Position numbers and translations under genes: made by a program. This document shows, in pieces, positions 1 through 61,088 of a stretch of DNA of 61,088 bases. Under the pieces are notes generated by a model, which searched no databases, was not told the DNA's origin, and worked only from the letters and a program-made list of their open reading frames with translations. The stretch lies in contig CADBDH010000014.1 in NCBI GenBank assembly GCA_902793405.1, positions 1 through 61,088 on the forward strand, read 5' to 3'. Source of the stretch: an uncultured Bacteroidales bacterium (GTDB lineage Bacteria > Bacteroidota > Bacteroidia > Bacteroidales > Muribaculaceae). Position 1 is the first letter of the stretch, and every line of letters starts with the position of its first letter.

Positions 1-23
1 TATTGTGAGCCGCAAAAGCGATG

Positions 24-55
24 CAAAAGTATAGCCGTTCCCGAAACTGACCAAA
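24..55 (-). promoter_or_regulatory. Promoter firing off the left edge
   Basis: On the minus strand a TACTTTTG -7 box (24-31) lies 20 bases from a TTTG -33 box (52-55), which is the Bacteroidetes primary-sigma arrangement. It points left, so it should drive a minus-strand gene just outside the window. The element match is seen directly; activity is inferred. Confidence 0.55.
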
Positions 56-142
56 TATTTCCGTCAAAAACTTCTAAAAATAACCTACGTTAACAATTCG
101 ATAGCGTTTTTGGCCATTTTTCGAGAAAATCCGGTACTAAAC

Positions 143-186
143 GGGCTCATTGTCGCCTCGAAGGTATCACCAGCGAAAATGAGCCC
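143..186 (-). terminator. Candidate hairpin after the radical SAM gene
   Basis: A perfect 9-bp inverted repeat (GGGCTCATT at 143-151, AATGAGCCC at 178-186) with a 26-base loop lies just past the stop of the minus-strand radical SAM gene. There is no T-tract, so it is a weak terminator candidate. The rest of 1-214 holds only the edge promoter. Confidence 0.3.
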
Positions 187-214
187 ATATATTGTTAAAA
201 AGATACTGCTCCGA

Positions 215-994
215 TTATGCGTTGACCTGGACCTTGATTCCAGCATCACGGAAACGCTGCGCGATCTTTTCCAGTTCCTCTTTGGAGACCTTTTCAAGAT
301 TCTCGGCAGGCGTCTTGCGGTCGATACTGTAGAGCATCACCTCGCGGGGACCGATCTCGAGATAGGCACTCAGGAGGGCGTCAAGTTCTTCGTCGGTGGT
401 GTTGTCGAAACGCACGCCGTCATATTCGCCGCGAATCATGATGGTCTGCACCACACACTGTCCACGGAACTTCTTGAGGTCGGCAATGACGCCATCGGGC
501 AGACAATTGGGCGAAACGGGGCGGTTGAGCACCCTGAAGGTGTGAGGCATCGCACTGTCGAGCTTCAGGATATTGAAGTCCACCTTGAGCAGGGCCTCGG
601 CGACCGCGGGCTTTCCTGCCATGGTCGAGTTGCTGAGGACGGTGACCTTGGCATTGGGGAAATACTCGGTGCGCAACCGCATCACATCCTCCACCACCTT
701 CTTGAACTCGGGGTGCAAGGTGGGCTCACCGTTGCCCGAGAAGGTGATGACGTCGAGCGTCTGGCCGGCGGCCTTCATTTCCTCGAATTTGCGCTTGAGC
801 TGCTTCTTGACCGCATCACGCGAGGGGATGCCATCCTTGCCAGGGCCCTGGGCATTAAAGCCGGCCTCGCAATAGAGGCAGTCGAACGAACAGATCTTGC
901 CGTCGTTGGGCATGAGGTTAATACCGAGGGACATTCCCAGCCTGCGGCTGTGGATGGGTCCGTATACCGTCGAATGGAAAATTACAGTTTGCAT
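215..994 (-). CDS. Radical SAM protein
   Basis: A 259-residue protein with the radical SAM iron-sulfur motif CxxxCxxC at Cys35, Cys39 and Cys42 (ICSFDCLYCE), followed by a glycine-rich SAM region (FSGNGEPTLHPEF near residue 106). Enzymes of this family cleave S-adenosylmethionine to start radical chemistry, usually in the cytoplasm. No accessory domain is visible, so the substrate is unknown. The ATG at 994 puts the cluster at a normal distance from the N terminus. It is the last gene of a probable minus-strand operon after rnhA and an unknown gene. Its start is directly preceded by a 7-base CTA repeat array. The family is clear, the reaction is not. Confidence 0.9.
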   Translation of the reverse strand: MQTVIFHSTVYGPIHSRRLGMSLGINLMPNDGKICSFDCLYCEAGFNAQGPGKDGIPSRDAVKKQLKRKFEEMKAAGQTLDVITFSGNGEPTLHPEFKKVVEDVMRLRTEYFPNAKVTVLSNSTMAGKPAVAEALLKVDFNILKLDSAMPHTFRVLNRPVSPNCLPDGVIADLKKFRGQCVVQTIMIRGEYDGVRFDNTTDEELDALLSAYLEIGPREVMLYSIDRKTPAENLEKVSKEELEKIAQRFRDAGIKVQVNA

Positions 995-1003
995 ATGTTG
1001 TTG

Positions 1004-1038
1004 TTAAGTTTTTAGTTTTTAGTTCTTAGTTCTTAGTT
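1004..1038 (-). repeat. Heptanucleotide CTA array upstream of the radical SAM gene
   Basis: Read on the minus strand, this is a run of 7-base units of the form ACTAAGA or ACTAAAA, ending about 10 bases before the ATG at 994. It is one of about nine such arrays in the window, and it keeps the usual orientation: CTA on the sense strand of the gene that follows. Confidence 0.75.
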
Positions 1039-1078
1039 GGTGTTTACACATTATATATATAAATATAAATAACGGATA

Positions 1079-1612
1079 TCAAATCAGGTTTAACTGCTGC
1101 AGGATGTCGGCCACGTCGATGTGGGACAGGGTGCGGCGACGCTGCAAGGCGTCGGCAAAGGCATCCATCGCCTTGCGCACCTGTGAATCGGAGAACAGGC
1201 GCTTCATGCTGTCGAAGGCCTCGTCAAAGATGGGTTCCACCTCGTCGCGCTCCAGCTGGCAGAAGTCCTTACCGTCCTCGTAGGCGGCATTGAGCAGATC
1301 GTCCCTCAGTTTATCGTCAACGCGCTCGTTGTCCAGCACCATGCGGCGGCACAAGGCATTGGCGACGGCCAGCCCCACAGTGATGCGGTAGTGGCCCAGG
1401 ATGTACTGCCAAGCTCCACGTGGCGACAGCCGCGGGTTGCCGGCAAAGTAAAACTCTGGCGTGAACAGGATGCTATCGGGTCCATCGCCATCGAGCGTGA
1501 CGGCAGTGAACAGGTCATCGGCATCAAACACCGACAGGCCCAATGCCATGCCGGCAATGCCATAGCTCTTATCCAGCTCGTCACGATATTTCATGATTCG
1601 TTTTTCTGCCAT
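1079..1612 (-). CDS. Conserved hypothetical protein
   Basis: A 177-residue soluble-looking protein with no signal peptide or membrane segment. I do not recognise a family. The C-terminal half is charged and looks helical, and the middle carries a YILGHYRITVGLAVANALCRR segment that could be a buried helix. It starts 8 bases after rnhA ends and is followed by the radical SAM gene after an 84-base gap, so the three are probably one transcript. An alternative start at Met7 (1594) cannot be excluded. Function unknown. Confidence 0.75.
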   Translation of the reverse strand: MAEKRIMKYRDELDKSYGIAGMALGLSVFDADDLFTAVTLDGDGPDSILFTPEFYFAGNPRLSPRGAWQYILGHYRITVGLAVANALCRRMVLDNERVDDKLRDDLLNAAYEDGKDFCQLERDEVEPIFDEAFDSMKRLFSDSQVRKAMDAFADALQRRRTLSHIDVADILQQLNLI

Positions 1613-1620
1613 ATCTCTCT

Positions 1621-2265
1621 TTATTTACGGCCAAAGTCGGCTGGTATCTCGCCCCACTCGGCGGTGTTCCACTTGAGCAATGCGTTGCTCCAAGTGTGCG
1701 TCTGCAGCCAGCGCTCGGCCCGGCCAACGATTTCAAACAAGCGGGCATTGGCGTCGGTGCGGGCCAACTTGGTGCGGCACTGCTTCGCCCGAATCCAGGC
1801 CAACGCCGTCTTGCTGTCGCTATACACAGCAGTGTGGTCATTGCCCTGGTTGGTGAACAAAGCCAGGGCATGAACGATAGCCAGGAACTCGCCGATGTTG
1901 TTGGTCGCGTCAGCAAAAGGCCCCTGATGGAAAAGTTCCACCCCCGTGGGCACATCCACGCCGCGATACTCCATCACACCGGGATTACCCGAGCATGCAC
2001 CGTCCACGGCAATGCTGTCGCGCACAATATCGGGGATGGCCTCATAGTTGACCACCTCGTGCGGCCCACGGGCAATCGCCCGCAAGATGTCCATCTCGCC
2101 AGGGTCGTTGCGGAATGCCTCGACGGCCTCCTGCTGCGAGTTGAACGCCTTGTATCGCGCACCGGGAAAGCCCTTGACACGCAATTCGCATTCGGCCCAA
2201 GAGTCGCAGACACCGGGCTCGGTGCCTTGCCAGACCACATACCATTTGCGTTTGTCGTTTGCCAT
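1621..2265 (-). CDS. rnhA: Ribonuclease H with viroplasmin domain
   Basis: A 214-residue protein. Residues 7-51 form a caulimovirus viroplasmin-like domain (WYVVWQGTEPGVCDSW, then AFNSQQEAVEAF), which binds RNA:DNA hybrids in eukaryotic-type RNase H1. Residues 83-214 form the RNase H domain with the expected acidic residues Asp88 (VDGACSGNPG), Glu126 (NNIGEF), Asp150 (YSDSKTALAW) and Asp210 near the C terminus (EIPADFGRK). It should degrade RNA in RNA:DNA hybrids during replication and repair. It leads a minus-strand operon from the promoter at 2295-2326. The hybrid-binding domain plus catalytic domain is the usual Bacteroidetes form. Confidence 0.93.
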   Translation of the reverse strand: MANDKRKWYVVWQGTEPGVCDSWAECELRVKGFPGARYKAFNSQQEAVEAFRNDPGEMDILRAIARGPHEVVNYEAIPDIVRDSIAVDGACSGNPGVMEYRGVDVPTGVELFHQGPFADATNNIGEFLAIVHALALFTNQGNDHTAVYSDSKTALAWIRAKQCRTKLARTDANARLFEIVGRAERWLQTHTWSNALLKWNTAEWGEIPADFGRK

Positions 2266-2294
2266 GAATCTGCTTACTCACTTGCTTGAAAGGG

Positions 2295-2326
2295 CAAAGT
2301 TACATCATTTTTCTCACACGCGCAAA
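2295..2326 (-). promoter_or_regulatory. rnhA promoter
   Basis: Minus-strand TAACTTTG -7 box at 2295-2302 and TTTG -33 box at 2323-2326, 20 bases apart. It lies 30 bases before the rnhA start codon. Confidence 0.6.
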
Positions 2327-2365
2327 AAGAGGGGGGCAATCGACGGGGAGATGAGGCTTATTTTA

Positions 2366-2382
2366 CCGAGGCGGAGCCTCGG
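2366..2382. other. Small hairpin between rnhA and mutS
   Basis: CCGAGGC and GCCTCGG flank a 3-base loop in the divergent rnhA-mutS gap. There is no T-tract on either side, so its role is unclear. Confidence 0.3.
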
Positions 2383-2487
2383 CCCACGGGACAGGCGGGA
2401 AGGCGGAAGGGGCATTTTATTGATCAGATGGCGGGCCAGGTTTTGGGAAAAATGACGGCTGGCTGCGGCAGGTTGCTGGAAAAGTGC

Positions 2488-2495
2488 TATCTTTG
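2488..2495 (+). promoter_or_regulatory. mutS -7 box
   Basis: TATCTTTG matches TAnnTTTG and lies 28 bases upstream of the chosen mutS ATG. No -33 TTG sits at the usual spacing. The bases after it (GCATGTTTAAAAC) resemble those after the -7 box of the SIS-domain gene at 23068. Confidence 0.45.
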
Positions 2496-2523
2496 CATGT
2501 TTAAAACAATTCAAACTATACTG

Positions 2524-5145
2524 ATGGCACAAGACCCGTTGAAAACGCCGATGATGAAACAGTTCGTCGAGATGAAATCCAAGCATCCCGACGCGATACT
2601 GCTGTTCCGCGTGGGAGATTTCTATGAAACCTACCTGCAGGATGCGGTGACGGCCAGCGAGATACTGGGCATCACGCTCACACGGCGCAGCAACGGCGCT
2701 GCCGCATCGACCGAGATGGCGGGCTTTCCCCACCATGCCCTGGACACCTATCTGCCCAAACTCGTGCGCGCCGGCAAGCGCGTCGCCATCTGCGACCAGC
2801 TGGAAGACCCCAAGCTGACCAAGAAACTCGTCAAGCGCGGCATCACCGAGCTGGTGACCCCGGGCGTAGTCGTGGGCGGCACGATGCTCGACCGCAAGGA
2901 AAACAACTGGCTGGCAGCGGTCCACTTCGGCAAGAAGACGCTGGGCGTGGCATTTCTCGACATCAGCACCGGCGAATTCCTCACTGCCGAGGGCAACGAG
3001 GAGTATGTCGACAAACTGCTGGTCAACTTCTCACCCAAGGAGGTGCTTATCGAGCGCAGCAACCGTCAGCGGTTTGCGGCCACCTTCTCGTCACGCTACC
3101 TGACGTTTGAACTCGAGGACTGGGTATTTACCCTAGAGGCAGCCAACGACCGCCTGTTGAAGCACTTCGAGACCCGCAGCCTCAAGGGCTTCGGCATCAC
3201 GGCTATGGACAACGCCATCGTTGCCAGCGGCGCCATCCTGCACTACCTGGACATCACCCAGCACACCCAACTGGGGCACATCACCCACCTGTCGCGCATC
3301 GAGGCCGAACGCTATGTGCGCCTCGACAAATTCACCATCCGCAACCTGGAACTCGTGGCACCCATGAGCGAAGACGGCAAGTCGTTGCTCGACGTCATCG
3401 ACCGCACCATCTCGCCGATGGGCGGACGCATGATTCGACGCTGGGTGCTGTTCCCCCTGCAGGACCCCAAGGCCATCAACCGCCGCCTGGATGTGGTGGA
3501 ACACTTCATGCGTGACCCCGAGGGGCGCGAACTGGTCAAGGAGCGGCTGGAACTCATCGGCGACCTGGAGCGACTGACGTCGAAGGCCGCTGTGGGCCGC
3601 ATCACCCCGCGTGAGCTGGTCCAGCTCAAGAGCGCGCTGCAGGCCATCGAGCCCATCAAGCAGTACTGCCAGCAGAGCGCCTGCGGTGTACTGAACAGCT
3701 TGGGGGAGCAACTGAACCCGTGTGCCCTGATTCGCGACCGCATCGAGCGGGAAATCAACCCCGATGCCCCCAACCAGACCAACCGCGGCAACGTCATCTG
3801 CCGTGGCGTGGATGCCCAACTCGACGAGCTGCGCGACATCTCGAGCAGCGGCAAGGACTACCTGGTGGCCATGCAACGCACTCTGAGCGAGCACACCGGC
3901 ATCCCCAGCCTGAAGATTGCCTACAACAACGTGTTTGGCTACTATATCGAGGTGCGCAACACCCACAAGGACAAAGTGCCCGAGGAGTGGATACGCAAGC
4001 AGACACTGGTCAACGCCGAGCGCTATGTCACCCAGGAGCTCAAGGAATATGAAGAGAAAATCCTGGGTGCCGAGGAAAGAATCCTCATCATCGAGACCCG
4101 CCTGTTCAACGAACTGGTGACCGCGGTGACCGAGTATATCCCCGCCATCCAGAACGACAGCGCCATCATCGCCCAGCTCGACTGCCTCAACGCCCTGACC
4201 CGCGTGGCGATGGAAAACCGCTACAACCGCCCCGTACTGGACGACAGCCTGGACATCGACATCGTCATGGGACGCCATCCTGTCATCGAGTGCCAGCTGC
4301 CGCCGGGCGAGACCTACGTGCCCAACAGCATACGCCTGAGCAACGACGAGCAGCAGATCATGATCATCACCGGTCCCAACATGGCCGGTAAGTCGGCACT
4401 GCTGCGCCAAACGGCGCTCATAACCCTGATGGCCCAGATGGGCAGCTTTGTGCCTGCCGAGCAGGCCCGCATCGGCGTGGTGGACAAGATTTTCACCCGC
4501 GTGGGAGCCAGCGACAACATCTCGCTGGGCGAGTCCACCTTCATGGTCGAGATGACCGAGGCCGCCGCCATCCTCAACAACATGAGCCAGCGCAGCCTCA
4601 TCCTGTTCGACGAGCTGGGCCGCGGCACAAGCACCTATGACGGCATCTCCATTGCCTGGAGCATCGTCGAGCACATCCATGAGCATGCCGCCAGGCCCAA
4701 GACGTTGTTTGCCACCCACTACCACGAGCTGAACGAGATGGAGAAGTCCTTCAAGCGCATCGTGAACTACAACGTGAGTGTCAAGGAAATCAACGGCAAG
4801 GTGGTGTTTGTGCGCCAACTGGTCAAGGGAGGCAGCGAACACAGCTTCGGTATCCACGTGGCCAAGCTCGCGGGCATGCCGCCCAGCATCGTCAAGCGCG
4901 CTGGCGAGGTGCTCAAGCAGCTCGAGGCCAACAACCGCAGCGACAATGCCATCACCAAGGACCTGGGCGACGTGGCCAGCAGCCGATCGGGCTACCAGTT
5001 GTCCATCTTCCAGCTCGACGACCCCGTGCTGAGCCAGATACGCGACGAGATCCTCACCATCGACATCAACAACCTCACGCCCGTCGAGGCCCTGAACAAA
5101 CTATACGACATCAAGGGCATCCTCACCGGCAAGAAAGAAAGATAA
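2524..5145 (+). CDS. mutS: DNA mismatch repair protein MutS
   Basis: An 873-residue MutS1. The N-terminal mismatch-sensing motif GDFYE includes Phe33 and Glu35, which in known MutS proteins stack on and contact the mismatch. The C-terminal ATPase has Walker A GPNMAGKS (about 617-624) and Walker [17 protein letters not shown]. Connector, lever and clamp regions fill the middle, and the length is typical. MutS binds mismatches as a dimer and recruits MutL. An in-frame ATG at 2428 would add 32 residues, but these precede the conserved [14 protein letters not shown] start and overlap the -7 box, so I use 2524. It is transcribed divergently from rnhA. Confidence 0.97.
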
Positions 5146-5261
5146 TATAGTTTTAAGTTTTAAGTTGTTAGTTTTTAGTACGATTACTATCGCCTAAAAA
5201 AACAAGAGATTATGGTATTATTACTAACAACTAAAAACTAAGAACTAAAAACTAAAGAAAA
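5146..5261 (+). repeat. Inverted heptamer arrays between mutS and the U32 gene
   Basis: The 116-base gap starts with units reading TTAG (about 5150-5181) and ends with five 7-base units of the form ACTAAAA or ACTAAGA (about 5221-5257), stopping 5 bases before the next ATG. The two halves are in opposite orientation and could pair imperfectly. No promoter is evident, so the downstream gene may be read through from mutS. Confidence 0.7.
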
Positions 5262-6548
5262 ATGAATCGGAAGGATTTTGAGATTATGGCCCCTGTGGGC
5301 TCTTGGGAATCGCTATATGCCGCCCACCAGGGTGGTGCCGATGCCATCTACTTTGGCATCGAGGGCCTGAATATGCGTTCGCGCTCCAGCGTCAACTTCA
5401 CGCTCGAGGATCTGCGCACCATCGCCCAGTGGTGCCACGAGCACGGCATGAAGAGTTACCTGACGGTGAACACCATCGTCTATGACGAGGACATGGACTA
5501 CATGCGCCAGATTGTCACTGCCGCCCGCGATGCCCAGGTGAGTGCCATCATCGCCAGCGACATGGCCACCATCCTATTTGCCCGCAGCATCGGCGTGGAA
5601 GTGCACATTTCCACCCAGGTCAACGTGAGCAACAGCGAGGCCGTGCGCTACTACAGCCAGTGGGCCGATGTCATGGTACTGGCCCGCGAGCTGAACCTGG
5701 AGCAGGTGACCAAAATCACCCATTTCATCGAGGAAAATGACGTTCGCGGCCCTCACGGCGAGCGTGTCAGGCTGGAGATGTTCTGCCACGGTGCGCTGTG
5801 CATGGCAGTGAGTGGCAAGTGCTACATGAGTCTGCACCAGGAGAACACCAGCGCCAACCGCGGAGCCTGCCGCCAGATCTGTCGACGCGGCTATCGCGTC
5901 ACCGACCTGGTCAACGGCGATGAGCTCAACATCGAGAACAAATACATCATGTCGCCCAAGGATCTGAAGACCATCCACTTCCTCAACAAGATGGTGGATG
6001 CCGGCGTGACCGTCTTCAAGATTGAAGGCCGTGCGCGCGGGCCCGAATATGTGCGCACCGTTGCGGGCTGCTATGACGAGGCGTTGCGGGCCATCTGCGA
6101 CGGTACCTACACCGACGAGCGCATCGACGAGTGGAACGAGCGACTGGGCAAGGTCTTCAACCGCGGCTTTTGGGACGGTTACTACATGGGACAACGCCTG
6201 GGCGAATGGTCGGCCAAGTACGGCTCCAGCGCCACCAGGGTAAAAGTCTATGCCGCCAAGGGCATCCGCTATTACAGCAAACTGGGTGTCGCCGAGTTCC
6301 TGATGGAGGCCAGCGAGCTGCACGTGGGCGACGAGGCGTGGATCATCGGCCCCACGACGGGTGCCATCCCGTTGACCATCGAGGAAATACGCGTGGACCT
6401 CAAGCCTGTGGAAAAGACCGTCAAGGGCGAACACTTCTCCATCGCCGTGCCCGAGAAAATACGTCCCAGCGACAAACTCTACCTGTGGCGCCCCGTCACC
6501 CCCAAGGACGCAACGCCGCCACCTCCCACAACAGCCTCTTGTGAATAA
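5262..6548 (+). CDS. Peptidase U32 family protein (TrhP/YegQ-like)
   Basis: A 428-residue U32-family protein. The N terminus (FEIMAPVGSWESLYAAHQGG) is the family's barrel start, and the cysteine-rich signature lies near residues 169-205 (MFCHGALCMAVSGKCYMS, then NRGACRQICRRGY). U32 members were once called collagenases. Characterised relatives such as TrhP and RlhA instead hydroxylate tRNA or rRNA bases, using these cysteines for an iron-sulfur centre. The length is close to TrhP, but I cannot tell TrhP from RlhA by reading. The stop codon TAA forms the first bases of the terminator stem at 6546-6590. Confidence 0.85.
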   Translation: MNRKDFEIMAPVGSWESLYAAHQGGADAIYFGIEGLNMRSRSSVNFTLEDLRTIAQWCHEHGMKSYLTVNTIVYDEDMDYMRQIVTAARDAQVSAIIASDMATILFARSIGVEVHISTQVNVSNSEAVRYYSQWADVMVLARELNLEQVTKITHFIEENDVRGPHGERVRLEMFCHGALCMAVSGKCYMSLHQENTSANRGACRQICRRGYRVTDLVNGDELNIENKYIMSPKDLKTIHFLNKMVDAGVTVFKIEGRARGPEYVRTVAGCYDEALRAICDGTYTDERIDEWNERLGKVFNRGFWDGYYMGQRLGEWSAKYGSSATRVKVYAAKGIRYYSKLGVAEFLMEASELHVGDEAWIIGPTTGAIPLTIEEIRVDLKPVEKTVKGEHFSIAVPEKIRPSDKLYLWRPVTPKDATPPPPTTASCE

Positions 6549-6590
6549 TCAATGTGGGCTCCCTTACTGATTGGGAGCCCACATTGATTA
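6546..6590. terminator. Bidirectional hairpin with an 18-bp perfect stem
   Basis: Positions 6546-6563 pair perfectly with 6573-6590 around a 9-base loop. It lies between the convergent U32 gene and the first SusD-like gene, and its first three bases are the U32 stop codon. The stem is long but lacks a strong T-tract. Confidence 0.7.
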
Positions 6591-6615
6591 TATATTCAGC
6601 ACCACGTCACTCACG

Positions 6616-9486
6616 CTATCTGTCCCACGTGAAGACGAAACGTCCACCGCCATAGAGATCGCTTCCAACTTTCAATAAAAAGTGAACATCATAGGTATTG
6701 CCACTTTGCTCGACATAGCAGTAGTTAGGATAAGCGCTGGTATAGAAGGCATAATATCCCCAGTAATTAAGCGATTCACCGTCAGGAACACTGATACTGC
6801 CATCGTTATTCAGTTCAAATACCCAGTTAGAGTCATCGCCCTGGCCATTGGAGTAGCCAGCCGGATAAACGTAGGACAGAGGAGAAATAATACAATAGGT
6901 ATTATCAGTACCTCTCTTTTTCATAATCGGAACATTGTTCGCAGTATAACCGTCGTCCCAAGTGTAGTCGGTAAAAGTGCATGTCCCGGCATCTTCCCAT
7001 TCACCAGCCATTGCCCCCTTGAAGGTAATAGTGGTTGAGGTAATTTGAGGCTGCCCTGGAATTGCCGTTGCGATGTCGGCACTCGAGAGTTTGAGCACCA
7101 CTGAAAAATCGTCAAAAGGTTGAATATGATGACTATACACCTCTACCTGTGTCGTCAGTTCACCATCCTTGAAAATGGCATATCCGTCCCCAACATTAAC
7201 ATTGTCGGGTGCATCAACTAATGATACTGTAGCCCGGTACTCGCCTTGGGAAACCCGACGCGTCAGGGTAACCCAAACCGAACAGTCATAATAGTTGGAG
7301 ACGCCTTCGTAGGATGCCGACTCGAAAGAGATATGCTGGCCCGCAGGATTACCATTCTCGCACTTGACCTCGACATTGGTCGTGAGGATTCGCCCGCTCA
7401 TGGAACCGTTATTAATGTCATAAGGTGAAAGACCCAGTGTACAAGAATAGGTGTTTCCAAGCTCTAAGTTTCTACCTGTAATGGTGACCTCGGCAGTATT
7501 CTTTCCATCATTGAAAGTAGCGGTTGTACTTACATTCAATCCGTTGGCATTGATCACCCGAATCGGCACAATATACCTTCCGCTGGTTGTTGAGCGAGTC
7601 AACGTCAGTTTGTATTCAAACGAACTTGCGGCCGTGGTGAGATGATATTCAGTTTGAGCAAATGACACATTCTGTTCACCAGTAGCAATGTCGCTGCCGT
7701 CGGGATAATCGCCTAGCGGATTCTGGTCATAGTTGATGCTCATGTTATTGTTTTCCATAAATTCACTGAATGGTATCGTCATCACCCAGGGATAACTCTC
7801 GGGATCTTGCAACGAACGGTCAGTGAGCAAGAGCGAAGCGGGCCAGCCTTCCTCGGCGTTACGTTCAAAGCCCTGGTGCAAGCGACGGATGGTGTAGATG
7901 CGGCCATCCTCGCCCCACAGCTCGATGCGGCGCTGCAACAGGATTTCCTCAAGCAACGAGCCCGTCTCGGTGGTCGTGAGTGCACCCAACGACGTACCTG
8001 TCTTGTTGCAGGTGTAACCAGGAACGCGCTTAGTCATCAACTGATTGAGGTAATTCTTGGCCAAGGTGGTCTGGCCTCGACGACAAGCCGCCTCGGCAGC
8101 GGTGAGGTACATCTCCTCGACACGCATGTAGATATAATCACCAAGCCATAGGTCAATATTGGAGAAACTAAACTTATTCTGCACATATCCACCTGTGCCA
8201 TAGTAGTTATCAGAATCCCACCAGGCGCGACGGGCATCATTATCGCTCATCTTATTGAACAACCATTTGGAAATCTGCTTGGGGGCACGCTGGGCATAGG
8301 CACCATTTACATCCATGTGGGTGAAGTACGAAGCATAATAGGTGACCTGGTTTTCAGGAATTTCGGCACCCCACATCACATTACCGGCCTGGGCATTATT
8401 CAGGCCCATGAACGAGGGCACATCGAGGATGCTCTTGCCACTGGCATTGATTGCACTGACTGCCGAGTTATAGGCAGTAACCCAGTCCTCCTTGACCAGA
8501 GCGATGCGGGCTTGAAGGCCTAGAGCCACGGCATAACCGATGTGTTCAGGCCGCAACTGGTCTTTACCCTGTAACAGGCTGACAGCTTGAGTGATATCAC
8601 TATTAATTTGGTTATAGACCTGAGTGACCGTTGCGCGGGGCTGTCCTGTAGAGCCATTGAATTCAGTGCCTGTGAACAGGGGAACACAGGGATCACTCTC
8701 ATGGCCCTTATAGGTGCGGGCAAACCACTGTGAGAGCATAAAATAGCTATAGGCACGCAGGGCGTATGCCTGGCCCACGTAATAGTTTACCAGGTTAGTC
8801 GGACCTGTGATATCGTTTTTCTGGGAGATAATGCTGTTGGCCTCGGCAATACAGGTGTAGTAGGCCGTCCATAAGTCATAGCTGCGCCATGATGAACTGG
8901 TGTAATAGTCCTTGACATTGTACAACGCATCATACCAAAACCATCCCGAACCTTGGGCAGCCATAATCATATCATCGCCCATGAGTTCGGCTGCCAACGT
9001 ATGGGCTTGAATTCCAAAAGCCTGATGGCTATTGCCTGTTGTTGACCAGCCTGGCGTGCGCAGTTGCCTGTAGAGGTTGTTCATGGCATTGGCCAGTTCC
9101 ACTGTTCCCATGCGTGTTTCACTGGTGCCGGAGAGCAACCGGTCAATCAGTTCGGTCACGTCACTGATGTTGGTATTTCCGTCACCGTCAACATCACCGT
9201 TGAGACCATAAACATTATTTGAGAGTAAAGCATCAATCAGTTCGGTCAAGTCACTGATGTTCATCGTGCCGTCAAGGTCAACATCACCCACAATAACAGG
9301 ATTGAGGGCAAATCGCGGAGCCTGCGCCCCGGCCTTAATGGCTGCGGGAGCGCCAAAGACATCATTCACATTGGCCACTTCGGGCATACTGAAGTTGCCA
9401 GCCCAAGACGACGCAACGACACCCAGCAATGTCATTGCCAGGGCCATCAATCGCCTGATGGGAAAAAGAGTCATTCGAGTTTTCAT
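6616..9486 (-). CDS. Dockerin-SusD fusion protein 1
   Basis: A 956-residue secreted protein. Residues 1-30 form a Sec signal with no lipobox cysteine (LLGVVASSWAG). Residues 67-120 hold two dockerin-like calcium loops (GDVDLDGTMNISDLTELID and GDVDGDGNTNISDVTELID). Residues about 125-600 are SusD/RagB-like: QAYALRAYSYFML, DYIYMRVEEMYLTAAEAA and LQRRIELWGEDGRIYTIRR are family hallmarks. Residues about 605-830 look like two Calx-beta-like sandwiches, and 830-956 form a C-terminal module shared with the next gene. SusD proteins are normally lipoproteins that cap a SusC transporter and bind glycans. Here the lipid anchor and SusC are absent. The fold is clear; ligand and location are unknown. Confidence 0.85.
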   Translation of the reverse strand: MKTRMTLFPIRRLMALAMTLLGVVASSWAGNFSMPEVANVNDVFGAPAAIKAGAQAPRFALNPVIVGDVDLDGTMNISDLTELIDALLSNNVYGLNGDVDGDGNTNISDVTELIDRLLSGTSETRMGTVELANAMNNLYRQLRTPGWSTTGNSHQAFGIQAHTLAAELMGDDMIMAAQGSGWFWYDALYNVKDYYTSSSWRSYDLWTAYYTCIAEANSIISQKNDITGPTNLVNYYVGQAYALRAYSYFMLSQWFARTYKGHESDPCVPLFTGTEFNGSTGQPRATVTQVYNQINSDITQAVSLLQGKDQLRPEHIGYAVALGLQARIALVKEDWVTAYNSAVSAINASGKSILDVPSFMGLNNAQAGNVMWGAEIPENQVTYYASYFTHMDVNGAYAQRAPKQISKWLFNKMSDNDARRAWWDSDNYYGTGGYVQNKFSFSNIDLWLGDYIYMRVEEMYLTAAEAACRRGQTTLAKNYLNQLMTKRVPGYTCNKTGTSLGALTTTETGSLLEEILLQRRIELWGEDGRIYTIRRLHQGFERNAEEGWPASLLLTDRSLQDPESYPWVMTIPFSEFMENNNMSINYDQNPLGDYPDGSDIATGEQNVSFAQTEYHLTTAASSFEYKLTLTRSTTSGRYIVPIRVINANGLNVSTTATFNDGKNTAEVTITGRNLELGNTYSCTLGLSPYDINNGSMSGRILTTNVEVKCENGNPAGQHISFESASYEGVSNYYDCSVWVTLTRRVSQGEYRATVSLVDAPDNVNVGDGYAIFKDGELTTQVEVYSHHIQPFDDFSVVLKLSSADIATAIPGQPQITSTTITFKGAMAGEWEDAGTCTFTDYTWDDGYTANNVPIMKKRGTDNTYCIISPLSYVYPAGYSNGQGDDSNWVFELNNDGSISVPDGESLNYWGYYAFYTSAYPNYCYVEQSGNTYDVHFLLKVGSDLYGGGRFVFTWDR

Positions 9487-9546
9487 TGTCTTATAGATTT
9501 TATAATAATTAATAATTAATGGCTTGGAGATTCAATATACCATTTA

Positions 9547-9577
9547 CAAAGGTAGTGTTTATTATGATAAATCCAAA
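9547..9577 (-). promoter_or_regulatory. Promoter of dockerin-SusD gene 1
   Basis: Minus-strand TACCTTTG (9547-9554) and TTTG (9574-9577), 19 bases apart. The leader to the ATG at 9486 is roughly 55 bases. The gene therefore has its own promoter and need not be co-transcribed with its upstream paralogue. Confidence 0.7.
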
Positions 9578-9670
9578 ATAATCCGCCTGATTTGGCCGTT
9601 TTTTTGATTTTGAGGACAATGCTTTTGGCTTACAGGCCGTCTTGTGTTTGAGAGCGAGATGCGTCACGTC

Positions 9671-9712
9671 AATAATAGTGGGCAGCCCTATGCAGGACTG
9701 CCCACTATTGTT
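9671..9712 (-). terminator. Terminator after dockerin-SusD gene 2
   Basis: A 15-bp stem (9671-9685 with 9698-9712, one G-T pair) with a 12-base loop lies 27 bases past the stop of the minus-strand gene at 9739. It separates the two paralogues. Confidence 0.6.
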
Positions 9713-9738
9713 ATAGTAAATTCAAGGTGTGTCGTCGG

Positions 9739-12594
9739 TTATCTGTTCCACGTGAATGCGATGTGGCCACCTTGATACAATTGTCCATCTTGATTAAGAA
9801 TGAAATACACATCATAGGTGTTGCCGTCACGGGTGACGTAGCAATAGCTCGGATAGGTCGCACTGAGGTAATAGCCTCGATATCCCCAGTAGTCAAGATC
9901 CCACAGACCCTCGACAGGTGTAATCGTGCCGTCGGCATTCAGCGTAAACGTCCAGTCGGCCGTGCTTGGATTAGATATTATCCCCTGATACACCGCATAC
10001 AAGGGTGAAACGATGCGGTAGGTGTTCGAGCCTTTATTCTTCTTGACGGGAACGTTTTGGGCAGAATAGGGTTCAGGGTCATTCCAAGTGTAATCCACGA
10101 AGGTGCACGTTCCTGCCGATACCCACTCACCTTCAGTAAAGTTGAGTGTGACCGTGGTCGAGGTGATTTGCCCACCCAAACCCGGATTGGCGGTAGCCAC
10201 ATCGGCGTCTGACAGGTTCACAGTGCAGGTATAAGTATTACCCACTTGCATTTGGTCGAATATCACATGGGTTGTAGCAGTGCTTTGCCCTGCCTCAAAG
10301 AGGACATCCGAATTCTCGAGGGCCACATTGCCCTGAGCGTCACCGATCGATAGAGTAGCCCTGTAGGAATGGGAAGTCACCGCACGCTTCAACGTGATGG
10401 GCACAGAGTAGGAGGTGCCGGATATTTCACTATCCGAAACGCTCATCTCCTGGGATGCTGTCTGGAATGAAATGTTCTGCCCATCGGGGTTGATATTCTC
10501 ACAAACGACCGTTACGTTGGTAGACGTTATTCGACCAGGAGCCGTGCCGTTTGAGATATCAGCTGGTGAGAGTGTCAATGTTCCAGTATAAGTATGACCC
10601 AGTTCCATTCCCGATACCGTGACCTGAGCCGTTGCTGTGCTGTAGCCATTAATGAAGGTGACAAGCCCTGTACCTATATCCATGTTTTCACCGTTCAATA
10701 TCACTAAGGCCGAATAAGTGCCCTGGGTGCTTGAACGTTTTAATGTAATGTCCAACCGGGTACTGCTCGAGGCCGTTTCTAGATAATATTCAGCGTTCTC
10801 GAATGACACATTCTGCGGGCCCTCGGCCACAAAGATTGCATCAACGTAATCGCTCAAGGGGTTCTGGTCATAATTGATATTCATATTGGCATTGCCCTTG
10901 AACTCAGTCAATGGTATTGTCAACACCCATGGGTAACTCTCGGGGTCTTCCAACGAACGGCTGCCGAGGAGCAGCTGACTGGGCCAACCATCTTCGGATT
11001 TGCGTTCAAAGCCTTGACGCAGACGGCGGATGGTGTAGATGCGGCCATCCTCGCCCCACAGTTCGATGCGGCGCTGCAACAGGATTTCCTCCAGCAATGA
11101 GCCAGTTTCAACAGTGGTCAAAGTGCCCAAATCGTTACCGGTCTTTGTGCAGGAATAACCCGGAACACGCTTCGCCATCAGGTTGGTGAGGTATTGGCGT
11201 GCCACGGAGGTCTGTCCCTGACGGCAAGCAGCCTCGGCTGCCGTGAGATACATCTCCTCGACGCGCATGTAGATGTAATCGCCACCCCACTCGGTGCCTT
11301 CAATGATGTCAAATTTGTTCTGGACCATCGCGTCGCTGGCACCGTTGCCGGTGGTGTTTTCTTTCCACCATGCACGGCGAGTGTCATTATCAGCAACCTT
11401 GGCATACAACCATTTGGTAATCTGCTTGGGTGCTGTTGCTCCATAGGTTTTATCAGTGCTCATGTGGGCAAACAACGAGGCCCAATTGCGTAATTGATCG
11501 GCAGGGATATCGGCACCCCACATGACATTGCCGGCATAGGCATCGTTCATGCCGATGAAATCGGACACATTCATAATGTCCTTTCCGCTGGCGGCAATAG
11601 CGGCAACAGCCGAGTTATAGGCCTTGGCCCAGTCCTCCTCGACAAGAGCGATGCGGGCACGCAAGCCTAAGGCTACGGCATAGCCGATGTGGTCGGGCAC
11701 CATCTGAACAGTACCGTTCAACAATGTGACGGCTTGGTTGATATCGGCATCAATCTGGGCATAGACCTCCGACACCTTAGAACGCGGCGCTCCTGTTGAG
11801 CCGTTAAAGAGGAGGCCAGTAAACAAGGGCACGCAAGCGTCGCTCTCATGGCCCTTGTAGGTGCGGGCGAATGACTGTGCAAGCATGAAGTAGCTGTAGG
11901 CTCGGATGGCATAGGCCTGGCCCTTGATATAATTCTGCTCACTGGTTGGGCCGGTCATCGATTGGGCCGCCTCCAGGATGTAGTTGGCATTGGCAATCCA
12001 GGTGTAATAGGCATTCCACAAGTCAGTACTGCGCCAAAGCGTGGAATTATAACGCTGCTTCACATTATAAGCGGCATCAAACCAAAACCATCCACTGCCC
12101 ATGCTACCAATGATCATGTCGTCGCCCATAAGCTCGGCCATCAGATTGAAGGCGCAGATGCCGAAGGACTGGTGCCAATTACCTGTTGTCGTCCATCCCT
12201 CGGTGCGCATCGACTGATAAATCTCATTGAGGTCATAGAGCCCTTTTCCGTAGGTATAGCCATTCGTACCCTTCAGCAGCATGTCTATCATTTCGGTCAC
12301 GTCACTGATGTTGACCGAGCCATCCAAGTTTACATCGGCATTGGATGAATAGGAGGTTGAACCGTTCAGCAGCATGTCAATCATGACGGTCACGTCGCTG
12401 ATGTTGACCAAACCGTCGATATTCACATCACCGGAGCGGGTTGCCATGGGCACACGTGCTGCCATGAGTTTGGCAGGCACTTCATTTTCCCCACATATCG
12501 CCTCGTGCGTAAAACTTTGAGCACAAACGCTTGCTCCGAGGCACAACAAGGCAACCGATAACAAATGACGAAGGAAGTTTGAACGTTTTTTCAT
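9739..12594 (-). CDS. Dockerin-SusD fusion protein 2
   Basis: A 951-residue paralogue of the preceding gene with the same order of parts: signal peptide (1-25, cleavage likely after ASVCA), dockerin-like pair at 55-108 (GDVNIDGLVNISDVTVMID and ADVNLDGSVNISDVTEMID), SusD body (about 115-590), beta-sandwich repeats, and a C-terminal module ending GGHIAFTWNR. Cys24 follows SV, which is a poor lipobox, so signal peptidase I is more likely. The longer reading from 12624 adds ten residues before MKKRSNFL, which looks like the true start. No SusC-like gene is adjacent. Glycan binding is inferred from the SusD fold only. Confidence 0.85.
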   Translation of the reverse strand: MKKRSNFLRHLLSVALLCLGASVCAQSFTHEAICGENEVPAKLMAARVPMATRSGDVNIDGLVNISDVTVMIDMLLNGSTSYSSNADVNLDGSVNISDVTEMIDMLLKGTNGYTYGKGLYDLNEIYQSMRTEGWTTTGNWHQSFGICAFNLMAELMGDDMIIGSMGSGWFWFDAAYNVKQRYNSTLWRSTDLWNAYYTWIANANYILEAAQSMTGPTSEQNYIKGQAYAIRAYSYFMLAQSFARTYKGHESDACVPLFTGLLFNGSTGAPRSKVSEVYAQIDADINQAVTLLNGTVQMVPDHIGYAVALGLRARIALVEEDWAKAYNSAVAAIAASGKDIMNVSDFIGMNDAYAGNVMWGADIPADQLRNWASLFAHMSTDKTYGATAPKQITKWLYAKVADNDTRRAWWKENTTGNGASDAMVQNKFDIIEGTEWGGDYIYMRVEEMYLTAAEAACRQGQTSVARQYLTNLMAKRVPGYSCTKTGNDLGTLTTVETGSLLEEILLQRRIELWGEDGRIYTIRRLRQGFERKSEDGWPSQLLLGSRSLEDPESYPWVLTIPLTEFKGNANMNINYDQNPLSDYVDAIFVAEGPQNVSFENAEYYLETASSSTRLDITLKRSSTQGTYSALVILNGENMDIGTGLVTFINGYSTATAQVTVSGMELGHTYTGTLTLSPADISNGTAPGRITSTNVTVVCENINPDGQNISFQTASQEMSVSDSEISGTSYSVPITLKRAVTSHSYRATLSIGDAQGNVALENSDVLFEAGQSTATTHVIFDQMQVGNTYTCTVNLSDADVATANPGLGGQITSTTVTLNFTEGEWVSAGTCTFVDYTWNDPEPYSAQNVPVKKNKGSNTYRIVSPLYAVYQGIISNPSTADWTFTLNADGTITPVEGLWDLDYWGYRGYYLSATYPSYCYVTRDGNTYDVYFILNQDGQLYQGGHIAFTWNR

Positions 12595-12729
12595 ATCGCT
12601 TAGGTGTGCCAGTGCAGTCCTCAATGGCCGTTAATCATTAAACTCCTGAAGCGGGAACTGTATTGCCCATCCTGCCGGATGCAGGTTGTACAGACAATAC
12701 GCTCAGGCAATAGTGACTTTTAGATATGG

Positions 12730-12760
12730 CAAAGATAATAATGATTTGGGGCAATACCAA
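12730..12760 (-). promoter_or_regulatory. Promoter of dockerin-SusD gene 2
   Basis: Minus-strand TATCTTTG (12730-12737) and TTG (12758-12760), 20 bases apart. The leader of about 130 bases to the start at 12594 is longer than for the paralogue and could hold regulatory structure; I saw no recognisable riboswitch. Confidence 0.6.
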
Positions 12761-12793
12761 GTTTTACCGCCATTTTGTGCCGTGACAAAAAAT

Positions 12794-12824
12794 GTGGCTC
12801 AGGAACTTAGTCTTCCTGAGCCAC
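12794..12824 (-). terminator. glgB terminator
   Basis: A 12-bp perfect stem (12794-12805 with 12813-12824) with a 7-base loop, followed on the minus strand by a T-rich run. It begins 8 bases past the glgB stop. This is a classic intrinsic terminator. Confidence 0.8.
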
Positions 12825-12831
12825 CGTAAAT

Positions 12832-14901
12832 TCATTTCTTTTTGGCCGATTGAGTTTTCTTCTTGGCGGGAGCTTTGCGCTTGGGTGCCTTGAGTCGCAG
12901 CACCTGGGCACTGCGGGCCGGCAAGTAGAGCTTGAGCCATCCCAGGTGGGCATCGGCATACAGGCCGTCGTACTCGGTCAGGTGGTTCACCTTGCTGTCG
13001 ATGTTGCCATAGCCGCCATAGCGGGGATCGTCGCTGTCAAACACGCCCTGATACTCGCCCTCGGGGGCCAGCATGGGATAATCGACATGAGACTGGGTGG
13101 GACTGAAGTTGAACACAAACACGAGGTCGCCGCGCATATAGGCGAGTACCTGGTCATCGTCCTTGTCCCACAGCTTGCGCACGGGCAGCTGTTGGAACTT
13201 CTTAACACCGCCAATGAGGTGAATCATGTCTTTGTCCCAGTTGTTGAGGAACTGGTACTTCAAGTCCTCACGGTCGACCAGATCCCACTGGCGACGGGCA
13301 TACTTGTAGCTCCAGCCATTGCCCTCGCGCGGGAAATCGATCCACTCGGGATGACCCCACTCGTTGCCCATGAAGTTGAGATAGGCGCCGTTGATGAGCG
13401 AGGCGGTAACGAGGCGAATCATCTTGTGCAACGCCATGCCGCGGTCCACAGTGCCGTCGTGGTCGCCCGTCATCATGTGCCAGTACATCTCCTTGTCGAT
13501 GAGGCGGAAGATGATGGTCTTGTCGCCCACGAGTGCCTGGTCGTGGCTCTCGGCATAGGAAACGGTCTTTTCGTCGGCGCGGCGGTTGGTCAGTTCCCAG
13601 AAAATTGAAGTGGGCTTCCAGTCCTCGTCCTTGCGCTCCTTGATGGTCTTGATCCAGTAGTCGGGGATGCCCATCGCCATGCGGTAGTCAAAACCGATGC
13701 CGCCGTCCTTAAACGTGCGGGCCAAGCCAGGCATACCGCTCATCTCCTCGGCAATGGTGATGGCATGCGGGTTGATGGTGTGGATCAGCACGTTGGCCAG
13801 CGTGAGATAGGTGATGGCGTTGGTGTCCTCGCCGCCATTGTAGTAGTCGTCATAACTGCCGAAGGCCTGTCCCAGACCGTGGCTGTAGTAGAGCATCGAG
13901 GTCACGCCATCGAAACGGAATCCGTCAAACTTGTATTCCTGCAACCAGAACTTGCAGTTGGAGAGCAGGAAGTTGAGCACGGCGTTTTTGCCGTAGTCAA
14001 AGCACAACGAGTCCCATGCGGGATGCTCGCGCTTGTCGTCGCCATAGAAGTAGAGGTCACCCGTACCGTCGAAGCAGCCCAAGCCCTCGACCTCGTTCTT
14101 CACTGCATGGGAGTGGACGATGTCCATGATGACGGCCACACCGGCGGCATGGGCGTCATCGATGAGGTGTTTCAACTCCTCGGGCGTACCGAATCGTGAC
14201 GAGGCGGCATAGAAACTCGACACATGGTAGCCGAACGAGCCGTAGTAGGGATGCTCTTGAATGGCCATGATCTGGATGGCATTGTAGCCGTCGGCGACGA
14301 TGCGAGGCAGGACGTTTACGCGGAATTCCTCGTAGGTACCCACGCCCTCGCGGTTCTGGGCCATACCGATATGGCATTCATAGATGAGCAGCGGTTCGGT
14401 ATTGGGCACGAAGTCCTTGACCTGGAACTCGTAGAGCTGCTCGGGAGCCCACACCTGGGCCGAGAAGATATAGGTCTTCTCGTCCTGCACCACACGCGTG
14501 GCATAGGCCGGGATGCGTTCGCCTTCCCCACCCTGCCAGTGGACACGCAACTTGTACAGGTCGCCATGACGCATGGCGCGCGCGGGCAACACGATTTCCC
14601 AATTACCGTCCTCGAGGCGTTTCAACTTGTAGGGAGCACACTCGCGCCAGTCGTTGAACTGCCCGATAAGGTAAATCTCGGTCGCATTGGGCGCCCACTC
14701 GCGGAACACCCACTTGCCGTCACCCGTGCGGTGCAGGCCATAGTAGTTATAGGCATTGGCAAACTCGACAAGGTTCCCCGTGCCACCCGTGAGCTCGGCT
14801 ATCTTGTTCACGGCATCCTGATGACGCCCGTTGATGGCATCGCTGTAAGGCTCCAGCCACGGGTCATCGTTGATAATCGCAAGATTCTTTTTCTTCCTCA
14901 T
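12832..14901 (-). CDS. glgB: 1,4-alpha-glucan branching enzyme
   Basis: A 689-residue GH13 branching enzyme. It transfers alpha-1,4 glucan segments to alpha-1,6 positions in glycogen. An N-terminal CBM48-like region (WVFREWAPNATEIYLIGQFNDW) precedes the TIM barrel. The catalytic motifs are DGFRFDGVTSM (nucleophile Asp near 325), ITIAEEMSG (acid Glu near 384) and YAESHDQALVGD (near 451). The sequence style is that of the eukaryote-like branching enzymes common in Bacteroidetes. The last 18 or so residues are a Lys/Ala/Pro tail (KAPAKKKTQSAKKK), unusual for the family. It is divergent from the zinc peptidase gene and has its own terminator. Glycogen storage in the cytoplasm is the expected role. 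Confidence 0.93.
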   Translation of the reverse strand: MRKKKNLAIINDDPWLEPYSDAINGRHQDAVNKIAELTGGTGNLVEFANAYNYYGLHRTGDGKWVFREWAPNATEIYLIGQFNDWRECAPYKLKRLEDGNWEIVLPARAMRHGDLYKLRVHWQGGEGERIPAYATRVVQDEKTYIFSAQVWAPEQLYEFQVKDFVPNTEPLLIYECHIGMAQNREGVGTYEEFRVNVLPRIVADGYNAIQIMAIQEHPYYGSFGYHVSSFYAASSRFGTPEELKHLIDDAHAAGVAVIMDIVHSHAVKNEVEGLGCFDGTGDLYFYGDDKREHPAWDSLCFDYGKNAVLNFLLSNCKFWLQEYKFDGFRFDGVTSMLYYSHGLGQAFGSYDDYYNGGEDTNAITYLTLANVLIHTINPHAITIAEEMSGMPGLARTFKDGGIGFDYRMAMGIPDYWIKTIKERKDEDWKPTSIFWELTNRRADEKTVSYAESHDQALVGDKTIIFRLIDKEMYWHMMTGDHDGTVDRGMALHKMIRLVTASLINGAYLNFMGNEWGHPEWIDFPREGNGWSYKYARRQWDLVDREDLKYQFLNNWDKDMIHLIGGVKKFQQLPVRKLWDKDDDQVLAYMRGDLVFVFNFSPTQSHVDYPMLAPEGEYQGVFDSDDPRYGGYGNIDSKVNHLTEYDGLYADAHLGWLKLYLPARSAQVLRLKAPKRKAPAKKKTQSAKKK

Positions 14902-14931
14902 AATCGGTCTGTTCTAATTAAGTGATGAGCA

Positions 14932-14939
14932 CAAAGGTA
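14932..14939 (-). promoter_or_regulatory. glgB -7 box
   Basis: Minus-strand TACCTTTG, 30 bases before the glgB ATG. No -33 TTG is seen at the usual spacing. The rest of the 217-base divergent gap is AT-rich, and I found no clear promoter for the plus-strand gene. Confidence 0.45.
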
Positions 14940-15118
14940 CAAATTAAACACTAATATCACTGCCTCTCTTCTATGCTTTTTGCAATTCATCACCGAAATC
15001 GATTGCAATTCATCGATAAAAAATGAAGAAAAAGTGCGAGAATTTGATGCATTATTAAAAAAAACATTAAATTTGCACTTTTAGTGGAAAATATTAACAA
15101 CTTAAAAATAGCATTATC

Positions 15119-15994
15119 ATGAGACTAGAAGGAAGACGCGAAAGCGAAAATGTTGAAGATCGCCGTCGGATGGGCACCGGTACCAAGATTGGACTGGGCG
15201 GCATCGGCGGACTGATTATTGCCGGATTGATTACCCTGCTGATGGGTGGCAACATCGGTGACGTGTTACAAAATGCCGGTAGCATCGGGCTCCAGAACGA
15301 GACCGTCGAGCAAGGCGAGTTCAGTGAGGAGGAACAGGAACTGGCCACATTCTCCAAGCAGGTCATTGCCAGCACCGAGGATGTCTGGTCACAGATTTTC
15401 AAGGAGTATGGCATTGGCGAATACCCCGCTCCCACGCTGGTACTGTACACCGGTACTACCCAAACCGCTTGCGGACAGGGCAACGCTGCTGTAGGACCGT
15501 TCTACTGCTCGGGCGACCAGAAAGTTTATCTCGACCTTTCTTTCTTCCAGACGATGGACCGTCAATTGGGTGTGAAGGGTGACAACTCCAGCCTTGCTAA
15601 GGCCTATGTCATCGCCCACGAGGTGGGTCACCACATCGAGTACCTGATGGGTACCCTGGACAAAGCCCACCAGCGCATGCAGGCTACCAACCAGACCAAT
15701 GCCAACAAGTACAGTGTACGCCTTGAGCTGATGGCCGACTTCTATGCCGGCGTATGGGCCCACTACGAGAGCAGAATGTTCGGCTCAATCTCCGACAGGG
15801 ACCTGCAGGAGGCTATCGACTGCGCTCAGAAGATTGGTGACGACTACCTGCAGAAGCGTTCACAGGGCTATGCACAGCCCGAGAGCTTCACCCACGGCAC
15901 CAGCGCCCAGCGCATGAAGTGGTTCAAGAAGGGTTACCAAACCGGCGACGTACGCCAAGCCACCACCTTCCAGGAAAGCGACGCCACCCTGTAA
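15119..15994 (+). CDS. Neutral zinc metallopeptidase (YpfJ family)
   Basis: A 291-residue protein of the putative neutral zinc metallopeptidase family. One membrane helix (about residues 22-41, glycine-rich) anchors it, with the catalytic part outside the cytoplasm. The zinc motif HEVGHHIEYL (HExxH, first His about 167) is followed by a probable third ligand in RLELMADFYAG. The conserved QTACGQGNAAVGPFYC segment and the early LEGRRESENVEDRR segment are both family hallmarks. The substrate is unknown in the family. A hairpin follows the stop at 16016. Confidence 0.9.
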   Translation: MRLEGRRESENVEDRRRMGTGTKIGLGGIGGLIIAGLITLLMGGNIGDVLQNAGSIGLQNETVEQGEFSEEEQELATFSKQVIASTEDVWSQIFKEYGIGEYPAPTLVLYTGTTQTACGQGNAAVGPFYCSGDQKVYLDLSFFQTMDRQLGVKGDNSSLAKAYVIAHEVGHHIEYLMGTLDKAHQRMQATNQTNANKYSVRLELMADFYAGVWAHYESRMFGSISDRDLQEAIDCAQKIGDDYLQKRSQGYAQPESFTHGTSAQRMKWFKKGYQTGDVRQATTFQESDATL

Positions 15995-16015
15995 ACCCAT
16001 TGACAAAAAAGAATC

Positions 16016-16062
16016 AAACAGATTGTGCGCCTGCAACGATACGTTAGGTGCACAATCTGTTT
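16016..16062 (+). terminator. Hairpin after the zinc peptidase gene
   Basis: A 17-bp stem with one G-T pair (16016-16032 with 16046-16062) and a 13-base loop, 22 bases after the stop. The trailing T-run is short. Confidence 0.6.
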
Positions 16063-16132
16063 CACAAGAGGTCCATTATTAAAACCATTATATATCTATC
16101 TCGACAGAGCTCTCACTCATCGTTAATCATTC

Positions 16133-17764
16133 ATGTCAAAAAACGTTCTTCATAAACTTGGAGAAATATTGCTAAAGCCTTTCAGGGAACATTTTCTCTT
16201 CCTGATTGCTTTCTTTTTTCTAGCCACTAGCCCCTACTTCTTTTGGCATCCCATGTATGTCCAGGGGTTCAATATCTATATCTTATATCTAGCCATTCAT
16301 TGCTTTGTACTCTCCTATCTGGTGACCTTATTGGTCAGCCTTATCAAACCCGATATCGCGCGCAAAATAGTGCAAGGTGTATTGATAGCATTGGCAGCAA
16401 TACTCTTTGCAGTAAACTTTTACTGCAATTTCGTGCTGGATTTCTTGTTTGATGCCGATATTGCTATGCTAATCTTGGGTACTGATGTCCATGAAACTAA
16501 AGAGTTTGCATCAGCTCTGCTTCCAACATGGATCATACTGGCAGTGCTTGGCATTTATCTTTTCTTCATCATATTGTGGTGGATATCTAAGCGCCATCGG
16601 CTCAATCTTGGAAAGAAAAGTTCATGGATAGCTTTGGGGGTACTGCTCGTCTGTGTTGTTCTCAGCATCCGCAATTGGAGAGCATGGGAAGACGGACCGC
16701 TCAAACTTTTCGAGGAGTTGAGCAATATTGAGAGTTCTGATGATTTGCAATCCCATTACACTCATCCCTCTATCACTATAGTTGACGAAGCCCAAAAACC
16801 TGCCAATGTCGTGCTTATCATCGGTGAATCTTTCGCTAGAGTCCATAGCTCGCTATACGGCTACAATAAGCCCACCAATCCCAATCTGGGCGCCTACCGT
16901 GACAGTTCGTTGCTGTTCACATTTGACAAAATTGATGCTCCAGCTCCCACAACAGCCCAATCATTGAGGTTCATGCTCAGCGCTTATGACCAAGGGGATG
17001 ACACTTCGTCCAATGAAAAGAAATGGTTTGAATACACCACTCTTATTGAGTTGATGCAGGATTGTGGATTTGACTGCTATTGGTTCAGCAACCAGGCACG
17101 CGGCAACAAACACAATAGTACGGCACGCGCTTTTGCCGAGGCATGCAACAAGTATTGGTTCTTACAACAAGAGGGAAGTGACCGGTACAATGTGACTCCT
17201 GACAAGGTGCTGGTCGATTCCTCTTATCAGTTCGTCAACCAACTGAATTCCCAAGGGAATCATTTCATTATCTACCACATGATGGGTTCCCACTATGATT
17301 TCAGCATGCGATACCCCGAGGAGTTTGCCAAGTTTACCGAAGGTGACTACCTTACAGAGCCTCAAAGCCATAGAACAATATTGGCATCCTACGACAATAG
17401 CATCCTATATAACGATTACATCGTGGGTCAGATTATCAATCTGTATAAGGATAAAGAGGCCATTGTCATTTATATTCCCGACCACGGACAAGTAATGTAC
17501 CGCGATCCCAAGGATCCCGACTACTATGCCCATGGTAAGATGAACGACAAGGTACGTTACGCGCTGGGTGTAGAGATTCCGTTCATGATTTATGCGTCGC
17601 CGTTGTACCAGGAAAAGCATCATGAGGTGATGCAGCGCATCAAGTACCGGCAAGAACATCCTAAGGCATGGAACAGCGATGACCTGCCCTACCTGATCAT
17701 GGATTTGATCGGGGTCAAAGACATCAACGGTGAAGCGGTTAAGCCGAAATCAGTGCTTGACTAA
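16133..17764 (+). CDS. Phosphoethanolamine transferase (EptA/sulfatase family)
   Basis: A 543-residue inner-membrane protein with about five N-terminal helices (residues 15-190) and a periplasmic alkaline-phosphatase-like domain. The nucleophile motif is GES with Ser233 (LIIGESFARVHSSLYGY), where well-studied EptA proteins have Thr. Metal-binding signatures include HMMGSHYDF and YIPDHGQVM. These enzymes move phosphoethanolamine from phosphatidylethanolamine to lipid A or other surface glycans, lowering negative charge. The gene is visibly more AT-rich in codon use than its neighbours. Its last 15 bases overlap the 3' end of pgeF on the other strand. The acceptor is not known. Confidence 0.85.
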   Translation: MSKNVLHKLGEILLKPFREHFLFLIAFFFLATSPYFFWHPMYVQGFNIYILYLAIHCFVLSYLVTLLVSLIKPDIARKIVQGVLIALAAILFAVNFYCNFVLDFLFDADIAMLILGTDVHETKEFASALLPTWIILAVLGIYLFFIILWWISKRHRLNLGKKSSWIALGVLLVCVVLSIRNWRAWEDGPLKLFEELSNIESSDDLQSHYTHPSITIVDEAQKPANVVLIIGESFARVHSSLYGYNKPTNPNLGAYRDSSLLFTFDKIDAPAPTTAQSLRFMLSAYDQGDDTSSNEKKWFEYTTLIELMQDCGFDCYWFSNQARGNKHNSTARAFAEACNKYWFLQQEGSDRYNVTPDKVLVDSSYQFVNQLNSQGNHFIIYHMMGSHYDFSMRYPEEFAKFTEGDYLTEPQSHRTILASYDNSILYNDYIVGQIINLYKDKEAIVIYIPDHGQVMYRDPKDPDYYAHGKMNDKVRYALGVEIPFMIYASPLYQEKHHEVMQRIKYRQEHPKAWNSDDLPYLIMDLIGVKDINGEAVKPKSVLD

Positions 17765-18544
17765 ATATATTCCGGTGAAGGTGCGGCCGCTGTTGATGCC
17801 TAGGCGGCGGGCCGAGAAGAAACGGGTGTGCTCGCAGCGGGAGCAATGCTGCGACTCGATGATGTTGGCCATGGGCACGCCGGCTGCGGCCAGGACAGCA
17901 CGGTTGGCGGCACGCAGGTCGATGTGGGCTTTGCCTGTTGAGGCGTTGCGCACTACGATGTCATTGAGGTTGAAACGGGCTTCCCTGAAGGCGTCAACCA
18001 CTTCGTCACCCACCTCGAAACACTCCTGGCAGATGCTGGGGCCCATCGTGGCCTGAATGCGGTCGGCACTTGCACCTTGACGGCACATTTCCTCGACCAC
18101 AGCCTTGGCGATGCGTCCCACCGTTCCGCGCCAACCGGCATGGGCGACGGCGATGACACCCGCTTGCCCGTCCATCAGGACGATGGGCACACAATCGGCG
18201 GTATTCACGCCGATGACAACGCCTTGCAGTTTGGTCACCAATGCGTCAACCCCCTCGAGGGCGGCTTCCTGCTTGTCGATGTCCATCGCTCGGAAGCGCT
18301 CGTCGATGACGGCCACACGGCACGAATGCGTCTGCCGGGGCATGACCAGGTCATCCAGGTCCACACCCAGTTGCATCGCCAGCGTGAGCCGCGCATCCAG
18401 CACACGCAAAGCATCGTCACCCACATAGTCGCACAGGTTCACGCCAGAGTAGGCGTTGCGGCCATCCACCTGGCCACGCGTCGTCGAGAAGGCTTCAACG
18501 CCCCCGACGAAATCCACAAAATCCAGTTTTACCAGTTCCATCAT
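17750..18544 (-). CDS. pgeF: Peptidoglycan editing factor PgeF (YfiH family)
   Basis: A 264-residue protein of the YfiH/laccase-domain family. Signatures are NTADCVPIVLMD, VAHAGWRGTVGRIA and the C-terminal ESQHCSRCEHTRFFSARR, which supply the Cys and His residues at the active site. PgeF hydrolyses misincorporated residues in UDP-MurNAc precursors, keeping peptidoglycan composition correct. A GTG at 18550 adds two residues, but it overlaps the -7 box at 18550-18557. Transcription from that box would begin at about the ATG at 18544, so I use that. It is divergent from recF and its tail overlaps the previous gene. Confidence 0.9.
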   Translation of the reverse strand: MMELVKLDFVDFVGGVEAFSTTRGQVDGRNAYSGVNLCDYVGDDALRVLDARLTLAMQLGVDLDDLVMPRQTHSCRVAVIDERFRAMDIDKQEAALEGVDALVTKLQGVVIGVNTADCVPIVLMDGQAGVIAVAHAGWRGTVGRIAKAVVEEMCRQGASADRIQATMGPSICQECFEVGDEVVDAFREARFNLNDIVVRNASTGKAHIDLRAANRAVLAAAGVPMANIIESQHCSRCEHTRFFSARRLGINSGRTFTGIYLVKH

Positions 18545-18549
18545 GCTCA

Positions 18550-18557
18550 CAAAGGTA
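18550..18557 (-). promoter_or_regulatory. pgeF -7 box, implying a leaderless mRNA
   Basis: Minus-strand TACCTTTG ends 5 bases before the ATG at 18544. If it is the functional -7 element, transcription begins at or next to the start codon. Confidence 0.45.
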
Positions 18558-18601
18558 ATATTTTATTGATTTTGTATCGATAAAAATCGGAGAAAACTCA
18601 G

Positions 18602-18609
18602 TACCTTTG
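18602..18609 (+). promoter_or_regulatory. recF -7 box, implying a leaderless mRNA
   Basis: TACCTTTG ends 4 bases before the recF ATG at 18614, a start supported by alignment to the RecF N terminus. A TTTG at 18571 is 27 bases away, too far for the consensus, so only the -7 box is supported. Confidence 0.45.
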
Positions 18610-18613
18610 CACT

Positions 18614-19726
18614 ATGATACTCAATACGGCCACCATAGTCAACTATAAGAACATCGCCGAAGCACGGCTGGAGTTCTCGCCCAAGTTGAATTGCCTGATT
18701 GGCAACAACGGGCAGGGCAAGACCAACGTGCTCGACGCCATCTACTACATGAGCATGTGCCGCAGTTTTGCCTCGACGAGCGATAACAGCGCGGTCATTC
18801 GCCACGGCGAACCCTACATGATGCTGCAGGGCAGTTACACCCGCCAGGAAACACCCCTGGAAATCAGCGTCGCCCTGCAGCGCGGCAAGCGCAAGGTCGT
18901 GCGCCGCGACGGCAAGGAGTACCAGCGGCTGAGTCAGCACATCGGCCTGTTACCGGTGGTGATGGTGTCGCCCATGGACTGGGATCTGGTGCGTGGCAGC
19001 GGTGAGGAGCGCCGACGTTTCATGGACCTCATCATCTCACAGAATGACAACGAGTACCTCGACGCCCTCATCCGTTACAACAAGGCCGTAGAGCAGCGCA
19101 ATGCCATGATCAAAAAGGAGATGCGCGACCCGCTCCTCTATGAGACCGTCGAGCAGGAAATGATGCGCCAGGCCACAACCATCCACCAGCGGCGCAGCCA
19201 GTGGGTAGAGCAATTCCTGCCCATCTTCATGCACTACTATCATGCTGTGGCCGGCGAGGAGGAGACCGTGAGCCTGCACTACAAGAGCCACCTCAACGAC
19301 GGCACGATGCAGGAGCACCTGGCCGCAACAAGAGAAAGAGACCTGATACTGGGTTACACCACTCGGGGCATCCACCGCGACGATCTGGAGCTGCTCTTGA
19401 ACGGTTATCCCATGCGCCACACGGGCAGCCAGGGCCAGTGCAAGACCTACACCATCGCCCTGAGGTTTGCCCAGTTCGACTTCCTCAAGGCCAACAACGC
19501 CACCGTGCCCATCCTGTTGCTCGACGACATCTTTGACCGTCTTGATGCCAGCCGTGTTGAGCGCATCGTCGATGTCGTGTCGAGCGACCGCTTCGGCCAA
19601 ATCTTTATTACCGACACCAACCGCGCCCACCTCGACGAAATCGTCGCCCGTCATGGCGGCGGCCACTGCCTGATGCAGGTCGAAAACGGCAATGTCACAA
19701 CGGTGAAAGGAGGTGAACAGTCATGA
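18614..19726 (+). CDS. recF: DNA replication and repair protein RecF
   Basis: A 370-residue SMC-like ATPase. Walker A is GNNGQGKT (30-37), placed at the same distance from Met1 as in other RecF proteins. The signature region includes TGSQGQCKTYTIALRFAQ and Walker B is ILLLDDIFDRLD. RecF binds gapped DNA with RecO and RecR and helps load RecA at stalled forks. It overlaps the DUF721 gene by 4 bases (ATGA), so translation is probably coupled. The chosen ATG sits 4 bases after a -7 box. Confidence 0.95.
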   Translation: MILNTATIVNYKNIAEARLEFSPKLNCLIGNNGQGKTNVLDAIYYMSMCRSFASTSDNSAVIRHGEPYMMLQGSYTRQETPLEISVALQRGKRKVVRRDGKEYQRLSQHIGLLPVVMVSPMDWDLVRGSGEERRRFMDLIISQNDNEYLDALIRYNKAVEQRNAMIKKEMRDPLLYETVEQEMMRQATTIHQRRSQWVEQFLPIFMHYYHAVAGEEETVSLHYKSHLNDGTMQEHLAATRERDLILGYTTRGIHRDDLELLLNGYPMRHTGSQGQCKTYTIALRFAQFDFLKANNATVPILLLDDIFDRLDASRVERIVDVVSSDRFGQIFITDTNRAHLDEIVARHGGGHCLMQVENGNVTTVKGGEQS

Positions 19727-20013
19727 AACGCACCGAGGCCAAAAACGTCGGTCAAATCATCAACGACCTGCTACAGAAGGAGCATCTGGACGTCGCCCTC
19801 GACGAGCACCGTGCCAGTGCCCTGTGGCCTCAAATCGTGGGCGATGGCATCAACCGCTACACCATCTCGCGCAGCGTTCGGAACGGTGTGATGACCGTTC
19901 GCCTGTCATCGGCATCGCTGGCCAATGAGCTGATGCTCATCCGCGCCAGCATCATCCAACGCATCAACGAGGCCCTGGGCCGCGAAATCATACACGAAAT
20001 CATCTTCAAATAA
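19723..20013 (+). CDS. DUF721 (DciA-like) protein
   Basis: A 96-residue DUF721 protein. The core LWPQIVGDGINRYT and the later LSSASLANELMLIRASIIQRINE match the family pattern of a small KH-like fold. DciA, the best-known member, loads the replicative helicase in bacteria lacking DnaC. Bacteroidetes proteins of this size beside recF are usually only annotated as DUF721. The 4-base overlap with recF supports a replication role, but helicase loading by this protein is inference. Confidence 0.85.
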   Translation: MKRTEAKNVGQIINDLLQKEHLDVALDEHRASALWPQIVGDGINRYTISRSVRNGVMTVRLSSASLANELMLIRASIIQRINEALGREIIHEIIFK

Positions 20014-20018
20014 TAACA

Positions 20019-20459
20019 ATGAATCACGCTATCGAATCTCCATATCCCTTCAAGTGTTCAACACCCATGCAACTGCGTTTCAACGACGTGGACGCGCTTG
20101 GCCACGTCAACAACTCGGTCTATTTCCAGTTCTTTGACCTGGGCAAGACGCATTATTTCAAAGGATTGAAAGTACAGGCCGACATCGATTGGCGCCGTCC
20201 CACGGTCATCATCGCCAACGTGAACTGCAGTTTCCTCAAGCCCACGCTGTTCAACGAGCCCGTCGAGGTGCTCACCCAGTGCCTGCGCTTGGGCAACAAG
20301 AGCCTGACGCTGTTGCAGCATGTGGTCAACAGCGACACCCGCGAGGTGAAAGCCACCTGTGCCACCGTAATGGTCAACATGGCTCCCGAGACCAACCAGC
20401 CCAGCCCGATACCCCAGGTGTGGCGCGACGCCATCGTCGCCTTTGAGGGCCACGATTAA
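20019..20459 (+). CDS. Acyl-CoA thioesterase (hotdog fold, YbgC-like)
   Basis: A 146-residue single-hotdog thioesterase. The 4HBT signature RFNDVDALGHVNNSVYFQFF carries the catalytic Asp (second D of NDVD) and the HVNN helix start. Such enzymes hydrolyse acyl-CoA or acyl-ACP thioesters in the cytoplasm. It begins 5 bases after the DUF721 gene and completes a three-gene operon with recF. Chain-length preference cannot be read. Confidence 0.88.
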   Translation: MNHAIESPYPFKCSTPMQLRFNDVDALGHVNNSVYFQFFDLGKTHYFKGLKVQADIDWRRPTVIIANVNCSFLKPTLFNEPVEVLTQCLRLGNKSLTLLQHVVNSDTREVKATCATVMVNMAPETNQPSPIPQVWRDAIVAFEGHD

Positions 20460-20478
20460 AAGGAATAGGAACAAAAAC

Positions 20479-20502
20479 GACTAAAAACTAAGGACTAAAG
20501 AC
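20479..20502 (+). repeat. Heptamer array between convergent genes
   Basis: About three 7-base units of the ACTAAAA or ACTAAGG type lie between the thioesterase gene and the convergent DUF3667 gene. The array runs over the stop codon and last codons of the DUF3667 gene. Confidence 0.6.
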
Positions 20503-21457
20503 TCTTCCTCGCCTTGCGTGTGGCTATGAGATTGATTACCCAACCTACGGCCATAATCATAACAGCCAATAACAGCAAGCCACCTATCGACATGATTTTC
20601 ATTTGCAGCATCTCATCAGCTGAGATTTGCTTGTTGAGAGGGGCAAGAGCATCAATACCGAAGAATGCGAAAATCAACCCAAACTCGATTAAGACGATGG
20701 GCAGTAAGACGAACGCCTCACGCCAAAGGGTACCCCAAAATCCATAACCGAAAAGCTGCATATAACCGACAATGTAATAGAACATTGTGAATAGGGCTAT
20801 GACGACATTATAGGCAATGAGATTTACCAGCACCAAATATATCAAGAAGAAATTCAGCACCACCATCAGCACCGAGAAGAGGACTTGAATGAAAAAGCCC
20901 TCGGGCAGACTGTGACGGGTATTGCGCGGCGCATACCGGAACATGACCCACGTCGGGATAATGGCAAGGACCGACATCCCCAACATCGCCCAACTGAAAT
21001 GGCTCTCATACCAATTGTAATAATTACTCAGCAGCTGACGGCTTCCCTCATCGATGTCATGCAGCTGAATACCAAAAACTTTGGGGAAAAGCCAATAGAT
21101 GATAAGTGAATAAATCACGGTGACAATAAACAGCATTTTTACCGGTGGGAAACTCACCTGGCGCTTGCCGCTGATATAGTCACTGATGAAATAACCGGGG
21201 CGCATCAGCAGCTGCCAGATACTGTATATCAGCGAACGTGTTCCCAAACCCCAAATGTCCATGATGCCGTTGCGCACGCTTCTCCAGTTGATGCGGCCCA
21301 TGTCGGCCTTTTGTGAACAGCGGGGACAGAAGTTGCCCGAGAACATCAGTCCGCAGTTATTGCAGTAGTGTACGTCGTCACAGTCGGCATATTTCATCGG
21401 CTGTCGTTGCCACTGCTTGAATTGCTGGTATTTCTCTTTTATCTCTTGCCAATTCAT
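20495..21457 (-). CDS. DUF3667 membrane protein
   Basis: A 320-residue protein with an N-terminal zinc-ribbon-like motif (YCNNCGLMFSGNFCPRCSQ, four cysteines near residues 27-45), a conserved linker (GRINWRSV, then PGYFISDYISGKRQVSFPPVKMLF), and about five membrane helices. This is the DUF3667 arrangement, widespread in Bacteroidetes and of unknown function. Its terminal codons coincide with a heptamer repeat. It is transcribed alone from a probable promoter at 21504. Confidence 0.85.
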   Translation of the reverse strand: MNWQEIKEKYQQFKQWQRQPMKYADCDDVHYCNNCGLMFSGNFCPRCSQKADMGRINWRSVRNGIMDIWGLGTRSLIYSIWQLLMRPGYFISDYISGKRQVSFPPVKMLFIVTVIYSLIIYWLFPKVFGIQLHDIDEGSRQLLSNYYNWYESHFSWAMLGMSVLAIIPTWVMFRYAPRNTRHSLPEGFFIQVLFSVLMVVLNFFLIYLVLVNLIAYNVVIALFTMFYYIVGYMQLFGYGFWGTLWREAFVLLPIVLIEFGLIFAFFGIDALAPLNKQISADEMLQMKIMSIGGLLLLAVMIMAVGWVINLIATRKARKSL

Positions 21458-21503
21458 CTTTCAATTTCACCCTAATTACAGGTTCATAGTGATTTGTAAC
21501 CCG

Positions 21504-21511
21504 CAAATGTA
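21504..21511 (-). promoter_or_regulatory. -7 box of the DUF3667 gene
   Basis: Minus-strand TACATTTG, 47 bases before the ATG at 21457. No -33 element at the usual spacing was seen. Confidence 0.4.
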
Positions 21512-21558
21512 CATCATTTTATCCACATATCGGTAAGAGCAGGCCAAAAACTGAAAAC

Positions 21559-21625
21559 GCCTGTTGTGGCTTGCATGCAACGTCTAAACCACAATCAGGC
21601 GGCCCCATGAGATGAGGCCGCCTGA
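21559..21625 (-). terminator. Two overlapping, mutually exclusive hairpins
   Basis: Stem A pairs 21595-21604 with 21616-21625 (10 bp perfect). Stem B pairs 21558-21569 with 21589-21601 (12 bp, one bulged base) and is followed on the minus strand by TTTT. They share 21595-21601, so only one can form. They follow the minus-strand gene ending at 21654. Confidence 0.6.
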
Positions 21626-21653
21626 CTAGTTGTTTGGAATCAGATTGACTACT

Positions 21654-22817
21654 TTACTTCATCACCTTGACAGCGCTGGTGGTGCCGTCGGTATAGGTAG
21701 TCACCTGGATGGTCATGCCACTGGGCTGAGCTACTTCCTGGCCAGCCATGTTGAAGTAGCGCATGCCGGCAACACTCTTGCCCGCATTCAGCTCATTCAC
21801 GCTGGTGGGCTTGTCAAACACCTCAAGATAAACGATGTCGGAAGCATTCTTCACACCGTCAACCGTGTAGTACACCTGCATGCCGATGCGCCAGGTGAAG
21901 AAGGGATCATAGCCTTCGGCGTTGGTGCGGTAGAAGTAAATGCTCTCGGGCGAGAAGTTGTAGCTGTACTGGCCATAGGGCACCTCGGTCACCTCTTCGC
22001 CGTTGAAGTCCCAATAGTAATTCTCGGCATCGAAGGTGAAGATCTGGTCATAGTCGGTGAATACACTGTAGGTGAGCGAACCCTGCTCTACATCCAGCGG
22101 GTTGCCATCAACATCAACGGGATTGATTCTGAACTCAAGACGGTTATAGCCGGCCTGATTGCCATTATCGCGCCAGCTGATGATCTCGGGATTGGCGGGA
22201 ACGGCAGGCTTGGGAGCGGGAATCTGGGTGAGAACGGTGTTCCACTCGATCGTCTGTACCCATGCATGGTTATCGGCCCAAATAGCGCTCAGACCCGTTG
22301 CTGCAAACTCACCGAGGTCCTCGGCAGTGAGTTCATCGGCACCCGCCGAGCCTTCCAGACGGATGGTCTCGCCGTCGATGGTAAACACGGCAGCCTCGAC
22401 ACTCTCGTCGGGCGTGTAATTCACCTCCAACTCATAGGTGTCCCAATTGATAGTAGCCTCGCTGGTGCTACCCCACGACAGGATCACGTCGATATCATAG
22501 TAGGGGCTGTGATAGAGCACCTGGCCCATGGGGATGGTGATGGTCGTGCCATCCTCGCTCAAGGTTCCCTCAACCCAGGTGTCATAGGCCATGGCCATCA
22601 AGGGATTCTTCATGTACACTTTGCCATCCTCGGCAAACACGATGCTTACCTTGCCCTCCTGATAGGCAACATAGAAACCGGCCTCATAGTCATTGACCAC
22701 GCAGCATCCCTCACGGTTGTAGTTCTTGAGGATACCGGCGGGTTGCTCGGTAATGACATCGGCAAATGCAGTGGCAAACATGGCCAACACAGCGACAAGT
22801 AACGTAATTCTCTTCAT
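21654..22817 (-). CDS. Secreted protein with type IX-like C-terminal tail
   Basis: A 387-residue protein with a Sec signal (1-20, AMFATAFAD). Residues about 40-110 hold a module (VSIVFAEDGKVYMKNP, then WVEGTLSEDGTTITIPMGQ) that recurs in the protein at 27940. The last 50 residues (MRYFNMAGQEVAQPSG, then GTTSAVKVMK) resemble the short C-terminal domains sorted by the type IX secretion system or used for surface attachment. No catalytic motif is visible. It is probably a surface protein of unknown function, with its own promoter at 22888-22919 and terminator. Confidence 0.75.
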   Translation of the reverse strand: MKRITLLVAVLAMFATAFADVITEQPAGILKNYNREGCCVVNDYEAGFYVAYQEGKVSIVFAEDGKVYMKNPLMAMAYDTWVEGTLSEDGTTITIPMGQVLYHSPYYDIDVILSWGSTSEATINWDTYELEVNYTPDESVEAAVFTIDGETIRLEGSAGADELTAEDLGEFAATGLSAIWADNHAWVQTIEWNTVLTQIPAPKPAVPANPEIISWRDNGNQAGYNRLEFRINPVDVDGNPLDVEQGSLTYSVFTDYDQIFTFDAENYYWDFNGEEVTEVPYGQYSYNFSPESIYFYRTNAEGYDPFFTWRIGMQVYYTVDGVKNASDIVYLEVFDKPTSVNELNAGKSVAGMRYFNMAGQEVAQPSGMTIQVTTYTDGTTSAVKVMK

Positions 22818-22887
22818 AAATTCGTCAAAAATTAAATGGTTAATATAGTAGTAATTAAGTTAAAAAAATGCCCAAAATTGATTATGG

Positions 22888-22919
22888 CAAAGGTATATCA
22901 AAAACTTTGTTTCGACAAA
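22888..22919 (-). promoter_or_regulatory. Promoter of the secreted protein gene
   Basis: Minus-strand TACCTTTG (22888-22895) and TTTG (22916-22919), 20 bases apart, about 70 bases before the ATG at 22817. Confidence 0.65.
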
Positions 22920-23067
22920 ATAATATCGCCATTTTTCTGCAAAAAAAATGATGCAAAATCTCCATTTCTCATCCTTCTTGCAGCCGCTGTTGCAATTCTT
23001 TCTACATTGTTTGCGATGCGACTCAAAAAACAGGAAAGCGAAACCCCGAAAAGTGAAAACTTTATAC

Positions 23068-23075
23068 TACCTTTG
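23068..23075 (+). promoter_or_regulatory. -7 box of the SIS-PfkB-GDPD-ribH operon
   Basis: TACCTTTG lies 27 bases before the ATG at 23103 and is followed by GCATGTTCAAAAC, much like the bases after the mutS -7 box. Confidence 0.5.
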
Positions 23076-23102
23076 CATGTTCAAAACTATAGACACCACA
23101 TT

Positions 23103-23711
23103 ATGGACGTAAAACAATCAATGCAAGAAATTCTGGAGGCCGAGAGCAAGGCCGTCCTTAACATACCCATTACCGATGCTTATGAAGAGGCTGTGAACCT
23201 CATTGTCGAGCAAGTGAAGCACGAGGGAGGCAAGCTGGTCACCTCGGGCATGGGCAAGTGCGGCCAAATCGCCGATAACATCGCCACCACCTTCTCCTCG
23301 ACGGGAATTCCCGCCATCTTCCTGCACCCCAGCGAGGCTCAACACGGCGACCTGGGCGTGGTACAACCCCACGACGTGCTGTTGCTGCTGTCCAACTCGG
23401 GCCGCACCAACGAAATCTGTGCCCTTGTGTCGCTGGCCCACAACCTGTATCCCCAGCTCAAGATTGTGGTCATCACTGGTAACAAGGACAGCGAGCTGGC
23501 CCACCTGGCCGACATCTGCCTGTGGACCGGCAACACCCAGGAGGTCTGCCCCCTCGGGCTCACCCCCACCACCTCGACTACGGTAATGACCGTCATTGGC
23601 GACGTGCTGGTGGTCAACACCATGCGTGCCACCGGCTTCACCCGCGAGGACTACGCCCTGCGCCACCACGGCGGCTACTTGGGCAGCGTTGCCAAGGGCA
23701 CCAAATATTGA
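23103..23711 (+). CDS. SIS-domain sugar-phosphate isomerase
   Basis: A 202-residue protein of the KpsF/GutQ group. SIS motifs include VTSGMGKCGQIADNIATTFSS, HPSEAQHGDLGVV, LLLLSNSGRTNEI and the TTSTTVMTVIGDVL segment. KpsF and GutQ convert ribulose-5-phosphate to arabinose-5-phosphate for Kdo synthesis and normally carry two CBS domains after the SIS domain. Here the protein ends after the SIS domain (RHHGGYLGSVAKGTKY). The reading frame opens at 22836, but those residues overlap promoter DNA, so I start at MDVKQSMQEI. It leads an operon with the PfkB-like gene 28 bases on. Confidence 0.8.
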   Translation: MDVKQSMQEILEAESKAVLNIPITDAYEEAVNLIVEQVKHEGGKLVTSGMGKCGQIADNIATTFSSTGIPAIFLHPSEAQHGDLGVVQPHDVLLLLSNSGRTNEICALVSLAHNLYPQLKIVVITGNKDSELAHLADICLWTGNTQEVCPLGLTPTTSTTVMTVIGDVLVVNTMRATGFTREDYALRHHGGYLGSVAKGTKY

Positions 23712-23739
23712 ACCATCCAAACATCCTTCATCAACCCGA

Positions 23740-24672
23740 ATGAGAAAAATCATAGCCATCGGCGAATCGGTGCTCGACACCGTCTATAGCGGCAACCAGC
23801 CCACCCGTTCGTTTGTGGGCGGACGCATCGCCAATGCCGCGGCCATCCTGGGCACCATGGGACTGCCCGTCACCATGGTGAGCGAGTGCTGTGCCGACCG
23901 CGTGGGCGACATCATCATCGACTACCTCACGCGCCACCGCGTCGACGTCACGTCCATCGACCGCTACACATCGGGCGCCACGGCCATGTCCATCATCTTC
24001 AACGATGGCGGCAAGGGAACCCCGGTCAACTACGGCGTCTACCCCGAGGAACGTTTCGACGTGGTGTGGCCCCGCATCGACGAGGACGACATCCTGCTCT
24101 TCGGGTCGCTGTATGCCATTACCGAGCCGCAGCGCAAAGCCTTGTTCGAACTGGTCAACTATGCCGTCGATCGCAGGGCCGTCATCCTGTATCTGCCCGG
24201 TTTCCAACACGGCATCAATTTCCACATTGCCCATGTCATGCCCGCCATTCTCGAGAATCTGGAGGTGAGCGACCTGGTCATTGCCCACGAGCGTGACCTG
24301 CGCGACGTGTTCCCCGGCGAGACCGCCCAGCAGGACTATACCAACCACGTCGAGTTCTACTGCAACAACTATCTGCACATCCATCCCGACCTGTCGGTGA
24401 CGCGTTTTGACAAGGGCGGCAAGGCACTGTCCCACCCCGCCATCGGCATGGCCACCCGCCACATGCTGGGCTGGCAGGCAGGATTCACCGCAGGCGTCAT
24501 CTACGGACTCTTGAAGAACGAGGTGACCCTAAACAATATCCAACAGCTGCCCCGCGCCGCATGGATTGATATCGTCACCGGCGCCCAGGCCATCGCATCG
24601 GCCTGTGCCAACCCCGATAACTGCATTGACGAGGCTCTTGCAGCCCGCTATGCCGCAGAGTTAAAATATTGA
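23740..24672 (+). CDS. PfkB-family protein, probably catalytically degenerate
   Basis: A 310-residue ribokinase-fold protein. The N terminus (KIIAIGESVLDTVY, then SFVGGRIANAAAILG) fits PfkB sugar kinases. The signature that normally reads DTTGAGDxFxAG is here HMLGWQAGFTAG, so the catalytic Asp aligns with Ala. The DPNxR-type segment reads LPGFQ. These changes suggest loss of kinase activity, while the fold and the C-terminal helix GVIYGLLKNEV are kept. The ATG at 23740 begins the conserved first strand. The neighbours are an SIS isomerase and a TPR-GDPD fusion. It could be a regulatory pseudokinase or an enzyme with altered chemistry. Confidence 0.8.
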   Translation: MRKIIAIGESVLDTVYSGNQPTRSFVGGRIANAAAILGTMGLPVTMVSECCADRVGDIIIDYLTRHRVDVTSIDRYTSGATAMSIIFNDGGKGTPVNYGVYPEERFDVVWPRIDEDDILLFGSLYAITEPQRKALFELVNYAVDRRAVILYLPGFQHGINFHIAHVMPAILENLEVSDLVIAHERDLRDVFPGETAQQDYTNHVEFYCNNYLHIHPDLSVTRFDKGGKALSHPAIGMATRHMLGWQAGFTAGVIYGLLKNEVTLNNIQQLPRAAWIDIVTGAQAIASACANPDNCIDEALAARYAAELKY

Positions 24673-24706
24673 GTTTAGCCACCACCCGAAACCGATAACC
24701 CGCTAG

Positions 24707-26488
24707 ATGAACCCCCTGCCCGTTACCGTCGCCCTGCCGCATTTCAAGAATGACATGACCATTGCCCGCGCTCAGATGGCCGTGAGTCAATCCATGCCGT
24801 CCAGCAAGGGGCTGGATCCGGCCATTGTCACCGAGATGCAGATATGCTATGCCGAGTACCTCATCGCCAACAAGCGCGACCTGGAGGCCGAGCAGGTGAT
24901 TGAGGAATTCATCTATGACGACGAGCGCATGATTGAGCTGCCCGAACTGTATGCCGCATGGCTGTGGCTGGCCCGCATGGCATTGCTCATCGACGGGGGC
25001 AACCCCTCGTTGTCGCTGGGTGCTGCCGAGAATGCCCTTCTCGTGCTCTCCAACCACCAGGGCAAGAAAACCGAGGACTTCAACGCCATCGTGGCATCAC
25101 TGCTCTATAATCTGGCCCTTGCCCATCACGACATGGGCGACAACAGTCGCGCCGCCAAGGAACTGACCAAGGCCCAGCAGCTGCTCGAGCGCCTTGCCAA
25201 GCGCAACGAGTCACGCTTTAACGCCCTGCTGCTCATGGCCGTCGAAGCCTCGACCGAAGTCATCAAGTCCAAGACCAAACAGATGAACGTCCTGGCCCAC
25301 TACCAGAGTGCCAGCGAACTCTTCATGAGCGAACTGGACAGCGGCGACGCCAACGAGACGCGCACAGCCATGTCCAACCTGGTCGATACCCTGGGCAAGG
25401 AGGGCGACATCATGCTCGAGATGGGCAACAGCCGCAATGCCGTCAAGTACTACACCAAGGCCCTGCGCTACCAGAAGAAACTAGGCGAGAAGATGGGTCA
25501 TCGCGAACTGGTGCTGTCCATCGGCCTGGCCAAGGCCCTGATGCGCCTGATCAACCGCCGCGCTGCTGCCGAGCAACTGTTGCGTTCCCTGCTGCCACTG
25601 GCCCAGCGACTCGATGCCACTGCCGAGGCCAACGAGATACAGGAACTACTCAACAACAAAAATAAAAACGTGAACATTATGACACTGCTCAAGAGTATCT
25701 TCACTGCCGCGCTCATCATCGTGGGTACACTCGGCATGAATGCCCAGCTCATCGTGGGCCACCGCGGCTCGCAATGGGGTGTGGAAAATACCCGAGCCGC
25801 ATTCATCAACGGCGCTAACGCCGGAGCATGGGGACTGGAATGTGATATCCGCGTCACCGCCGACGGCACCTTTGTCGTGAGCCACGACGCCAGCTACAAG
25901 CGTCTGGGAGGTCCTGAGACCCAGATTGCCGATATGACCACCGAGGCCGTGCTCTCGACCCGTCTCACCAGCAAGCGCCACGGCGTCACCTATGCCGGCA
26001 CGCCGTGTACCCTGGGCGAGTTCCTCGACATCTGCAAGGAATACAACGTGGTGCCCGTCATCGAGGTCAAGGTGTGCACCAACATCCACAGCAATACCAA
26101 GGCCGAGAACGAGCCCGTGTTTGACGGCATCCCCGCCCTGATCAACCTCATTGACCAGAAAGGGATGAGCGACAAGGCCGTCATCATCTCGTTCATGCCC
26201 GGTGTGGTAGAGTTCATCCACCGCCACTATCCCGACATCACCGTTCAGGTGCTGGCCGGCGACGAGGACGGACCCATCATGGATTGGGTGGAATGGTGCA
26301 AGCAGTACAAGATGGACCTGGACGTCGTTCACACCATCGTCACCAAGGAGGCCGTTGACGCCATGCACGCCGCAGGTCTCAAGGTCAACGTGTGGACCGT
26401 GGACAAGGTCGAGGATTTTGAGCGCGTCAAGGCCATGGGTGTGGACTTCATCACCACCAACGCCCGTTTCCCGCAAGAACTTAAATAA
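24707..26488 (+). CDS. TPR protein fused to glycerophosphodiester phosphodiesterase
   Basis: A 593-residue reading frame. Residues 1-315 are helical repeats of TPR type (YNLALAHHDMGDNSRAAKELTKA, AVKYYTKALRYQKKLGEK shortened here) with no signal peptide. Residues 325-347 form a clear Sec signal (MTLLKSIFTAALIIVGTLG, then MNAQ), followed by a GDPD domain: GHRGSQWGVENT, LECDIRVTADGTFVVSHD, a late NVWTVDKVEDF and ITTNARFPQEL. GDPD cleaves glycerophosphodiesters to glycerol-3-phosphate and an alcohol. A signal peptide in mid-protein is odd: the GDPD may be made separately from the ATG at 25679, and an A-tract just before it is one base short of giving a stop. Recent fusion or an assembly error are both possible. 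Confidence 0.8.
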   Translation: MNPLPVTVALPHFKNDMTIARAQMAVSQSMPSSKGLDPAIVTEMQICYAEYLIANKRDLEAEQVIEEFIYDDERMIELPELYAAWLWLARMALLIDGGNPSLSLGAAENALLVLSNHQGKKTEDFNAIVASLLYNLALAHHDMGDNSRAAKELTKAQQLLERLAKRNESRFNALLLMAVEASTEVIKSKTKQMNVLAHYQSASELFMSELDSGDANETRTAMSNLVDTLGKEGDIMLEMGNSRNAVKYYTKALRYQKKLGEKMGHRELVLSIGLAKALMRLINRRAAAEQLLRSLLPLAQRLDATAEANEIQELLNNKNKNVNIMTLLKSIFTAALIIVGTLGMNAQLIVGHRGSQWGVENTRAAFINGANAGAWGLECDIRVTADGTFVVSHDASYKRLGGPETQIADMTTEAVLSTRLTSKRHGVTYAGTPCTLGEFLDICKEYNVVPVIEVKVCTNIHSNTKAENEPVFDGIPALINLIDQKGMSDKAVIISFMPGVVEFIHRHYPDITVQVLAGDEDGPIMDWVEWCKQYKMDLDVVHTIVTKEAVDAMHAAGLKVNVWTVDKVEDFERVKAMGVDFITTNARFPQELK

Positions 26489-26523
26489 AACTGTATTCGA
26501 CCTCTCCCCTTTTATCACATCTC

Positions 26524-27021
26524 ATGTCAACGGAATTAAAAAGACAAGAGGGCGCCAGCGCCCTCCATACTCTCCCCCACGTCGACGGTCTCACAGTGGG
26601 TATCGTTTGTGCCGAATGGAATGACCAGATTACGGGTGCCCTGCTCCAGGGCGCGCTCGACCTGTTCGCCCAAGAAGGATATCCCAGCGAGAACATCACT
26701 GTCGCCCATGTGCCGGGCACCGTGGAACTGACCTTCGGGGCTGCCCAGATGGCCCGCAGCGGACGCTATGATGCCGTCATCATGATTGGTTGCGTGATTC
26801 GCGGCGGCACGCCGCACTTCGACTATGTGTGCGACAGTGCCACACAGGGTTGCGCCTACCTGAATGCCACACAACAGGTACCCATCATCTTCTGCGTGCT
26901 CACTACCGATGACCTGCAACAAGCACTCGACCGCGCCGGTGGAGCCTTGTGCAACAAGGGGACCGAGGCGGCCGAGGCAGCCATCAAGATGGCGCATTTC
27001 GCGCGCACCTTTGGCCACTGA
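26524..27021 (+). CDS. ribH: 6,7-dimethyl-8-ribityllumazine synthase
   Basis: A 165-residue lumazine synthase, which condenses the ribityl pyrimidine with dihydroxybutanone phosphate in riboflavin synthesis. Motifs are VCAEWNDQIT, VPGTVELTFGAAQMA (substrate binding), and the catalytic His98 in GGTPHFDYVC, where most members have GET. The N-terminal 20 residues are a short extension. It is 35 bases after the GDPD stop and is probably co-transcribed, though no other riboflavin genes are nearby. It normally forms 60-mers or pentamers in the cytoplasm. Confidence 0.95.
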   Translation: MSTELKRQEGASALHTLPHVDGLTVGIVCAEWNDQITGALLQGALDLFAQEGYPSENITVAHVPGTVELTFGAAQMARSGRYDAVIMIGCVIRGGTPHFDYVCDSATQGCAYLNATQQVPIIFCVLTTDDLQQALDRAGGALCNKGTEAAEAAIKMAHFARTFGH

Positions 27022-27061
27022 TATCAATCAGATATTGTGAACTAATTCCAGGTCTTGTGAC

Positions 27062-27745
27062 CTACATGCCATATAGCGACCCGACGGTACCCTCCTGAAT
27101 CTGCTGGAGAATCGTGGGGTCGCTGATCATGCGGAAGGCCTGAATCAGCGTCCATACCACGCCCACGGCAATCGTGATCAACATCCACTTCTTGGCCGAT
27201 GCCGAATCCCGGTTGGCCCCTGCCGTGTCGCCTTTCATGAACTTGGACTTGACGCCATTGGCCTTGAAGATGGCCAGTACGCCGGTGACAATGCCCACAA
27301 TATTGAAACAGCACAACAAGGATGCCGCCGTGGCCAAAATCGACTCCGTGAGCCATGTCTTGGGCATTGCCTGCTGGGGCTGGTTGGTGCTGGGACCATA
27401 TTGGGGAGGAGCATAGGGCTGGTTGGGCGTGCCATACGGAGTCGTCGTCTGAGGCTGCGTTTGCTGGCCGCCGAAGGGCGGTACCTGAGGCAACGGGGAC
27501 GTGGGCTGCACATCGCCCATAGGGGGCACTGGCGGCAACTGGATGTCGGTGCCCATGGGGGTTCCCACGTTGATGGGCGGCTGTCCCGACAAGATGGCCA
27601 TCAGTTCAGGAATCTGGCTGGCCGAGGTCCAGTTGGGCATTCCCTCGCCCCACACCAATGAATTCACTGTCAATCCGTGGGCAAGCAGTTCGCTAGGCTC
27701 GAACGGTCCGGCGGGTTGCCCGTTTTCTGCAATGTAATATTTCAT
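27062..27745 (-). CDS. GYF and CD225/dispanin domain membrane protein
   Basis: A 227-residue protein. Residues 1-52 form a GYF_2-type domain (MKYYIAENGQPAGPFEPSEL, with WGEGMPNWTSAS), which usually binds proline-rich peptides. Residues 55-128 are rich in Pro, Gln and Gly, possibly its own ligand. Residues 130-210 form a CD225-like region with two membrane helices (ILATAASLLCCFNIVGIVTG and WMLITIAVGVVWTLIQAF). This arrangement is common in Bacteroidetes, and the function is unknown. It has its own -7 box at 27789. Confidence 0.85.
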   Translation of the reverse strand: MKYYIAENGQPAGPFEPSELLAHGLTVNSLVWGEGMPNWTSASQIPELMAILSGQPPINVGTPMGTDIQLPPVPPMGDVQPTSPLPQVPPFGGQQTQPQTTTPYGTPNQPYAPPQYGPSTNQPQQAMPKTWLTESILATAASLLCCFNIVGIVTGVLAIFKANGVKSKFMKGDTAGANRDSASAKKWMLITIAVGVVWTLIQAFRMISDPTILQQIQEGTVGSLYGM

Positions 27746-27788
27746 CGTCTAATAAGTTTTAAATAGTGCAATGCTTAACTTTCGATGG

Positions 27789-27796
27789 CAAATATA
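27789..27796 (-). promoter_or_regulatory. -7 box of the GYF/CD225 gene
   Basis: Minus-strand TATATTTG, 44 bases before the ATG at 27745. No -33 element is clear. Confidence 0.4.
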
Positions 27797-27880
27797 ACAC
27801 ATTTTTTTGAATTTACACTCATCTAGCCATTTTTTAGCATCAACCCCAATAATTGAATTATCCTCGGGGCCATTCGGTAA

Positions 27881-27914
27881 AAAAACGCCCTGGCGGACTT
27901 GCCAGGGCGTTTTT
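27881..27914 (-). terminator. Terminator of the 962-residue surface protein gene
   Basis: CGCCCTGGC and GCCAGGGCG (27886-27894, 27901-27909) flank a 6-base loop, with A-runs on the left and T-runs on the right, so it works in either direction. It begins 26 bases after the stop at 27940. Confidence 0.9.
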
Positions 27915-27939
27915 AAAATACAGATGCACTGTTATCGTG

Positions 27940-30828
27940 TTATTTTCTCAACACCTTCTTCACACTGCCGTCGGCATTCTTGACAATGATGATGCCGGTG
28001 GCCGTGGCGGGATCGGTGATGACGCGACCCTGCAGGTCATAGTACTCGACAGCACCGGTGCCATCGGCAGTAATCGAAGTGACGCTGCCAGGAGCATACA
28101 CGGGAACCAGAGAAGCCTCATAGAAGTCCTGAAGGTTCAGGTAACCCGTCTTGTTGATGCCGATACCAAACGGCTTTGAGGGGTTGGAGAACACGTGGGT
28201 GGTCGTGTTATAGTCCATGGTCACCTGCGGTTCGACAAGTCCGGTGTGCTCGTCAAAGCCAACAACATAGATGGGATAGGTGCCCAAATACTCTTCCTTG
28301 TAGTTGCCCACGAACTGGGGAAGGTCCAAGACAAGCTTGCCGTCAACAAACTTGCCACGGGTCCAGGCGTCGGGCAGGTATTCCCACAAGCCCTTGATGT
28401 AAACCTCGTCGCCATAGACGCCCAGGTCAACGATAGCCTGTACATCGACCATGGTGCCGTTGGTCTCATAGATGGTCTTGTAGTTGAAGTAGTATTCCTC
28501 GGTCTCCAGGTCGGCAGGTGCCTCGATGGCAACATCAAGGTGCTTGGAGATGGTCAGACCCTGATAGAAGTTGATATAATAGAAGCTGTTTCTGTCGGCC
28601 GTGATGAACACGTAGTCATAGGTGTTGTAGGTGTCTTCGCCCACGCTGGTCAGCACCAGATCACGTTGGGTCAAGTTGCCCGTGACAGGATCATACTTGG
28701 CGTTCTTGAAATAGAGGAGCGCCTCGTTGGAGCCCAGCAACTGGCCCTCGGGGAAGGTGATAGTGCCGTCGTGATTGTCGGTACCCTTGATCCAGCCCTT
28801 GGGCAGATCGCCCGAAAGACCCTGCAACCACACGTCATCACCGTCAACACCAATAGCGACAACGGCTAAATAGGGTTCCCACTCGATGCCGTCGAAGTTG
28901 GCGGTGGACAGATAGTACTCTTCGGTCTCCAAATCCTCGGGGGGAGCAATGGGCTGCTCGGTAACGGGACGGTAAACCGTAGCATAATCGCCCGACTGCA
29001 GCCACTCGAAATCGAGATACTGGAAGTTCTCGCCGAAGGCGCGGTTCATCGTGCCCAGGATGAGGTACTGGTCGGTACCGTTCTGTGTGATGGTACCGTC
29101 GTCGTTGATGGTATAGGTCAACTCACCGACTGACGCGTCATAGACATAGGTATCGTCGGCCTCGTCATAGGCGAAAACGCCTACCTGAACGGCCATTTCC
29201 AGAGACTTGGTGTAGGCCACATACTGACCCATCGGCACGGTAATCGTCTTGCCGTCATCGCTCAGGGTGCCCTCGACCCAGCCGTCATAATAGGACCAGG
29301 AAACGGGGCGCTGCATATAGACCTTATTGTCCTCGCCAAACACGATATTGATGACGCCTTCCTGCTGCTCGGTGATGAGTTCATAGGGATTCTCGCCCTC
29401 TTCAAACGATTCCTTCTCTACCTCCCTGACAACGCCGCCAGTGCGATGGTACAGGCGCAGTTCGCCTTCGGGCTGTTTCTCGATAACGGGGGGCACATAA
29501 GTGTCCTTCTCGACAAGGGTGTAGTGGAAGAACATCTCGGGATTGCTTTGTCCCGTAGATTCAATCGTGATGCAGTTGGGAGGAATGACCAGCAGATAAT
29601 TTCCCGGAACGCTTGTCGGGGAGTTCAAATATACCACGGCATTGGCTCCAATCACGAGCGCATTGCACTGGAAGGAGTCACCGGTCTCGGTATTGGCCAG
29701 CACGGGATGGATATCCTCGTCAACAATCACCTGCTCGCCATAGGCAATAGTAAAGTACTGCAACAAGTGAACCTCGCCCTCGGGGGGATTGATGGTGTAG
29801 TCGGGCATATCGCCACCGGCAATCGTGTAATCGAAATTGAGTTCATGCACCTCCTCGCCCAACGCCTCGACGACAATCGCACCGGCGGGGATGGTCAGTC
29901 GGTACCTGCCGTTCTCGGTGATTTCATCGGCAAAGTTCACGATTACGTCATAACCCACATCGACCATTTCGGCCTGACGGGTCACACCTGTCACCGTATT
30001 GGTCAGCGTGGCCATGCTGCCTGGCGCAATCTCGGTAACATATTGCGGGAAGGTGATGGTGAAATTCTGCAGGCTCTGCACCCTGCCCTCGGCAGGATTG
30101 ATGGTAATTTCATCATAGAACGTAGGCTCAACGCCCACAATGGTATAATTGAAATTCAACTCGCGTGTGCCTCCGCCCAGCGCATTGACGACAATCGCGC
30201 CATCGGGGATGGTGAGCGTGTACTCGCCGGCCTCGGTAACTTCCCTGGAGAAGTTCACCAGAACCTTGAAGCCAACATCATAGATTTCGGCTATATAGTT
30301 CTTCCCGGTCGTCTTATTGGTCAATGTGGCACGGCTGCCATATTCAATCTCGGTGATATACTGTGGCAACGAGATGGTGAAATACTGCAGACTCTCCACC
30401 TCGCCCTCGGCGGGGTCGATGGTGATTTGCTCATAGAAGGAGTCCACACTGCCGTCGATGCTGAACCTGAGTGTCAGGGGCAACAGCCGCTGTCCGTTGA
30501 CGGTGAGGGAGCCCTCGGGCAGATTGAGGAAATACTGACCTGATGCGGTATAGCTTTCGTCAAAATCCACCAGTACGGTGGTGCCGTCGGCATCCAGACG
30601 CATGTGTCCCTCAACGGTTGCGCCACCGCCCTTCTGCAAGGTGGGGACAGCACTCTCGTTCACTACCACAGGCAGGTCGGCAAAGGTAATGGTGAAATGT
30701 TGCAGGCTGGTCACAACGCCCTCGGCAGGAGTGATTTGCATCACCTCGTAAGGGTCAACAACCGCATAGGCCGAAGTGCCGTAGAGGACAGCCGCCAACA
30801 TGAATAACAGTTGTAAAGTTTGTCTCAT
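27940..30828 (-). CDS. Large multi-domain surface protein with type IX-like tail
   Basis: A 962-residue secreted protein. After a Sec signal (1-22, LYGTSAYA) come four Ig-like repeats of about 105 residues, each opening with a version of ITPAEGVVTSLQHFTI, at about 29, 133, 238 and 342. Residues 450-900 hold about three copies of a beta module with VYM-x-W-V-x-GT motifs, shared with the protein at 21654. The last 55 residues (EYYDLQGRVITDP, then IIIVKNADGSVKKVLRK) resemble a type IX or surface-sorting tail. No enzyme motif is seen. Its N-terminal region is closely related to the gene at 31148, which ends in a dockerin instead. Confidence 0.8.
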   Translation of the reverse strand: MRQTLQLLFMLAAVLYGTSAYAVVDPYEVMQITPAEGVVTSLQHFTITFADLPVVVNESAVPTLQKGGGATVEGHMRLDADGTTVLVDFDESYTASGQYFLNLPEGSLTVNGQRLLPLTLRFSIDGSVDSFYEQITIDPAEGEVESLQYFTISLPQYITEIEYGSRATLTNKTTGKNYIAEIYDVGFKVLVNFSREVTEAGEYTLTIPDGAIVVNALGGGTRELNFNYTIVGVEPTFYDEITINPAEGRVQSLQNFTITFPQYVTEIAPGSMATLTNTVTGVTRQAEMVDVGYDVIVNFADEITENGRYRLTIPAGAIVVEALGEEVHELNFDYTIAGGDMPDYTINPPEGEVHLLQYFTIAYGEQVIVDEDIHPVLANTETGDSFQCNALVIGANAVVYLNSPTSVPGNYLLVIPPNCITIESTGQSNPEMFFHYTLVEKDTYVPPVIEKQPEGELRLYHRTGGVVREVEKESFEEGENPYELITEQQEGVINIVFGEDNKVYMQRPVSWSYYDGWVEGTLSDDGKTITVPMGQYVAYTKSLEMAVQVGVFAYDEADDTYVYDASVGELTYTINDDGTITQNGTDQYLILGTMNRAFGENFQYLDFEWLQSGDYATVYRPVTEQPIAPPEDLETEEYYLSTANFDGIEWEPYLAVVAIGVDGDDVWLQGLSGDLPKGWIKGTDNHDGTITFPEGQLLGSNEALLYFKNAKYDPVTGNLTQRDLVLTSVGEDTYNTYDYVFITADRNSFYYINFYQGLTISKHLDVAIEAPADLETEEYYFNYKTIYETNGTMVDVQAIVDLGVYGDEVYIKGLWEYLPDAWTRGKFVDGKLVLDLPQFVGNYKEEYLGTYPIYVVGFDEHTGLVEPQVTMDYNTTTHVFSNPSKPFGIGINKTGYLNLQDFYEASLVPVYAPGSVTSITADGTGAVEYYDLQGRVITDPATATGIIIVKNADGSVKKVLRK

Positions 30829-30936
30829 TGTTTAATGGTTTTTAACTTGAAAACGTCTCAGCAATAAAATTTCCTGGTATATACGCTCACAAAGTATCGT
30901 TAACAATATTATGATTTACTTTTAATCAATTTTTGG

Positions 30937-30944
30937 CAAAATTA
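30937..30944 (-). promoter_or_regulatory. -7 box in the 319-base gap upstream of the 962-residue gene
   Basis: Minus-strand TAATTTTG, 108 bases before the ATG at 30828. A TTTG lies 23 bases away, just outside the consensus spacing. The gap 30829-31147 otherwise holds only the terminator of the next gene. Confidence 0.4.
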
Positions 30945-31050
30945 CTCGATTCTTTTATAAAACACCCCAAAATAAAGTAAAAAAACTACAAAATTCCTTT
31001 AATCCGTCTTCAATCCGTAAAAATATACGCCATTGATAAACGCTTAGGGC

Positions 31051-31101
31051 AACAAGAAGGGTCCAAAAGTTGAACTGAAACACTTTTGGACCCATCTTGT
31101 T
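31051..31101 (-). terminator. Terminator of the Ig-dockerin gene
   Basis: A 20-base stem with two mismatches (31051-31070 with 31082-31101) and an 11-base loop, 46 bases after the minus-strand stop at 31148. Confidence 0.7.
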
Positions 31102-31147
31102 CAGGGACAGCATTTTGCTGCCCGGCCTAGTGCCTGTCAAGCAGTGA

Positions 31148-32032
31148 TCAATTGCCGTTCAGGAGCCTGTCGATGAGCGAAGTTACGTCGGCAATGTTCA
31201 CGCCGCCATCGCCGTCAACGTCGGCAGTCGCAGGGGCGTCAATGGCGTTGAGCAGGATGTCAATCAGGGCGGTTACGTCGGCAATGTTCACACTGCCATC
31301 GCCGTCAACGTCGCCCGGAATGGGAGCCGTGCCACCGGCAATGGTGTAATGGAAGTTGAGTTCATGAACGTCTTCGCCCAGGGTGTAGATGATAATGGCA
31401 CCGGTGGGAATGGTCAGCACATACTCGCCGGGGGTGGTCACCTCATCGGGGAAGTACATCAGCACGTTGTAACGCACATCATACATGTCGGCGCTCCAGG
31501 TCTCGCCCGTCGTGGTGTTGGTCAACTTGGCCTCCATGCCGTACTCGATCTCGCCCACCATGAGCGGCAACGAGACTGTGAAGTTCTGCAGGCTTTCCAC
31601 AACGCCCTCGGCGGGGTCGATGGTGATTTGCTCATAGAACGACTCGGGGGTGACGGGGATGACGAACCTGAGTGTCAACGGCAGCAGCGTCTGGCCGTTC
31701 ACAACGAGTGATGACTCGGGAATGTTCAGGAAATAGTGACCAGGGGTGGTAAAGCACTCCTCGAAGTCAATAATCACGGTCTTGCCGTCGGCATCGGCAC
31801 GCATGGTGCCCTCGACGGTGCCGCCACCACCCTTCTCCAGCGTGGGGATGCAATTAGGGCGAACCACGACGGGCAGGTCGGCAAAGGTAATGGTGAAGTG
31901 CTGCAAACTCGTTACCTCTCCCTCGGCAGGAGTGATCTGCATTGCCTCATAAGGGTCAACTGCAGCAAACGCTGATCTGCTGTAGCACACAGCCATGATC
32001 AACATGGCCAAAAGTTGTACGGTTTTTCTCAT
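31148..32032 (-). CDS. Ig-like repeat protein with C-terminal dockerin
   Basis: A 294-residue secreted protein. Signal peptide 1-23; two Ig-like repeats (MQITPAEGEVTSLQHFTITF and EQITIDPAEGVVESLQNFTV) closely matching the first two of the 962-residue neighbour; then a C-terminal dockerin-like pair (GDVDGDGSVNIADVTALID and ADVDGDGGVNIADVTSLID, about 236-293). Dockerins bind cohesins through two calcium loops, and both loops here keep the Asp/Asn positions. It looks like a duplicate of the neighbour in which the tail was exchanged for a dockerin. It is divergent from the beta-helix gene at 32381. Confidence 0.85.
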   Translation of the reverse strand: MRKTVQLLAMLIMAVCYSRSAFAAVDPYEAMQITPAEGEVTSLQHFTITFADLPVVVRPNCIPTLEKGGGGTVEGTMRADADGKTVIIDFEECFTTPGHYFLNIPESSLVVNGQTLLPLTLRFVIPVTPESFYEQITIDPAEGVVESLQNFTVSLPLMVGEIEYGMEAKLTNTTTGETWSADMYDVRYNVLMYFPDEVTTPGEYVLTIPTGAIIIYTLGEDVHELNFHYTIAGGTAPIPGDVDGDGSVNIADVTALIDILLNAIDAPATADVDGDGGVNIADVTSLIDRLLNGN

Positions 32033-32097
32033 TGTTACATTATTATTAAAGGTTAGTATTCATTATCTATTCTTTAAAAACAAGAACATATTATCGG

Positions 32098-32129
32098 CAA
32101 AAGTAAACAAAAAAGACCAAAGGATCCAA
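32098..32129 (-). promoter_or_regulatory. Promoter of the Ig-dockerin gene
   Basis: Minus-strand TACTTTTG (32098-32105) and TTG (32127-32129), 21 bases apart, about 65 bases before the ATG at 32032. The divergent gap 32033-32380 also holds a 10-base palindrome TGTCGCGACA at 32154-32163, midway between the two promoters, which could be a shared operator. Confidence 0.55.
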
Positions 32130-32295
32130 CAAAAAGGCATCGAAGCGATAGTGTGTCGCGACAATTCAGCAAATTTGGTAATCACAATCCCGCCTGCCAG
32201 CCTGCTCGGCACAGGCCATTTCGTGCCTCAACGGCCGTTTTTCTTGCACTTTTTCTCATTTTGGCCGAAGAAAACGCGGGATTGATTGAAAAAAA

Positions 32296-32326
32296 TTGCG
32301 CTAAAGCGTCAAATCACATAGTTTTG
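32296..32326 (+). promoter_or_regulatory. Promoter of the beta-helix gene
   Basis: TTG (32296-32298) and TAGTTTTG (32319-32326), 20 bases apart, about 55 bases before the ATG at 32381. Confidence 0.6.
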
Positions 32327-32380
32327 CAACTTACAATCATGTTATAATTCATCTAAAATACACCTAAAACTACAGTATTT

Positions 32381-34789
32381 ATGAGAAAACGATTCATTCT
32401 GGCAACACTGATTGCTATGGCGGGTGTTTTAGGCTATGCACAACAGACGATGTGGATTCACACGGGTCATGTGCATTGGGCCTACAACACCGACGCGGTG
32501 GGCACGATGCCGTATTCGTCGGCCAATCTGCTCACAGTTCTTGAAAAGGGCTTTACCCTAGCCGACGTGGACAGCGTGACCGTTGCGAACGAGACGTTCG
32601 CCGACGATAATGTCCTCGTCAAGTACAACAGCTACATCGCCGACGTCTATGTCGCCGGCAATATCGCCAACCACATCACCGCCCAGGTGACGGGACCGCG
32701 CGTTGCCGTGATGCAGGATGCCGACGTGGCTACCGAGTACACCTACACCCTGCAGGGCACCAGCAGCACCGGCTGCTTCTACCATGCGGGCTACTACAAG
32801 ATGACACTCGTGCTCAACGGCGTGAACCTGACCAACCCCGACAGCGCCGCCATCAACATCCAGAACAGCAAGCGTATCGCCGTGCAGCTGGCTGACGGCA
32901 CGACCAATACCCTGGCCGACGGTGCCAACAACACCAAGAAGGCAGCCTTCCTGGTGAAGGGCCATGCCGAGTTTGCCAAGGGCGGCTCGCTGACCATCAC
33001 GGGCAACAAGAAGCACGCGCTGGCCTGCAACGAGTACATGGAGGTGAAGAAGACCGTGGGCACCATCACCATCACGAGTGCCGTGGCCGACGCCATCAAC
33101 GTGAGTCAGTACTTCCAGATGAACGGCGGTACCATCAATATCCAAAGCTGCGGTGATGACGGCATCCAAGTCGATGCCGAGGACACTTCTCTTCCTGAGG
33201 AGGACGGCCACGTGCTCATCAAGGGCGGCACGCTCACCATCAACGGTAGCGCTGCAGGCACCAAGTGCATCAAGGCCGAGGGCAACGTGGATATCGAGGG
33301 CGGCACGCTGACGCTGAAGCACACCGGCATTCCCGTTTGGGACGCTGAAGATAGCAAGATCAAGGAGCCGACAGCCATCGGCACCGACCGCAACCTTACC
33401 ATCAACGGCACCGAGGCCATCGTCAACATCACCATGACCGGCAACGGTGCGCGCGGCATGAAGTGCGACAGCACGATGACCGCCACCGCCGGCACCATCG
33501 ACATCAACTGCTCGGGACAGCCTTGGGCCTATAGCACTGTAGATACCTCCAACGTCAAGTGTGCCAAGGCCGACTACGCCTTCATCCTGAACGGTGCCAA
33601 CTTCAAGTGCACCACGACCAAGGACGAGGCCGAAGGCATCCACAGCGAGGGCACCGTCCTCATCAGTGACGGCACGTTGACACTCAACACCTATGACCAC
33701 GGCATCAAGAGCGACGGCAACATGGACATCACCGGCGGCACCATCAACTTCACCGTCACCGGTCCTGCCAGCAAGGCCATCAAGCCCACCGGCGACCTGC
33801 ACATCACGGGCGGTACCATCAGCGGCACCGTGAGCGGCGGCGGCGAGAGCTACAATGACAATACCGTGAGCGGCTCCGCCTGCATCAAGGGAAAAGCCAA
33901 CTGCGTGATTGACGGCGGCACATTCGACCTCAAGGCTACCGGTCAAGGCGGCAAGGGCATGAACTTCAATGGCACGCTCACTGTCAACGACGGTAACATC
34001 AAGGTGACCACCACGGGCAGCAGGTACGGCTCCAGCAGTGGAGGCGGCTATAATCCTTGGAACCCATGGGGCGGCGGTGAAAGCAGTGGCGACACCAGCT
34101 CATCACCCAAGGGCATCCGCGCCGAGGGCAATATCACCATCAACGGCGGCACATTCACCATTTCATGTACTGGCGGTGAGGGCGCCGAGGGCATTGAGTC
34201 CAAGTCACAAATTACCGTCAACGATGGATATATCGAGGCTACGACCTATGATGACGCCATGAATGCTGGTGGCGACCTGTACATCAAGGGCGGATACGTC
34301 TATGCTGTAGCCACTAACAACGATGCCATTGACTCCAACGGCAATATGTACCTGAGTGGCGGTTTCATCTTCTGCGCAGGTAGTGAAGAGGGTGCTGACG
34401 CCAATACCGAGGGTCAAAAGAAGCTCTATATCCAGCGCGGTGTCACCCTGATGGCCTACGGCCGCAGCATGGGTGCCCTGGAGAGCGGCGCTAGCATGGC
34501 TCAGACGTGCTATAAAGTTTCCACCTATACCGCAGGCACCCGCTACGCACTCTATAACGGCAGCAATGTAGCGTTTGCCGTAACTGCACCGACCATCAAT
34601 GGTGGCGGTGGCGGTTGGATTGCTGCTGGTCCTGGCGGTCCTGGCGGTCAGAGCACCTCATTCGTTGTCACGACACCTGGCACCACCTCGCTCAAGTCGG
34701 GTGTCACCTTCAGCGGCAACTCACTGTGGAGCGGCAAGGGCAGCACCAATGCAACCGGTGGCAGCACTGTCTCGCTCACTCAGATGTAA
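32381..34789 (+). CDS. Cthe_2159-like beta-helix carbohydrate-binding protein
   Basis: An 802-residue secreted protein with a Sec signal (1-20, AGVLGYAQ). From about residue 110 on it is built of short beta-helix turns, with repeated phrases such as INGGTINI, ITGGTINF, IKGGTLTINGSAAGTKCI and AEGIHSEGTVLISDGTLTLN. This is the pattern of the carbohydrate-binding domain family named after Cthe_2159, a right-handed beta-helix that binds acidic pectin-type sugars and calcium. Glycine-rich stretches lie near residues 550-570 and 745-760. No catalytic motif is seen. A small dockerin protein follows 50 bases on, probably in the same transcript. The ligand is inferred from the family. Confidence 0.85.
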   Translation: MRKRFILATLIAMAGVLGYAQQTMWIHTGHVHWAYNTDAVGTMPYSSANLLTVLEKGFTLADVDSVTVANETFADDNVLVKYNSYIADVYVAGNIANHITAQVTGPRVAVMQDADVATEYTYTLQGTSSTGCFYHAGYYKMTLVLNGVNLTNPDSAAINIQNSKRIAVQLADGTTNTLADGANNTKKAAFLVKGHAEFAKGGSLTITGNKKHALACNEYMEVKKTVGTITITSAVADAINVSQYFQMNGGTINIQSCGDDGIQVDAEDTSLPEEDGHVLIKGGTLTINGSAAGTKCIKAEGNVDIEGGTLTLKHTGIPVWDAEDSKIKEPTAIGTDRNLTINGTEAIVNITMTGNGARGMKCDSTMTATAGTIDINCSGQPWAYSTVDTSNVKCAKADYAFILNGANFKCTTTKDEAEGIHSEGTVLISDGTLTLNTYDHGIKSDGNMDITGGTINFTVTGPASKAIKPTGDLHITGGTISGTVSGGGESYNDNTVSGSACIKGKANCVIDGGTFDLKATGQGGKGMNFNGTLTVNDGNIKVTTTGSRYGSSSGGGYNPWNPWGGGESSGDTSSSPKGIRAEGNITINGGTFTISCTGGEGAEGIESKSQITVNDGYIEATTYDDAMNAGGDLYIKGGYVYAVATNNDAIDSNGNMYLSGGFIFCAGSEEGADANTEGQKKLYIQRGVTLMAYGRSMGALESGASMAQTCYKVSTYTAGTRYALYNGSNVAFAVTAPTINGGGGGWIAAGPGGPGGQSTSFVVTTPGTTSLKSGVTFSGNSLWSGKGSTNATGGSTVSLTQM

Positions 34790-34838
34790 TCTCAAGTAGT
34801 TATAAACAATGACATCATTATTTAAAAGACTTAGAAAT

Positions 34839-35264
34839 ATGAAAAAGACGATTATAACGATGCTGATCGCACTGGTGGCCATCTGCGCCAGCGCCGAGAC
34901 CTATAGCTACCTGAAGTTCACCAAGACCAACGGCTCGACCGTGACCTGCTCGGTAGAAGGCCTCAAGATCACCTACGATAACACCAACGTGACCGTCACC
35001 AATGCCGAGGGCACGACAACCATCGCCCTGACCGAGGTGCAGGACATGTACTTCAGCAACGAGGCTGGAGGCAGCGAAATGCAGCCTGGCGACGTGAACA
35101 TGGACGGCAGCGTGAACATTGCCGACGTGACCGTGCTCATTGACTACCTGCTGAGCAGCAATGCCAGCAATGTCAACCTGACAGCAGCCGATGTTGACGG
35201 TGATGGCGATGTTAATATCGCCGACGTGACCCAGCTCATCGATATGCTCCTGGGAAATGATTGA
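34839..35264 (+). CDS. Small secreted dockerin protein
   Basis: A 141-residue protein: signal peptide (1-20, AICASAETYS), a short beta-rich region (about 21-75), then a dockerin-like pair at 83-141 (GDVNMDGSVNIADVTVLID and ADVDGDGDVNIADVTQLID). The frame is open from 34809, but MKKTIITML at 34839 is the natural signal start. It follows the beta-helix gene and shares its terminator at 35292, so the two probably act together. It could serve as a detachable docking piece for the beta-helix partner (inference). Confidence 0.85.
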   Translation: MKKTIITMLIALVAICASAETYSYLKFTKTNGSTVTCSVEGLKITYDNTNVTVTNAEGTTTIALTEVQDMYFSNEAGGSEMQPGDVNMDGSVNIADVTVLIDYLLSSNASNVNLTAADVDGDGDVNIADVTQLIDMLLGND

Positions 35265-35291
35265 ATCATAACACACTAAACACGATTGTTG

Positions 35292-35330
35292 GCGCCATCT
35301 GGAACGTTATCCAGGTGGCGCTTTCCTTTT
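35292..35330 (+). terminator. Terminator of the beta-helix and dockerin operon
   Basis: A 12-bp stem with one G-T pair (35292-35303 with 35310-35321), 6-base loop, then CTTTCCTTTT. Strong intrinsic terminator, 27 bases after the stop. Confidence 0.85.
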
Positions 35331-35410
35331 CTCCCTACTCCATAGAATAACTAGAGATCTAAAAGTGAGCCCGATGAAAACAAACCACTGATGCTCAATT
35401 TGTTCGCTAT

Positions 35411-35490
35411 GTAGAGACGCAAAATTTTGCGTCTCTTGGCCAGCAGCTGGTAATGTATAACGATTGGAGACGCAAGATTTTGCGTCTCTA
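35411..35490. repeat. Pair of palindromic repeats (GAGACGCAA family)
   Basis: A perfect 24-base palindrome (35413-35436, half-site AGAGACGCAAAA) and a second, slightly diverged copy (35467-35488) lie in opposite orientation, flanking a short CAGCAGCTGG-containing spacer. They fill part of the 442-base gap 35265-35706, whose ends hold the terminator before and the ABC promoter after. The unit looks like a dispersed palindromic repeat rather than a terminator. Confidence 0.7.
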
Positions 35491-35609
35491 CTGGTTATCT
35501 GTTGTCTAACTCTCTGAAATACAGAATAGAGTTTCATCGAACTCACGCTAACTAGAGTATCTAGAAAAACTAGTGTTGCTAGAGAAAATTCTTAAAAAGT
35601 GTTAAAATA

Positions 35610-35642
35610 TTTGGAAGGTAGGATATTCTTGTTATACCTTTG
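35610..35642 (+). promoter_or_regulatory. Promoter of the ABC-GntR operon
   Basis: TTTG (35610-35613) and TACCTTTG (35635-35642), 21 bases apart. The operator palindrome begins 1 base after the -7 box, so a bound regulator would cover the transcription start. Confidence 0.75.
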
Positions 35643-35643
35643 C

Positions 35644-35667
35644 AGTGTACTAGTTAAGTAGTACACT
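35644..35667 (+). promoter_or_regulatory. Operator palindrome, probable GntR (YtrA-type) site
   Basis: AGTGTACT (35644-35651) and its exact reverse complement AGTACACT (35660-35667) are separated by 8 bases. The position right at the transcription start and a GntR gene in the same operon point to autoregulation. Regulator identity is inferred. Confidence 0.65.
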
Positions 35668-35706
35668 AGATAAGTAATTAGTAACCACATTAAATATCTA
35701 TCTATT

Positions 35707-36549
35707 ATGTTTACAATCAATCAATTAAGTTTTGGCTACAACAAGCGCACCGGAAATCTGTTCCAGGATTTCTCGCTTGAACTGAATGCCGGTAACGTGT
35801 ATGGCCTGCTGGGCAAGAACGGTGCGGGCAAGTCCACGCTCATCTACCTGATGACGGGTCTGCTCACTCCGCAAGCCGGCGAGGTACTGTTCGACGGAGA
35901 GAACGTGCGCAACCGTCTTCCCAAGACGATGAGCGACATCTTCCTCGTCCCCGAGGAGTTTGAGTTGCCCAACCTCACCTTGCAGAAGTATGTGGACGTC
36001 AACGCCACGTTCTACCCCCGCTTCAGCATGGAGGACATGCAGCGCTACCTGGACATCTTTGAGATGGGCGGGATGATGGATGTGAAACTCAACAGCCTGT
36101 CGATGGGTCAGAAGAAGAAAGTGTTCATGGCCTTCGCCTTTGCCACCAACACCCGCGCGCTGATCATGGACGAGCCCACCAACGGCCTGGACATCCCCAG
36201 CAAGAGTCAGTTCCGCAAACTCGTCACCACCAGCATGAGCGACGACAAGATGATGCTCATCTCCACCCACCAGGTGCGTGACATCAGCGACATCCTCGAC
36301 CACGTGACCATCATCGACCAGAGCCGTGTACTGCTCAACACCGGTTTTGCCGACGTGATGAGCCGCCTGGCCTTCCGTCCCATGCTCGAGGGCGACCAGC
36401 CCATCTTCGTGCAGCAGAGTGCCATGGGTTCGCTCGTGGCTGTTCCCGCCCGCGACGGCGAGGAGACCAAGGTTGACCTGGAGATGCTCTTCAACGCCAC
36501 CCTCCAGAACCCCGAGGCTATCAAGCAATTATTCACCACCCAAAAATGA
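35707..36549 (+). CDS. ABC transporter ATP-binding protein
   Basis: A 280-residue nucleotide-binding subunit. Walker A GKNGAGKST (36-44), signature LSMGQKKK (near 136) and Walker B with switch ALIMDEPTNGLD (near 155) followed by STHQVRD. The layout is that of single-domain ATPases pairing with separate permeases. It overlaps the permease gene by 4 bases. With the YtrA-type GntR gene downstream it resembles the YtrBC-like exporters that respond to envelope stress or antibiotics in Gram-positives. The substrate here is unknown. Confidence 0.9.
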   Translation: MFTINQLSFGYNKRTGNLFQDFSLELNAGNVYGLLGKNGAGKSTLIYLMTGLLTPQAGEVLFDGENVRNRLPKTMSDIFLVPEEFELPNLTLQKYVDVNATFYPRFSMEDMQRYLDIFEMGGMMDVKLNSLSMGQKKKVFMAFAFATNTRALIMDEPTNGLDIPSKSQFRKLVTTSMSDDKMMLISTHQVRDISDILDHVTIIDQSRVLLNTGFADVMSRLAFRPMLEGDQPIFVQQSAMGSLVAVPARDGEETKVDLEMLFNATLQNPEAIKQLFTTQK

Positions 36550-37412
36550 ACACCACTATGAATACCGTCAATCAAACTTTCGACTGGAGCCGTTTCACGG
36601 CCACGCTGCGCAAAGAACTGGTAGAGAACAAGCGCGCGATACTGTTCACCCTGCTGGGCACCTATGGCCTGCTCACGATGGTGATGATCCTGGGCAACAT
36701 CGGCACATCAACTACCCAAGATGTCAATGATGCATTAGCGTATTATCTGCCTCAGAAGTTCGTATATATGTTCCTCGGCTTCGCTACCATGATTGTCGCT
36801 TCGCTGGCTTTCAGGAAACTGACCCGCAAGACGGGACGCATCGACATGTTCACCTCGCCCTCGTCCATGCTCGAGAAATTCCTGGTCAATGCCCTGGTCT
36901 ATGTGATCGGTTACATCGTGGCCTTCTTCATCTGCGCACAACTGGCCGACCTCACCCGCATTGCTGTGTTGTGGTTCTTCCAGGATGAATACTTCTTCGT
37001 CCCCGGTCCCATTAACTTCCTGAATCTCATTCCCGACGCTGTCGATGGCTTCGGCTTTGGAAGCGCTGCTGAAATTCAGGGAAATCCTGCCAAGTGGATG
37101 ACCATCAACCTGTTGATCGGACTGCTGGCTGGTCCTGGCCTGTTCCTGCTGGGCAGCATTGTGTGGCCCCGCCTCTCACTGCTCAAGACGTTTGCTGCCG
37201 TTTACGGCCTTGAAACCATTCTCGGCATCACCTTCATGATCGTTGCCATCAATCTCAACATGGAGAACGTTGGTTGGTGGATTATCAATCATCTGGAGCA
37301 AATCATGATCGCAATGACCATCTTCGCAGTCTTCCAGCTCATCCTCTACTGGGGTCTGTCATGGTACCTGTTTAAGCGTAAAGACGTCATTTCACTCAAG
37401 TGGTGGAAATAA
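36546..37412 (+). CDS. ABC transporter permease
   Basis: A 288-residue membrane protein with about six hydrophobic helices (for example ILFTLLGTYGLLTMVMILG and FLVNALVYVIGYIVAFFIC). The soluble loop before FGFGSAAEIQG has no domain I recognise. It starts in the 4-base overlap with the ATPase gene, so the two are translationally coupled and should form the transporter. It is weakly conserved, as is usual for this permease group. Confidence 0.85.
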   Translation: MNTTMNTVNQTFDWSRFTATLRKELVENKRAILFTLLGTYGLLTMVMILGNIGTSTTQDVNDALAYYLPQKFVYMFLGFATMIVASLAFRKLTRKTGRIDMFTSPSSMLEKFLVNALVYVIGYIVAFFICAQLADLTRIAVLWFFQDEYFFVPGPINFLNLIPDAVDGFGFGSAAEIQGNPAKWMTINLLIGLLAGPGLFLLGSIVWPRLSLLKTFAAVYGLETILGITFMIVAINLNMENVGWWIINHLEQIMIAMTIFAVFQLILYWGLSWYLFKRKDVISLKWWK

Positions 37413-37433
37413 TATATAGGAAAGGAAAGTATT

Positions 37434-37796
37434 ATGAATTTCAAGGATAATAAAGCGATTTATCTGCAGATTGCAGACCGCATCGGCGACCAGATCCTGT
37501 CAGGAGCCCTGACTCCCGAAGGCAAAGTGCCGAGCGTGCGCGAACTCGCCGCCGAGATCGAGGTCAACGCCAACACCGTGGCGCGCACCTACGACCACCT
37601 GCAGCAGAACGGGGTCATCTACACCAAGCGCGGACTGGGCTACTTCGTGAGCCCCGATGCACAGGAGAAGATTGTCGCCTCACGCCGCGACCAGCTCATG
37701 CAGGGCGAAATGGACTACTTCCTGGGCCAGCTCAAGGCCGTGGGCATCACCCCCGCCGAGCTCCAGGGACTCTATCAGAACTATCTCAACAAGTAA
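37434..37796 (+). CDS. GntR-family transcriptional regulator (YtrA-type)
   Basis: A 120-residue regulator with one winged helix-turn-helix (about 10-75): YLQIADRIGDQIL, VPSVRELAAEIEVNANTVAR and GVIYTKRGLGYFV are classic GntR. The short C-terminal part (about 45 residues) lacks a large ligand domain, typical of the YtrA subfamily that controls adjacent ABC transporters. It is third in its operon and likely binds the palindrome at 35644-35667. The effector is unknown. Confidence 0.9.
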   Translation: MNFKDNKAIYLQIADRIGDQILSGALTPEGKVPSVRELAAEIEVNANTVARTYDHLQQNGVIYTKRGLGYFVSPDAQEKIVASRRDQLMQGEMDYFLGQLKAVGITPAELQGLYQNYLNK

Positions 37797-37803
37797 TTAA
37801 TCT

Positions 37804-37879
37804 AACTACGAATTACACGAATTAAACTAATAAATCTACTATACGACAAGCATTAGCGACACTCGTGTAATTCGTAGTT
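37804..37879. repeat. Long inverted repeat of the CGAATT family
   Basis: A 17-bp perfect inverted repeat (37804-37820 with 37863-37879), arms containing ACGAATTACACGA, with a 42-base spacer. A related element with an 18-bp stem lies at 54667-54752. It sits between the GntR gene and a small membrane protein gene. The 376-base gap 37797-38172 also holds that small gene and a putative sigma-factor motif. Confidence 0.75.
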
Positions 37880-37896
37880 TTTAAAGAAAAACGATT

Positions 37897-37992
37897 ATGG
37901 AACCGAAAGCATTTGTAGCCACAGCCACGATGGTCATCGTCGCCATCGTCTCCCTCTTCACCAGCATCATCCTGACGCATGCCACCAAGTGA
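37897..37992 (+). CDS. Putative 31-residue membrane protein
   Basis: A short frame from ATG 37897 to TGA 37992. After MEPKAFVATATM comes one hydrophobic helix (VIVAIVSLFTSIILTHA) and a Lys end, giving a single-span peptide. Its codons have third-position GC like real genes here (GCC, ATC, GTC). It lies 100 bases after the GntR gene, past the inverted repeat, and could be a small partner of the ABC transporter. Nothing else identifies it. Confidence 0.45.
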   Translation: MEPKAFVATATMVIVAIVSLFTSIILTHATK

Positions 37993-38108
37993 GGCCGCCA
38001 CAGGATGACTGACCCGACAAGCGTATTAACCCTAACTTGCCAGCACCTCCCGGAGCGGCGCAAAACTGCCGCTCCCCACGTTGAAATCTAAAAAAGGATG
38101 TTCGGCGT

Positions 38109-38140
38109 GTAGTTTTTGGAGCCCTGGATGCGTCTAAAGG
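38109..38140 (+). promoter_or_regulatory. Putative ECF-sigma promoter, copy 1
   Basis: GTAGTTTTT (38109-38117), 12 bases, then GCGTCTAAAGG (38130-38140). The same two blocks at the same spacing occur at 46226-46257. The CGTC core of the second block is typical of -10 elements used by ECF sigma factors. It lies 32 bases before the gene at 38173. Confidence 0.5.
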
Positions 38141-38172
38141 ATGAAAACAATCGGTAAATAACATCACTGATT

Positions 38173-38592
38173 ATGGAAAACGAAAAAAGAAATAAGACCT
38201 TGAGCATTGTGCTGATTGCTCTAGGTATCATGATGTCAATAGGTGGCCTCATCGGCCTGATTGGTGGCTTTGCCAACCTGTGGAACCTCCATGAGCTTGA
38301 TGCCAAAGACTGGCTTTTCGGCACCATCATAGGCGGTTTCAATATTTGGATTTTAGGAATTCTCATCGGCCGCAAGCACCGTTGGGACAAGAAAACGGCC
38401 AAGGATATCCTCTCCCTCAAAATCCTGGTTGCCGTGCTTCTCATTGGCCATTTGGTCACATCCTTTGGCAGAGATGTCACGCTGTTTGGAAGCCTGAGTT
38501 TGAACAAACAGTTCATTTACATGCTTTGTGGCTGCTTGGGCGTCGGCATTGCTTCCCTGAACCGAACTCGAAAAGAGCAGTCAGCTGACTAA
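38173..38592 (+). CDS. Hypothetical membrane protein
   Basis: A 139-residue protein with about four membrane helices (IVLIALGIMMSIGGLIGLIGG, WLFGTIIGGFNIWILGILIG, ILVAVLLIGHLVTSF, FIYMLCGCLGVGIASL, each shortened here where needed). No family is recognised. It follows the putative ECF-type motif at 38109 and has no TAnnTTTG box, so it may belong to an envelope-stress group together with the ABC-2 operon at 46414 (inference). Confidence 0.7.
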   Translation: MENEKRNKTLSIVLIALGIMMSIGGLIGLIGGFANLWNLHELDAKDWLFGTIIGGFNIWILGILIGRKHRWDKKTAKDILSLKILVAVLLIGHLVTSFGRDVTLFGSLSLNKQFIYMLCGCLGVGIASLNRTRKEQSAD

Positions 38593-38650
38593 TCATTTGG
38601 CTTAAAAGCATATAAATTGAAGCATCAGTCTATTTTGAACAAAAATAATC

Positions 38651-38680
38651 TTGTCAATCGTTCAGGATTCTATACATTTG
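38651..38680 (+). promoter_or_regulatory. Promoter of M16 peptidase gene 1
   Basis: TTG (38651-38653) and TACATTTG (38673-38680), 19 bases apart. A frame from TTG 38651 would begin inside this promoter and is rejected as a start. The same box TACATTTG drives the second paralogue. Confidence 0.65.
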
Positions 38681-38737
38681 CAACCGCAAAGAAAACATCA
38701 TTATATATCAATCATTTATAAAAAGAGTTATATGACT

Positions 38738-41563
38738 ATGAAGAAATTATTTTCGATGTTGCTGCTGATGCTCATGGTATTCAGCGCCAACGTGATGATG
38801 GCACAGGAAATGCCGCCCATCCCCGTGGACGATCAGGTGCGCATCGGTCATCTGGACTGCGGACTGACCTACTACATCCGCCACAACGATTATCCCGAGC
38901 ACCGCGTGAACTTCTACATCGCCCAGCGCGTAGGCTCCATCCAGGAGGAGGAGAGCCAGCGCGGTCTCGCTCACTTCCTGGAGCACATGGCCTTCAACGG
39001 CAGTGAGCACTTCAACGGCGAGGGCAAGGGTATCATCGACTACACCCGCTCGCTGGGTGTGAACTTCGGTGGTGACCTGAATGCCTACACCAGCATTGCC
39101 GAGACCGTCTATAACATCAACGACGTGCCCAGCACCCGCCAGAGCGCCATCGACTCGTGTCTGCTCATCCTCAAGGACTGGAGCACCGGTCTGCTGCTCA
39201 CCGACGAGGAGATCGACAAGGAGCGCGGCGTGATCCACGAGGAGTGGCGTCTGGGCCAGAGCGCACAGATGCGCATGCTCGAGCGTCAGCTGGAAACCCT
39301 GTATCCCGATTCGAAGTTCGGCAAGCGCCTGCCCATCGGTCTGATGAGCGTGGTGGACAACTTCCCCTACAAGGACCTGCGCGACTACTACCACAAGTGG
39401 TATCGTCCCGACAACCAGGCCCTGGTCATCGTGGGTGACGTGGATGTGGACCACATCGAGGCCAAGATCAAGGAAATGTACGCCGGTTACACCCTTGATC
39501 CCAACGCCGCCCAGGTGACCCTCGAGCCCGTGCCCGACAACGACAAGCCCATTATCGTCGTTGACAAGGACAAGGAGCAGCAGTACAGCGACGTGAGCAT
39601 CATGTTCAAGCATGATGCCACCCCTAAGGAGGAGAAGGCCAACATGGAATACCTGATATCAGACTTCTTTACCGATCTGGCTACCAGCATGCTCAACCAG
39701 CGCCTGAGCGACCTGGCACAGGAGCCCGACTGCCCCTTCACCAACGCCTACTGCTATGACGGTCCATATATCCTCGCCAACTCCAAGGATGCCCTTACCG
39801 TTGACGTGATGCCCAAGGAGGGCCAGACCGAAGCCGCTACCCAGGCCGTTATCGTCGAGGTGATGCGTGCCGCCAAGCATGGCTTTACCGCCAGCGAGTA
39901 TGACCGCGCCCGTGACGAGGCCTTGAGCCAGCTGGAGAAGCGCTATAACAACCGCGACAAGATCAGCAACGAAAGCTTTGGCCGCCAGTACTGCAGCAAC
40001 TACCTGGACGGCGAGCCCATCCCCTCGATTGAAATGCTTTACCAGATCATGGGCCAAATCGCTCCCATGGTCCCCGTTGAGGCTATCAACGAACTGCTGC
40101 CCGAGCTCATCAGCACCGACGGCAAGAACCTCGTCATCACCAACTTCAACCAGGAGAAGGAAGGCGCCGTTTATCCCACCATCGAGGGTCTGCAGGCCGC
40201 CTACGAGGCTGCTGCCAGCGCCAATATCGAGCCCTACGTTGACAATGCAATCAACGAGCCCCTGATGGCCAAGATGCCCAAGAAGGGCAAGATCACCAAG
40301 GAGAGCGAGAACACCACCCTGGGTTACAAGGAACTGGAACTGAGCAACGGTGCACGCGTCATCCTCAAGAAGACCGACTTCAAGCAGGACGAAATCCGCA
40401 TGAGTGCCTTCCAGCGCGGCGGTCAGTCGCTCTACGGCGAGAATGACTGGGCCAATCTGAAGCTGATTGATGACCTCAACTCCTTCACCGGTGTGGGCAA
40501 CTTCTCCAACTCCGACCTCAAGAAGGCGCTTGCCGGCAAACAGGTCAACGTAGGCCTGACCATCGACCAGTTTACCGACCAACTGAGCGGTAACAGCACC
40601 ATCAAGGATCTGGAGACCATGTTCCAGCTCATCTACCTCAAGTTCACTGCTCTGACCAAGGACGAGAAGAAGTTCAACCAGACGATGACACTGATGGAGA
40701 CGCAGCTCAAGAATAAGGACCTCATGCCCGAGAGCGCCCTGAGCGACTCGCTGCAGTACATCTTGACCAACCGCAGCTGGCGCACCAAGCCCTTCAATGT
40801 CGATGACCTGAAGGCTGTCAACCTGGACCGCATCATGCAGATTGCCAAGGAGCGTACTGCCAATGCCGCCAACTACACCTTCACCTTCGTCGGCAACTTT
40901 GACGAGGCCGTTATCCGTCCTTTCATCGAGCAGTACATCGCCAGCCTGCCCGCCAAGAAGGGCGTGAAGAGCAACTGGGTGAACGATTTCGACATGCCCA
41001 AGGGACAGACCATCTGCCACTTCACCAAGAAGATGGAGTCGCCCAAGGAATATGAGGTTGTCATCTGGCACGACGGCAGCATGCCCTACAGCCTGGAGAA
41101 CGAAATCAAGGCCGACATCCTGGGTCAAGTGCTGAGCCGCGTCTATCTGCAGAAGATCCGCGAGGATGCCGGTGCAGCCTACTCCACCGAGGCTATGGGC
41201 CAGGTAGGCATCTCGGGCGGCAAGCCCCAGACACTGGTACTCGCCGTTTGCCCCGTGAACCCCGAGTTTGAGCAGATGGCACTGGATATCCTCAACCAGG
41301 AGATGGTCAATGCCGGCACCACCATCGATGCCACCGCATTTAACGAGGCCGTCGAGAACATGATCAAGGACTACAACACCAACATCAAGGAGAACTGGTT
41401 CTGGATGGGCATTCTCTCGAATTATCTAATGTACGGTTTTGACCAGATTACCGGTTATGAGCAGATTGTCAAGGCCCAGACGCCCGAGACCATTGCCGAG
41501 TTTGCACGCAAGCTTTACGGCGCCGGCAACAAGATTGAACTTGTAATGGCTCCCGAGAAGTAA
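38738..41563 (+). CDS. M16 family zinc metallopeptidase 1
   Basis: A 941-residue secreted peptidase of the pitrilysin/insulinase class. Signal peptide 1-23 (MVFSANVMMAQ). The inverted zinc motif HFLEH is at 79-83, with the third ligand probably in the EEIDKERGVIHEEW region near residue 162. A second, catalytically silent M16 half follows (LGYKELELSNGARVILKK near 525), and the family R/Y-type C-terminal signature is in YLQKIREDAGAAYS. It probably digests peptides in the periplasm. Start at 38738 (MKKLF); ATG 38732 is equally possible. It is the first of two tandem paralogues, each with its own promoter. Confidence 0.93.
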   Translation: MKKLFSMLLLMLMVFSANVMMAQEMPPIPVDDQVRIGHLDCGLTYYIRHNDYPEHRVNFYIAQRVGSIQEEESQRGLAHFLEHMAFNGSEHFNGEGKGIIDYTRSLGVNFGGDLNAYTSIAETVYNINDVPSTRQSAIDSCLLILKDWSTGLLLTDEEIDKERGVIHEEWRLGQSAQMRMLERQLETLYPDSKFGKRLPIGLMSVVDNFPYKDLRDYYHKWYRPDNQALVIVGDVDVDHIEAKIKEMYAGYTLDPNAAQVTLEPVPDNDKPIIVVDKDKEQQYSDVSIMFKHDATPKEEKANMEYLISDFFTDLATSMLNQRLSDLAQEPDCPFTNAYCYDGPYILANSKDALTVDVMPKEGQTEAATQAVIVEVMRAAKHGFTASEYDRARDEALSQLEKRYNNRDKISNESFGRQYCSNYLDGEPIPSIEMLYQIMGQIAPMVPVEAINELLPELISTDGKNLVITNFNQEKEGAVYPTIEGLQAAYEAAASANIEPYVDNAINEPLMAKMPKKGKITKESENTTLGYKELELSNGARVILKKTDFKQDEIRMSAFQRGGQSLYGENDWANLKLIDDLNSFTGVGNFSNSDLKKALAGKQVNVGLTIDQFTDQLSGNSTIKDLETMFQLIYLKFTALTKDEKKFNQTMTLMETQLKNKDLMPESALSDSLQYILTNRSWRTKPFNVDDLKAVNLDRIMQIAKERTANAANYTFTFVGNFDEAVIRPFIEQYIASLPAKKGVKSNWVNDFDMPKGQTICHFTKKMESPKEYEVVIWHDGSMPYSLENEIKADILGQVLSRVYLQKIREDAGAAYSTEAMGQVGISGGKPQTLVLAVCPVNPEFEQMALDILNQEMVNAGTTIDATAFNEAVENMIKDYNTNIKENWFWMGILSNYLMYGFDQITGYEQIVKAQTPETIAEFARKLYGAGNKIELVMAPEK

Positions 41564-41594
41564 TCCACAGGATTTATCGAAAGTCACTTTTCAA

Positions 41595-41640
41595 CAGGTG
41601 GCCGCAGGATGTAAGACATTCTTGCGGCCACCTGATTTTT
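41595..41640 (+). terminator. Terminator of M16 peptidase gene 1
   Basis: A 12-bp perfect stem (41595-41606 with 41623-41634) and a 16-base loop, then ATTTTT. Strong terminator, 31 bases after the stop. Confidence 0.88.
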
Positions 41641-41726
41641 GGGGCCCGAAAACAGATAAAACGTATAAAAATTTGACGGTTTTTTGTATGATATTTTGAC
41701 AAACAGGCATTTTGAGCACAAAAAAC

Positions 41727-41757
41727 TTGACAGGCAATGCTATTCTTCATACATTTG
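41727..41757 (+). promoter_or_regulatory. Promoter of M16 peptidase gene 2
   Basis: TTG (41727-41729) and TACATTTG (41750-41757), 20 bases apart, about 58 bases before the ATG. The same -7 octamer as for the first paralogue. Confidence 0.65.
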
Positions 41758-41815
41758 CAACAATCAAAGATGCCGACACTTATCAGTTTTTATCAACCAT
41801 AAAAATCAAACGATT

Positions 41816-44647
41816 ATGAATGTGAAGAGAGTATTTGCCTTGATGTTGCTGATGCTGATGGTCTTTAGCACCAACATGATGATGGCGCAGCAAATGCCGC
41901 CCATCCCCGTGGACGATGCCGTGCGCATCGGTCATCTGGACTGCGGACTGACCTACTACATCCGCCACAACAACTATCCTGAAAAGCGCGTGAATTTTTA
42001 CATCGCACAGCGTGTGGGCTCCATCCAGGAGGAGGAGAGCCAGCGCGGTCTGGCCCACTTCCTGGAGCACATGGCCTTCAACGGCAGTGAGCACTTCAAC
42101 GGCGAGGGCAAGACTATCATCGACTACACCCGCTCGCTGGGTGTGGAGTTCGGCCGCGACATGAATGCCTACACCAGCATTGCCGAGACCGTCTATAATA
42201 TCAACAACGTGCCCAGCACGCGACAGAGCGCCCTTGACTCGTGTCTGCTCATCCTCAAGGACTGGAGCGGCGGCCTGCTGCTCACCGACGAGGAGATCGA
42301 CAAGGAGCGCGGCGTCATCCACGAGGAGTGGCGACTGAGCCGCGGCGCCCAGATGCGTATGCTCGAGAACAACCTCGAGACCCTGTATCCCGGCTCGAAA
42401 TACGGCAAGCGCATGCCCATCGGTCTGATGAGCGTGGTGGATAACTTCCCCTACCAGGAGTTGCGCGACTACTACCACAAGTGGTATCGCCCCGACAACC
42501 AGGCCCTGGTCATCGTGGGTGACGTGGATGTGGACCACATCGAGGCCAAGATCAAGGAACTCTTCAAGGACTGCAAACTCGATCCCAACGCCGCACAGGT
42601 GGTTGAGGAGCCCGTGCCCGACAATGAAACGGCTATCATCGTCGTCGACAAGGACAAGGAGCAGCAGACCAGCAGTTCCCAGGTCATCTTCAAGCACGAT
42701 GCTGTAGCGAAAGAGGGTAAAACCACTCTTGACTATCTCCTCTATAACTACATGCGCGGCATGATGAGCAGCATGCTCAACAGCCGTCTGAGCGAGAAGG
42801 CACAGGATGCCGACTGCCCCTTCCTGATGGGATATGCCTATGACGGCAACTACCTGCTGTCCAAGAACAAGGATGCCTTCAACCTCGTGTACGTCCCCAA
42901 GGAGGGCATGACCGAGCAGGCCACCCAGTACATCGTGAGCGAGGCCATGCGCGCCATGAAACACGGCTTCACCGAGACCGAGTACATCCGTGCCCGTGAA
43001 GAATACCTGAGCGGTCTGGAGAGCCAGTACAACGAGCGCAACAAGGTGGACAACGATATCTATGGCCGCGAGTACTGCAGCCATTACCTCGACAACGAGC
43101 CCATCCCCTCTATCGAGCAGAAGTACGAGATCATGAACCAGATCGTGCCCATGATTCCCGTCGAGGCCATCAACCAGATGCTGCCCGGAATCATTACCAC
43201 CAATGGCAAGAACATGATTATCGTGAGCTTCAACCAGGATAAGGAAGGCGCCGTTTATCCCACGCCCGATGCCATGAAGGCCGCCGTCGATGCCGGACTC
43301 AATGCCAACGTCGAGGCCTATGTGGACAATGTGAAGCAGGAGCCCCTTATCGCCAAGTTGCCCAAGAAGGGTAAAATCGTCAAGGAGACCGAGAACAAGC
43401 AGTTCGGTTACAAGGAACTGGAACTGAGCAATGGCGCACGCGTCATCCTCAAGAAGACCGACCTCAAGGACGACGACATCCAGATGACGGCGCTGCAGCG
43501 CGGCGGTACCTCGATCTATGGCGAGAAAGACCATGCCAACTTTTCACTCTTTGAAGCAGTGGTCGAAGTGAGCGGACTGGGTGAGTTCAACAACACCGAG
43601 CTCGAGAAAGCCCTCGCCGGCAAGCAGGTGAGCTGCAACATGAGCATGAACAGCGAGTATAACGAGGTCAGCGGCTCATCGACCGTCAAGGACCTGGAGA
43701 CCCTGTTCCAGCTCAACTACCTGATGTTCACCGACATCCGCAAGGACGAGAAGAAGTTCAACAACCTGATGAGCCAGCTCGACATGATGCTCAAGAACAG
43801 GGACCTCGTTCCCGAGACGGCCTTCAGCGACTCGCTGAGCCTGACCCTGGGCAGCCACAACTGGCGCAGCAGGCCCTTCACCGCCGAGTTGGTTAAGCAG
43901 CTCGACTATGACCGCGCGCTGCAGATGGCCAAGGAGGTTACCGCCAATGCCGGCAGCTACACGTTCTACTTTGTCGGCTCGTTTGACGAGGCCGTCATCC
44001 GCCCGCTCATCGAGCAGTACATCGCCAGCCTGCCCGGCAAGAAAGGCGCCAAGACCAACTGGGTAAACATCGACAACTACCCCGTCGGTCAGGTCATCAA
44101 CCACTTCACCCGCAAGATGGAAGACCCCAAGGCCTACACCACCATCTACTGGTATGACAAGACCACGCCCTACAGCATGGAGAACAATATCAAGGCCGAC
44201 CTGCTGGCACGTGTCCTGGACAAGGTTTACCTGCAGAAGATCCGTGAGGATGCCGGTGCCGCCTATTCCACCAGCGCCAGCGGCTGGTCAACCATTAACG
44301 GTGACAATCCCTTCAGCTGCATCTATGCCTACTGCCCCGTCAAGCCCGAGTTCACCGACCTGGCACTGCAGATCATGAACGATGAGCTCGTTGCCGCCGG
44401 CAAGAACATCGACGCCAGCTCGCTTGAGGACTTCAAGGAGCTCCTGATCAAGGACTACAACAACGAGATCAAGGAGAACTGGTACTGGATGTGGGTACTC
44501 AACCGCTATGTGGAGCGTGGTATCGATAGCCACACCGGTTATATCGACATCGTCAAGGCTCAGACTCCCGAGTCGATTGCCGCCTTTGCCCGCCAGATCC
44601 TGGCCGCCGGCAACAAGGTCGAGGTAGTCATGACCCCCGCCGAATAA
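41816..44647 (+). CDS. M16 family zinc metallopeptidase 2
   Basis: A 943-residue paralogue of the preceding gene. Signal peptide 1-25, zinc motif HFLEH at 81-85, third ligand in EEIDKERGVIHEEW, silent second half, and the YLQKIREDAGAAYS signature. The first 300 residues are nearly identical to paralogue 1; the middle has diverged more (for example around residues 270-300), which may change substrate choice. The frame is open from 41684, but those residues lie over the promoter, so I start at MNVKRVF. The alpha/beta hydrolase gene follows 32 bases on, probably in the same transcript. Confidence 0.93.
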   Translation: MNVKRVFALMLLMLMVFSTNMMMAQQMPPIPVDDAVRIGHLDCGLTYYIRHNNYPEKRVNFYIAQRVGSIQEEESQRGLAHFLEHMAFNGSEHFNGEGKTIIDYTRSLGVEFGRDMNAYTSIAETVYNINNVPSTRQSALDSCLLILKDWSGGLLLTDEEIDKERGVIHEEWRLSRGAQMRMLENNLETLYPGSKYGKRMPIGLMSVVDNFPYQELRDYYHKWYRPDNQALVIVGDVDVDHIEAKIKELFKDCKLDPNAAQVVEEPVPDNETAIIVVDKDKEQQTSSSQVIFKHDAVAKEGKTTLDYLLYNYMRGMMSSMLNSRLSEKAQDADCPFLMGYAYDGNYLLSKNKDAFNLVYVPKEGMTEQATQYIVSEAMRAMKHGFTETEYIRAREEYLSGLESQYNERNKVDNDIYGREYCSHYLDNEPIPSIEQKYEIMNQIVPMIPVEAINQMLPGIITTNGKNMIIVSFNQDKEGAVYPTPDAMKAAVDAGLNANVEAYVDNVKQEPLIAKLPKKGKIVKETENKQFGYKELELSNGARVILKKTDLKDDDIQMTALQRGGTSIYGEKDHANFSLFEAVVEVSGLGEFNNTELEKALAGKQVSCNMSMNSEYNEVSGSSTVKDLETLFQLNYLMFTDIRKDEKKFNNLMSQLDMMLKNRDLVPETAFSDSLSLTLGSHNWRSRPFTAELVKQLDYDRALQMAKEVTANAGSYTFYFVGSFDEAVIRPLIEQYIASLPGKKGAKTNWVNIDNYPVGQVINHFTRKMEDPKAYTTIYWYDKTTPYSMENNIKADLLARVLDKVYLQKIREDAGAAYSTSASGWSTINGDNPFSCIYAYCPVKPEFTDLALQIMNDELVAAGKNIDASSLEDFKELLIKDYNNEIKENWYWMWVLNRYVERGIDSHTGYIDIVKAQTPESIAAFARQILAAGNKVEVVMTPAE

Positions 44648-44679
44648 CAATTTCATTAATCACTCATATCCAGAGAATA

Positions 44680-46071
44680 ATGAAACGCACTGTTGTCTAT
44701 CCGTTTCTGTCCGCTGCCTTGATTCTCATGGCAGGCATGACCACTGTGGCCCATGGCCAGGACTTTAACGGCTCATGGAGTGGCGCGATTGATGTGGGCC
44801 AGCCACTCACCATTGTGTTCAACATCCAGCAGACCAGTGATGGTGTCAACATCACTTGGGATTCACCCGACCAGGGCGCCTTCGGCTTGCCGGCAACAGC
44901 CACCATCAGCGGCAATGAATTGAACGTCGACATGCCCACCAGCCCACGCGCCACCTACAAGGGCATTCTGGAGGGCGAGACGCTGAACGGCACTTTCACT
45001 CAGGGGGGATTTGGACTCACCTTGAACATGACACGAACTGGAAACGTACAGAAGAATACCCGTCCCCAGGAAGCCGCCATCGAGGGCGATACCCATAAGC
45101 CTTACCGCAACGAGGACGTGACTTTCACTAACGGTGACATCATCTTCTCGGGCACATTGAGTTTGCCGGACAAGGGTAGCCATTTCCCAGCCGTTGTGCT
45201 GGTTGCCGGCTCTGGTCCTCTTGACCGCGACGAGGAAGTCTTGGGTCACAAACCGTTCCTGCTGCTGGCCGACGCGCTGAGCCGCAACGGCTATGCTGTA
45301 CTGCGCTATGACGAGCGAGGCGTGGGTGCCACCATCGGCGGTGATCCGGGCGCTCCGTCCGAGCCACTTGCCACCGATGCCATGGCAGCTTTGCGTTATC
45401 TCAAGACGCGTCCCGAGGTGGATGCTACCCAAGTGGGGTTCGTTGGCCACAGTGAGGGCGGCTTGATTGCCGTCATGAACGCAGCCAAGCATCTCGATGA
45501 GGTTGCCTATATCGTCTCACTGGCAGGCCCCGGTGTGCCAGGCAAGGAACTGGGCATGACGCAAACACAATTGGGATTCAAAGCGGCAGGGCTTGAATTT
45601 GGAGAAGATATGATGAAGTTGAACGACGACATCTACACTATCATCTCCACCGAGAAAGATTCGGTCGCCTTGTGCAACAAGTTGGCTAGCTACATTCATG
45701 AACAGGAAGGAAATCCCGTATTACAGCTGTACTTGAAAGGAGCGACGCCCGAACAATTCATTAAATTGTACACTCTGCCCATGGTGCGCTGCGTCTTCCA
45801 GTATGATCCGACCGAATACCTCAAGCGTGTCAAGTGCCCGATGCTCGCCATCAACGGTATGCTGGACTGCCAGGTAGCATGCGATAACAACCTGGGAGCC
45901 ATCAAGCGATTAGTTCCTCACGCTACTGTAAAGGCCTATGAGGGGCTGAACCATTTCTTCCAGACTTGCACCGAGTGGATGGGCAGCGCAAATTATGGTG
46001 CTATCCGTGAGACGATGTCACCCGAGGTGCTGCAGGATATCGTCGACTGGCTGCAATCGGTTAAACATTAA
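44680..46071 (+). CDS. Secreted alpha/beta hydrolase
   Basis: A 463-residue secreted hydrolase. Signal peptide 1-26 (TTVAHGQ). Residues 28-115 are a small beta domain (FNGSWSGAIDVG) often found before such hydrolases. The catalytic part has the nucleophile elbow GFVGHSEGG with Ser258, an acidic residue in LAINGMLDCQV, and His in YEGLNHFFQ. The oxyanion region is VAGSGPLDRDE. Such enzymes act on esters or peptides; the substrate is unknown. It follows M16 peptidase 2 without its own promoter, so the two may act on the same peptides in the periplasm (inference). Confidence 0.88.
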   Translation: MKRTVVYPFLSAALILMAGMTTVAHGQDFNGSWSGAIDVGQPLTIVFNIQQTSDGVNITWDSPDQGAFGLPATATISGNELNVDMPTSPRATYKGILEGETLNGTFTQGGFGLTLNMTRTGNVQKNTRPQEAAIEGDTHKPYRNEDVTFTNGDIIFSGTLSLPDKGSHFPAVVLVAGSGPLDRDEEVLGHKPFLLLADALSRNGYAVLRYDERGVGATIGGDPGAPSEPLATDAMAALRYLKTRPEVDATQVGFVGHSEGGLIAVMNAAKHLDEVAYIVSLAGPGVPGKELGMTQTQLGFKAAGLEFGEDMMKLNDDIYTIISTEKDSVALCNKLASYIHEQEGNPVLQLYLKGATPEQFIKLYTLPMVRCVFQYDPTEYLKRVKCPMLAINGMLDCQVACDNNLGAIKRLVPHATVKAYEGLNHFFQTCTEWMGSANYGAIRETMSPEVLQDIVDWLQSVKH

Positions 46072-46101
46072 GCGGTCTCGCTTAACCACACTTTCACTAC
46101 T

Positions 46102-46146
46102 TTCTCGCGCCATAACTCTAAAAAACATCGAGTTATGGCGCGAGAA
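46102..46146 (+). terminator. Hairpin after the hydrolase gene
   Basis: A 17-bp perfect stem (46102-46118 with 46130-46146) with an 11-base loop. The T-tract is weak but a T5 run follows 20 bases later. It opens the 342-base gap 46072-46413, which otherwise holds two promoter candidates and repeats. Confidence 0.7.
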
Positions 46147-46225
46147 GTCTTGAAAAAACCTTGTTTTTCTGTAGCTGAATCATCGTCTGCTTTTGCCCGC
46201 TTTGGGCTTTTTTATGTTATTTGAT

Positions 46226-46257
46226 GTAGTTTTTTACGCACCCCGTGCGTCTAAAGG
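46226..46257 (+). promoter_or_regulatory. Putative ECF-sigma promoter, copy 2
   Basis: GTAGTTTTT (46226-46234), 12 bases, GCGTCTAAAGG (46247-46257): the same blocks and spacing as at 38109-38140. It lies upstream of the NatAB-type operon. Confidence 0.5.
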
Positions 46258-46269
46258 GCAAGAGTTGTT

Positions 46270-46277
46270 TATCTTTG
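46270..46277 (+). promoter_or_regulatory. -7 box of the NatAB-type operon
   Basis: TATCTTTG lies 12 bases after the putative ECF motif. No -33 TTG at the usual spacing. It gives a long leader of about 135 bases that contains the repeats below. Confidence 0.4.
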
Positions 46278-46279
46278 CA

Positions 46280-46313
46280 ACTAACAACTAAAAACTAGGG
46301 ACTAAGGACTAGA
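46280..46313 (+). repeat. Heptamer array, NatAB leader
   Basis: Four to five 7-base units (ACTAACA, ACTAAAA, ACTAGGG type). A second short array of the same kind (46394-46411) ends 2 bases before the ATG at 46414. Confidence 0.7.
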
Positions 46314-46393
46314 AAGGTGGTGCAAGCCGAACGCAATGAAAGCTTGCTTTCAATTGCTGAGGCGCAGCCCACCTTGCACGAGCAAAGCGAGTG
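46314..46393 (+). repeat. GGCGCAGCC-type palindromic element
   Basis: A roughly 80-base element inserted inside the heptamer array. It has an inner hairpin (GCAATGAAAGC with GCTTTCAATTGC) and outer arms AAGGTGG and CCACCTT. Its right half (GGCGCAGCC, then CACGAGCAAAG) matches, in reverse orientation, the 83-bp repeats at 54776, so the two belong to one family by eye alignment. Confidence 0.6.
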
Positions 46394-46413
46394 AAACTAA
46401 AAACTAAAATACA

Positions 46414-47328
46414 ATGGCTTATCTTGATATCAACAACGTGGTGAAACGCTACGAGGAGCATACCGCCCTCGACGGCGTTTCCATGCAGGTGGAGCAGGGT
46501 GTCATCTATGGCCTGCTGGGACCTAACGGCGCCGGCAAGAGCACCTTGATTCGCATCATCAACCGCATCCTAGCGGCCGACAAGGGTACCGTGACACTCA
46601 ACGGCAAACAGATGACCGACGACGACATCGCACACATCGGTTACCTGCCCGAGGAGCGCGGCCTGTACAAGAAAATGAAGGTGGGAGACCACATCGTCTA
46701 TCTGGGACGACTCAAGGGCATGACCAAGGCCGATGCCGTGGCATCGATGCACTGGTGGCTCGACCGCTTTGACCTCAAGGAATGGGAAAACAAGAAGGTG
46801 GAGAACCTCTCCAAGGGTATGCAGCAGAAGGTGCAGTTCATCGGCACCGTTATTCACCGTCCGCCGCTGTTGATCTTCGACGAGCCGTTCTCGGGCTTTG
46901 ACCCTGTGAATGCCGAGCAGTTGAAGGTCGAAATCCTGGCCCTGCGCGACCAGGGCAGCACCATCCTGTTCTCGACCCACAACATGGCGTCGGTCGAGGA
47001 AGTCTGCCAGCAGATTACTCTGCTCAACCATGCCAAGGTGGTGCTCACCGGCAGCGTTGACGAGGTGAAACAGCAGCACAAGAAGAACATCATCGCGGTG
47101 CAGACTCCCGACAAGATTGAGGCCAACGACGCCCTCTTCAAGATTCTGCCGCCCGACCCCGTGAAAAAGCAGGACACCCGCATCAAGCTTGCCCAGGGCG
47201 TTAACGTGCGCGACGCCATCAACTGGCTCAACGAGCACTACCGCCTGACGGGCTTCACCGAGGTGCTGCCCAGCATGAACGAGATTTTCATCGAAACCGT
47301 CAAATCCAAAAACGCTACAGAACAATGA
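46414..47328 (+). CDS. ABC-2 type exporter ATPase (NatA-like)
   Basis: A 304-residue ATPase: Walker A GPNGAGKST (36-44), signature NLSKGMQQK (near 134), Walker B LLIFDEPFSGFD (near 152) and the STHNMASVEEV switch region. The C-terminal 75 residues are a soluble extension common in NatA-like proteins. It overlaps the permease gene by 4 bases. NatAB pairs export sodium in Bacillus, but relatives handle many substrates, so the substrate is open. Confidence 0.9.
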   Translation: MAYLDINNVVKRYEEHTALDGVSMQVEQGVIYGLLGPNGAGKSTLIRIINRILAADKGTVTLNGKQMTDDDIAHIGYLPEERGLYKKMKVGDHIVYLGRLKGMTKADAVASMHWWLDRFDLKEWENKKVENLSKGMQQKVQFIGTVIHRPPLLIFDEPFSGFDPVNAEQLKVEILALRDQGSTILFSTHNMASVEEVCQQITLLNHAKVVLTGSVDEVKQQHKKNIIAVQTPDKIEANDALFKILPPDPVKKQDTRIKLAQGVNVRDAINWLNEHYRLTGFTEVLPSMNEIFIETVKSKNATEQ

Positions 47329-48629
47329 ATAAGCTTCGCCTCATCATCGCCCGTGAATACATGTCGATAGTCGGGCGCAAATCATTCATATTCATGACCC
47401 TGGGCATGCCCCTGCTGTTTATCCTCATCATGGCCGTTCCCATCGGGTTGGCTTATCTCAACGACAAGGGCAGTGACACCCAGCAGATTGCCGTCATCGA
47501 CGAGACGGGCCGTTATGCCGCAGCACTGCACAGCGACGACATGTACAACTTTGTCGCCATCAAGGGCGACACCGTGACCAATGCCCGTGAGTTCTACGAT
47601 AAGGCCAATGGCAGCCTTGACGCCATCATCATCATCCCGCGCAATGTAGACAGCACCGGTGTGGTGAACATCTTCAGCGAGGGAACCATAACGCCTGCCC
47701 TGGTCTCGAGTGTGCGCAACGTTCTGGCCGACACCATCCAGAGCGCCCACCTTGCCGCCATGGGCATCCCCAACCTGCAAGAGATGGTCGATAAAGCCCA
47801 CGTCGATGTGGACGTGCGCTCGATCAAGTGGAGCGAGGAGGGTGAGCAGGAGTCCTCGACCGATGCCGCAATGGGCCTGGGACTGATGCTCTCCATCATC
47901 ACCTATATGTTTGTGCTCATGTATGGCGCGATGATCATGAACAGCGTCATCGAGGAGAAGACCAACCGCATCGTCGAGGTCGTGGTGAGCAGTTGCCGCC
48001 CCTTCCAGCTCATGCTGGGCAAAATCATCGGTGTGGGCCTCGTGGGACTGACACAGATGGCCATCTGGATTGTGCTGCTCGCTATCGTCGGCACAGTTGC
48101 CGGCAGTGCATTTGGTATCGGCAACGTATCGCCCGACGCAATAAGCCCCGAGGCATTGGCTCAGGCCAAGGATATGGGAGCCATGGAATCTATTGTGCGC
48201 CAAACGCTCTCCATCAACTATTTGCCCATCGTCCTTAACTTCATCATCTACTTCATTGGCGGATATCTGCTCTACAGTTCTCTGTTTGCAGGTCTGGGAT
48301 CGGCAGTGGACCAGCCCAGCGACTCGTCGCAGTTCACCACTCCCGTTATCCTCATCATGCTCATCGCCTTCTATGCCGGCATGGCATGCATGGAAAATCC
48401 TTCAGGTCCCACGGCCGTGTGGTGCTCCATCATCCCGTTCACCTCGCCGGTGGTGATGATGATCAGGTTGCCCTTCGGCGTGCCCACGTGGCAGCTGCTG
48501 TTGAGCATTGCACTGCTGTTTGGCACCGCGCTCTTCATTACCTGGCTGGCCGCTCGCATCTACCGTCGTGGCATCCTGCACTACGGCAAGAAGGCCTCTT
48601 TCAGCGACCTGTTCAAGTGGATGAAGTGA
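47325..48629 (+). CDS. ABC-2 type exporter permease (NatB-like)
   Basis: A 434-residue permease of the ABC-2 type. One helix near the start (IFMTLGMPLLFILIMAVPIG), a large extracytoplasmic domain (about 40-185), then about five helices, with the VIEEKTNRIVEVVVSSCRP motif characteristic of NatB-like permeases near residue 210. Translationally coupled to the ATPase gene. A short heptamer run follows and leads into dtd. Confidence 0.9.
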   Translation: MNKLRLIIAREYMSIVGRKSFIFMTLGMPLLFILIMAVPIGLAYLNDKGSDTQQIAVIDETGRYAAALHSDDMYNFVAIKGDTVTNAREFYDKANGSLDAIIIIPRNVDSTGVVNIFSEGTITPALVSSVRNVLADTIQSAHLAAMGIPNLQEMVDKAHVDVDVRSIKWSEEGEQESSTDAAMGLGLMLSIITYMFVLMYGAMIMNSVIEEKTNRIVEVVVSSCRPFQLMLGKIIGVGLVGLTQMAIWIVLLAIVGTVAGSAFGIGNVSPDAISPEALAQAKDMGAMESIVRQTLSINYLPIVLNFIIYFIGGYLLYSSLFAGLGSAVDQPSDSSQFTTPVILIMLIAFYAGMACMENPSGPTAVWCSIIPFTSPVVMMIRLPFGVPTWQLLLSIALLFGTALFITWLAARIYRRGILHYGKKASFSDLFKWMK

Positions 48630-48650
48630 TGGCGGGCGGAGCCCGCAGTT

Positions 48651-48690
48651 TAAAGTTTAAAGTTTAAAGACTAGAAACTAACAACTAAAA
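48651..48690 (+). repeat. Heptamer array upstream of dtd
   Basis: Three GTTTAAA units followed by three of the GACTAGA or AACTAAC type, ending 1 base before the dtd ATG at 48692. Confidence 0.7.
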
Positions 48691-48691
48691 C

Positions 48692-49144
48692 ATGAGAATC
48701 GTCATACAACGGGTGACCGAAGCCTCGGTCACCATCGACGGACAGTTGCACAGCACCATCGGCCCCGGGCTGATGGTGCTGGTGGGCGTCCGCGAGGGAG
48801 ACACCCTCGACGACATGCGCTGGCTGGCGCAAAAAACGGTGAACCTGCGCATCTTTGACGACGAGCAGGGCGTGATGAACCGCAGCATCATCGATGCTGG
48901 CGGCGAGGTGCTGGCCGTGAGCCAGTTCACCCTCAACGCATCGACCAAGAAGGGCAACCGCCCCAGCTATATCCACGCTGCAGGCCACGACCTGGCCGTG
49001 CCGCTGTATGAAGCCTATTGCGACGAACTGGCCAACCTGCTAGGCAAGCCGACCAAGAAGGGCGTCTTCGGCGCCGAGATGCAAGTCGCCCTCATCAACG
49101 ATGGCCCCGTCACCATCATCATCGACAGCCGCCTCAAGGAGTGA
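48692..49144 (+). CDS. dtd: D-aminoacyl-tRNA deacylase
   Basis: A 150-residue Dtd. It removes D-amino acids (and glycine) mischarged on tRNA, in the cytoplasm as a dimer. The two cross-subunit motifs are present: SQFTLNASTKKGNRPS near 76 and the C-terminal MQVALINDGPVT. The N terminus MRIVIQRVTEASVTIDG is typical and the length is standard. It lies 62 bases after the permease gene and could be co-transcribed with it. Confidence 0.95.
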   Translation: MRIVIQRVTEASVTIDGQLHSTIGPGLMVLVGVREGDTLDDMRWLAQKTVNLRIFDDEQGVMNRSIIDAGGEVLAVSQFTLNASTKKGNRPSYIHAAGHDLAVPLYEAYCDELANLLGKPTKKGVFGAEMQVALINDGPVTIIIDSRLKE

Positions 49145-49146
49145 GG

Positions 49147-49247
49147 GGTTAGAAGTTAGGAGTGTGCAGTTGCATGATGCGCCCTGCCCCCTAAGCCCTA
49201 AGCCCTAAGCTCTAAACTCTAGACCCTAGACCCTAAACCCTAGACCT
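49147..49247. repeat. Telomere-like heptamer arrays
   Basis: First TTAGAAG and TTAGGAG units (about 49147-49167), then about eight units of the form CCCTAAG or CCCTAGA (about 49189-49247). The arrangement TTAG then CTAA again makes an inverted pair, as in the mutS-U32 and exbB-exbD gaps. The second array resembles plant telomere repeats by sequence only. Confidence 0.75.
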
Positions 49248-49284
49248 CAAGTTTCTAAAGCGGCTTGGCGCTTTAGAAACTTGA
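49247..49284. repeat. TCAAGTTTC palindrome, copy 1
   Basis: A 16-bp perfect stem (49247-49262 with 49269-49284) with a 6-base loop. Its outer ends (CCTCAAGTTTC and GAAACTTGAAT) recur in a shorter form at 54561-54581. It could end dtd transcription, but its repetition suggests a dispersed element. Confidence 0.7.
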
Positions 49285-49337
49285 ATTATTTAGCCAAATT
49301 TCACATTCCTTACCACGGCTATGTGAAAAAATATGGC

Positions 49338-49345
49338 TACTTTTG
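49338..49345 (+). promoter_or_regulatory. pdxJ -7 box
   Basis: TACTTTTG, 45 bases before the pdxJ ATG. No -33 TTG at the usual spacing. Confidence 0.45.
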
Positions 49346-49390
49346 CAGTTTGTAGAAGATAGCACTACAAGACGGACTTTAATTTTAATC

Positions 49391-50104
49391 ATGATCAACC
49401 TGAGTGTAAATGTCAACAAGATAGCCACCCTGCGCAACGCGCGAGGCGGCAATATACCTAATGTACAACAAGTTGCCATCGACTGTGAGCGCTTTGGCGC
49501 CAATGGCATCACCGTGCATCCCCGTCCCGACGAGCGTCACATTCGCCGCAGCGACGTGTATGCCCTGCGTCCCCTGGTACGCACCGAATTCAACATCGAG
49601 GGCTACCCCAGCGAGCAGTTCATGGAACTGGTACTCGCCGTGAGACCTACCCAGGCCACCCTCGTCCCCGACGCTCCCAATGTGCTCACCTCGTCGGCCG
49701 GCTGGGAGGTGGAACCCAATATGGAATTCCTCACCGGCATCGTCGACCGCCTGAAGGAGGCGGGAATACGCACGAGCATCTTTGTGGGCACCGACCTGGA
49801 CAACATCCGTGCTGCCGCACGCACCGGCGCCGACCGCGTGGAACTCTACACCGGTCCGTTTGCCGAGGAGTTTGAGACCGACCCCGAGCGCGCCGTCGCT
49901 CCCTTCACTGCCGCAGCACAGACCGCCCACAGCGTGGGCCTGGGCCTGAATGCCGGCCATGACCTGAACCTCAAGAACCTCAAGTTCTTCCAGCAGCATG
50001 TGCCCCACCTGAGCGAGGTATCGATTGGCCACGCCCTCATTGCCGACGCCCTGTATCTGGGTCTGGAGGCTACCATCAAGGCTTATAAGGAGTGCTTGAA
50101 ATAA
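49391..50104 (+). CDS. pdxJ: Pyridoxine 5'-phosphate synthase
   Basis: A 237-residue TIM-barrel enzyme that joins 1-deoxyxylulose-5-phosphate and 3-amino-2-oxopropyl phosphate in vitamin B6 synthesis. Motifs: [29 protein letters not shown] (catalytic His), [28 protein letters not shown] and [12 protein letters not shown]. The frame is open from 49343, but [10 protein letters not shown] at 49391 matches the family start. It lies upstream of exbB with a 56-base gap, a gene order often seen in Bacteroidetes. Confidence 0.95.
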
Positions 50105-50160
50105 AAACCCGATTTTCACGTTAAAATAAAAAATAACCAAATAACGAATTAAAAGTAATT

Positions 50161-50952
50161 ATGTCAATTCTCAACATGATTCTTGCCCAAGTAACGCCTG
50201 CCGACACAATGATCCAGCAGGCCACCGACACCCTGCAGCAGGCCATCGACAGCGCCGCTCAGATTGTTACCGACAGTGTCGCCGCCGTTGCTGCGGCTAC
50301 CGCTCCCGCTGCTGCCGAACCCGTTGTCAAGGAACTCTCGGTATGGGACCTCACCATGGCTGGCGGATGGCTCATGATTCCCCTGGCCCTGTTGGCCGTC
50401 GTGAGCATCTATATCTTCTTTGAACGCCTGTTTGCCATCAATCGTGCCAACCGTCAGGACCGCACCTTCATGGACCGCATCAAGGACCTCATCCACCGCG
50501 GTGAAGTGGACCAAGCGCTCACGCTGTGCCGCGATACCAACACCCCCTACTCGCGCATGATTGAGAAGGGCGTTACCCGCATTGGCCGTCCCATGAACGA
50601 TGTGCTCGTTGCCATCGAGAACGTGGGCAACATGGAGGTCGCCAAACTTGAGAAAGGCTTCAACTGGCTCGCCACCACCGCTGCCGGTGCTCCCATGATC
50701 GGTTTCTTGGGTACCGTTACCGGTATGGTACAGGCCTTCTTCCAGCTCGCTAGTGCCGGCAACAACAGCAATGTGACCATTCTGGCCAGCGGTATCTACC
50801 AGGCCCTGGTGACCACCGTCGCCGGTCTGATCGTGGGTATCATTGCCCTGTTTGCCTACAACTTCCTCACATCGCGCGTCAACAAGGTGATGAACAAGCT
50901 CGAAGGCAAGACAATGGAATTTATGGACCTGCTCAACGAGCCCGCCAAGTAA
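50161..50952 (+). CDS. exbB: MotA/TolQ/ExbB proton channel protein
   Basis: A 263-residue ExbB/TolQ-type protein. An Ala-rich periplasmic N-terminal part (1-60) comes before the first membrane helix (about 66-88, GGWLMIPLALLAVVSIYIFF). Two more helices lie near 172-190 (TTAAGAPMIGFLGTVTGM, the conserved proton-channel motif) and 210-232 (ALVTTVAGLIVGIIALFAY). It forms the inner-membrane motor with ExbD, powering TonB through proton flow. It could serve Tol instead, but the TonB-like gene in the operon favours Exb. Confidence 0.9.
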   Translation: MSILNMILAQVTPADTMIQQATDTLQQAIDSAAQIVTDSVAAVAAATAPAAAEPVVKELSVWDLTMAGGWLMIPLALLAVVSIYIFFERLFAINRANRQDRTFMDRIKDLIHRGEVDQALTLCRDTNTPYSRMIEKGVTRIGRPMNDVLVAIENVGNMEVAKLEKGFNWLATTAAGAPMIGFLGTVTGMVQAFFQLASAGNNSNVTILASGIYQALVTTVAGLIVGIIALFAYNFLTSRVNKVMNKLEGKTMEFMDLLNEPAK

Positions 50953-50953
50953 T

Positions 50954-51077
50954 TAGGCTTTAGGAGTTAGGAGTTAGAAGTTAGGAGTTAGAAGTTGTGC
51001 GGATGCCAACTAAAAACTAACAACTAAGGACTAACAACTAAGGACTAAGGACCAAAAACTAGAAACTCGAAATTAAC
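50954..51077. repeat. Inverted heptamer arrays between exbB and exbD
   Basis: The first array (50954-50996) has six units of the TTAGGAG or TTAGAAG type. The second (51008-51077) has about eight of the ACTAAGG, ACTAACA or ACTAGAA type and ends 7 bases before the exbD ATG. The opposite orientation of the halves would allow an imperfect hairpin. Confidence 0.75.
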
Positions 51078-51084
51078 AGAAATC

Positions 51085-51579
51085 ATGTCACTCAAGAGAC
51101 AACATAAAACCCTGTCGATGTTCAGCATGGCCTCGATGACCGACGTCATCTTCCTGTTGCTCATCTTCTTCATGGTCACATCGACATTTGTCTTCCCCTC
51201 GGCGCTCGAGGTGAACCTGCCGCAGAGCAGCGAGCAGACAGCCATCAAGCCCTCGACACGCATCTATGTTGACAAGAACCTCAACATGTATGCCACGCAG
51301 ACGAGCGAGACCGGCGAGAGCGACCTCTTGCCCATCGCCCCCGAGCAGCTCGAAGGCTTCATGCAGGCCCTCAAGGCCGGCAATCCCAACGAGTTTGTCG
51401 CCGTCTATGCCGACGAGGAAGTGAACTACGGCAAGATTGTCGAGATACTGGACAAAGGCTCCAAGCAGGGCGTGAAAATCGTTCTCGCCACCAAGCCCAG
51501 CGAGGCCAGCTTTGGCCCCGTTGAAGAACCCGTCGCCGACCAGGCGATGGTCACCGAACCCATTCCCAACACCTTGTAA
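51085..51579 (+). CDS. exbD: ExbD/TolR family protein
   Basis: A 164-residue ExbD-like protein. One membrane helix (about 17-37) carries the proton-relay Asp in MASMTDVIFLLLIFFMVTS; a periplasmic domain follows (YADEEVNYGKIVEILD). It works with ExbB as the motor for TonB. The C terminus (about residues 145-164) is an acidic, Pro-containing tail. The gene sits 12 bases before tonB. Confidence 0.92.
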   Translation: MSLKRQHKTLSMFSMASMTDVIFLLLIFFMVTSTFVFPSALEVNLPQSSEQTAIKPSTRIYVDKNLNMYATQTSETGESDLLPIAPEQLEGFMQALKAGNPNEFVAVYADEEVNYGKIVEILDKGSKQGVKIVLATKPSEASFGPVEEPVADQAMVTEPIPNTL

Positions 51580-51591
51580 CGCGTCATCACG

Positions 51592-52482
51592 ATGGAAGAA
51601 GATCGCCGCAAAAATAGCCTCTGGGCCTTACTGCTCACCCTGCTCATCACGGGGGGATCGATGGCGTTGCTGCTGCACTTCACGTTGCGCTATGAGCAGG
51701 ACCCCAATTTACCTGACTTGACGCAACTTGCGCAGGATTCCATCTTGTTTGGCGGGGAATATGTGATGCTGGGCAACACCATGGACAACGTCCAGAATGA
51801 CCTCATGGACCAGGAATCGGCCGACCCGAGTGCATCGCCCGACGAGGGCGATGACCCCGACATCGAAGCCGACGATATGGAAGATGCCGGCGAGGTCAAT
51901 CACAAGACGCCGCCACTGGTGACGCAGAAGACCGAATCACCCCACAAGGTGAAGGAAGAACCCAAGGAGGCCGAGCCCAAGAAGTCCGGCCCCACCAAGC
52001 AGAACGACAAACAGGTCGAGAAACCCAAAGCCAAGGAGACCAAGTCCGAGGCCAAGGAGACCAAAGCCAAGAACACCACCGAGCAAAAACCCACCACCAG
52101 CAATGCCACCAGCAACAGGATAAAAAACGCCTTTGGCAAGAGCAGTGGCAATGGTGGCGGCCAACAAGGCTCGCCCAATGGCAACTCTAACCAGGGTGTG
52201 CTTGCTGGTAAACCGAGCATCGGTGGACTCGTAGGTTATACACTCGAGCACTGGGCTAAACCCGTGCCTAACAGCATGTGGTCAGGTACTGTGACTGTTA
52301 GGGTCACTGTAAACCCGCGTGGACAGGTTACTAAGGCCACAGCCACTGGCGCCACCGGCGCGCTGGCATCACATCCCGAGGTGCGTCGAGCCTGCGAGCA
52401 AGCCGCCCTCAAGTCCAGCTTCTCGGTCCCCAAGAACACCATGACAGAGGGCTTTGGAACCGTGACCTACATCTGGCATTGA
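51592..52482 (+). CDS. TonB-like energy transducer
   Basis: A 296-residue TonB-like protein: membrane helix near residues 10-31 (LWALLLTLLITGGSMALLL), a long Lys/Glu/Pro/Thr linker (about 95-175) crossing the periplasm, a Gly/Asn-rich spacer, and a C-terminal domain (about 205-296) with GTVTVRVTVNPRGQVTKATA and an ending FGTVTYIWH. It should pass motor energy to outer-membrane transporters such as SusC. It ends the exbB-exbD operon; a terminator follows. Several TonB proteins are normal in this phylum, so which receptors it serves is open. Confidence 0.88.
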   Translation: MEEDRRKNSLWALLLTLLITGGSMALLLHFTLRYEQDPNLPDLTQLAQDSILFGGEYVMLGNTMDNVQNDLMDQESADPSASPDEGDDPDIEADDMEDAGEVNHKTPPLVTQKTESPHKVKEEPKEAEPKKSGPTKQNDKQVEKPKAKETKSEAKETKAKNTTEQKPTTSNATSNRIKNAFGKSSGNGGGQQGSPNGNSNQGVLAGKPSIGGLVGYTLEHWAKPVPNSMWSGTVTVRVTVNPRGQVTKATATGATGALASHPEVRRACEQAALKSSFSVPKNTMTEGFGTVTYIWH

Positions 52483-52512
52483 CGCTTGTTCCCATCACCT
52501 GTAACATCATTG

Positions 52513-52547
52513 AACCGTCCCCATTGCTACTCCAATAGGGGCGGTTT
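52513..52547 (+). terminator. Terminator of the exb-ton operon
   Basis: A 14-bp stem with one mismatch (52513-52526 with 52533-52546) and a 6-base loop, then a short T-run, 30 bases after the stop. Confidence 0.75.
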
Positions 52548-52579
52548 ATTGATACAATCATATTGATGATTGAAAAAAT

Positions 52580-52610
52580 TTTGTATTCACTGGTTAATCT
52601 ACTACCTTTG
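52580..52610 (+). promoter_or_regulatory. Promoter of the two-component operon
   Basis: TTTG (52580-52583) and TACCTTTG (52603-52610), 19 bases apart, 25 bases before the histidine kinase ATG. It excludes the upstream TTG start at 52570. Confidence 0.75.
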
Positions 52611-52635
52611 TCATATTAGTGAGAAAAACTGGAGC

Positions 52636-53757
52636 ATGAGCATATTCCACAAACAGAGCAAGCAGGAGACTATCATCTACACCATCGTGTGGGGTGTATT
52701 CTTCTTGGCGCCCCTATTAGAGTTCATCATCAATTATGATCCCGAACACCCGTTCTGGATCAAGAACGGACTGCTTGACACATGGACTCACATGCTGTTC
52801 TTCCTTGTGGTTTTCCTCATCCATAACCACATCCTGGCCCCCTTCCTGTTAAGACAGAAGTCAGTGGGCAAATACATCGCTGGTTGTGTTATCGTGATAG
52901 CCCTGTTCCAGACGGCCCAATGCATCCACAAGCCCGACCACGGAAAGGACCATGCCCGGAACGAGACTTCAGTCGACTTGAAACCGCCTCCTCCCGAAGG
53001 CCGCCCGCCCATCCACAGGCACGACATCAACATGTTCATTCTCGTCTTCATGATGATCGGGGCCAACCTGGGCGTAAAGTACTATTGCCAGAACGAGGAA
53101 GAGAAAAAATATCTGGCCAAGCTCAAAGAGCAGAGCCTGAAACAGGAGCTGGAGTACCTGCGGTACCAGATCAACCCGCACTTCATCATGAACACGCTCA
53201 ACAACATCCATGCCCTGGTGGACATCGACCCCGACCAGGCCAAGGACAGTATTGTGGACATGTCCCGAATGATGCGCTACCTGCTCTACGAGAGCGACAA
53301 GCAGTATGTCACGCTGGACAATGCCGTGGTGTTCCTGAAGAAATACCTCAACCTGATGAAGCTGCGATATACCGACCAGGTTACCGTTAACCTCGACGTG
53401 CCCGAAGTCAGCAACTGCGACATCGTACTGGCGCCGCTGGTGTTCATCCCCTTTGTCGAGAACGCCTTCAAGCACGGCGTAGCCTTGAACAAACCCTCCA
53501 TCATTGATATCGGCATTGAGAAAAAAGACGGGCGCCTGCTGTTCTATTGCCGCAATACCAAGAGCAACGTCAAGCACGAATATGGCGGCGTGGGACTCAA
53601 CAATGTGACAAAACGCCTGGAACTCATCTATGGCAGCGACTACACGCTCGAGATCGATGACAAGGACAACACCTATAGCGTCAGGCTCGACCTGCCCTTC
53701 CGCTACCCGTCAGACTTCCAGAAGACGAAAGACCAAGGGCCAAAGACTAAGGGCTAA
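52636..53757 (+). CDS. LytS-type sensor histidine kinase
   Basis: A 373-residue kinase of the LytS/YehU (His_kinase plus HATPase) type. Three or four N-terminal membrane helices lie between residues 15 and 150, with no extra sensor domain. The phospho-acceptor is His182 in RYQINPHFIMNTLNNIHAL, and the ATPase part has FIPFVENAFKHGV and GVGLNNVTKRLELIY. It should phosphorylate the LytTR regulator that follows. The last residues (KTKDQGPKTKG) are encoded by heptamer-repeat DNA, so the C-terminal tail is a repeat insertion rather than conserved sequence. The signal is unknown. Confidence 0.92.
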   Translation: MSIFHKQSKQETIIYTIVWGVFFLAPLLEFIINYDPEHPFWIKNGLLDTWTHMLFFLVVFLIHNHILAPFLLRQKSVGKYIAGCVIVIALFQTAQCIHKPDHGKDHARNETSVDLKPPPPEGRPPIHRHDINMFILVFMMIGANLGVKYYCQNEEEKKYLAKLKEQSLKQELEYLRYQINPHFIMNTLNNIHALVDIDPDQAKDSIVDMSRMMRYLLYESDKQYVTLDNAVVFLKKYLNLMKLRYTDQVTVNLDVPEVSNCDIVLAPLVFIPFVENAFKHGVALNKPSIIDIGIEKKDGRLLFYCRNTKSNVKHEYGGVGLNNVTKRLELIYGSDYTLEIDDKDNTYSVRLDLPFRYPSDFQKTKDQGPKTKG

Positions 53758-53772
53758 GAACTAAAAACTAAA
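53731..53772 (+). repeat. Heptamer array running into the kinase 3' end
   Basis: Six 7-base units (GACCAAG, GGCCAAA, GACTAAG and so on). The first four encode the kinase C terminus and its TAA stop; the array ends 10 bases before the regulator ATG. Confidence 0.8.
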
Positions 53773-53782
53773 AAGAAAAGCT

Positions 53783-54526
53783 ATGATTAAATGTATTGCA
53801 ATCGACGATGAACCGCTGGCCCTGAAAAAGCTGGTGACCTACATCAACAAGATGCCTTATCTGGAACTCGTGGCCCAGTGCCAGAGCGCCATCGAGGCCC
53901 AGCAAGTGATTAACGAGCATGAGATTGATGCCATATTCCTGGACATCAACATGCCCGACCTGAACGGCTTGGACTTTGCCAAATCGCTGGAACAAGACCA
54001 CAGCCGCGGTCCCATCATGGTCTTCACCACGGCCTACAGCGAGTATGCTGTCGAGGGCTACAAGGCCAATGCCGTGGGCTACCTGTTGAAGCCCTACGGC
54101 TTTGACGAGTTTGAGGCAGCCGCCCAAAAGGTGAAAGACATCTACGAGATACGCCAGCACGCACTCACCGATGTCACCACCCAGGTCGATAACGACGGCA
54201 CCATCTTTGTCAAGAGCGACTACAAGATTGTGCGCATCGGCATCGATAGCATCCGCTACATCGAGGCTATGAGCGAGTACCTGCGCATCTCCTGCGACGA
54301 CCGGCCCAAGCCCGTCATTGTCCTGCTGAGCATGAAGAAGATCGAGGAGCATCTGCCGTCGAACACGTTCATGCGCATCCACCGCTCGTTCATCATCAAC
54401 CTGAACAAAATCTGCGAGGTAAAGAAGAACCATGTCGTCATCGAGGGGGACATCTCCCTGCCCATCGGCGACAACTACAAGGAGACCTTCATGAACTACC
54501 TCAACAGCAAGATATTGACCAAATAA
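53783..54526 (+). CDS. LytTR-family response regulator
   Basis: A 247-residue regulator. The receiver domain (1-120) has Asp54 as the phosphorylation site (AIFLDINMPDLNG), with acidic pocket IDDEP and Lys in LLKPYGFDEF. The C-terminal LytTR DNA-binding domain (about 145-245) has SDYKIVRIGIDSIRYIEAMSEY and FMRIHRSFIINLNKI. It pairs with the upstream kinase. LytTR regulators in this phylum often control envelope and surface-sugar genes. The targets are unknown. Confidence 0.93.
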   Translation: MIKCIAIDDEPLALKKLVTYINKMPYLELVAQCQSAIEAQQVINEHEIDAIFLDINMPDLNGLDFAKSLEQDHSRGPIMVFTTAYSEYAVEGYKANAVGYLLKPYGFDEFEAAAQKVKDIYEIRQHALTDVTTQVDNDGTIFVKSDYKIVRIGIDSIRYIEAMSEYLRISCDDRPKPVIVLLSMKKIEEHLPSNTFMRIHRSFIINLNKICEVKKNHVVIEGDISLPIGDNYKETFMNYLNSKILTK

Positions 54527-54560
54527 GGACCTGAGGGCTTAGAAAGCCTGAACTTATACC

Positions 54561-54581
54561 TCAAGTTTCCTAGAAACTTGA
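54561..54581. repeat. TCAAGTTTC palindrome, copy 2
   Basis: TCAAGTTTC (54561-54569), 3-base loop, GAAACTTGA (54573-54581). Same ends as the hairpin at 49247-49284. It lies 34 bases after the response regulator gene, at the start of the 507-base gap 54527-55033. Confidence 0.65.
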
Positions 54582-54666
54582 ATGTAACTATTTTTTCTCA
54601 TAGCTTTTCCGGGGTGGCCCGCGCGCGATGCGTCGGTCACCCAACCATTATTCCTGCCACTGTTTT

Positions 54667-54752
54667 AATGCGAATTTCGCGAATGAGCCAAATTTTACAC
54701 GAATCGAATTTTTAGTATTCGTGAAATTCGTACAATTCGCGAAATTCGCATT
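54667..54752. repeat. Long inverted repeat of the CGAATT family, copy 2
   Basis: An 18-bp perfect stem (54667-54684 with 54735-54752; arms contain ATGCGAATTTCGCGAAT) encloses a second 7-bp inverted repeat (54698-54704 with 54717-54723). The element resembles the one at 37804-37879. Confidence 0.75.
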
Positions 54753-54775
54753 AGCGCCCGCAGGGCACTAGCTCC

Positions 54776-54996
54776 ATGCAAAGAAAAACAAGTTTTCTTT
54801 TTGCACTTCGCTCGTTTATGTGTAACGTTGGCTGCGCCGAAGTTACGGCCACTCGGAAATGCAAAGAAAAACAAGTTTTCCTTTTGCACTTCGCTCGTTT
54901 ATGTGTAACGTTGGCTGCGCCGAAGTTACGGTCACTCGGAAATGCAAAGAAAAACAAGTTTTCCTTTTGCACTTCGCTCGTTTATATGTAACTTTG
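54776..54996 (+). repeat. 83-bp tandem repeat carrying the pheT promoter
   Basis: Near-identical units begin at 54776, 54859 and 54942, with exactly 83 bases between starts; the third is cut short at about 54996. Each has GCAAAGAAAAACAAG, TTTTGCACTTCGCTCG and a TAAC-containing box. Only the third copy has the full TAACTTTG -7 box; copies 1 and 2 read TAACGTTG. In reverse orientation the unit resembles the element at 46314-46393. Short open frames on both strands here are artefacts of the repeat. Confidence 0.85.
54966..54996 (+). promoter_or_regulatory. pheT promoter
   Basis: TTTG (54966-54969) and TAACTTTG (54989-54996), 19 bases apart, about 37 bases before the pheT ATG. The same TTTG with 19-base spacing is kept in the two upstream repeat copies, but their -7 boxes are mutated at one position. 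Confidence 0.8.
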
Positions 54997-55033
54997 CACG
55001 TTTTTAAGCGATTATAAATCTTATTCAACGTCT

Positions 55034-57544
55034 ATGAATATTTCCTATAAATGGCTCAAACGCTATATTGACACCGACCTGACGCCCGAAAAGGTGGCCG
55101 AGGCATTGACTTCTCTCGGTCTCGAAGTGGGTGCGGTCGAGCAAGTTGAAACCATCAAGGGCGGCCTGCGAGGCCTGGTTGTTGGACAGGTTGTTACCTG
55201 CATCGACCACCCCAACAGCGACCACCTGCACATCACCACCGTCAATCTGGGCGACGGCAACGACCCCGTGCAAATCGTGTGCGGCGCCCCCAACGTGGCT
55301 GCCGGCCAAAAGGTCATCGTTGCCACCATCGGCACCAAGCTCTATGACGGCGACAAGGAATTCACCATCAAGCGCAGCAAGATGCGCGGCGAGGAGTCGC
55401 TGGGCATGATCTGCGCCGAGGACGAGATTGGCGTGGGCACCAGCCACGACGGCATCATCGTCCTGCCCGAGGACGCTGTGGTGGGCACCCCCGCAGCCGA
55501 ATACTACGGCATCGAGGATGACTACCTCATCGAGGTGGACCTCACCCCCAACCGCATCGACGGCGGCTCGCACTACGGTGTGGCACGCGACCTGGCGGCT
55601 TGGATGCGTCGTCACGGCATGGACGGCAACCTGCACAAGCCCAGCGTTGACAACTTTGCCAGCGACCGCGCCGACGGCGGCATCCCCGTCACCGTCGAGA
55701 ACGCCGAGGCATGCCCCCGCTATGCCGGTCTCACCGTGCGCGGCGTGAAGGTGCAGGAGAGCCCCAAGTGGCTCAAGGACCTGCTGCTCGCCGTGGGCCA
55801 GCGTCCCATCAACAACATTGTCGATATCACCAACTACATACTCCTGGGCACCGGCCAACCCATGCACTGCTTTGACCTGAGCAAGGTGAAGGACGACCGC
55901 ATCGTGGTCAAGACCGTAGAGCCCGGCACCAAGTTTGTCACCCTCGACGGCGTGGAGCGCACGCTCACCGACCGCGACCTGATGATCTGCAACGGCGAGG
56001 AGCCGATGTGCATCGGTGGCGTGTTTGGCGGTCTGGACTCGGGCGTTACCGAGGCAACTACCGACGTCTTCCTGGAGTCGGCCTACTTCCACCCCACGTG
56101 GATACGCAAGACAGCACGCCGCTTCGGCCTGAACACCGACGCATCGTTCCGCTTTGAGCGCGGCATCGACCCCAACGAGGTCATCTACAACCTCAAGCTG
56201 GCCGCCATGCTCGTCAAGGAGTTGGCAGGTGGTGAAATCTGCGGCGACATCATCGATGTCAAGGCACACGACTTCCCCGGCTTCCCCGTTGAGCTGCGTT
56301 ACGACTATGTGACGGGCCTCATCGGCAAGGACATTCCCCACGACGTCATCCGCGACATCGTCAAGAGCCTGGAAATGGAAATCACCGCCGAGGACGACGA
56401 GAAGATGCAGCTCGTAGTGCCCACCTACCGTGTGGACGTGCAACGCCCCTGTGACGTGGTCGAGGACATCCTGCGCGTGTATGGCTACAACAACATCGAG
56501 CTGACCAACGAAGTGCACTCCAGCCTGTCGAACAAGACCGAAGTGGACTGGCGCGACGACATGCAGGAGACCGTGAGCAACCAACTCACCAGCGTGGGCT
56601 ACCACGAGATCATGAACAACTCGTTGACCGTGGGCGCCTACTACGAGGGTCTGGAGACCTATCCCGCCGACAAGTGCGTGAGAATCATGAACCCGCTGAG
56701 CAGCGACCTGAACGTTATGCGCCAGACGTTGCTCTTTGGCGGTCTGGAAAGCATCGCCCGCAACATCAACCACAAGAACCCCAACCTGAGGCTGTATGAG
56801 TTCGGCAACGTGTATCGCCACGACGGCAGCATCAGCCAGGAGGAGAAAGCCCTCGCGCCCTACAGCGAGAGCACCCAGATGGCGATGTGGATGACGGGCA
56901 ACAACCACGACGAGTCGTGGGCCGACAAGGTGAGGGCACTCAACGTCTATGACCTGAAGGCCGACCTCGAGAACATGCTTGCCAACATGGGCTTTGACCT
57001 GAAGATCTTCCAAATCCATCAGTTTGAGGACGAGACGATCAATCCTGCCTTGGCCTACAGCGTTTATGATTTCATGTTGCGTGACCCGCACAAACCCGGC
57101 ACCAAGGACCTGAAGATGACGCAAATCGCCGTGATGGGTGTCGTGGACGAGGCTCTGGCCAAGAAATTTGACATCGACCAGCCCGTCTATTACGCTCAAA
57201 TCAACTGGACCGCAGCCTGCAAGCTGGCCATGAACAGGGACATCAAGTACTATGACCTGCCCAAGACCTTGCCGCTGCGCCGCGACCTCGCCCTGCTGGT
57301 TGACCGCAGCGTGACCTATGACGACATCCGTCAAGTGGTCGAGAAGAGCGAGAGGAAACTGCTGAAGTCGATGACCCTGTTCGACGTCTATGAGAGCAAC
57401 AAGCTGGAGGCCGGCAAGAAGTCCTACGCCATCAGCATGATTCTGCAAGACAACGAGAAGACCCTCAACGACAAGCAGATCGACGCCATCATGAGCAAAA
57501 TCATCAAGAACCTGGAAACCGAACTGGGTGCCAAGCTCCGTTAA
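55034..57544 (+). CDS. pheT: Phenylalanine-tRNA ligase beta subunit
   Basis: An 836-residue PheT. Order of parts: N-terminal MNISYKWLKRYIDTDL, tRNA-binding EMAP-like domain (about 40-150, VTCIDHPNSDHLHI), B3/B4 editing region, B5 (about 400-475), core synthetase-like domain (LRQTLLFGGLESIARNIN region), and the C-terminal anticodon-binding FDX-ACB domain (LPKTLPLRRDLALLVDRSVT). With PheS it charges tRNA-Phe and edits mischarged Tyr. The length is normal. pheS is not adjacent, which is common. A long open frame covers the whole gene on the other strand but is a codon-bias shadow. Confidence 0.96.
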   Translation: MNISYKWLKRYIDTDLTPEKVAEALTSLGLEVGAVEQVETIKGGLRGLVVGQVVTCIDHPNSDHLHITTVNLGDGNDPVQIVCGAPNVAAGQKVIVATIGTKLYDGDKEFTIKRSKMRGEESLGMICAEDEIGVGTSHDGIIVLPEDAVVGTPAAEYYGIEDDYLIEVDLTPNRIDGGSHYGVARDLAAWMRRHGMDGNLHKPSVDNFASDRADGGIPVTVENAEACPRYAGLTVRGVKVQESPKWLKDLLLAVGQRPINNIVDITNYILLGTGQPMHCFDLSKVKDDRIVVKTVEPGTKFVTLDGVERTLTDRDLMICNGEEPMCIGGVFGGLDSGVTEATTDVFLESAYFHPTWIRKTARRFGLNTDASFRFERGIDPNEVIYNLKLAAMLVKELAGGEICGDIIDVKAHDFPGFPVELRYDYVTGLIGKDIPHDVIRDIVKSLEMEITAEDDEKMQLVVPTYRVDVQRPCDVVEDILRVYGYNNIELTNEVHSSLSNKTEVDWRDDMQETVSNQLTSVGYHEIMNNSLTVGAYYEGLETYPADKCVRIMNPLSSDLNVMRQTLLFGGLESIARNINHKNPNLRLYEFGNVYRHDGSISQEEKALAPYSESTQMAMWMTGNNHDESWADKVRALNVYDLKADLENMLANMGFDLKIFQIHQFEDETINPALAYSVYDFMLRDPHKPGTKDLKMTQIAVMGVVDEALAKKFDIDQPVYYAQINWTAACKLAMNRDIKYYDLPKTLPLRRDLALLVDRSVTYDDIRQVVEKSERKLLKSMTLFDVYESNKLEAGKKSYAISMILQDNEKTLNDKQIDAIMSKIIKNLETELGAKLR

Positions 57545-57560
57545 ATGATGGCACTTGTCC

Positions 57561-57610
57561 ACTAAAAACTAACAACTAAAAACTAGGGACTAGAAACTAG
57601 AAACTAAAAT
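57561..57610 (+). repeat. Heptamer array upstream of yebC
   Basis: Seven perfect-period units of the ACTAAAA, ACTAGGG or ACTAGAA type, ending 13 bases before the yebC ATG. This is the cleanest example in the window. Confidence 0.8.
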
Positions 57611-57623
57611 ACATTTTTTAACA

Positions 57624-58358
57624 ATGGGAAGAGCTTTTGAATACCGCAAAGCAAGAAAGATGAAACGCTGGGGCAGCATGTCCCGCACGTTTACACGTAT
57701 CGGTAAGGAAATCACCATCGCCGTTAAGGCCGGTGGTCCTGACCCCGAAGGCAACTCACGCCTGCGCGCCCTTATCGCCAACGCCAAGGCAGCCAACATG
57801 CCCAAGGAGAACATCGAGCGCGCCATCAAGCGCGCCAGCGAGAAGGATGCCGGCGACTACAAGGAGGTCATCTACGAGGGATTTGGCCCTCATGGCATCG
57901 CCTTCCTGGTCGAGACCGCTACCGACAACACCACCCGCACCGTGGCCAACCTGCGCAACTACTTCAACAAGAAGGGTGGCAGCCTGGGCAACTCGGGCAG
58001 CGTAGCCTTCATGTTCAGCCACAAGTGCTACTTCCACGTGGCACCCAAGGACGGCATCGACCCCGACGAGCTTGAGCTCGAGCTCATCGACTGCGGCGCC
58101 GAGGAGTTTGCCATGGACGAGGAGGAAATCCTCGTGTCGGGCGACTTCGCAGCCAATGGCGACATCATGAAGTACCTCGAGGACAACGGTTTCGAGATCA
58201 AGAGCAGTGAGTTCGTCTATGAGCCCGCCGACTACAAGGAGGTGACCGAGGCCGAGCGTGCCGACGTCGAGGCCCTCATCGAGGCCGTCGAGGAGGATGA
58301 CGACGTGCAGAACGTCTTCACCACCATGGCCGAGGCCGAAGGCGGCGACGAGGAGTAA
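57624..58358 (+). CDS. YebC/PmpR family protein
   Basis: A 244-residue YebC/PmpR/TACO1-family protein. Signatures are MGRAFEYRKARKMKRW, NMPKENIERAIKRAS, YEGFGPHGIAFLVE and NKKGGSLGNSGSVAFMF. Members were first called transcription factors; recent work shows some help ribosomes through proline stretches, so the annotated regulatory role is uncertain. The C-terminal acidic tail is typical. A terminator follows, and pheT lies upstream with no separate promoter visible. Confidence 0.93.
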   Translation: MGRAFEYRKARKMKRWGSMSRTFTRIGKEITIAVKAGGPDPEGNSRLRALIANAKAANMPKENIERAIKRASEKDAGDYKEVIYEGFGPHGIAFLVETATDNTTRTVANLRNYFNKKGGSLGNSGSVAFMFSHKCYFHVAPKDGIDPDELELELIDCGAEEFAMDEEEILVSGDFAANGDIMKYLEDNGFEIKSSEFVYEPADYKEVTEAERADVEALIEAVEEDDDVQNVFTTMAEAEGGDEE

Positions 58359-58375
58359 TCCACACACAAACAACA

Positions 58376-58415
58376 CGATGGCGGCCGCTCGTGATAGAAC
58401 GGCCGCCATCGTTTT
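58376..58415 (+). terminator. yebC terminator
   Basis: A 12-bp perfect stem (58376-58387 with 58400-58411) with a 12-base loop and TTTT after it, 18 bases past the stop. Confidence 0.88.
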
Positions 58416-58478
58416 ACACACAATAAACGACACCCCACATCTGTTTATAATCTTGAAGAGCAAACCTTAACCCGCATC

Positions 58479-60191
58479 ATGAAACAACCCTTATATAGCA
58501 CCCTCATGGCAGTGCTCGTGATCATGGTCTCGGGCTGTGGCGGTGCACACCGCTATGACGGGCAACTTGTACAAGCTGACTCGCTGATGTGGACCGACGC
58601 AGACAGTGCCCTGCTACTGGTCAATAGCGTCGGCGACAGTTCGCTGGGCAGCGAGCGCGACCGCGCCTATCGCGACCTGCTCATGACCCAGGCCCGCTAC
58701 AAGTGCTATCAGGAGATCACCGCCCATGACGATAGCGCCATTACCCGAGCCATGGACTACTTCAGCGCTCACAGCGGCGAGCGCGAGAAATTGACCCGCG
58801 CCTACCTTTACAAGGGCGCCGTCATGGAAGAACTGGGCCACATCGACAGCGCCATGTTCTACTACAAGACCGCCGAAGCCAACGCCGGCCCCAAGGACTA
58901 TTATAATCTTGGATATAGCAAGATGCGTATCGCTGACCTGTACAACAAACAATATTCCCAAAATGATGCTGCCATCGTCAGGTTAAAGGATGCTATCAAA
59001 AATTTTGAACACATCAACGATACCACCTTCTTGATCAGTTGCTACGGCACATTGGGCGCAATCAGCGGAATAAAATACCCCGATTCGACAGTGCTTTATC
59101 TAAACAAAGCTATTGAGTTGGCACAGCACTTCGACCCGCCGAGGCAATATACCTACAAGTCAAAACTTGCTGGCCTCATCTATTATCATGATCAGGATTA
59201 TCCACGAGCCAACAGGCTAGCCATGGACGTGTTCAAGAACGGCAGCGAGGATTGTCTGGAATACCAGTTTTATTATTACGCCACCATGACTTATCTCAAG
59301 ATGGGACTGATTGATTCTGCTAAGTATATGTTGGCTAATACCCCTCCGCCAATAGATGCTGTGGACAGTATGAACTGGTATAACGCCGTTGCCGAGATTG
59401 CTAAGGCCGAAGACAATCACATAAGTTATGGAGAAAACGCCGTCAAATCAAGTGACTTGACATCTGATATTCTTGCCGAAAGTAAAGAAAAACAACTTGT
59501 TGAGGCAGAACAAGTATTCAACATGCAACAAATAGTGAAAAAAGAACAAGCTATTAAAAGTCGCAGTCATACCCTATCTGTAACACTGGCTGTATTGGCT
59601 ATTTTACTCGTTCTTTTAATAGGATTTTTGCATCGTCGTCTTAAATTAAAGGAAAAGGAACGACAATTCATGGAGCAAGAATTGAAAGCTACTATAACAT
59701 CGCTACGAGAAAGGCTAAAGCAGCAGATGGACAGCAATAATTCAAACATTTCTGCTTTGGTAAAATGCCGACTTGAAGCGTTTCAGGAACTCTTCGACAG
59801 CATCAGGTTTAAGGCTAAACGTGAAGAGAATAGCAAAAAGCGCTCGATAGTCACGCTGCGAGGCGTATTAAGCGGTATTGGTGAACACTACCAGTTAATG
59901 AATGTACACATGGGTGACTCCTTCTGGGAAAAACTCAGAACTTCGGTAGATGGCGAGTTTAATGGTATCATCTCTTTTGTCGAACAACGATATCCCACTC
60001 TAACCCCCAGGGACATAAGAATCTTTTGCCTTCTCTGTACCAATGTTTCACCTCAAATCATAAAAATATGCATGAATCTTACCAATGTAAAAACCGTTTC
60101 TAACTACAGGGGCAATATCATGGGAAAAATAGGACTTGACATGACGTTCGACGAATTTATCTTGAAATACTTGAATGGTGATCTAAATTAA
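58479..60191 (+). CDS. TPR lipoprotein with membrane helix and C-terminal HTH-like domain
   Basis: A 570-residue protein. Signal peptide with lipobox (IMVSGCGG) near residues 12-20, TPR-like helices (about 60-330, for example AYLYKGAVMEELGHIDSAMFYYK shortened here), one membrane helix (about 364-385, LAVLAILLVLLIGFL), a coiled-coil segment (about 388-420), then a C-terminal helix-turn-helix-like region (about 505-570, LTPRDIRIFCLLCTNVSPQ and VKTVSNYRGNIMGKIG). This is a common Bacteroidetes sensor-regulator layout with an outside TPR part and an inside DNA-binding part. GC content drops after about 58,900, within the gene. It is followed by a DUF3244 gene, a frequent companion. Confidence 0.82.
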   Translation: MKQPLYSTLMAVLVIMVSGCGGAHRYDGQLVQADSLMWTDADSALLLVNSVGDSSLGSERDRAYRDLLMTQARYKCYQEITAHDDSAITRAMDYFSAHSGEREKLTRAYLYKGAVMEELGHIDSAMFYYKTAEANAGPKDYYNLGYSKMRIADLYNKQYSQNDAAIVRLKDAIKNFEHINDTTFLISCYGTLGAISGIKYPDSTVLYLNKAIELAQHFDPPRQYTYKSKLAGLIYYHDQDYPRANRLAMDVFKNGSEDCLEYQFYYYATMTYLKMGLIDSAKYMLANTPPPIDAVDSMNWYNAVAEIAKAEDNHISYGENAVKSSDLTSDILAESKEKQLVEAEQVFNMQQIVKKEQAIKSRSHTLSVTLAVLAILLVLLIGFLHRRLKLKEKERQFMEQELKATITSLRERLKQQMDSNNSNISALVKCRLEAFQELFDSIRFKAKREENSKKRSIVTLRGVLSGIGEHYQLMNVHMGDSFWEKLRTSVDGEFNGIISFVEQRYPTLTPRDIRIFCLLCTNVSPQIIKICMNLTNVKTVSNYRGNIMGKIGLDMTFDEFILKYLNGDLN

Positions 60192-60567
60192 TTTATTGGC
60201 GTCAGCACTAGAAAAGCCTATGTCGCCTGATTGCGTCAGATGACCTGTGGCCGACAGCCACAACAAGGACGTTGTCCTTGACATAACTCAACTCCATGTC
60301 ACGAGGAGCATTCCTGTCCATTATGTCAGCCTTTTCGATCAGACAAACCACGTTTTGTAGGATGATATGGATTAGCGCCAACTCACATTCCCCAAAATAC
60401 ACTCAAAAACACCACACTTTAAGGGGTATGGACTGTTAAAATAATAACCAATTGATTATAAGCTATTTAATATACCCAAAAATGACCTCTTTTTTTTGGA
60501 GAAACACTATTGCAATTAGTAACTTTGTAGCACAAATTATTATCTATTAAATCAAATACACACTGCA
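60192..60567 (+). other. 376-base gap with tandem hairpins
   Basis: Two adjacent small hairpins: TGTGGC/GCCACA (60246-60262) and CAAGGAC/GTCCTTG (60264-60280). The rest is AT-rich and holds the DUF3244 promoter at 60495. A 64-codon minus-strand frame here has no support. The hairpins could end the upstream transcript or belong to a small RNA, but nothing further shows this. Confidence 0.35.
60495..60527 (+). promoter_or_regulatory. Promoter of the DUF3244 gene
   Basis: TTTG (60495-60498) and TAACTTTG (60520-60527), 21 bases apart, 40 bases before the ATG. Confidence 0.7.
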
Positions 60568-60942
60568 ATGAAAACAAATATCTTTTTATTCACCTTATTG
60601 TTTATGATTCCTTTTGGATTGTCTGCAGATAACAGTCACCAAGTACCTATTAATCTTTCGCACACGCATCATGGCGGCCCGCGCTCTGGTGCCCAGATGT
60701 ACGACGATATGCCTGCGGCATATTATGAGTATAACATTAAGACCCAGGAGATTACCATCGATGGTGACGGAGTGGTAAACTATTATGATGTGGAGATTTC
60801 CTCGCCAGTGACCAATACGGTCGAGATCAGTACTCAGGTCGATGGCACCTACGACACCTTCAGCATCTCGTCATTGCCAGCAGGCACCCACGTCATCACC
60901 ATCGAGTCACCCTCGGGCAATGTCTTCGAGGGAACCATATAA
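60568..60942 (+). CDS. DUF3244 small secreted protein
   Basis: A 124-residue protein: signal peptide (1-19, PFGLSA), then a single Ig-like beta domain of the DUF3244 type (VNYYDVEISSPVTNTVEIS, then GTHVITIESPSGNVFEGTI). DUF3244 proteins are small periplasmic or surface proteins of unknown function and often lie next to TPR-HTH lipoproteins, as here, so they may be the sensor's target or ligand (inference). Confidence 0.8.
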   Translation: MKTNIFLFTLLFMIPFGLSADNSHQVPINLSHTHHGGPRSGAQMYDDMPAAYYEYNIKTQEITIDGDGVVNYYDVEISSPVTNTVEISTQVDGTYDTFSISSLPAGTHVITIESPSGNVFEGTI

Positions 60943-61039
60943 AACAAAAATCGTCCATTTCATCGAGAATTTTTGAAAAACAACAAATAAACTATAACAA
61001 TTAATACACATCATTAACAATCAAAAATATTAACGAATC

Positions 61040-61088
61040 ATGAAGAAATTATTAGTTATTTCATCCCTGCCGCCAGCGGCATTTGCGT
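61040..61088 (+). CDS. Start of a secreted protein, cut by the window end
   Basis: An ATG at 61040 opens MKKLLVISSLPPAAFA, a signal-peptide-like start with 16 codons before the edge. It lies 97 bases after the DUF3244 gene. Nothing can be said of the rest. Confidence 0.55.
   Translation, partial: MKKLLVISSLPPAAFA

Follow-up and report, generated by a model that had tools for sequence, protein, structure and literature searches.

SusD proteins are lipid-anchored lids of SusC, and in SusCD structures the N-terminal segment of SusD faces SusC. RagB is a component of a peptide transporter. Dockerins have been reported from rumen Bacteroidetes (PMC7480376, PMC6071333); the excerpts of both papers place them in PULs or on GH, CBM and DUF proteins, with no word of one inside a SusD. 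In its excerpt, PMC7480376 also cites moose- and cow-rumen papers for dockerins in PULs and calls their role there not defined. PMC5831590, in its excerpt, reports finding neither dockerins nor cohesins in its genome. Searches of the open PMC library turned up no paper that, judging by titles and abstract openings, describes a fusion of a dockerin with a SusD; subscription papers fall outside this scope and priority is not certain.

The DNA that we analysed (hereafter the window) is a whole contig, C14, of 61,088 bp, in a genome of 3.19 Mb and 72 contigs. An earlier note had described two tandem SusD proteins of about 950 residues, with a dockerin behind the signal peptide, and this description was confirmed by Pfam matches above the cut-offs in proteins of 951 and 956 aa. 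The features are listed below together with the two flanking genes, which we take to be glgB and a peptidase U32 gene.

9739..12594, minus strand: dockerin-SusD-X gene, copy 1 (ATG, 951 aa; Pfam matches)
12520..12594, minus strand: signal peptide of copy 1, about residues 1-25, no lipobox (from the sequence; cleavage site by eye)
12274..12432, minus strand: dockerin of copy 1 with two Ca loops (PF00404, 36.4 bits; AF2 helices 65-77 and 96-108)
10840..12243, minus strand: SusD body of copy 1, about residues 118-585 (PF14322, PF07980; best Foldseek matches are SusD structures)
9745..10815, minus strand: C-terminal beta region of copy 1 (homologous to X, which the ordinary locus encodes as a lipoprotein of its own; AF2 strands)
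6616..9486, minus strand: dockerin-SusD-X gene, copy 2 (ATG, 956 aa; Pfam matches)
9133..9288, minus strand: dockerin of copy 2 (PF00404, 24.4 bits)
7687..9099, minus strand: SusD body of copy 2, about residues 130-600, approximate limits (Pfam)
6622..7674, minus strand: X-like C-terminal beta region of copy 2, approximate limits (homology to X)
12832..14901, minus strand: presumed glgB, conserved upstream neighbour, beside 18 of 19 related dockerin-SusD-X loci
5262..6548, plus strand: presumed peptidase U32 gene, conserved downstream neighbour, near 17 of the 19

The two copies are 57% identical and share one layout, in which a signal peptide is followed by a dockerin, a SusD and beta domains that take up about 350 residues. 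Both Dockerin_1 matches exceed the curated Pfam cut-off of 22.9 bits, and so, against their own cut-offs, do SusD-like_3 (72.9 bits in copy 1, 62.4 in copy 2) and SusD_RagB (41.5 and 48.4 bits). By eye, both Ca loops are complete in copy 1 (DVNIDGLVNISD and DVNLDGSVNISD) as well as in copy 2 (DVDLDGTMNISD and DVDGDGNTNISD); a duplicated 12-residue Ca loop, a following helix and a score above the Pfam cut-off give them the sequence features of type I dockerins. The signal peptides look SPI-like by eye (VCA/Q and SWA/G), and a lipobox, described as missing in the earlier note, was found by script in neither copy. On the SusD-X proteins, neither Pfam nor NCBIfam gave a match to the T9SS type A sorting domain, and we recognised no known signal for crossing the outer membrane.

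Against solved structures, phmmer matched copy 1 to the SusD 3lew (1.2e-21) and weakly to the dockerins 4fl4_A (8.7e-5), 1daq (0.001) and 2mte (0.0017). The AlphaFold2 model of copy 1, built on 20 sequences and of moderate quality (mean pLDDT 73, pTM 0.60), keeps two dockerin helices, each behind a Ca loop, followed by a helical SusD body and beta domains. The best PDB matches of this model in Foldseek are SusD proteins (3snx, 3lew, 8ypt and RagB 5cx8). NCX/CALX Calx-beta domains are also among the matches; they probably belong to the C-terminal part of the model, the match ranges on the query not being given. Elsewhere in the window, a Cthe_2159 carbohydrate-binding-domain protein (32381-34789) is followed by a small dockerin protein (34809-35264), another protein with a C-terminal dockerin lies nearby (31148-32032), and two M16 peptidase genes, for products of about 970-990 aa, stand in tandem at 38651-44647.

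The pair had also been said to stand without an adjacent susC. Indeed, none of the 34 SusC-model matches of the genome lies on C14, and we rejected the idea that SusC is missing merely through a contig end, both genes being more than 6 kb from either end. Ten other PF14322 matches were found in this genome (one below the model cut-off), each adjoined by SusC or a SusC fragment. Leaving aside L006, at a contig end, where the script read another ORF, a lipobox was detected in eight of these SusDs by script and in a ninth (L011) by eye, and the dockerin motif in none of the nine. On contig C21 there is an ordinary SusC-SusD-X trio with lipoboxes, of a kind also present in relatives, whose SusD is 57-58% and whose X is 36-37% identical to the window proteins. 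SusC and a lipobox in relatives had been named beforehand as signs of a local error in the window; such a trio does exist, but it is a separate paralogous locus, and the window copies are thus a derived form and no error.

Relatives were collected by scanning public genomes with an alignment of the two proteins; the best 80 of 90, together with the two window genes, gave 82 SusD ORFs, 59 without a dockerin and 23 with one. The kin genomes are MAGs from the rumen, variously named as Muribaculaceae, Prevotellaceae or Bacteroidales; from these mixed names we take the family to be Muribaculaceae. A lipobox is present in 58 of the 59 dockerin-less SusDs (the exception, L084, is an ORF without the usual start), and 55 have SusC within 300 bp; the four that do not (L088, L094, L096 and L118) start less than 600 bp from a contig end. 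No SusC stands beside any of the 23 dockerin forms in the available flanks (0-8.8 kb per side, 21 loci), an absence that is partial near contig ends because of these flank lengths (the right flank of L060 has 0 bases). One dockerin form, L055, shows a lipobox pattern, which lies within an SPI-like hydrophobic stretch and was judged false by eye. The order signal peptide, dockerin and SusD recurs at 19 other loci. A second architecture, in which BspA LRR precedes the dockerin and SusD, occurs at L065:6660-9710 and L074:8819-11731. Finally, the contig of L096 is labelled Clostridia and its SusD groups with Bacteroidales SusDs, possibly a binning error.

In the ordinary loci, X was recognised within 200 bp downstream of SusD in 39 of 59 cases, not recognised in 19, and one more locus sits at a contig end. 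Since X of the ordinary trio is homologous to the C-terminal part of the window proteins (about residues 595-950), these proteins are fusions of SusD and X. The C-terminal domains of orthologues fall into two sequence types at the same locus; in alignment A5 (columns about 900-1076) the two types are unlike, as if swapped. The SusD core is largely retained, with 136 of the 178 conserved sites of ordinary SusDs persisting at 90% or above across 21 dockerin forms. Nineteen of the 178 are kept in less than half; these include the lipidated Cys as well as a Pro-Thr close to the N-terminus of the mature protein, in the region taken by the dockerin. As read from these alignments, a signal peptide and dockerin took the place of the lipoprotein leader and of roughly the first 30 mature SusD residues, which agrees with the earlier placing of the dockerin at the position of the lipid anchor. 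The same comparison bears on the idea that SusD-X still partners a SusC encoded elsewhere, the dockerin being an accessory. The retained core and the related SusC on C21 of the same genome would suit such an arrangement, but the dockerin forms lack the anchor together with some 30 residues at the start of mature SusD, and a SusC gene is missing from the available flanks of all 23 dockerin forms, making a distant partner very improbable.

In the phylogenetic tree, 22 of the 23 dockerin forms make one clade (96/98), whose neighbours are 17 ordinary SusDs. L074 is placed elsewhere, on a long branch; a second origin of dockerin-SusD was not established by it, and a single origin was not rejected (p-AU 0.41). 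Within the dockerin clade, copy 1 falls near L052, L053 and L071 with modest support and copy 2 groups with L058 and L060. Given that the copies sit in different subgroups, the tandem pair of the window is probably no recent duplication. A family search of 297 genomes, with two candidates scored per genome, returned full-length dockerin forms from 11 genomes, all of the window's genus; it missed the ordinary paralogue (L009/L285) of the window's own genome, so its absences prove nothing. A match in a genome of another genus (G024), interrupted by stops, reaches into the N-terminal part and stands outside the count of 11.

The presumed glgB and U32 genes accompany 18 and 17, respectively, of the 19 other dockerin-SusD-X loci, and the sequences show loss of SusC linkage together with conservation at one chromosomal site. 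The glgB neighbour was not accepted as a hint at starch, being positional only. Over eight pairs, pN/pS ranges from 0.22 to 0.44 for the dockerin and from 0.18 to 0.34 for SusD; several of the pairs are close to saturation at synonymous sites. Looser than either are the C-terminal domains (0.27-1.24). By this measure both dockerin and SusD are under purifying selection. Decaying or misassembled SusD copies would account for the missing anchor and partner and for nothing else. The frames are open and full-length, the same neighbourhood is found in 18 of 19 relatives and pN/pS of dockerin and SusD is well below 1; local assembly error or decay, rejected on account of the 19 other loci with the same layout and of these ratios, is left with next to no probability.

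Dockerins are abundant in this genome. Scoring 150 of 270 candidates gave 153 Dockerin_1 matches, a few of which are halves of one dockerin; the same search exceeded the cut-off in two of 14 control genomes. Sixty stretches around dockerin matches, together with the window, contain 136 dockerin ORFs, and in 106 of these the dockerin lies within 25 residues of the ORF end. LRR_5 (28) and C10 peptidases (24) are the largest recognised Pfam groups among them; others include M6 and S8 peptidases, FGE, CotH and four alpha-amylases. In 149 genomes of the family, with 40 candidates scored per genome, each of the ten from this genus has at least 39-41 matches; dockerins are present in 34 of the 139 from other genera, with 1-7 each save for G001, which has 31. 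This genome of another genus is 85% complete and has no cohesin match.

The C10 peptidases allow a comparison with relatives outside the genus, where none of 28 ORFs (24 complete, 4 cut; best matches taken) has a dockerin. PF18962 is matched by 12 of these 24 complete ORFs (E <= 0.05), and the other tails look alike by eye. Inside the genus, we sampled 16 places among the matches listed (of 43), in five other genomes and unselected for dockerins. One of them (L242) has a dockerin end; the other 15 stretches hold 16 ORFs, two of them cut, and all 14 complete ones end in a dockerin. In the window's own genome, where stretches were chosen for dockerins, the dockerin is at the end in 22 of 25 C10 ORFs, further in in two and not found by the model in one. 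The loci compared in this and the same-genus genomes are L169-L228, L242 and L270-L284. Taken together, the C10 and SusD comparisons show that the same element, a dockerin, stands where relatives have a T9SS-like tail or a lipid anchor.

Do cohesins exist to receive these dockerins? The Pfam cohesin model found two above the cut-off in the window's genome, and in the genus it matched 46 of 101 genomes at E 0.001, 37 of them above the cut-off. We built a profile (A4) from genus matches, seeded from Pfam hits, and it recognised seven cohesins in this genome; one of them is a weak, partial match and the other six are strong. The cohesins of this genome lie on C11, C19 and C4. When eight proteins with A4 cohesins were scanned whole against Pfam, a cohesin was named in L183 only; because the Pfam model detects poorly here, the wider cohesin count is taken from A4. 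In the family sample, this profile matches every one of the ten genomes that belong to the genus, and 30 of the 139 from other genera, the latter with few or no dockerins. Among solved cohesins, A4 is closest to 5m2o (E 8.9e-5). A model of the cohesin region of a related locus (L100), built on three sequences, has an overall pLDDT of 52; between residues 21 and 140, blocks of ten residues reach 65-88. The first 19 Foldseek matches of this model are cohesin entries (E 4.4e-4 to 2.8e-3). Moreover, two genomes (G060 and G135) encode a protein with six tandem A4 cohesins and a C-terminal dockerin:

L237:1982-4738 and L238:177-2933: six-cohesin protein of 919 aa, beside a dockerin-cohesin protein of about 575 aa with a T9SS-like tail

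This protein was not found by the A4 search in the window's genome, where the examined stretches hold five cohesin ORFs, all with dockerins, one with two cohesins and the rest with one. The T9SS translocon gene sprA is present in this genome (2,616 bits), as are seven T9SS tails above the cut-off. On the cohesin proteins, the tails are hints at 12-13 bits in this genome and 16.9 bits in the dockerin-cohesin protein of G060, against a cut-off of 23, and 13 of the 14 control genomes also match at this level (12.0-16.9 bits).

Given that the dockerin replaces the lipoprotein leader and that cohesin-like domains are encoded in the same genome, docking instead of lipid anchoring of SusD-X, as the earlier note had proposed, is plausible. 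The account that we think somewhat probable starts from a SusC-SusD-X paralogue. SusD and the next gene X of the ordinary transport locus were fused, and a signal peptide and dockerin replaced the lipoprotein leader and some 30 mature residues, as the sequences show. The dockerin may be the genus's general retention tag for secreted proteins, by which SusD-X could plug into cohesin-bearing surface proteins. There it might present a ligand to other docked proteins instead of closing a SusC channel as its lid; candidate partners are C10 peptidases and LRR proteins, which form the largest recognised groups. Binding, surface location and function of SusD-X are predictions from sequence here. Against this account stand about seven cohesin matches for about 150 dockerins in the genome, the 31 dockerins of G001 with no cohesin, and cohesins in dockerin-poor genera.

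Alternatively, the dockerin could be a calcium-stabilised sorting or retention module that works without cohesins, through self-association or the secretion machinery, with SusD-X held at the surface or released in another way. The excess of dockerins over cohesins and the case of G001 argue for this, as does the position of C-terminal dockerins at the place of the T9SS-like tails of other genera. On the other hand, A4 cohesins are present in all ten sampled genus genomes, in two of them as six in tandem with a dockerin, in the manner of scaffoldins, and the dockerin of SusD-X is N-terminal, unlike that of C10; we regard a cohesin-free module as unlikely, if worth serious attention. More tentatively, dockerin-cohesin pairing might have taken over surface display in the genus, dockerins replacing the lipid anchor on SusD and the T9SS tail on C10. 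The cargo would then cross the outer membrane on dockerin-cohesin adaptors with T9SS-like tails, and a SusD lid would have become a scaffold-bound capture subunit. This wider scheme seems rather doubtful to us.

A periplasmic SusD-X is a different matter: Sec-exported, non-lipidated and with no recognised T9SS tail, the proteins could be soluble binding proteins behind the outer membrane. Their SPI-like signal peptides, the missing lipobox and the lack of a T9SS tail match in Pfam and NCBIfam all fit. Nonetheless, dockerins of the genus sit on C10 peptidases that have T9SS-like tails in other genera, and these enzymes would have to move inside too; we find a periplasmic location quite unlikely.

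Returning to the account in which SusD-X is docked at the surface, the nature of its ligand deserves a comment. The earlier note had spoken of glycan-binding subunits, and this specific part did not find support: beyond X, none of four neighbour genes scanned in three ordinary loci, a small sample, is a glycoside hydrolase, and two are peptidases (M6 in L087, C10 in L121). Because RagB is among the structural matches and peptidase genes lie near two ordinary loci, a peptide is no less likely than a glycan as the putative ligand.

A conserved SusD descendant without anchor and partner, and with a plug, amounts to a natural experiment on SusD minus its transporter. Additionally, few candidate cohesins and many cargo proteins make the purpose of Bacteroidota dockerins directly testable, and related genera show a clean swap between dockerin and T9SS-like tail.

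How, then, do these proteins compare with known systems? With the SusD/RagB family (PF14322, PF07980) the window proteins have the fold and the conserved core in common; they differ by having neither a lipid anchor nor a SusC partner gene, and by their N-terminal dockerin and fused C-terminal X domains. In sequence, the likeness to the cellulosome systems of Clostridia and Ruminococcus lies in the dockerin, which is of the Pfam type I and has both Ca loops, and, within the genus, in cohesin-like domains and a protein with six A4 cohesins. Unlike in cellulosomes, the host is a member of the Bacteroidota with a T9SS, LRR proteins and C10 peptidases make up the largest recognised dockerin groups, and a SusD is among the cargo. 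Finally, the T9SS type A sorting domain (PF18962/TIGR04183) has its C-terminal place on C10 peptidases in other genera, whereas in the genus of the window that place is held by a different domain, the dockerin.
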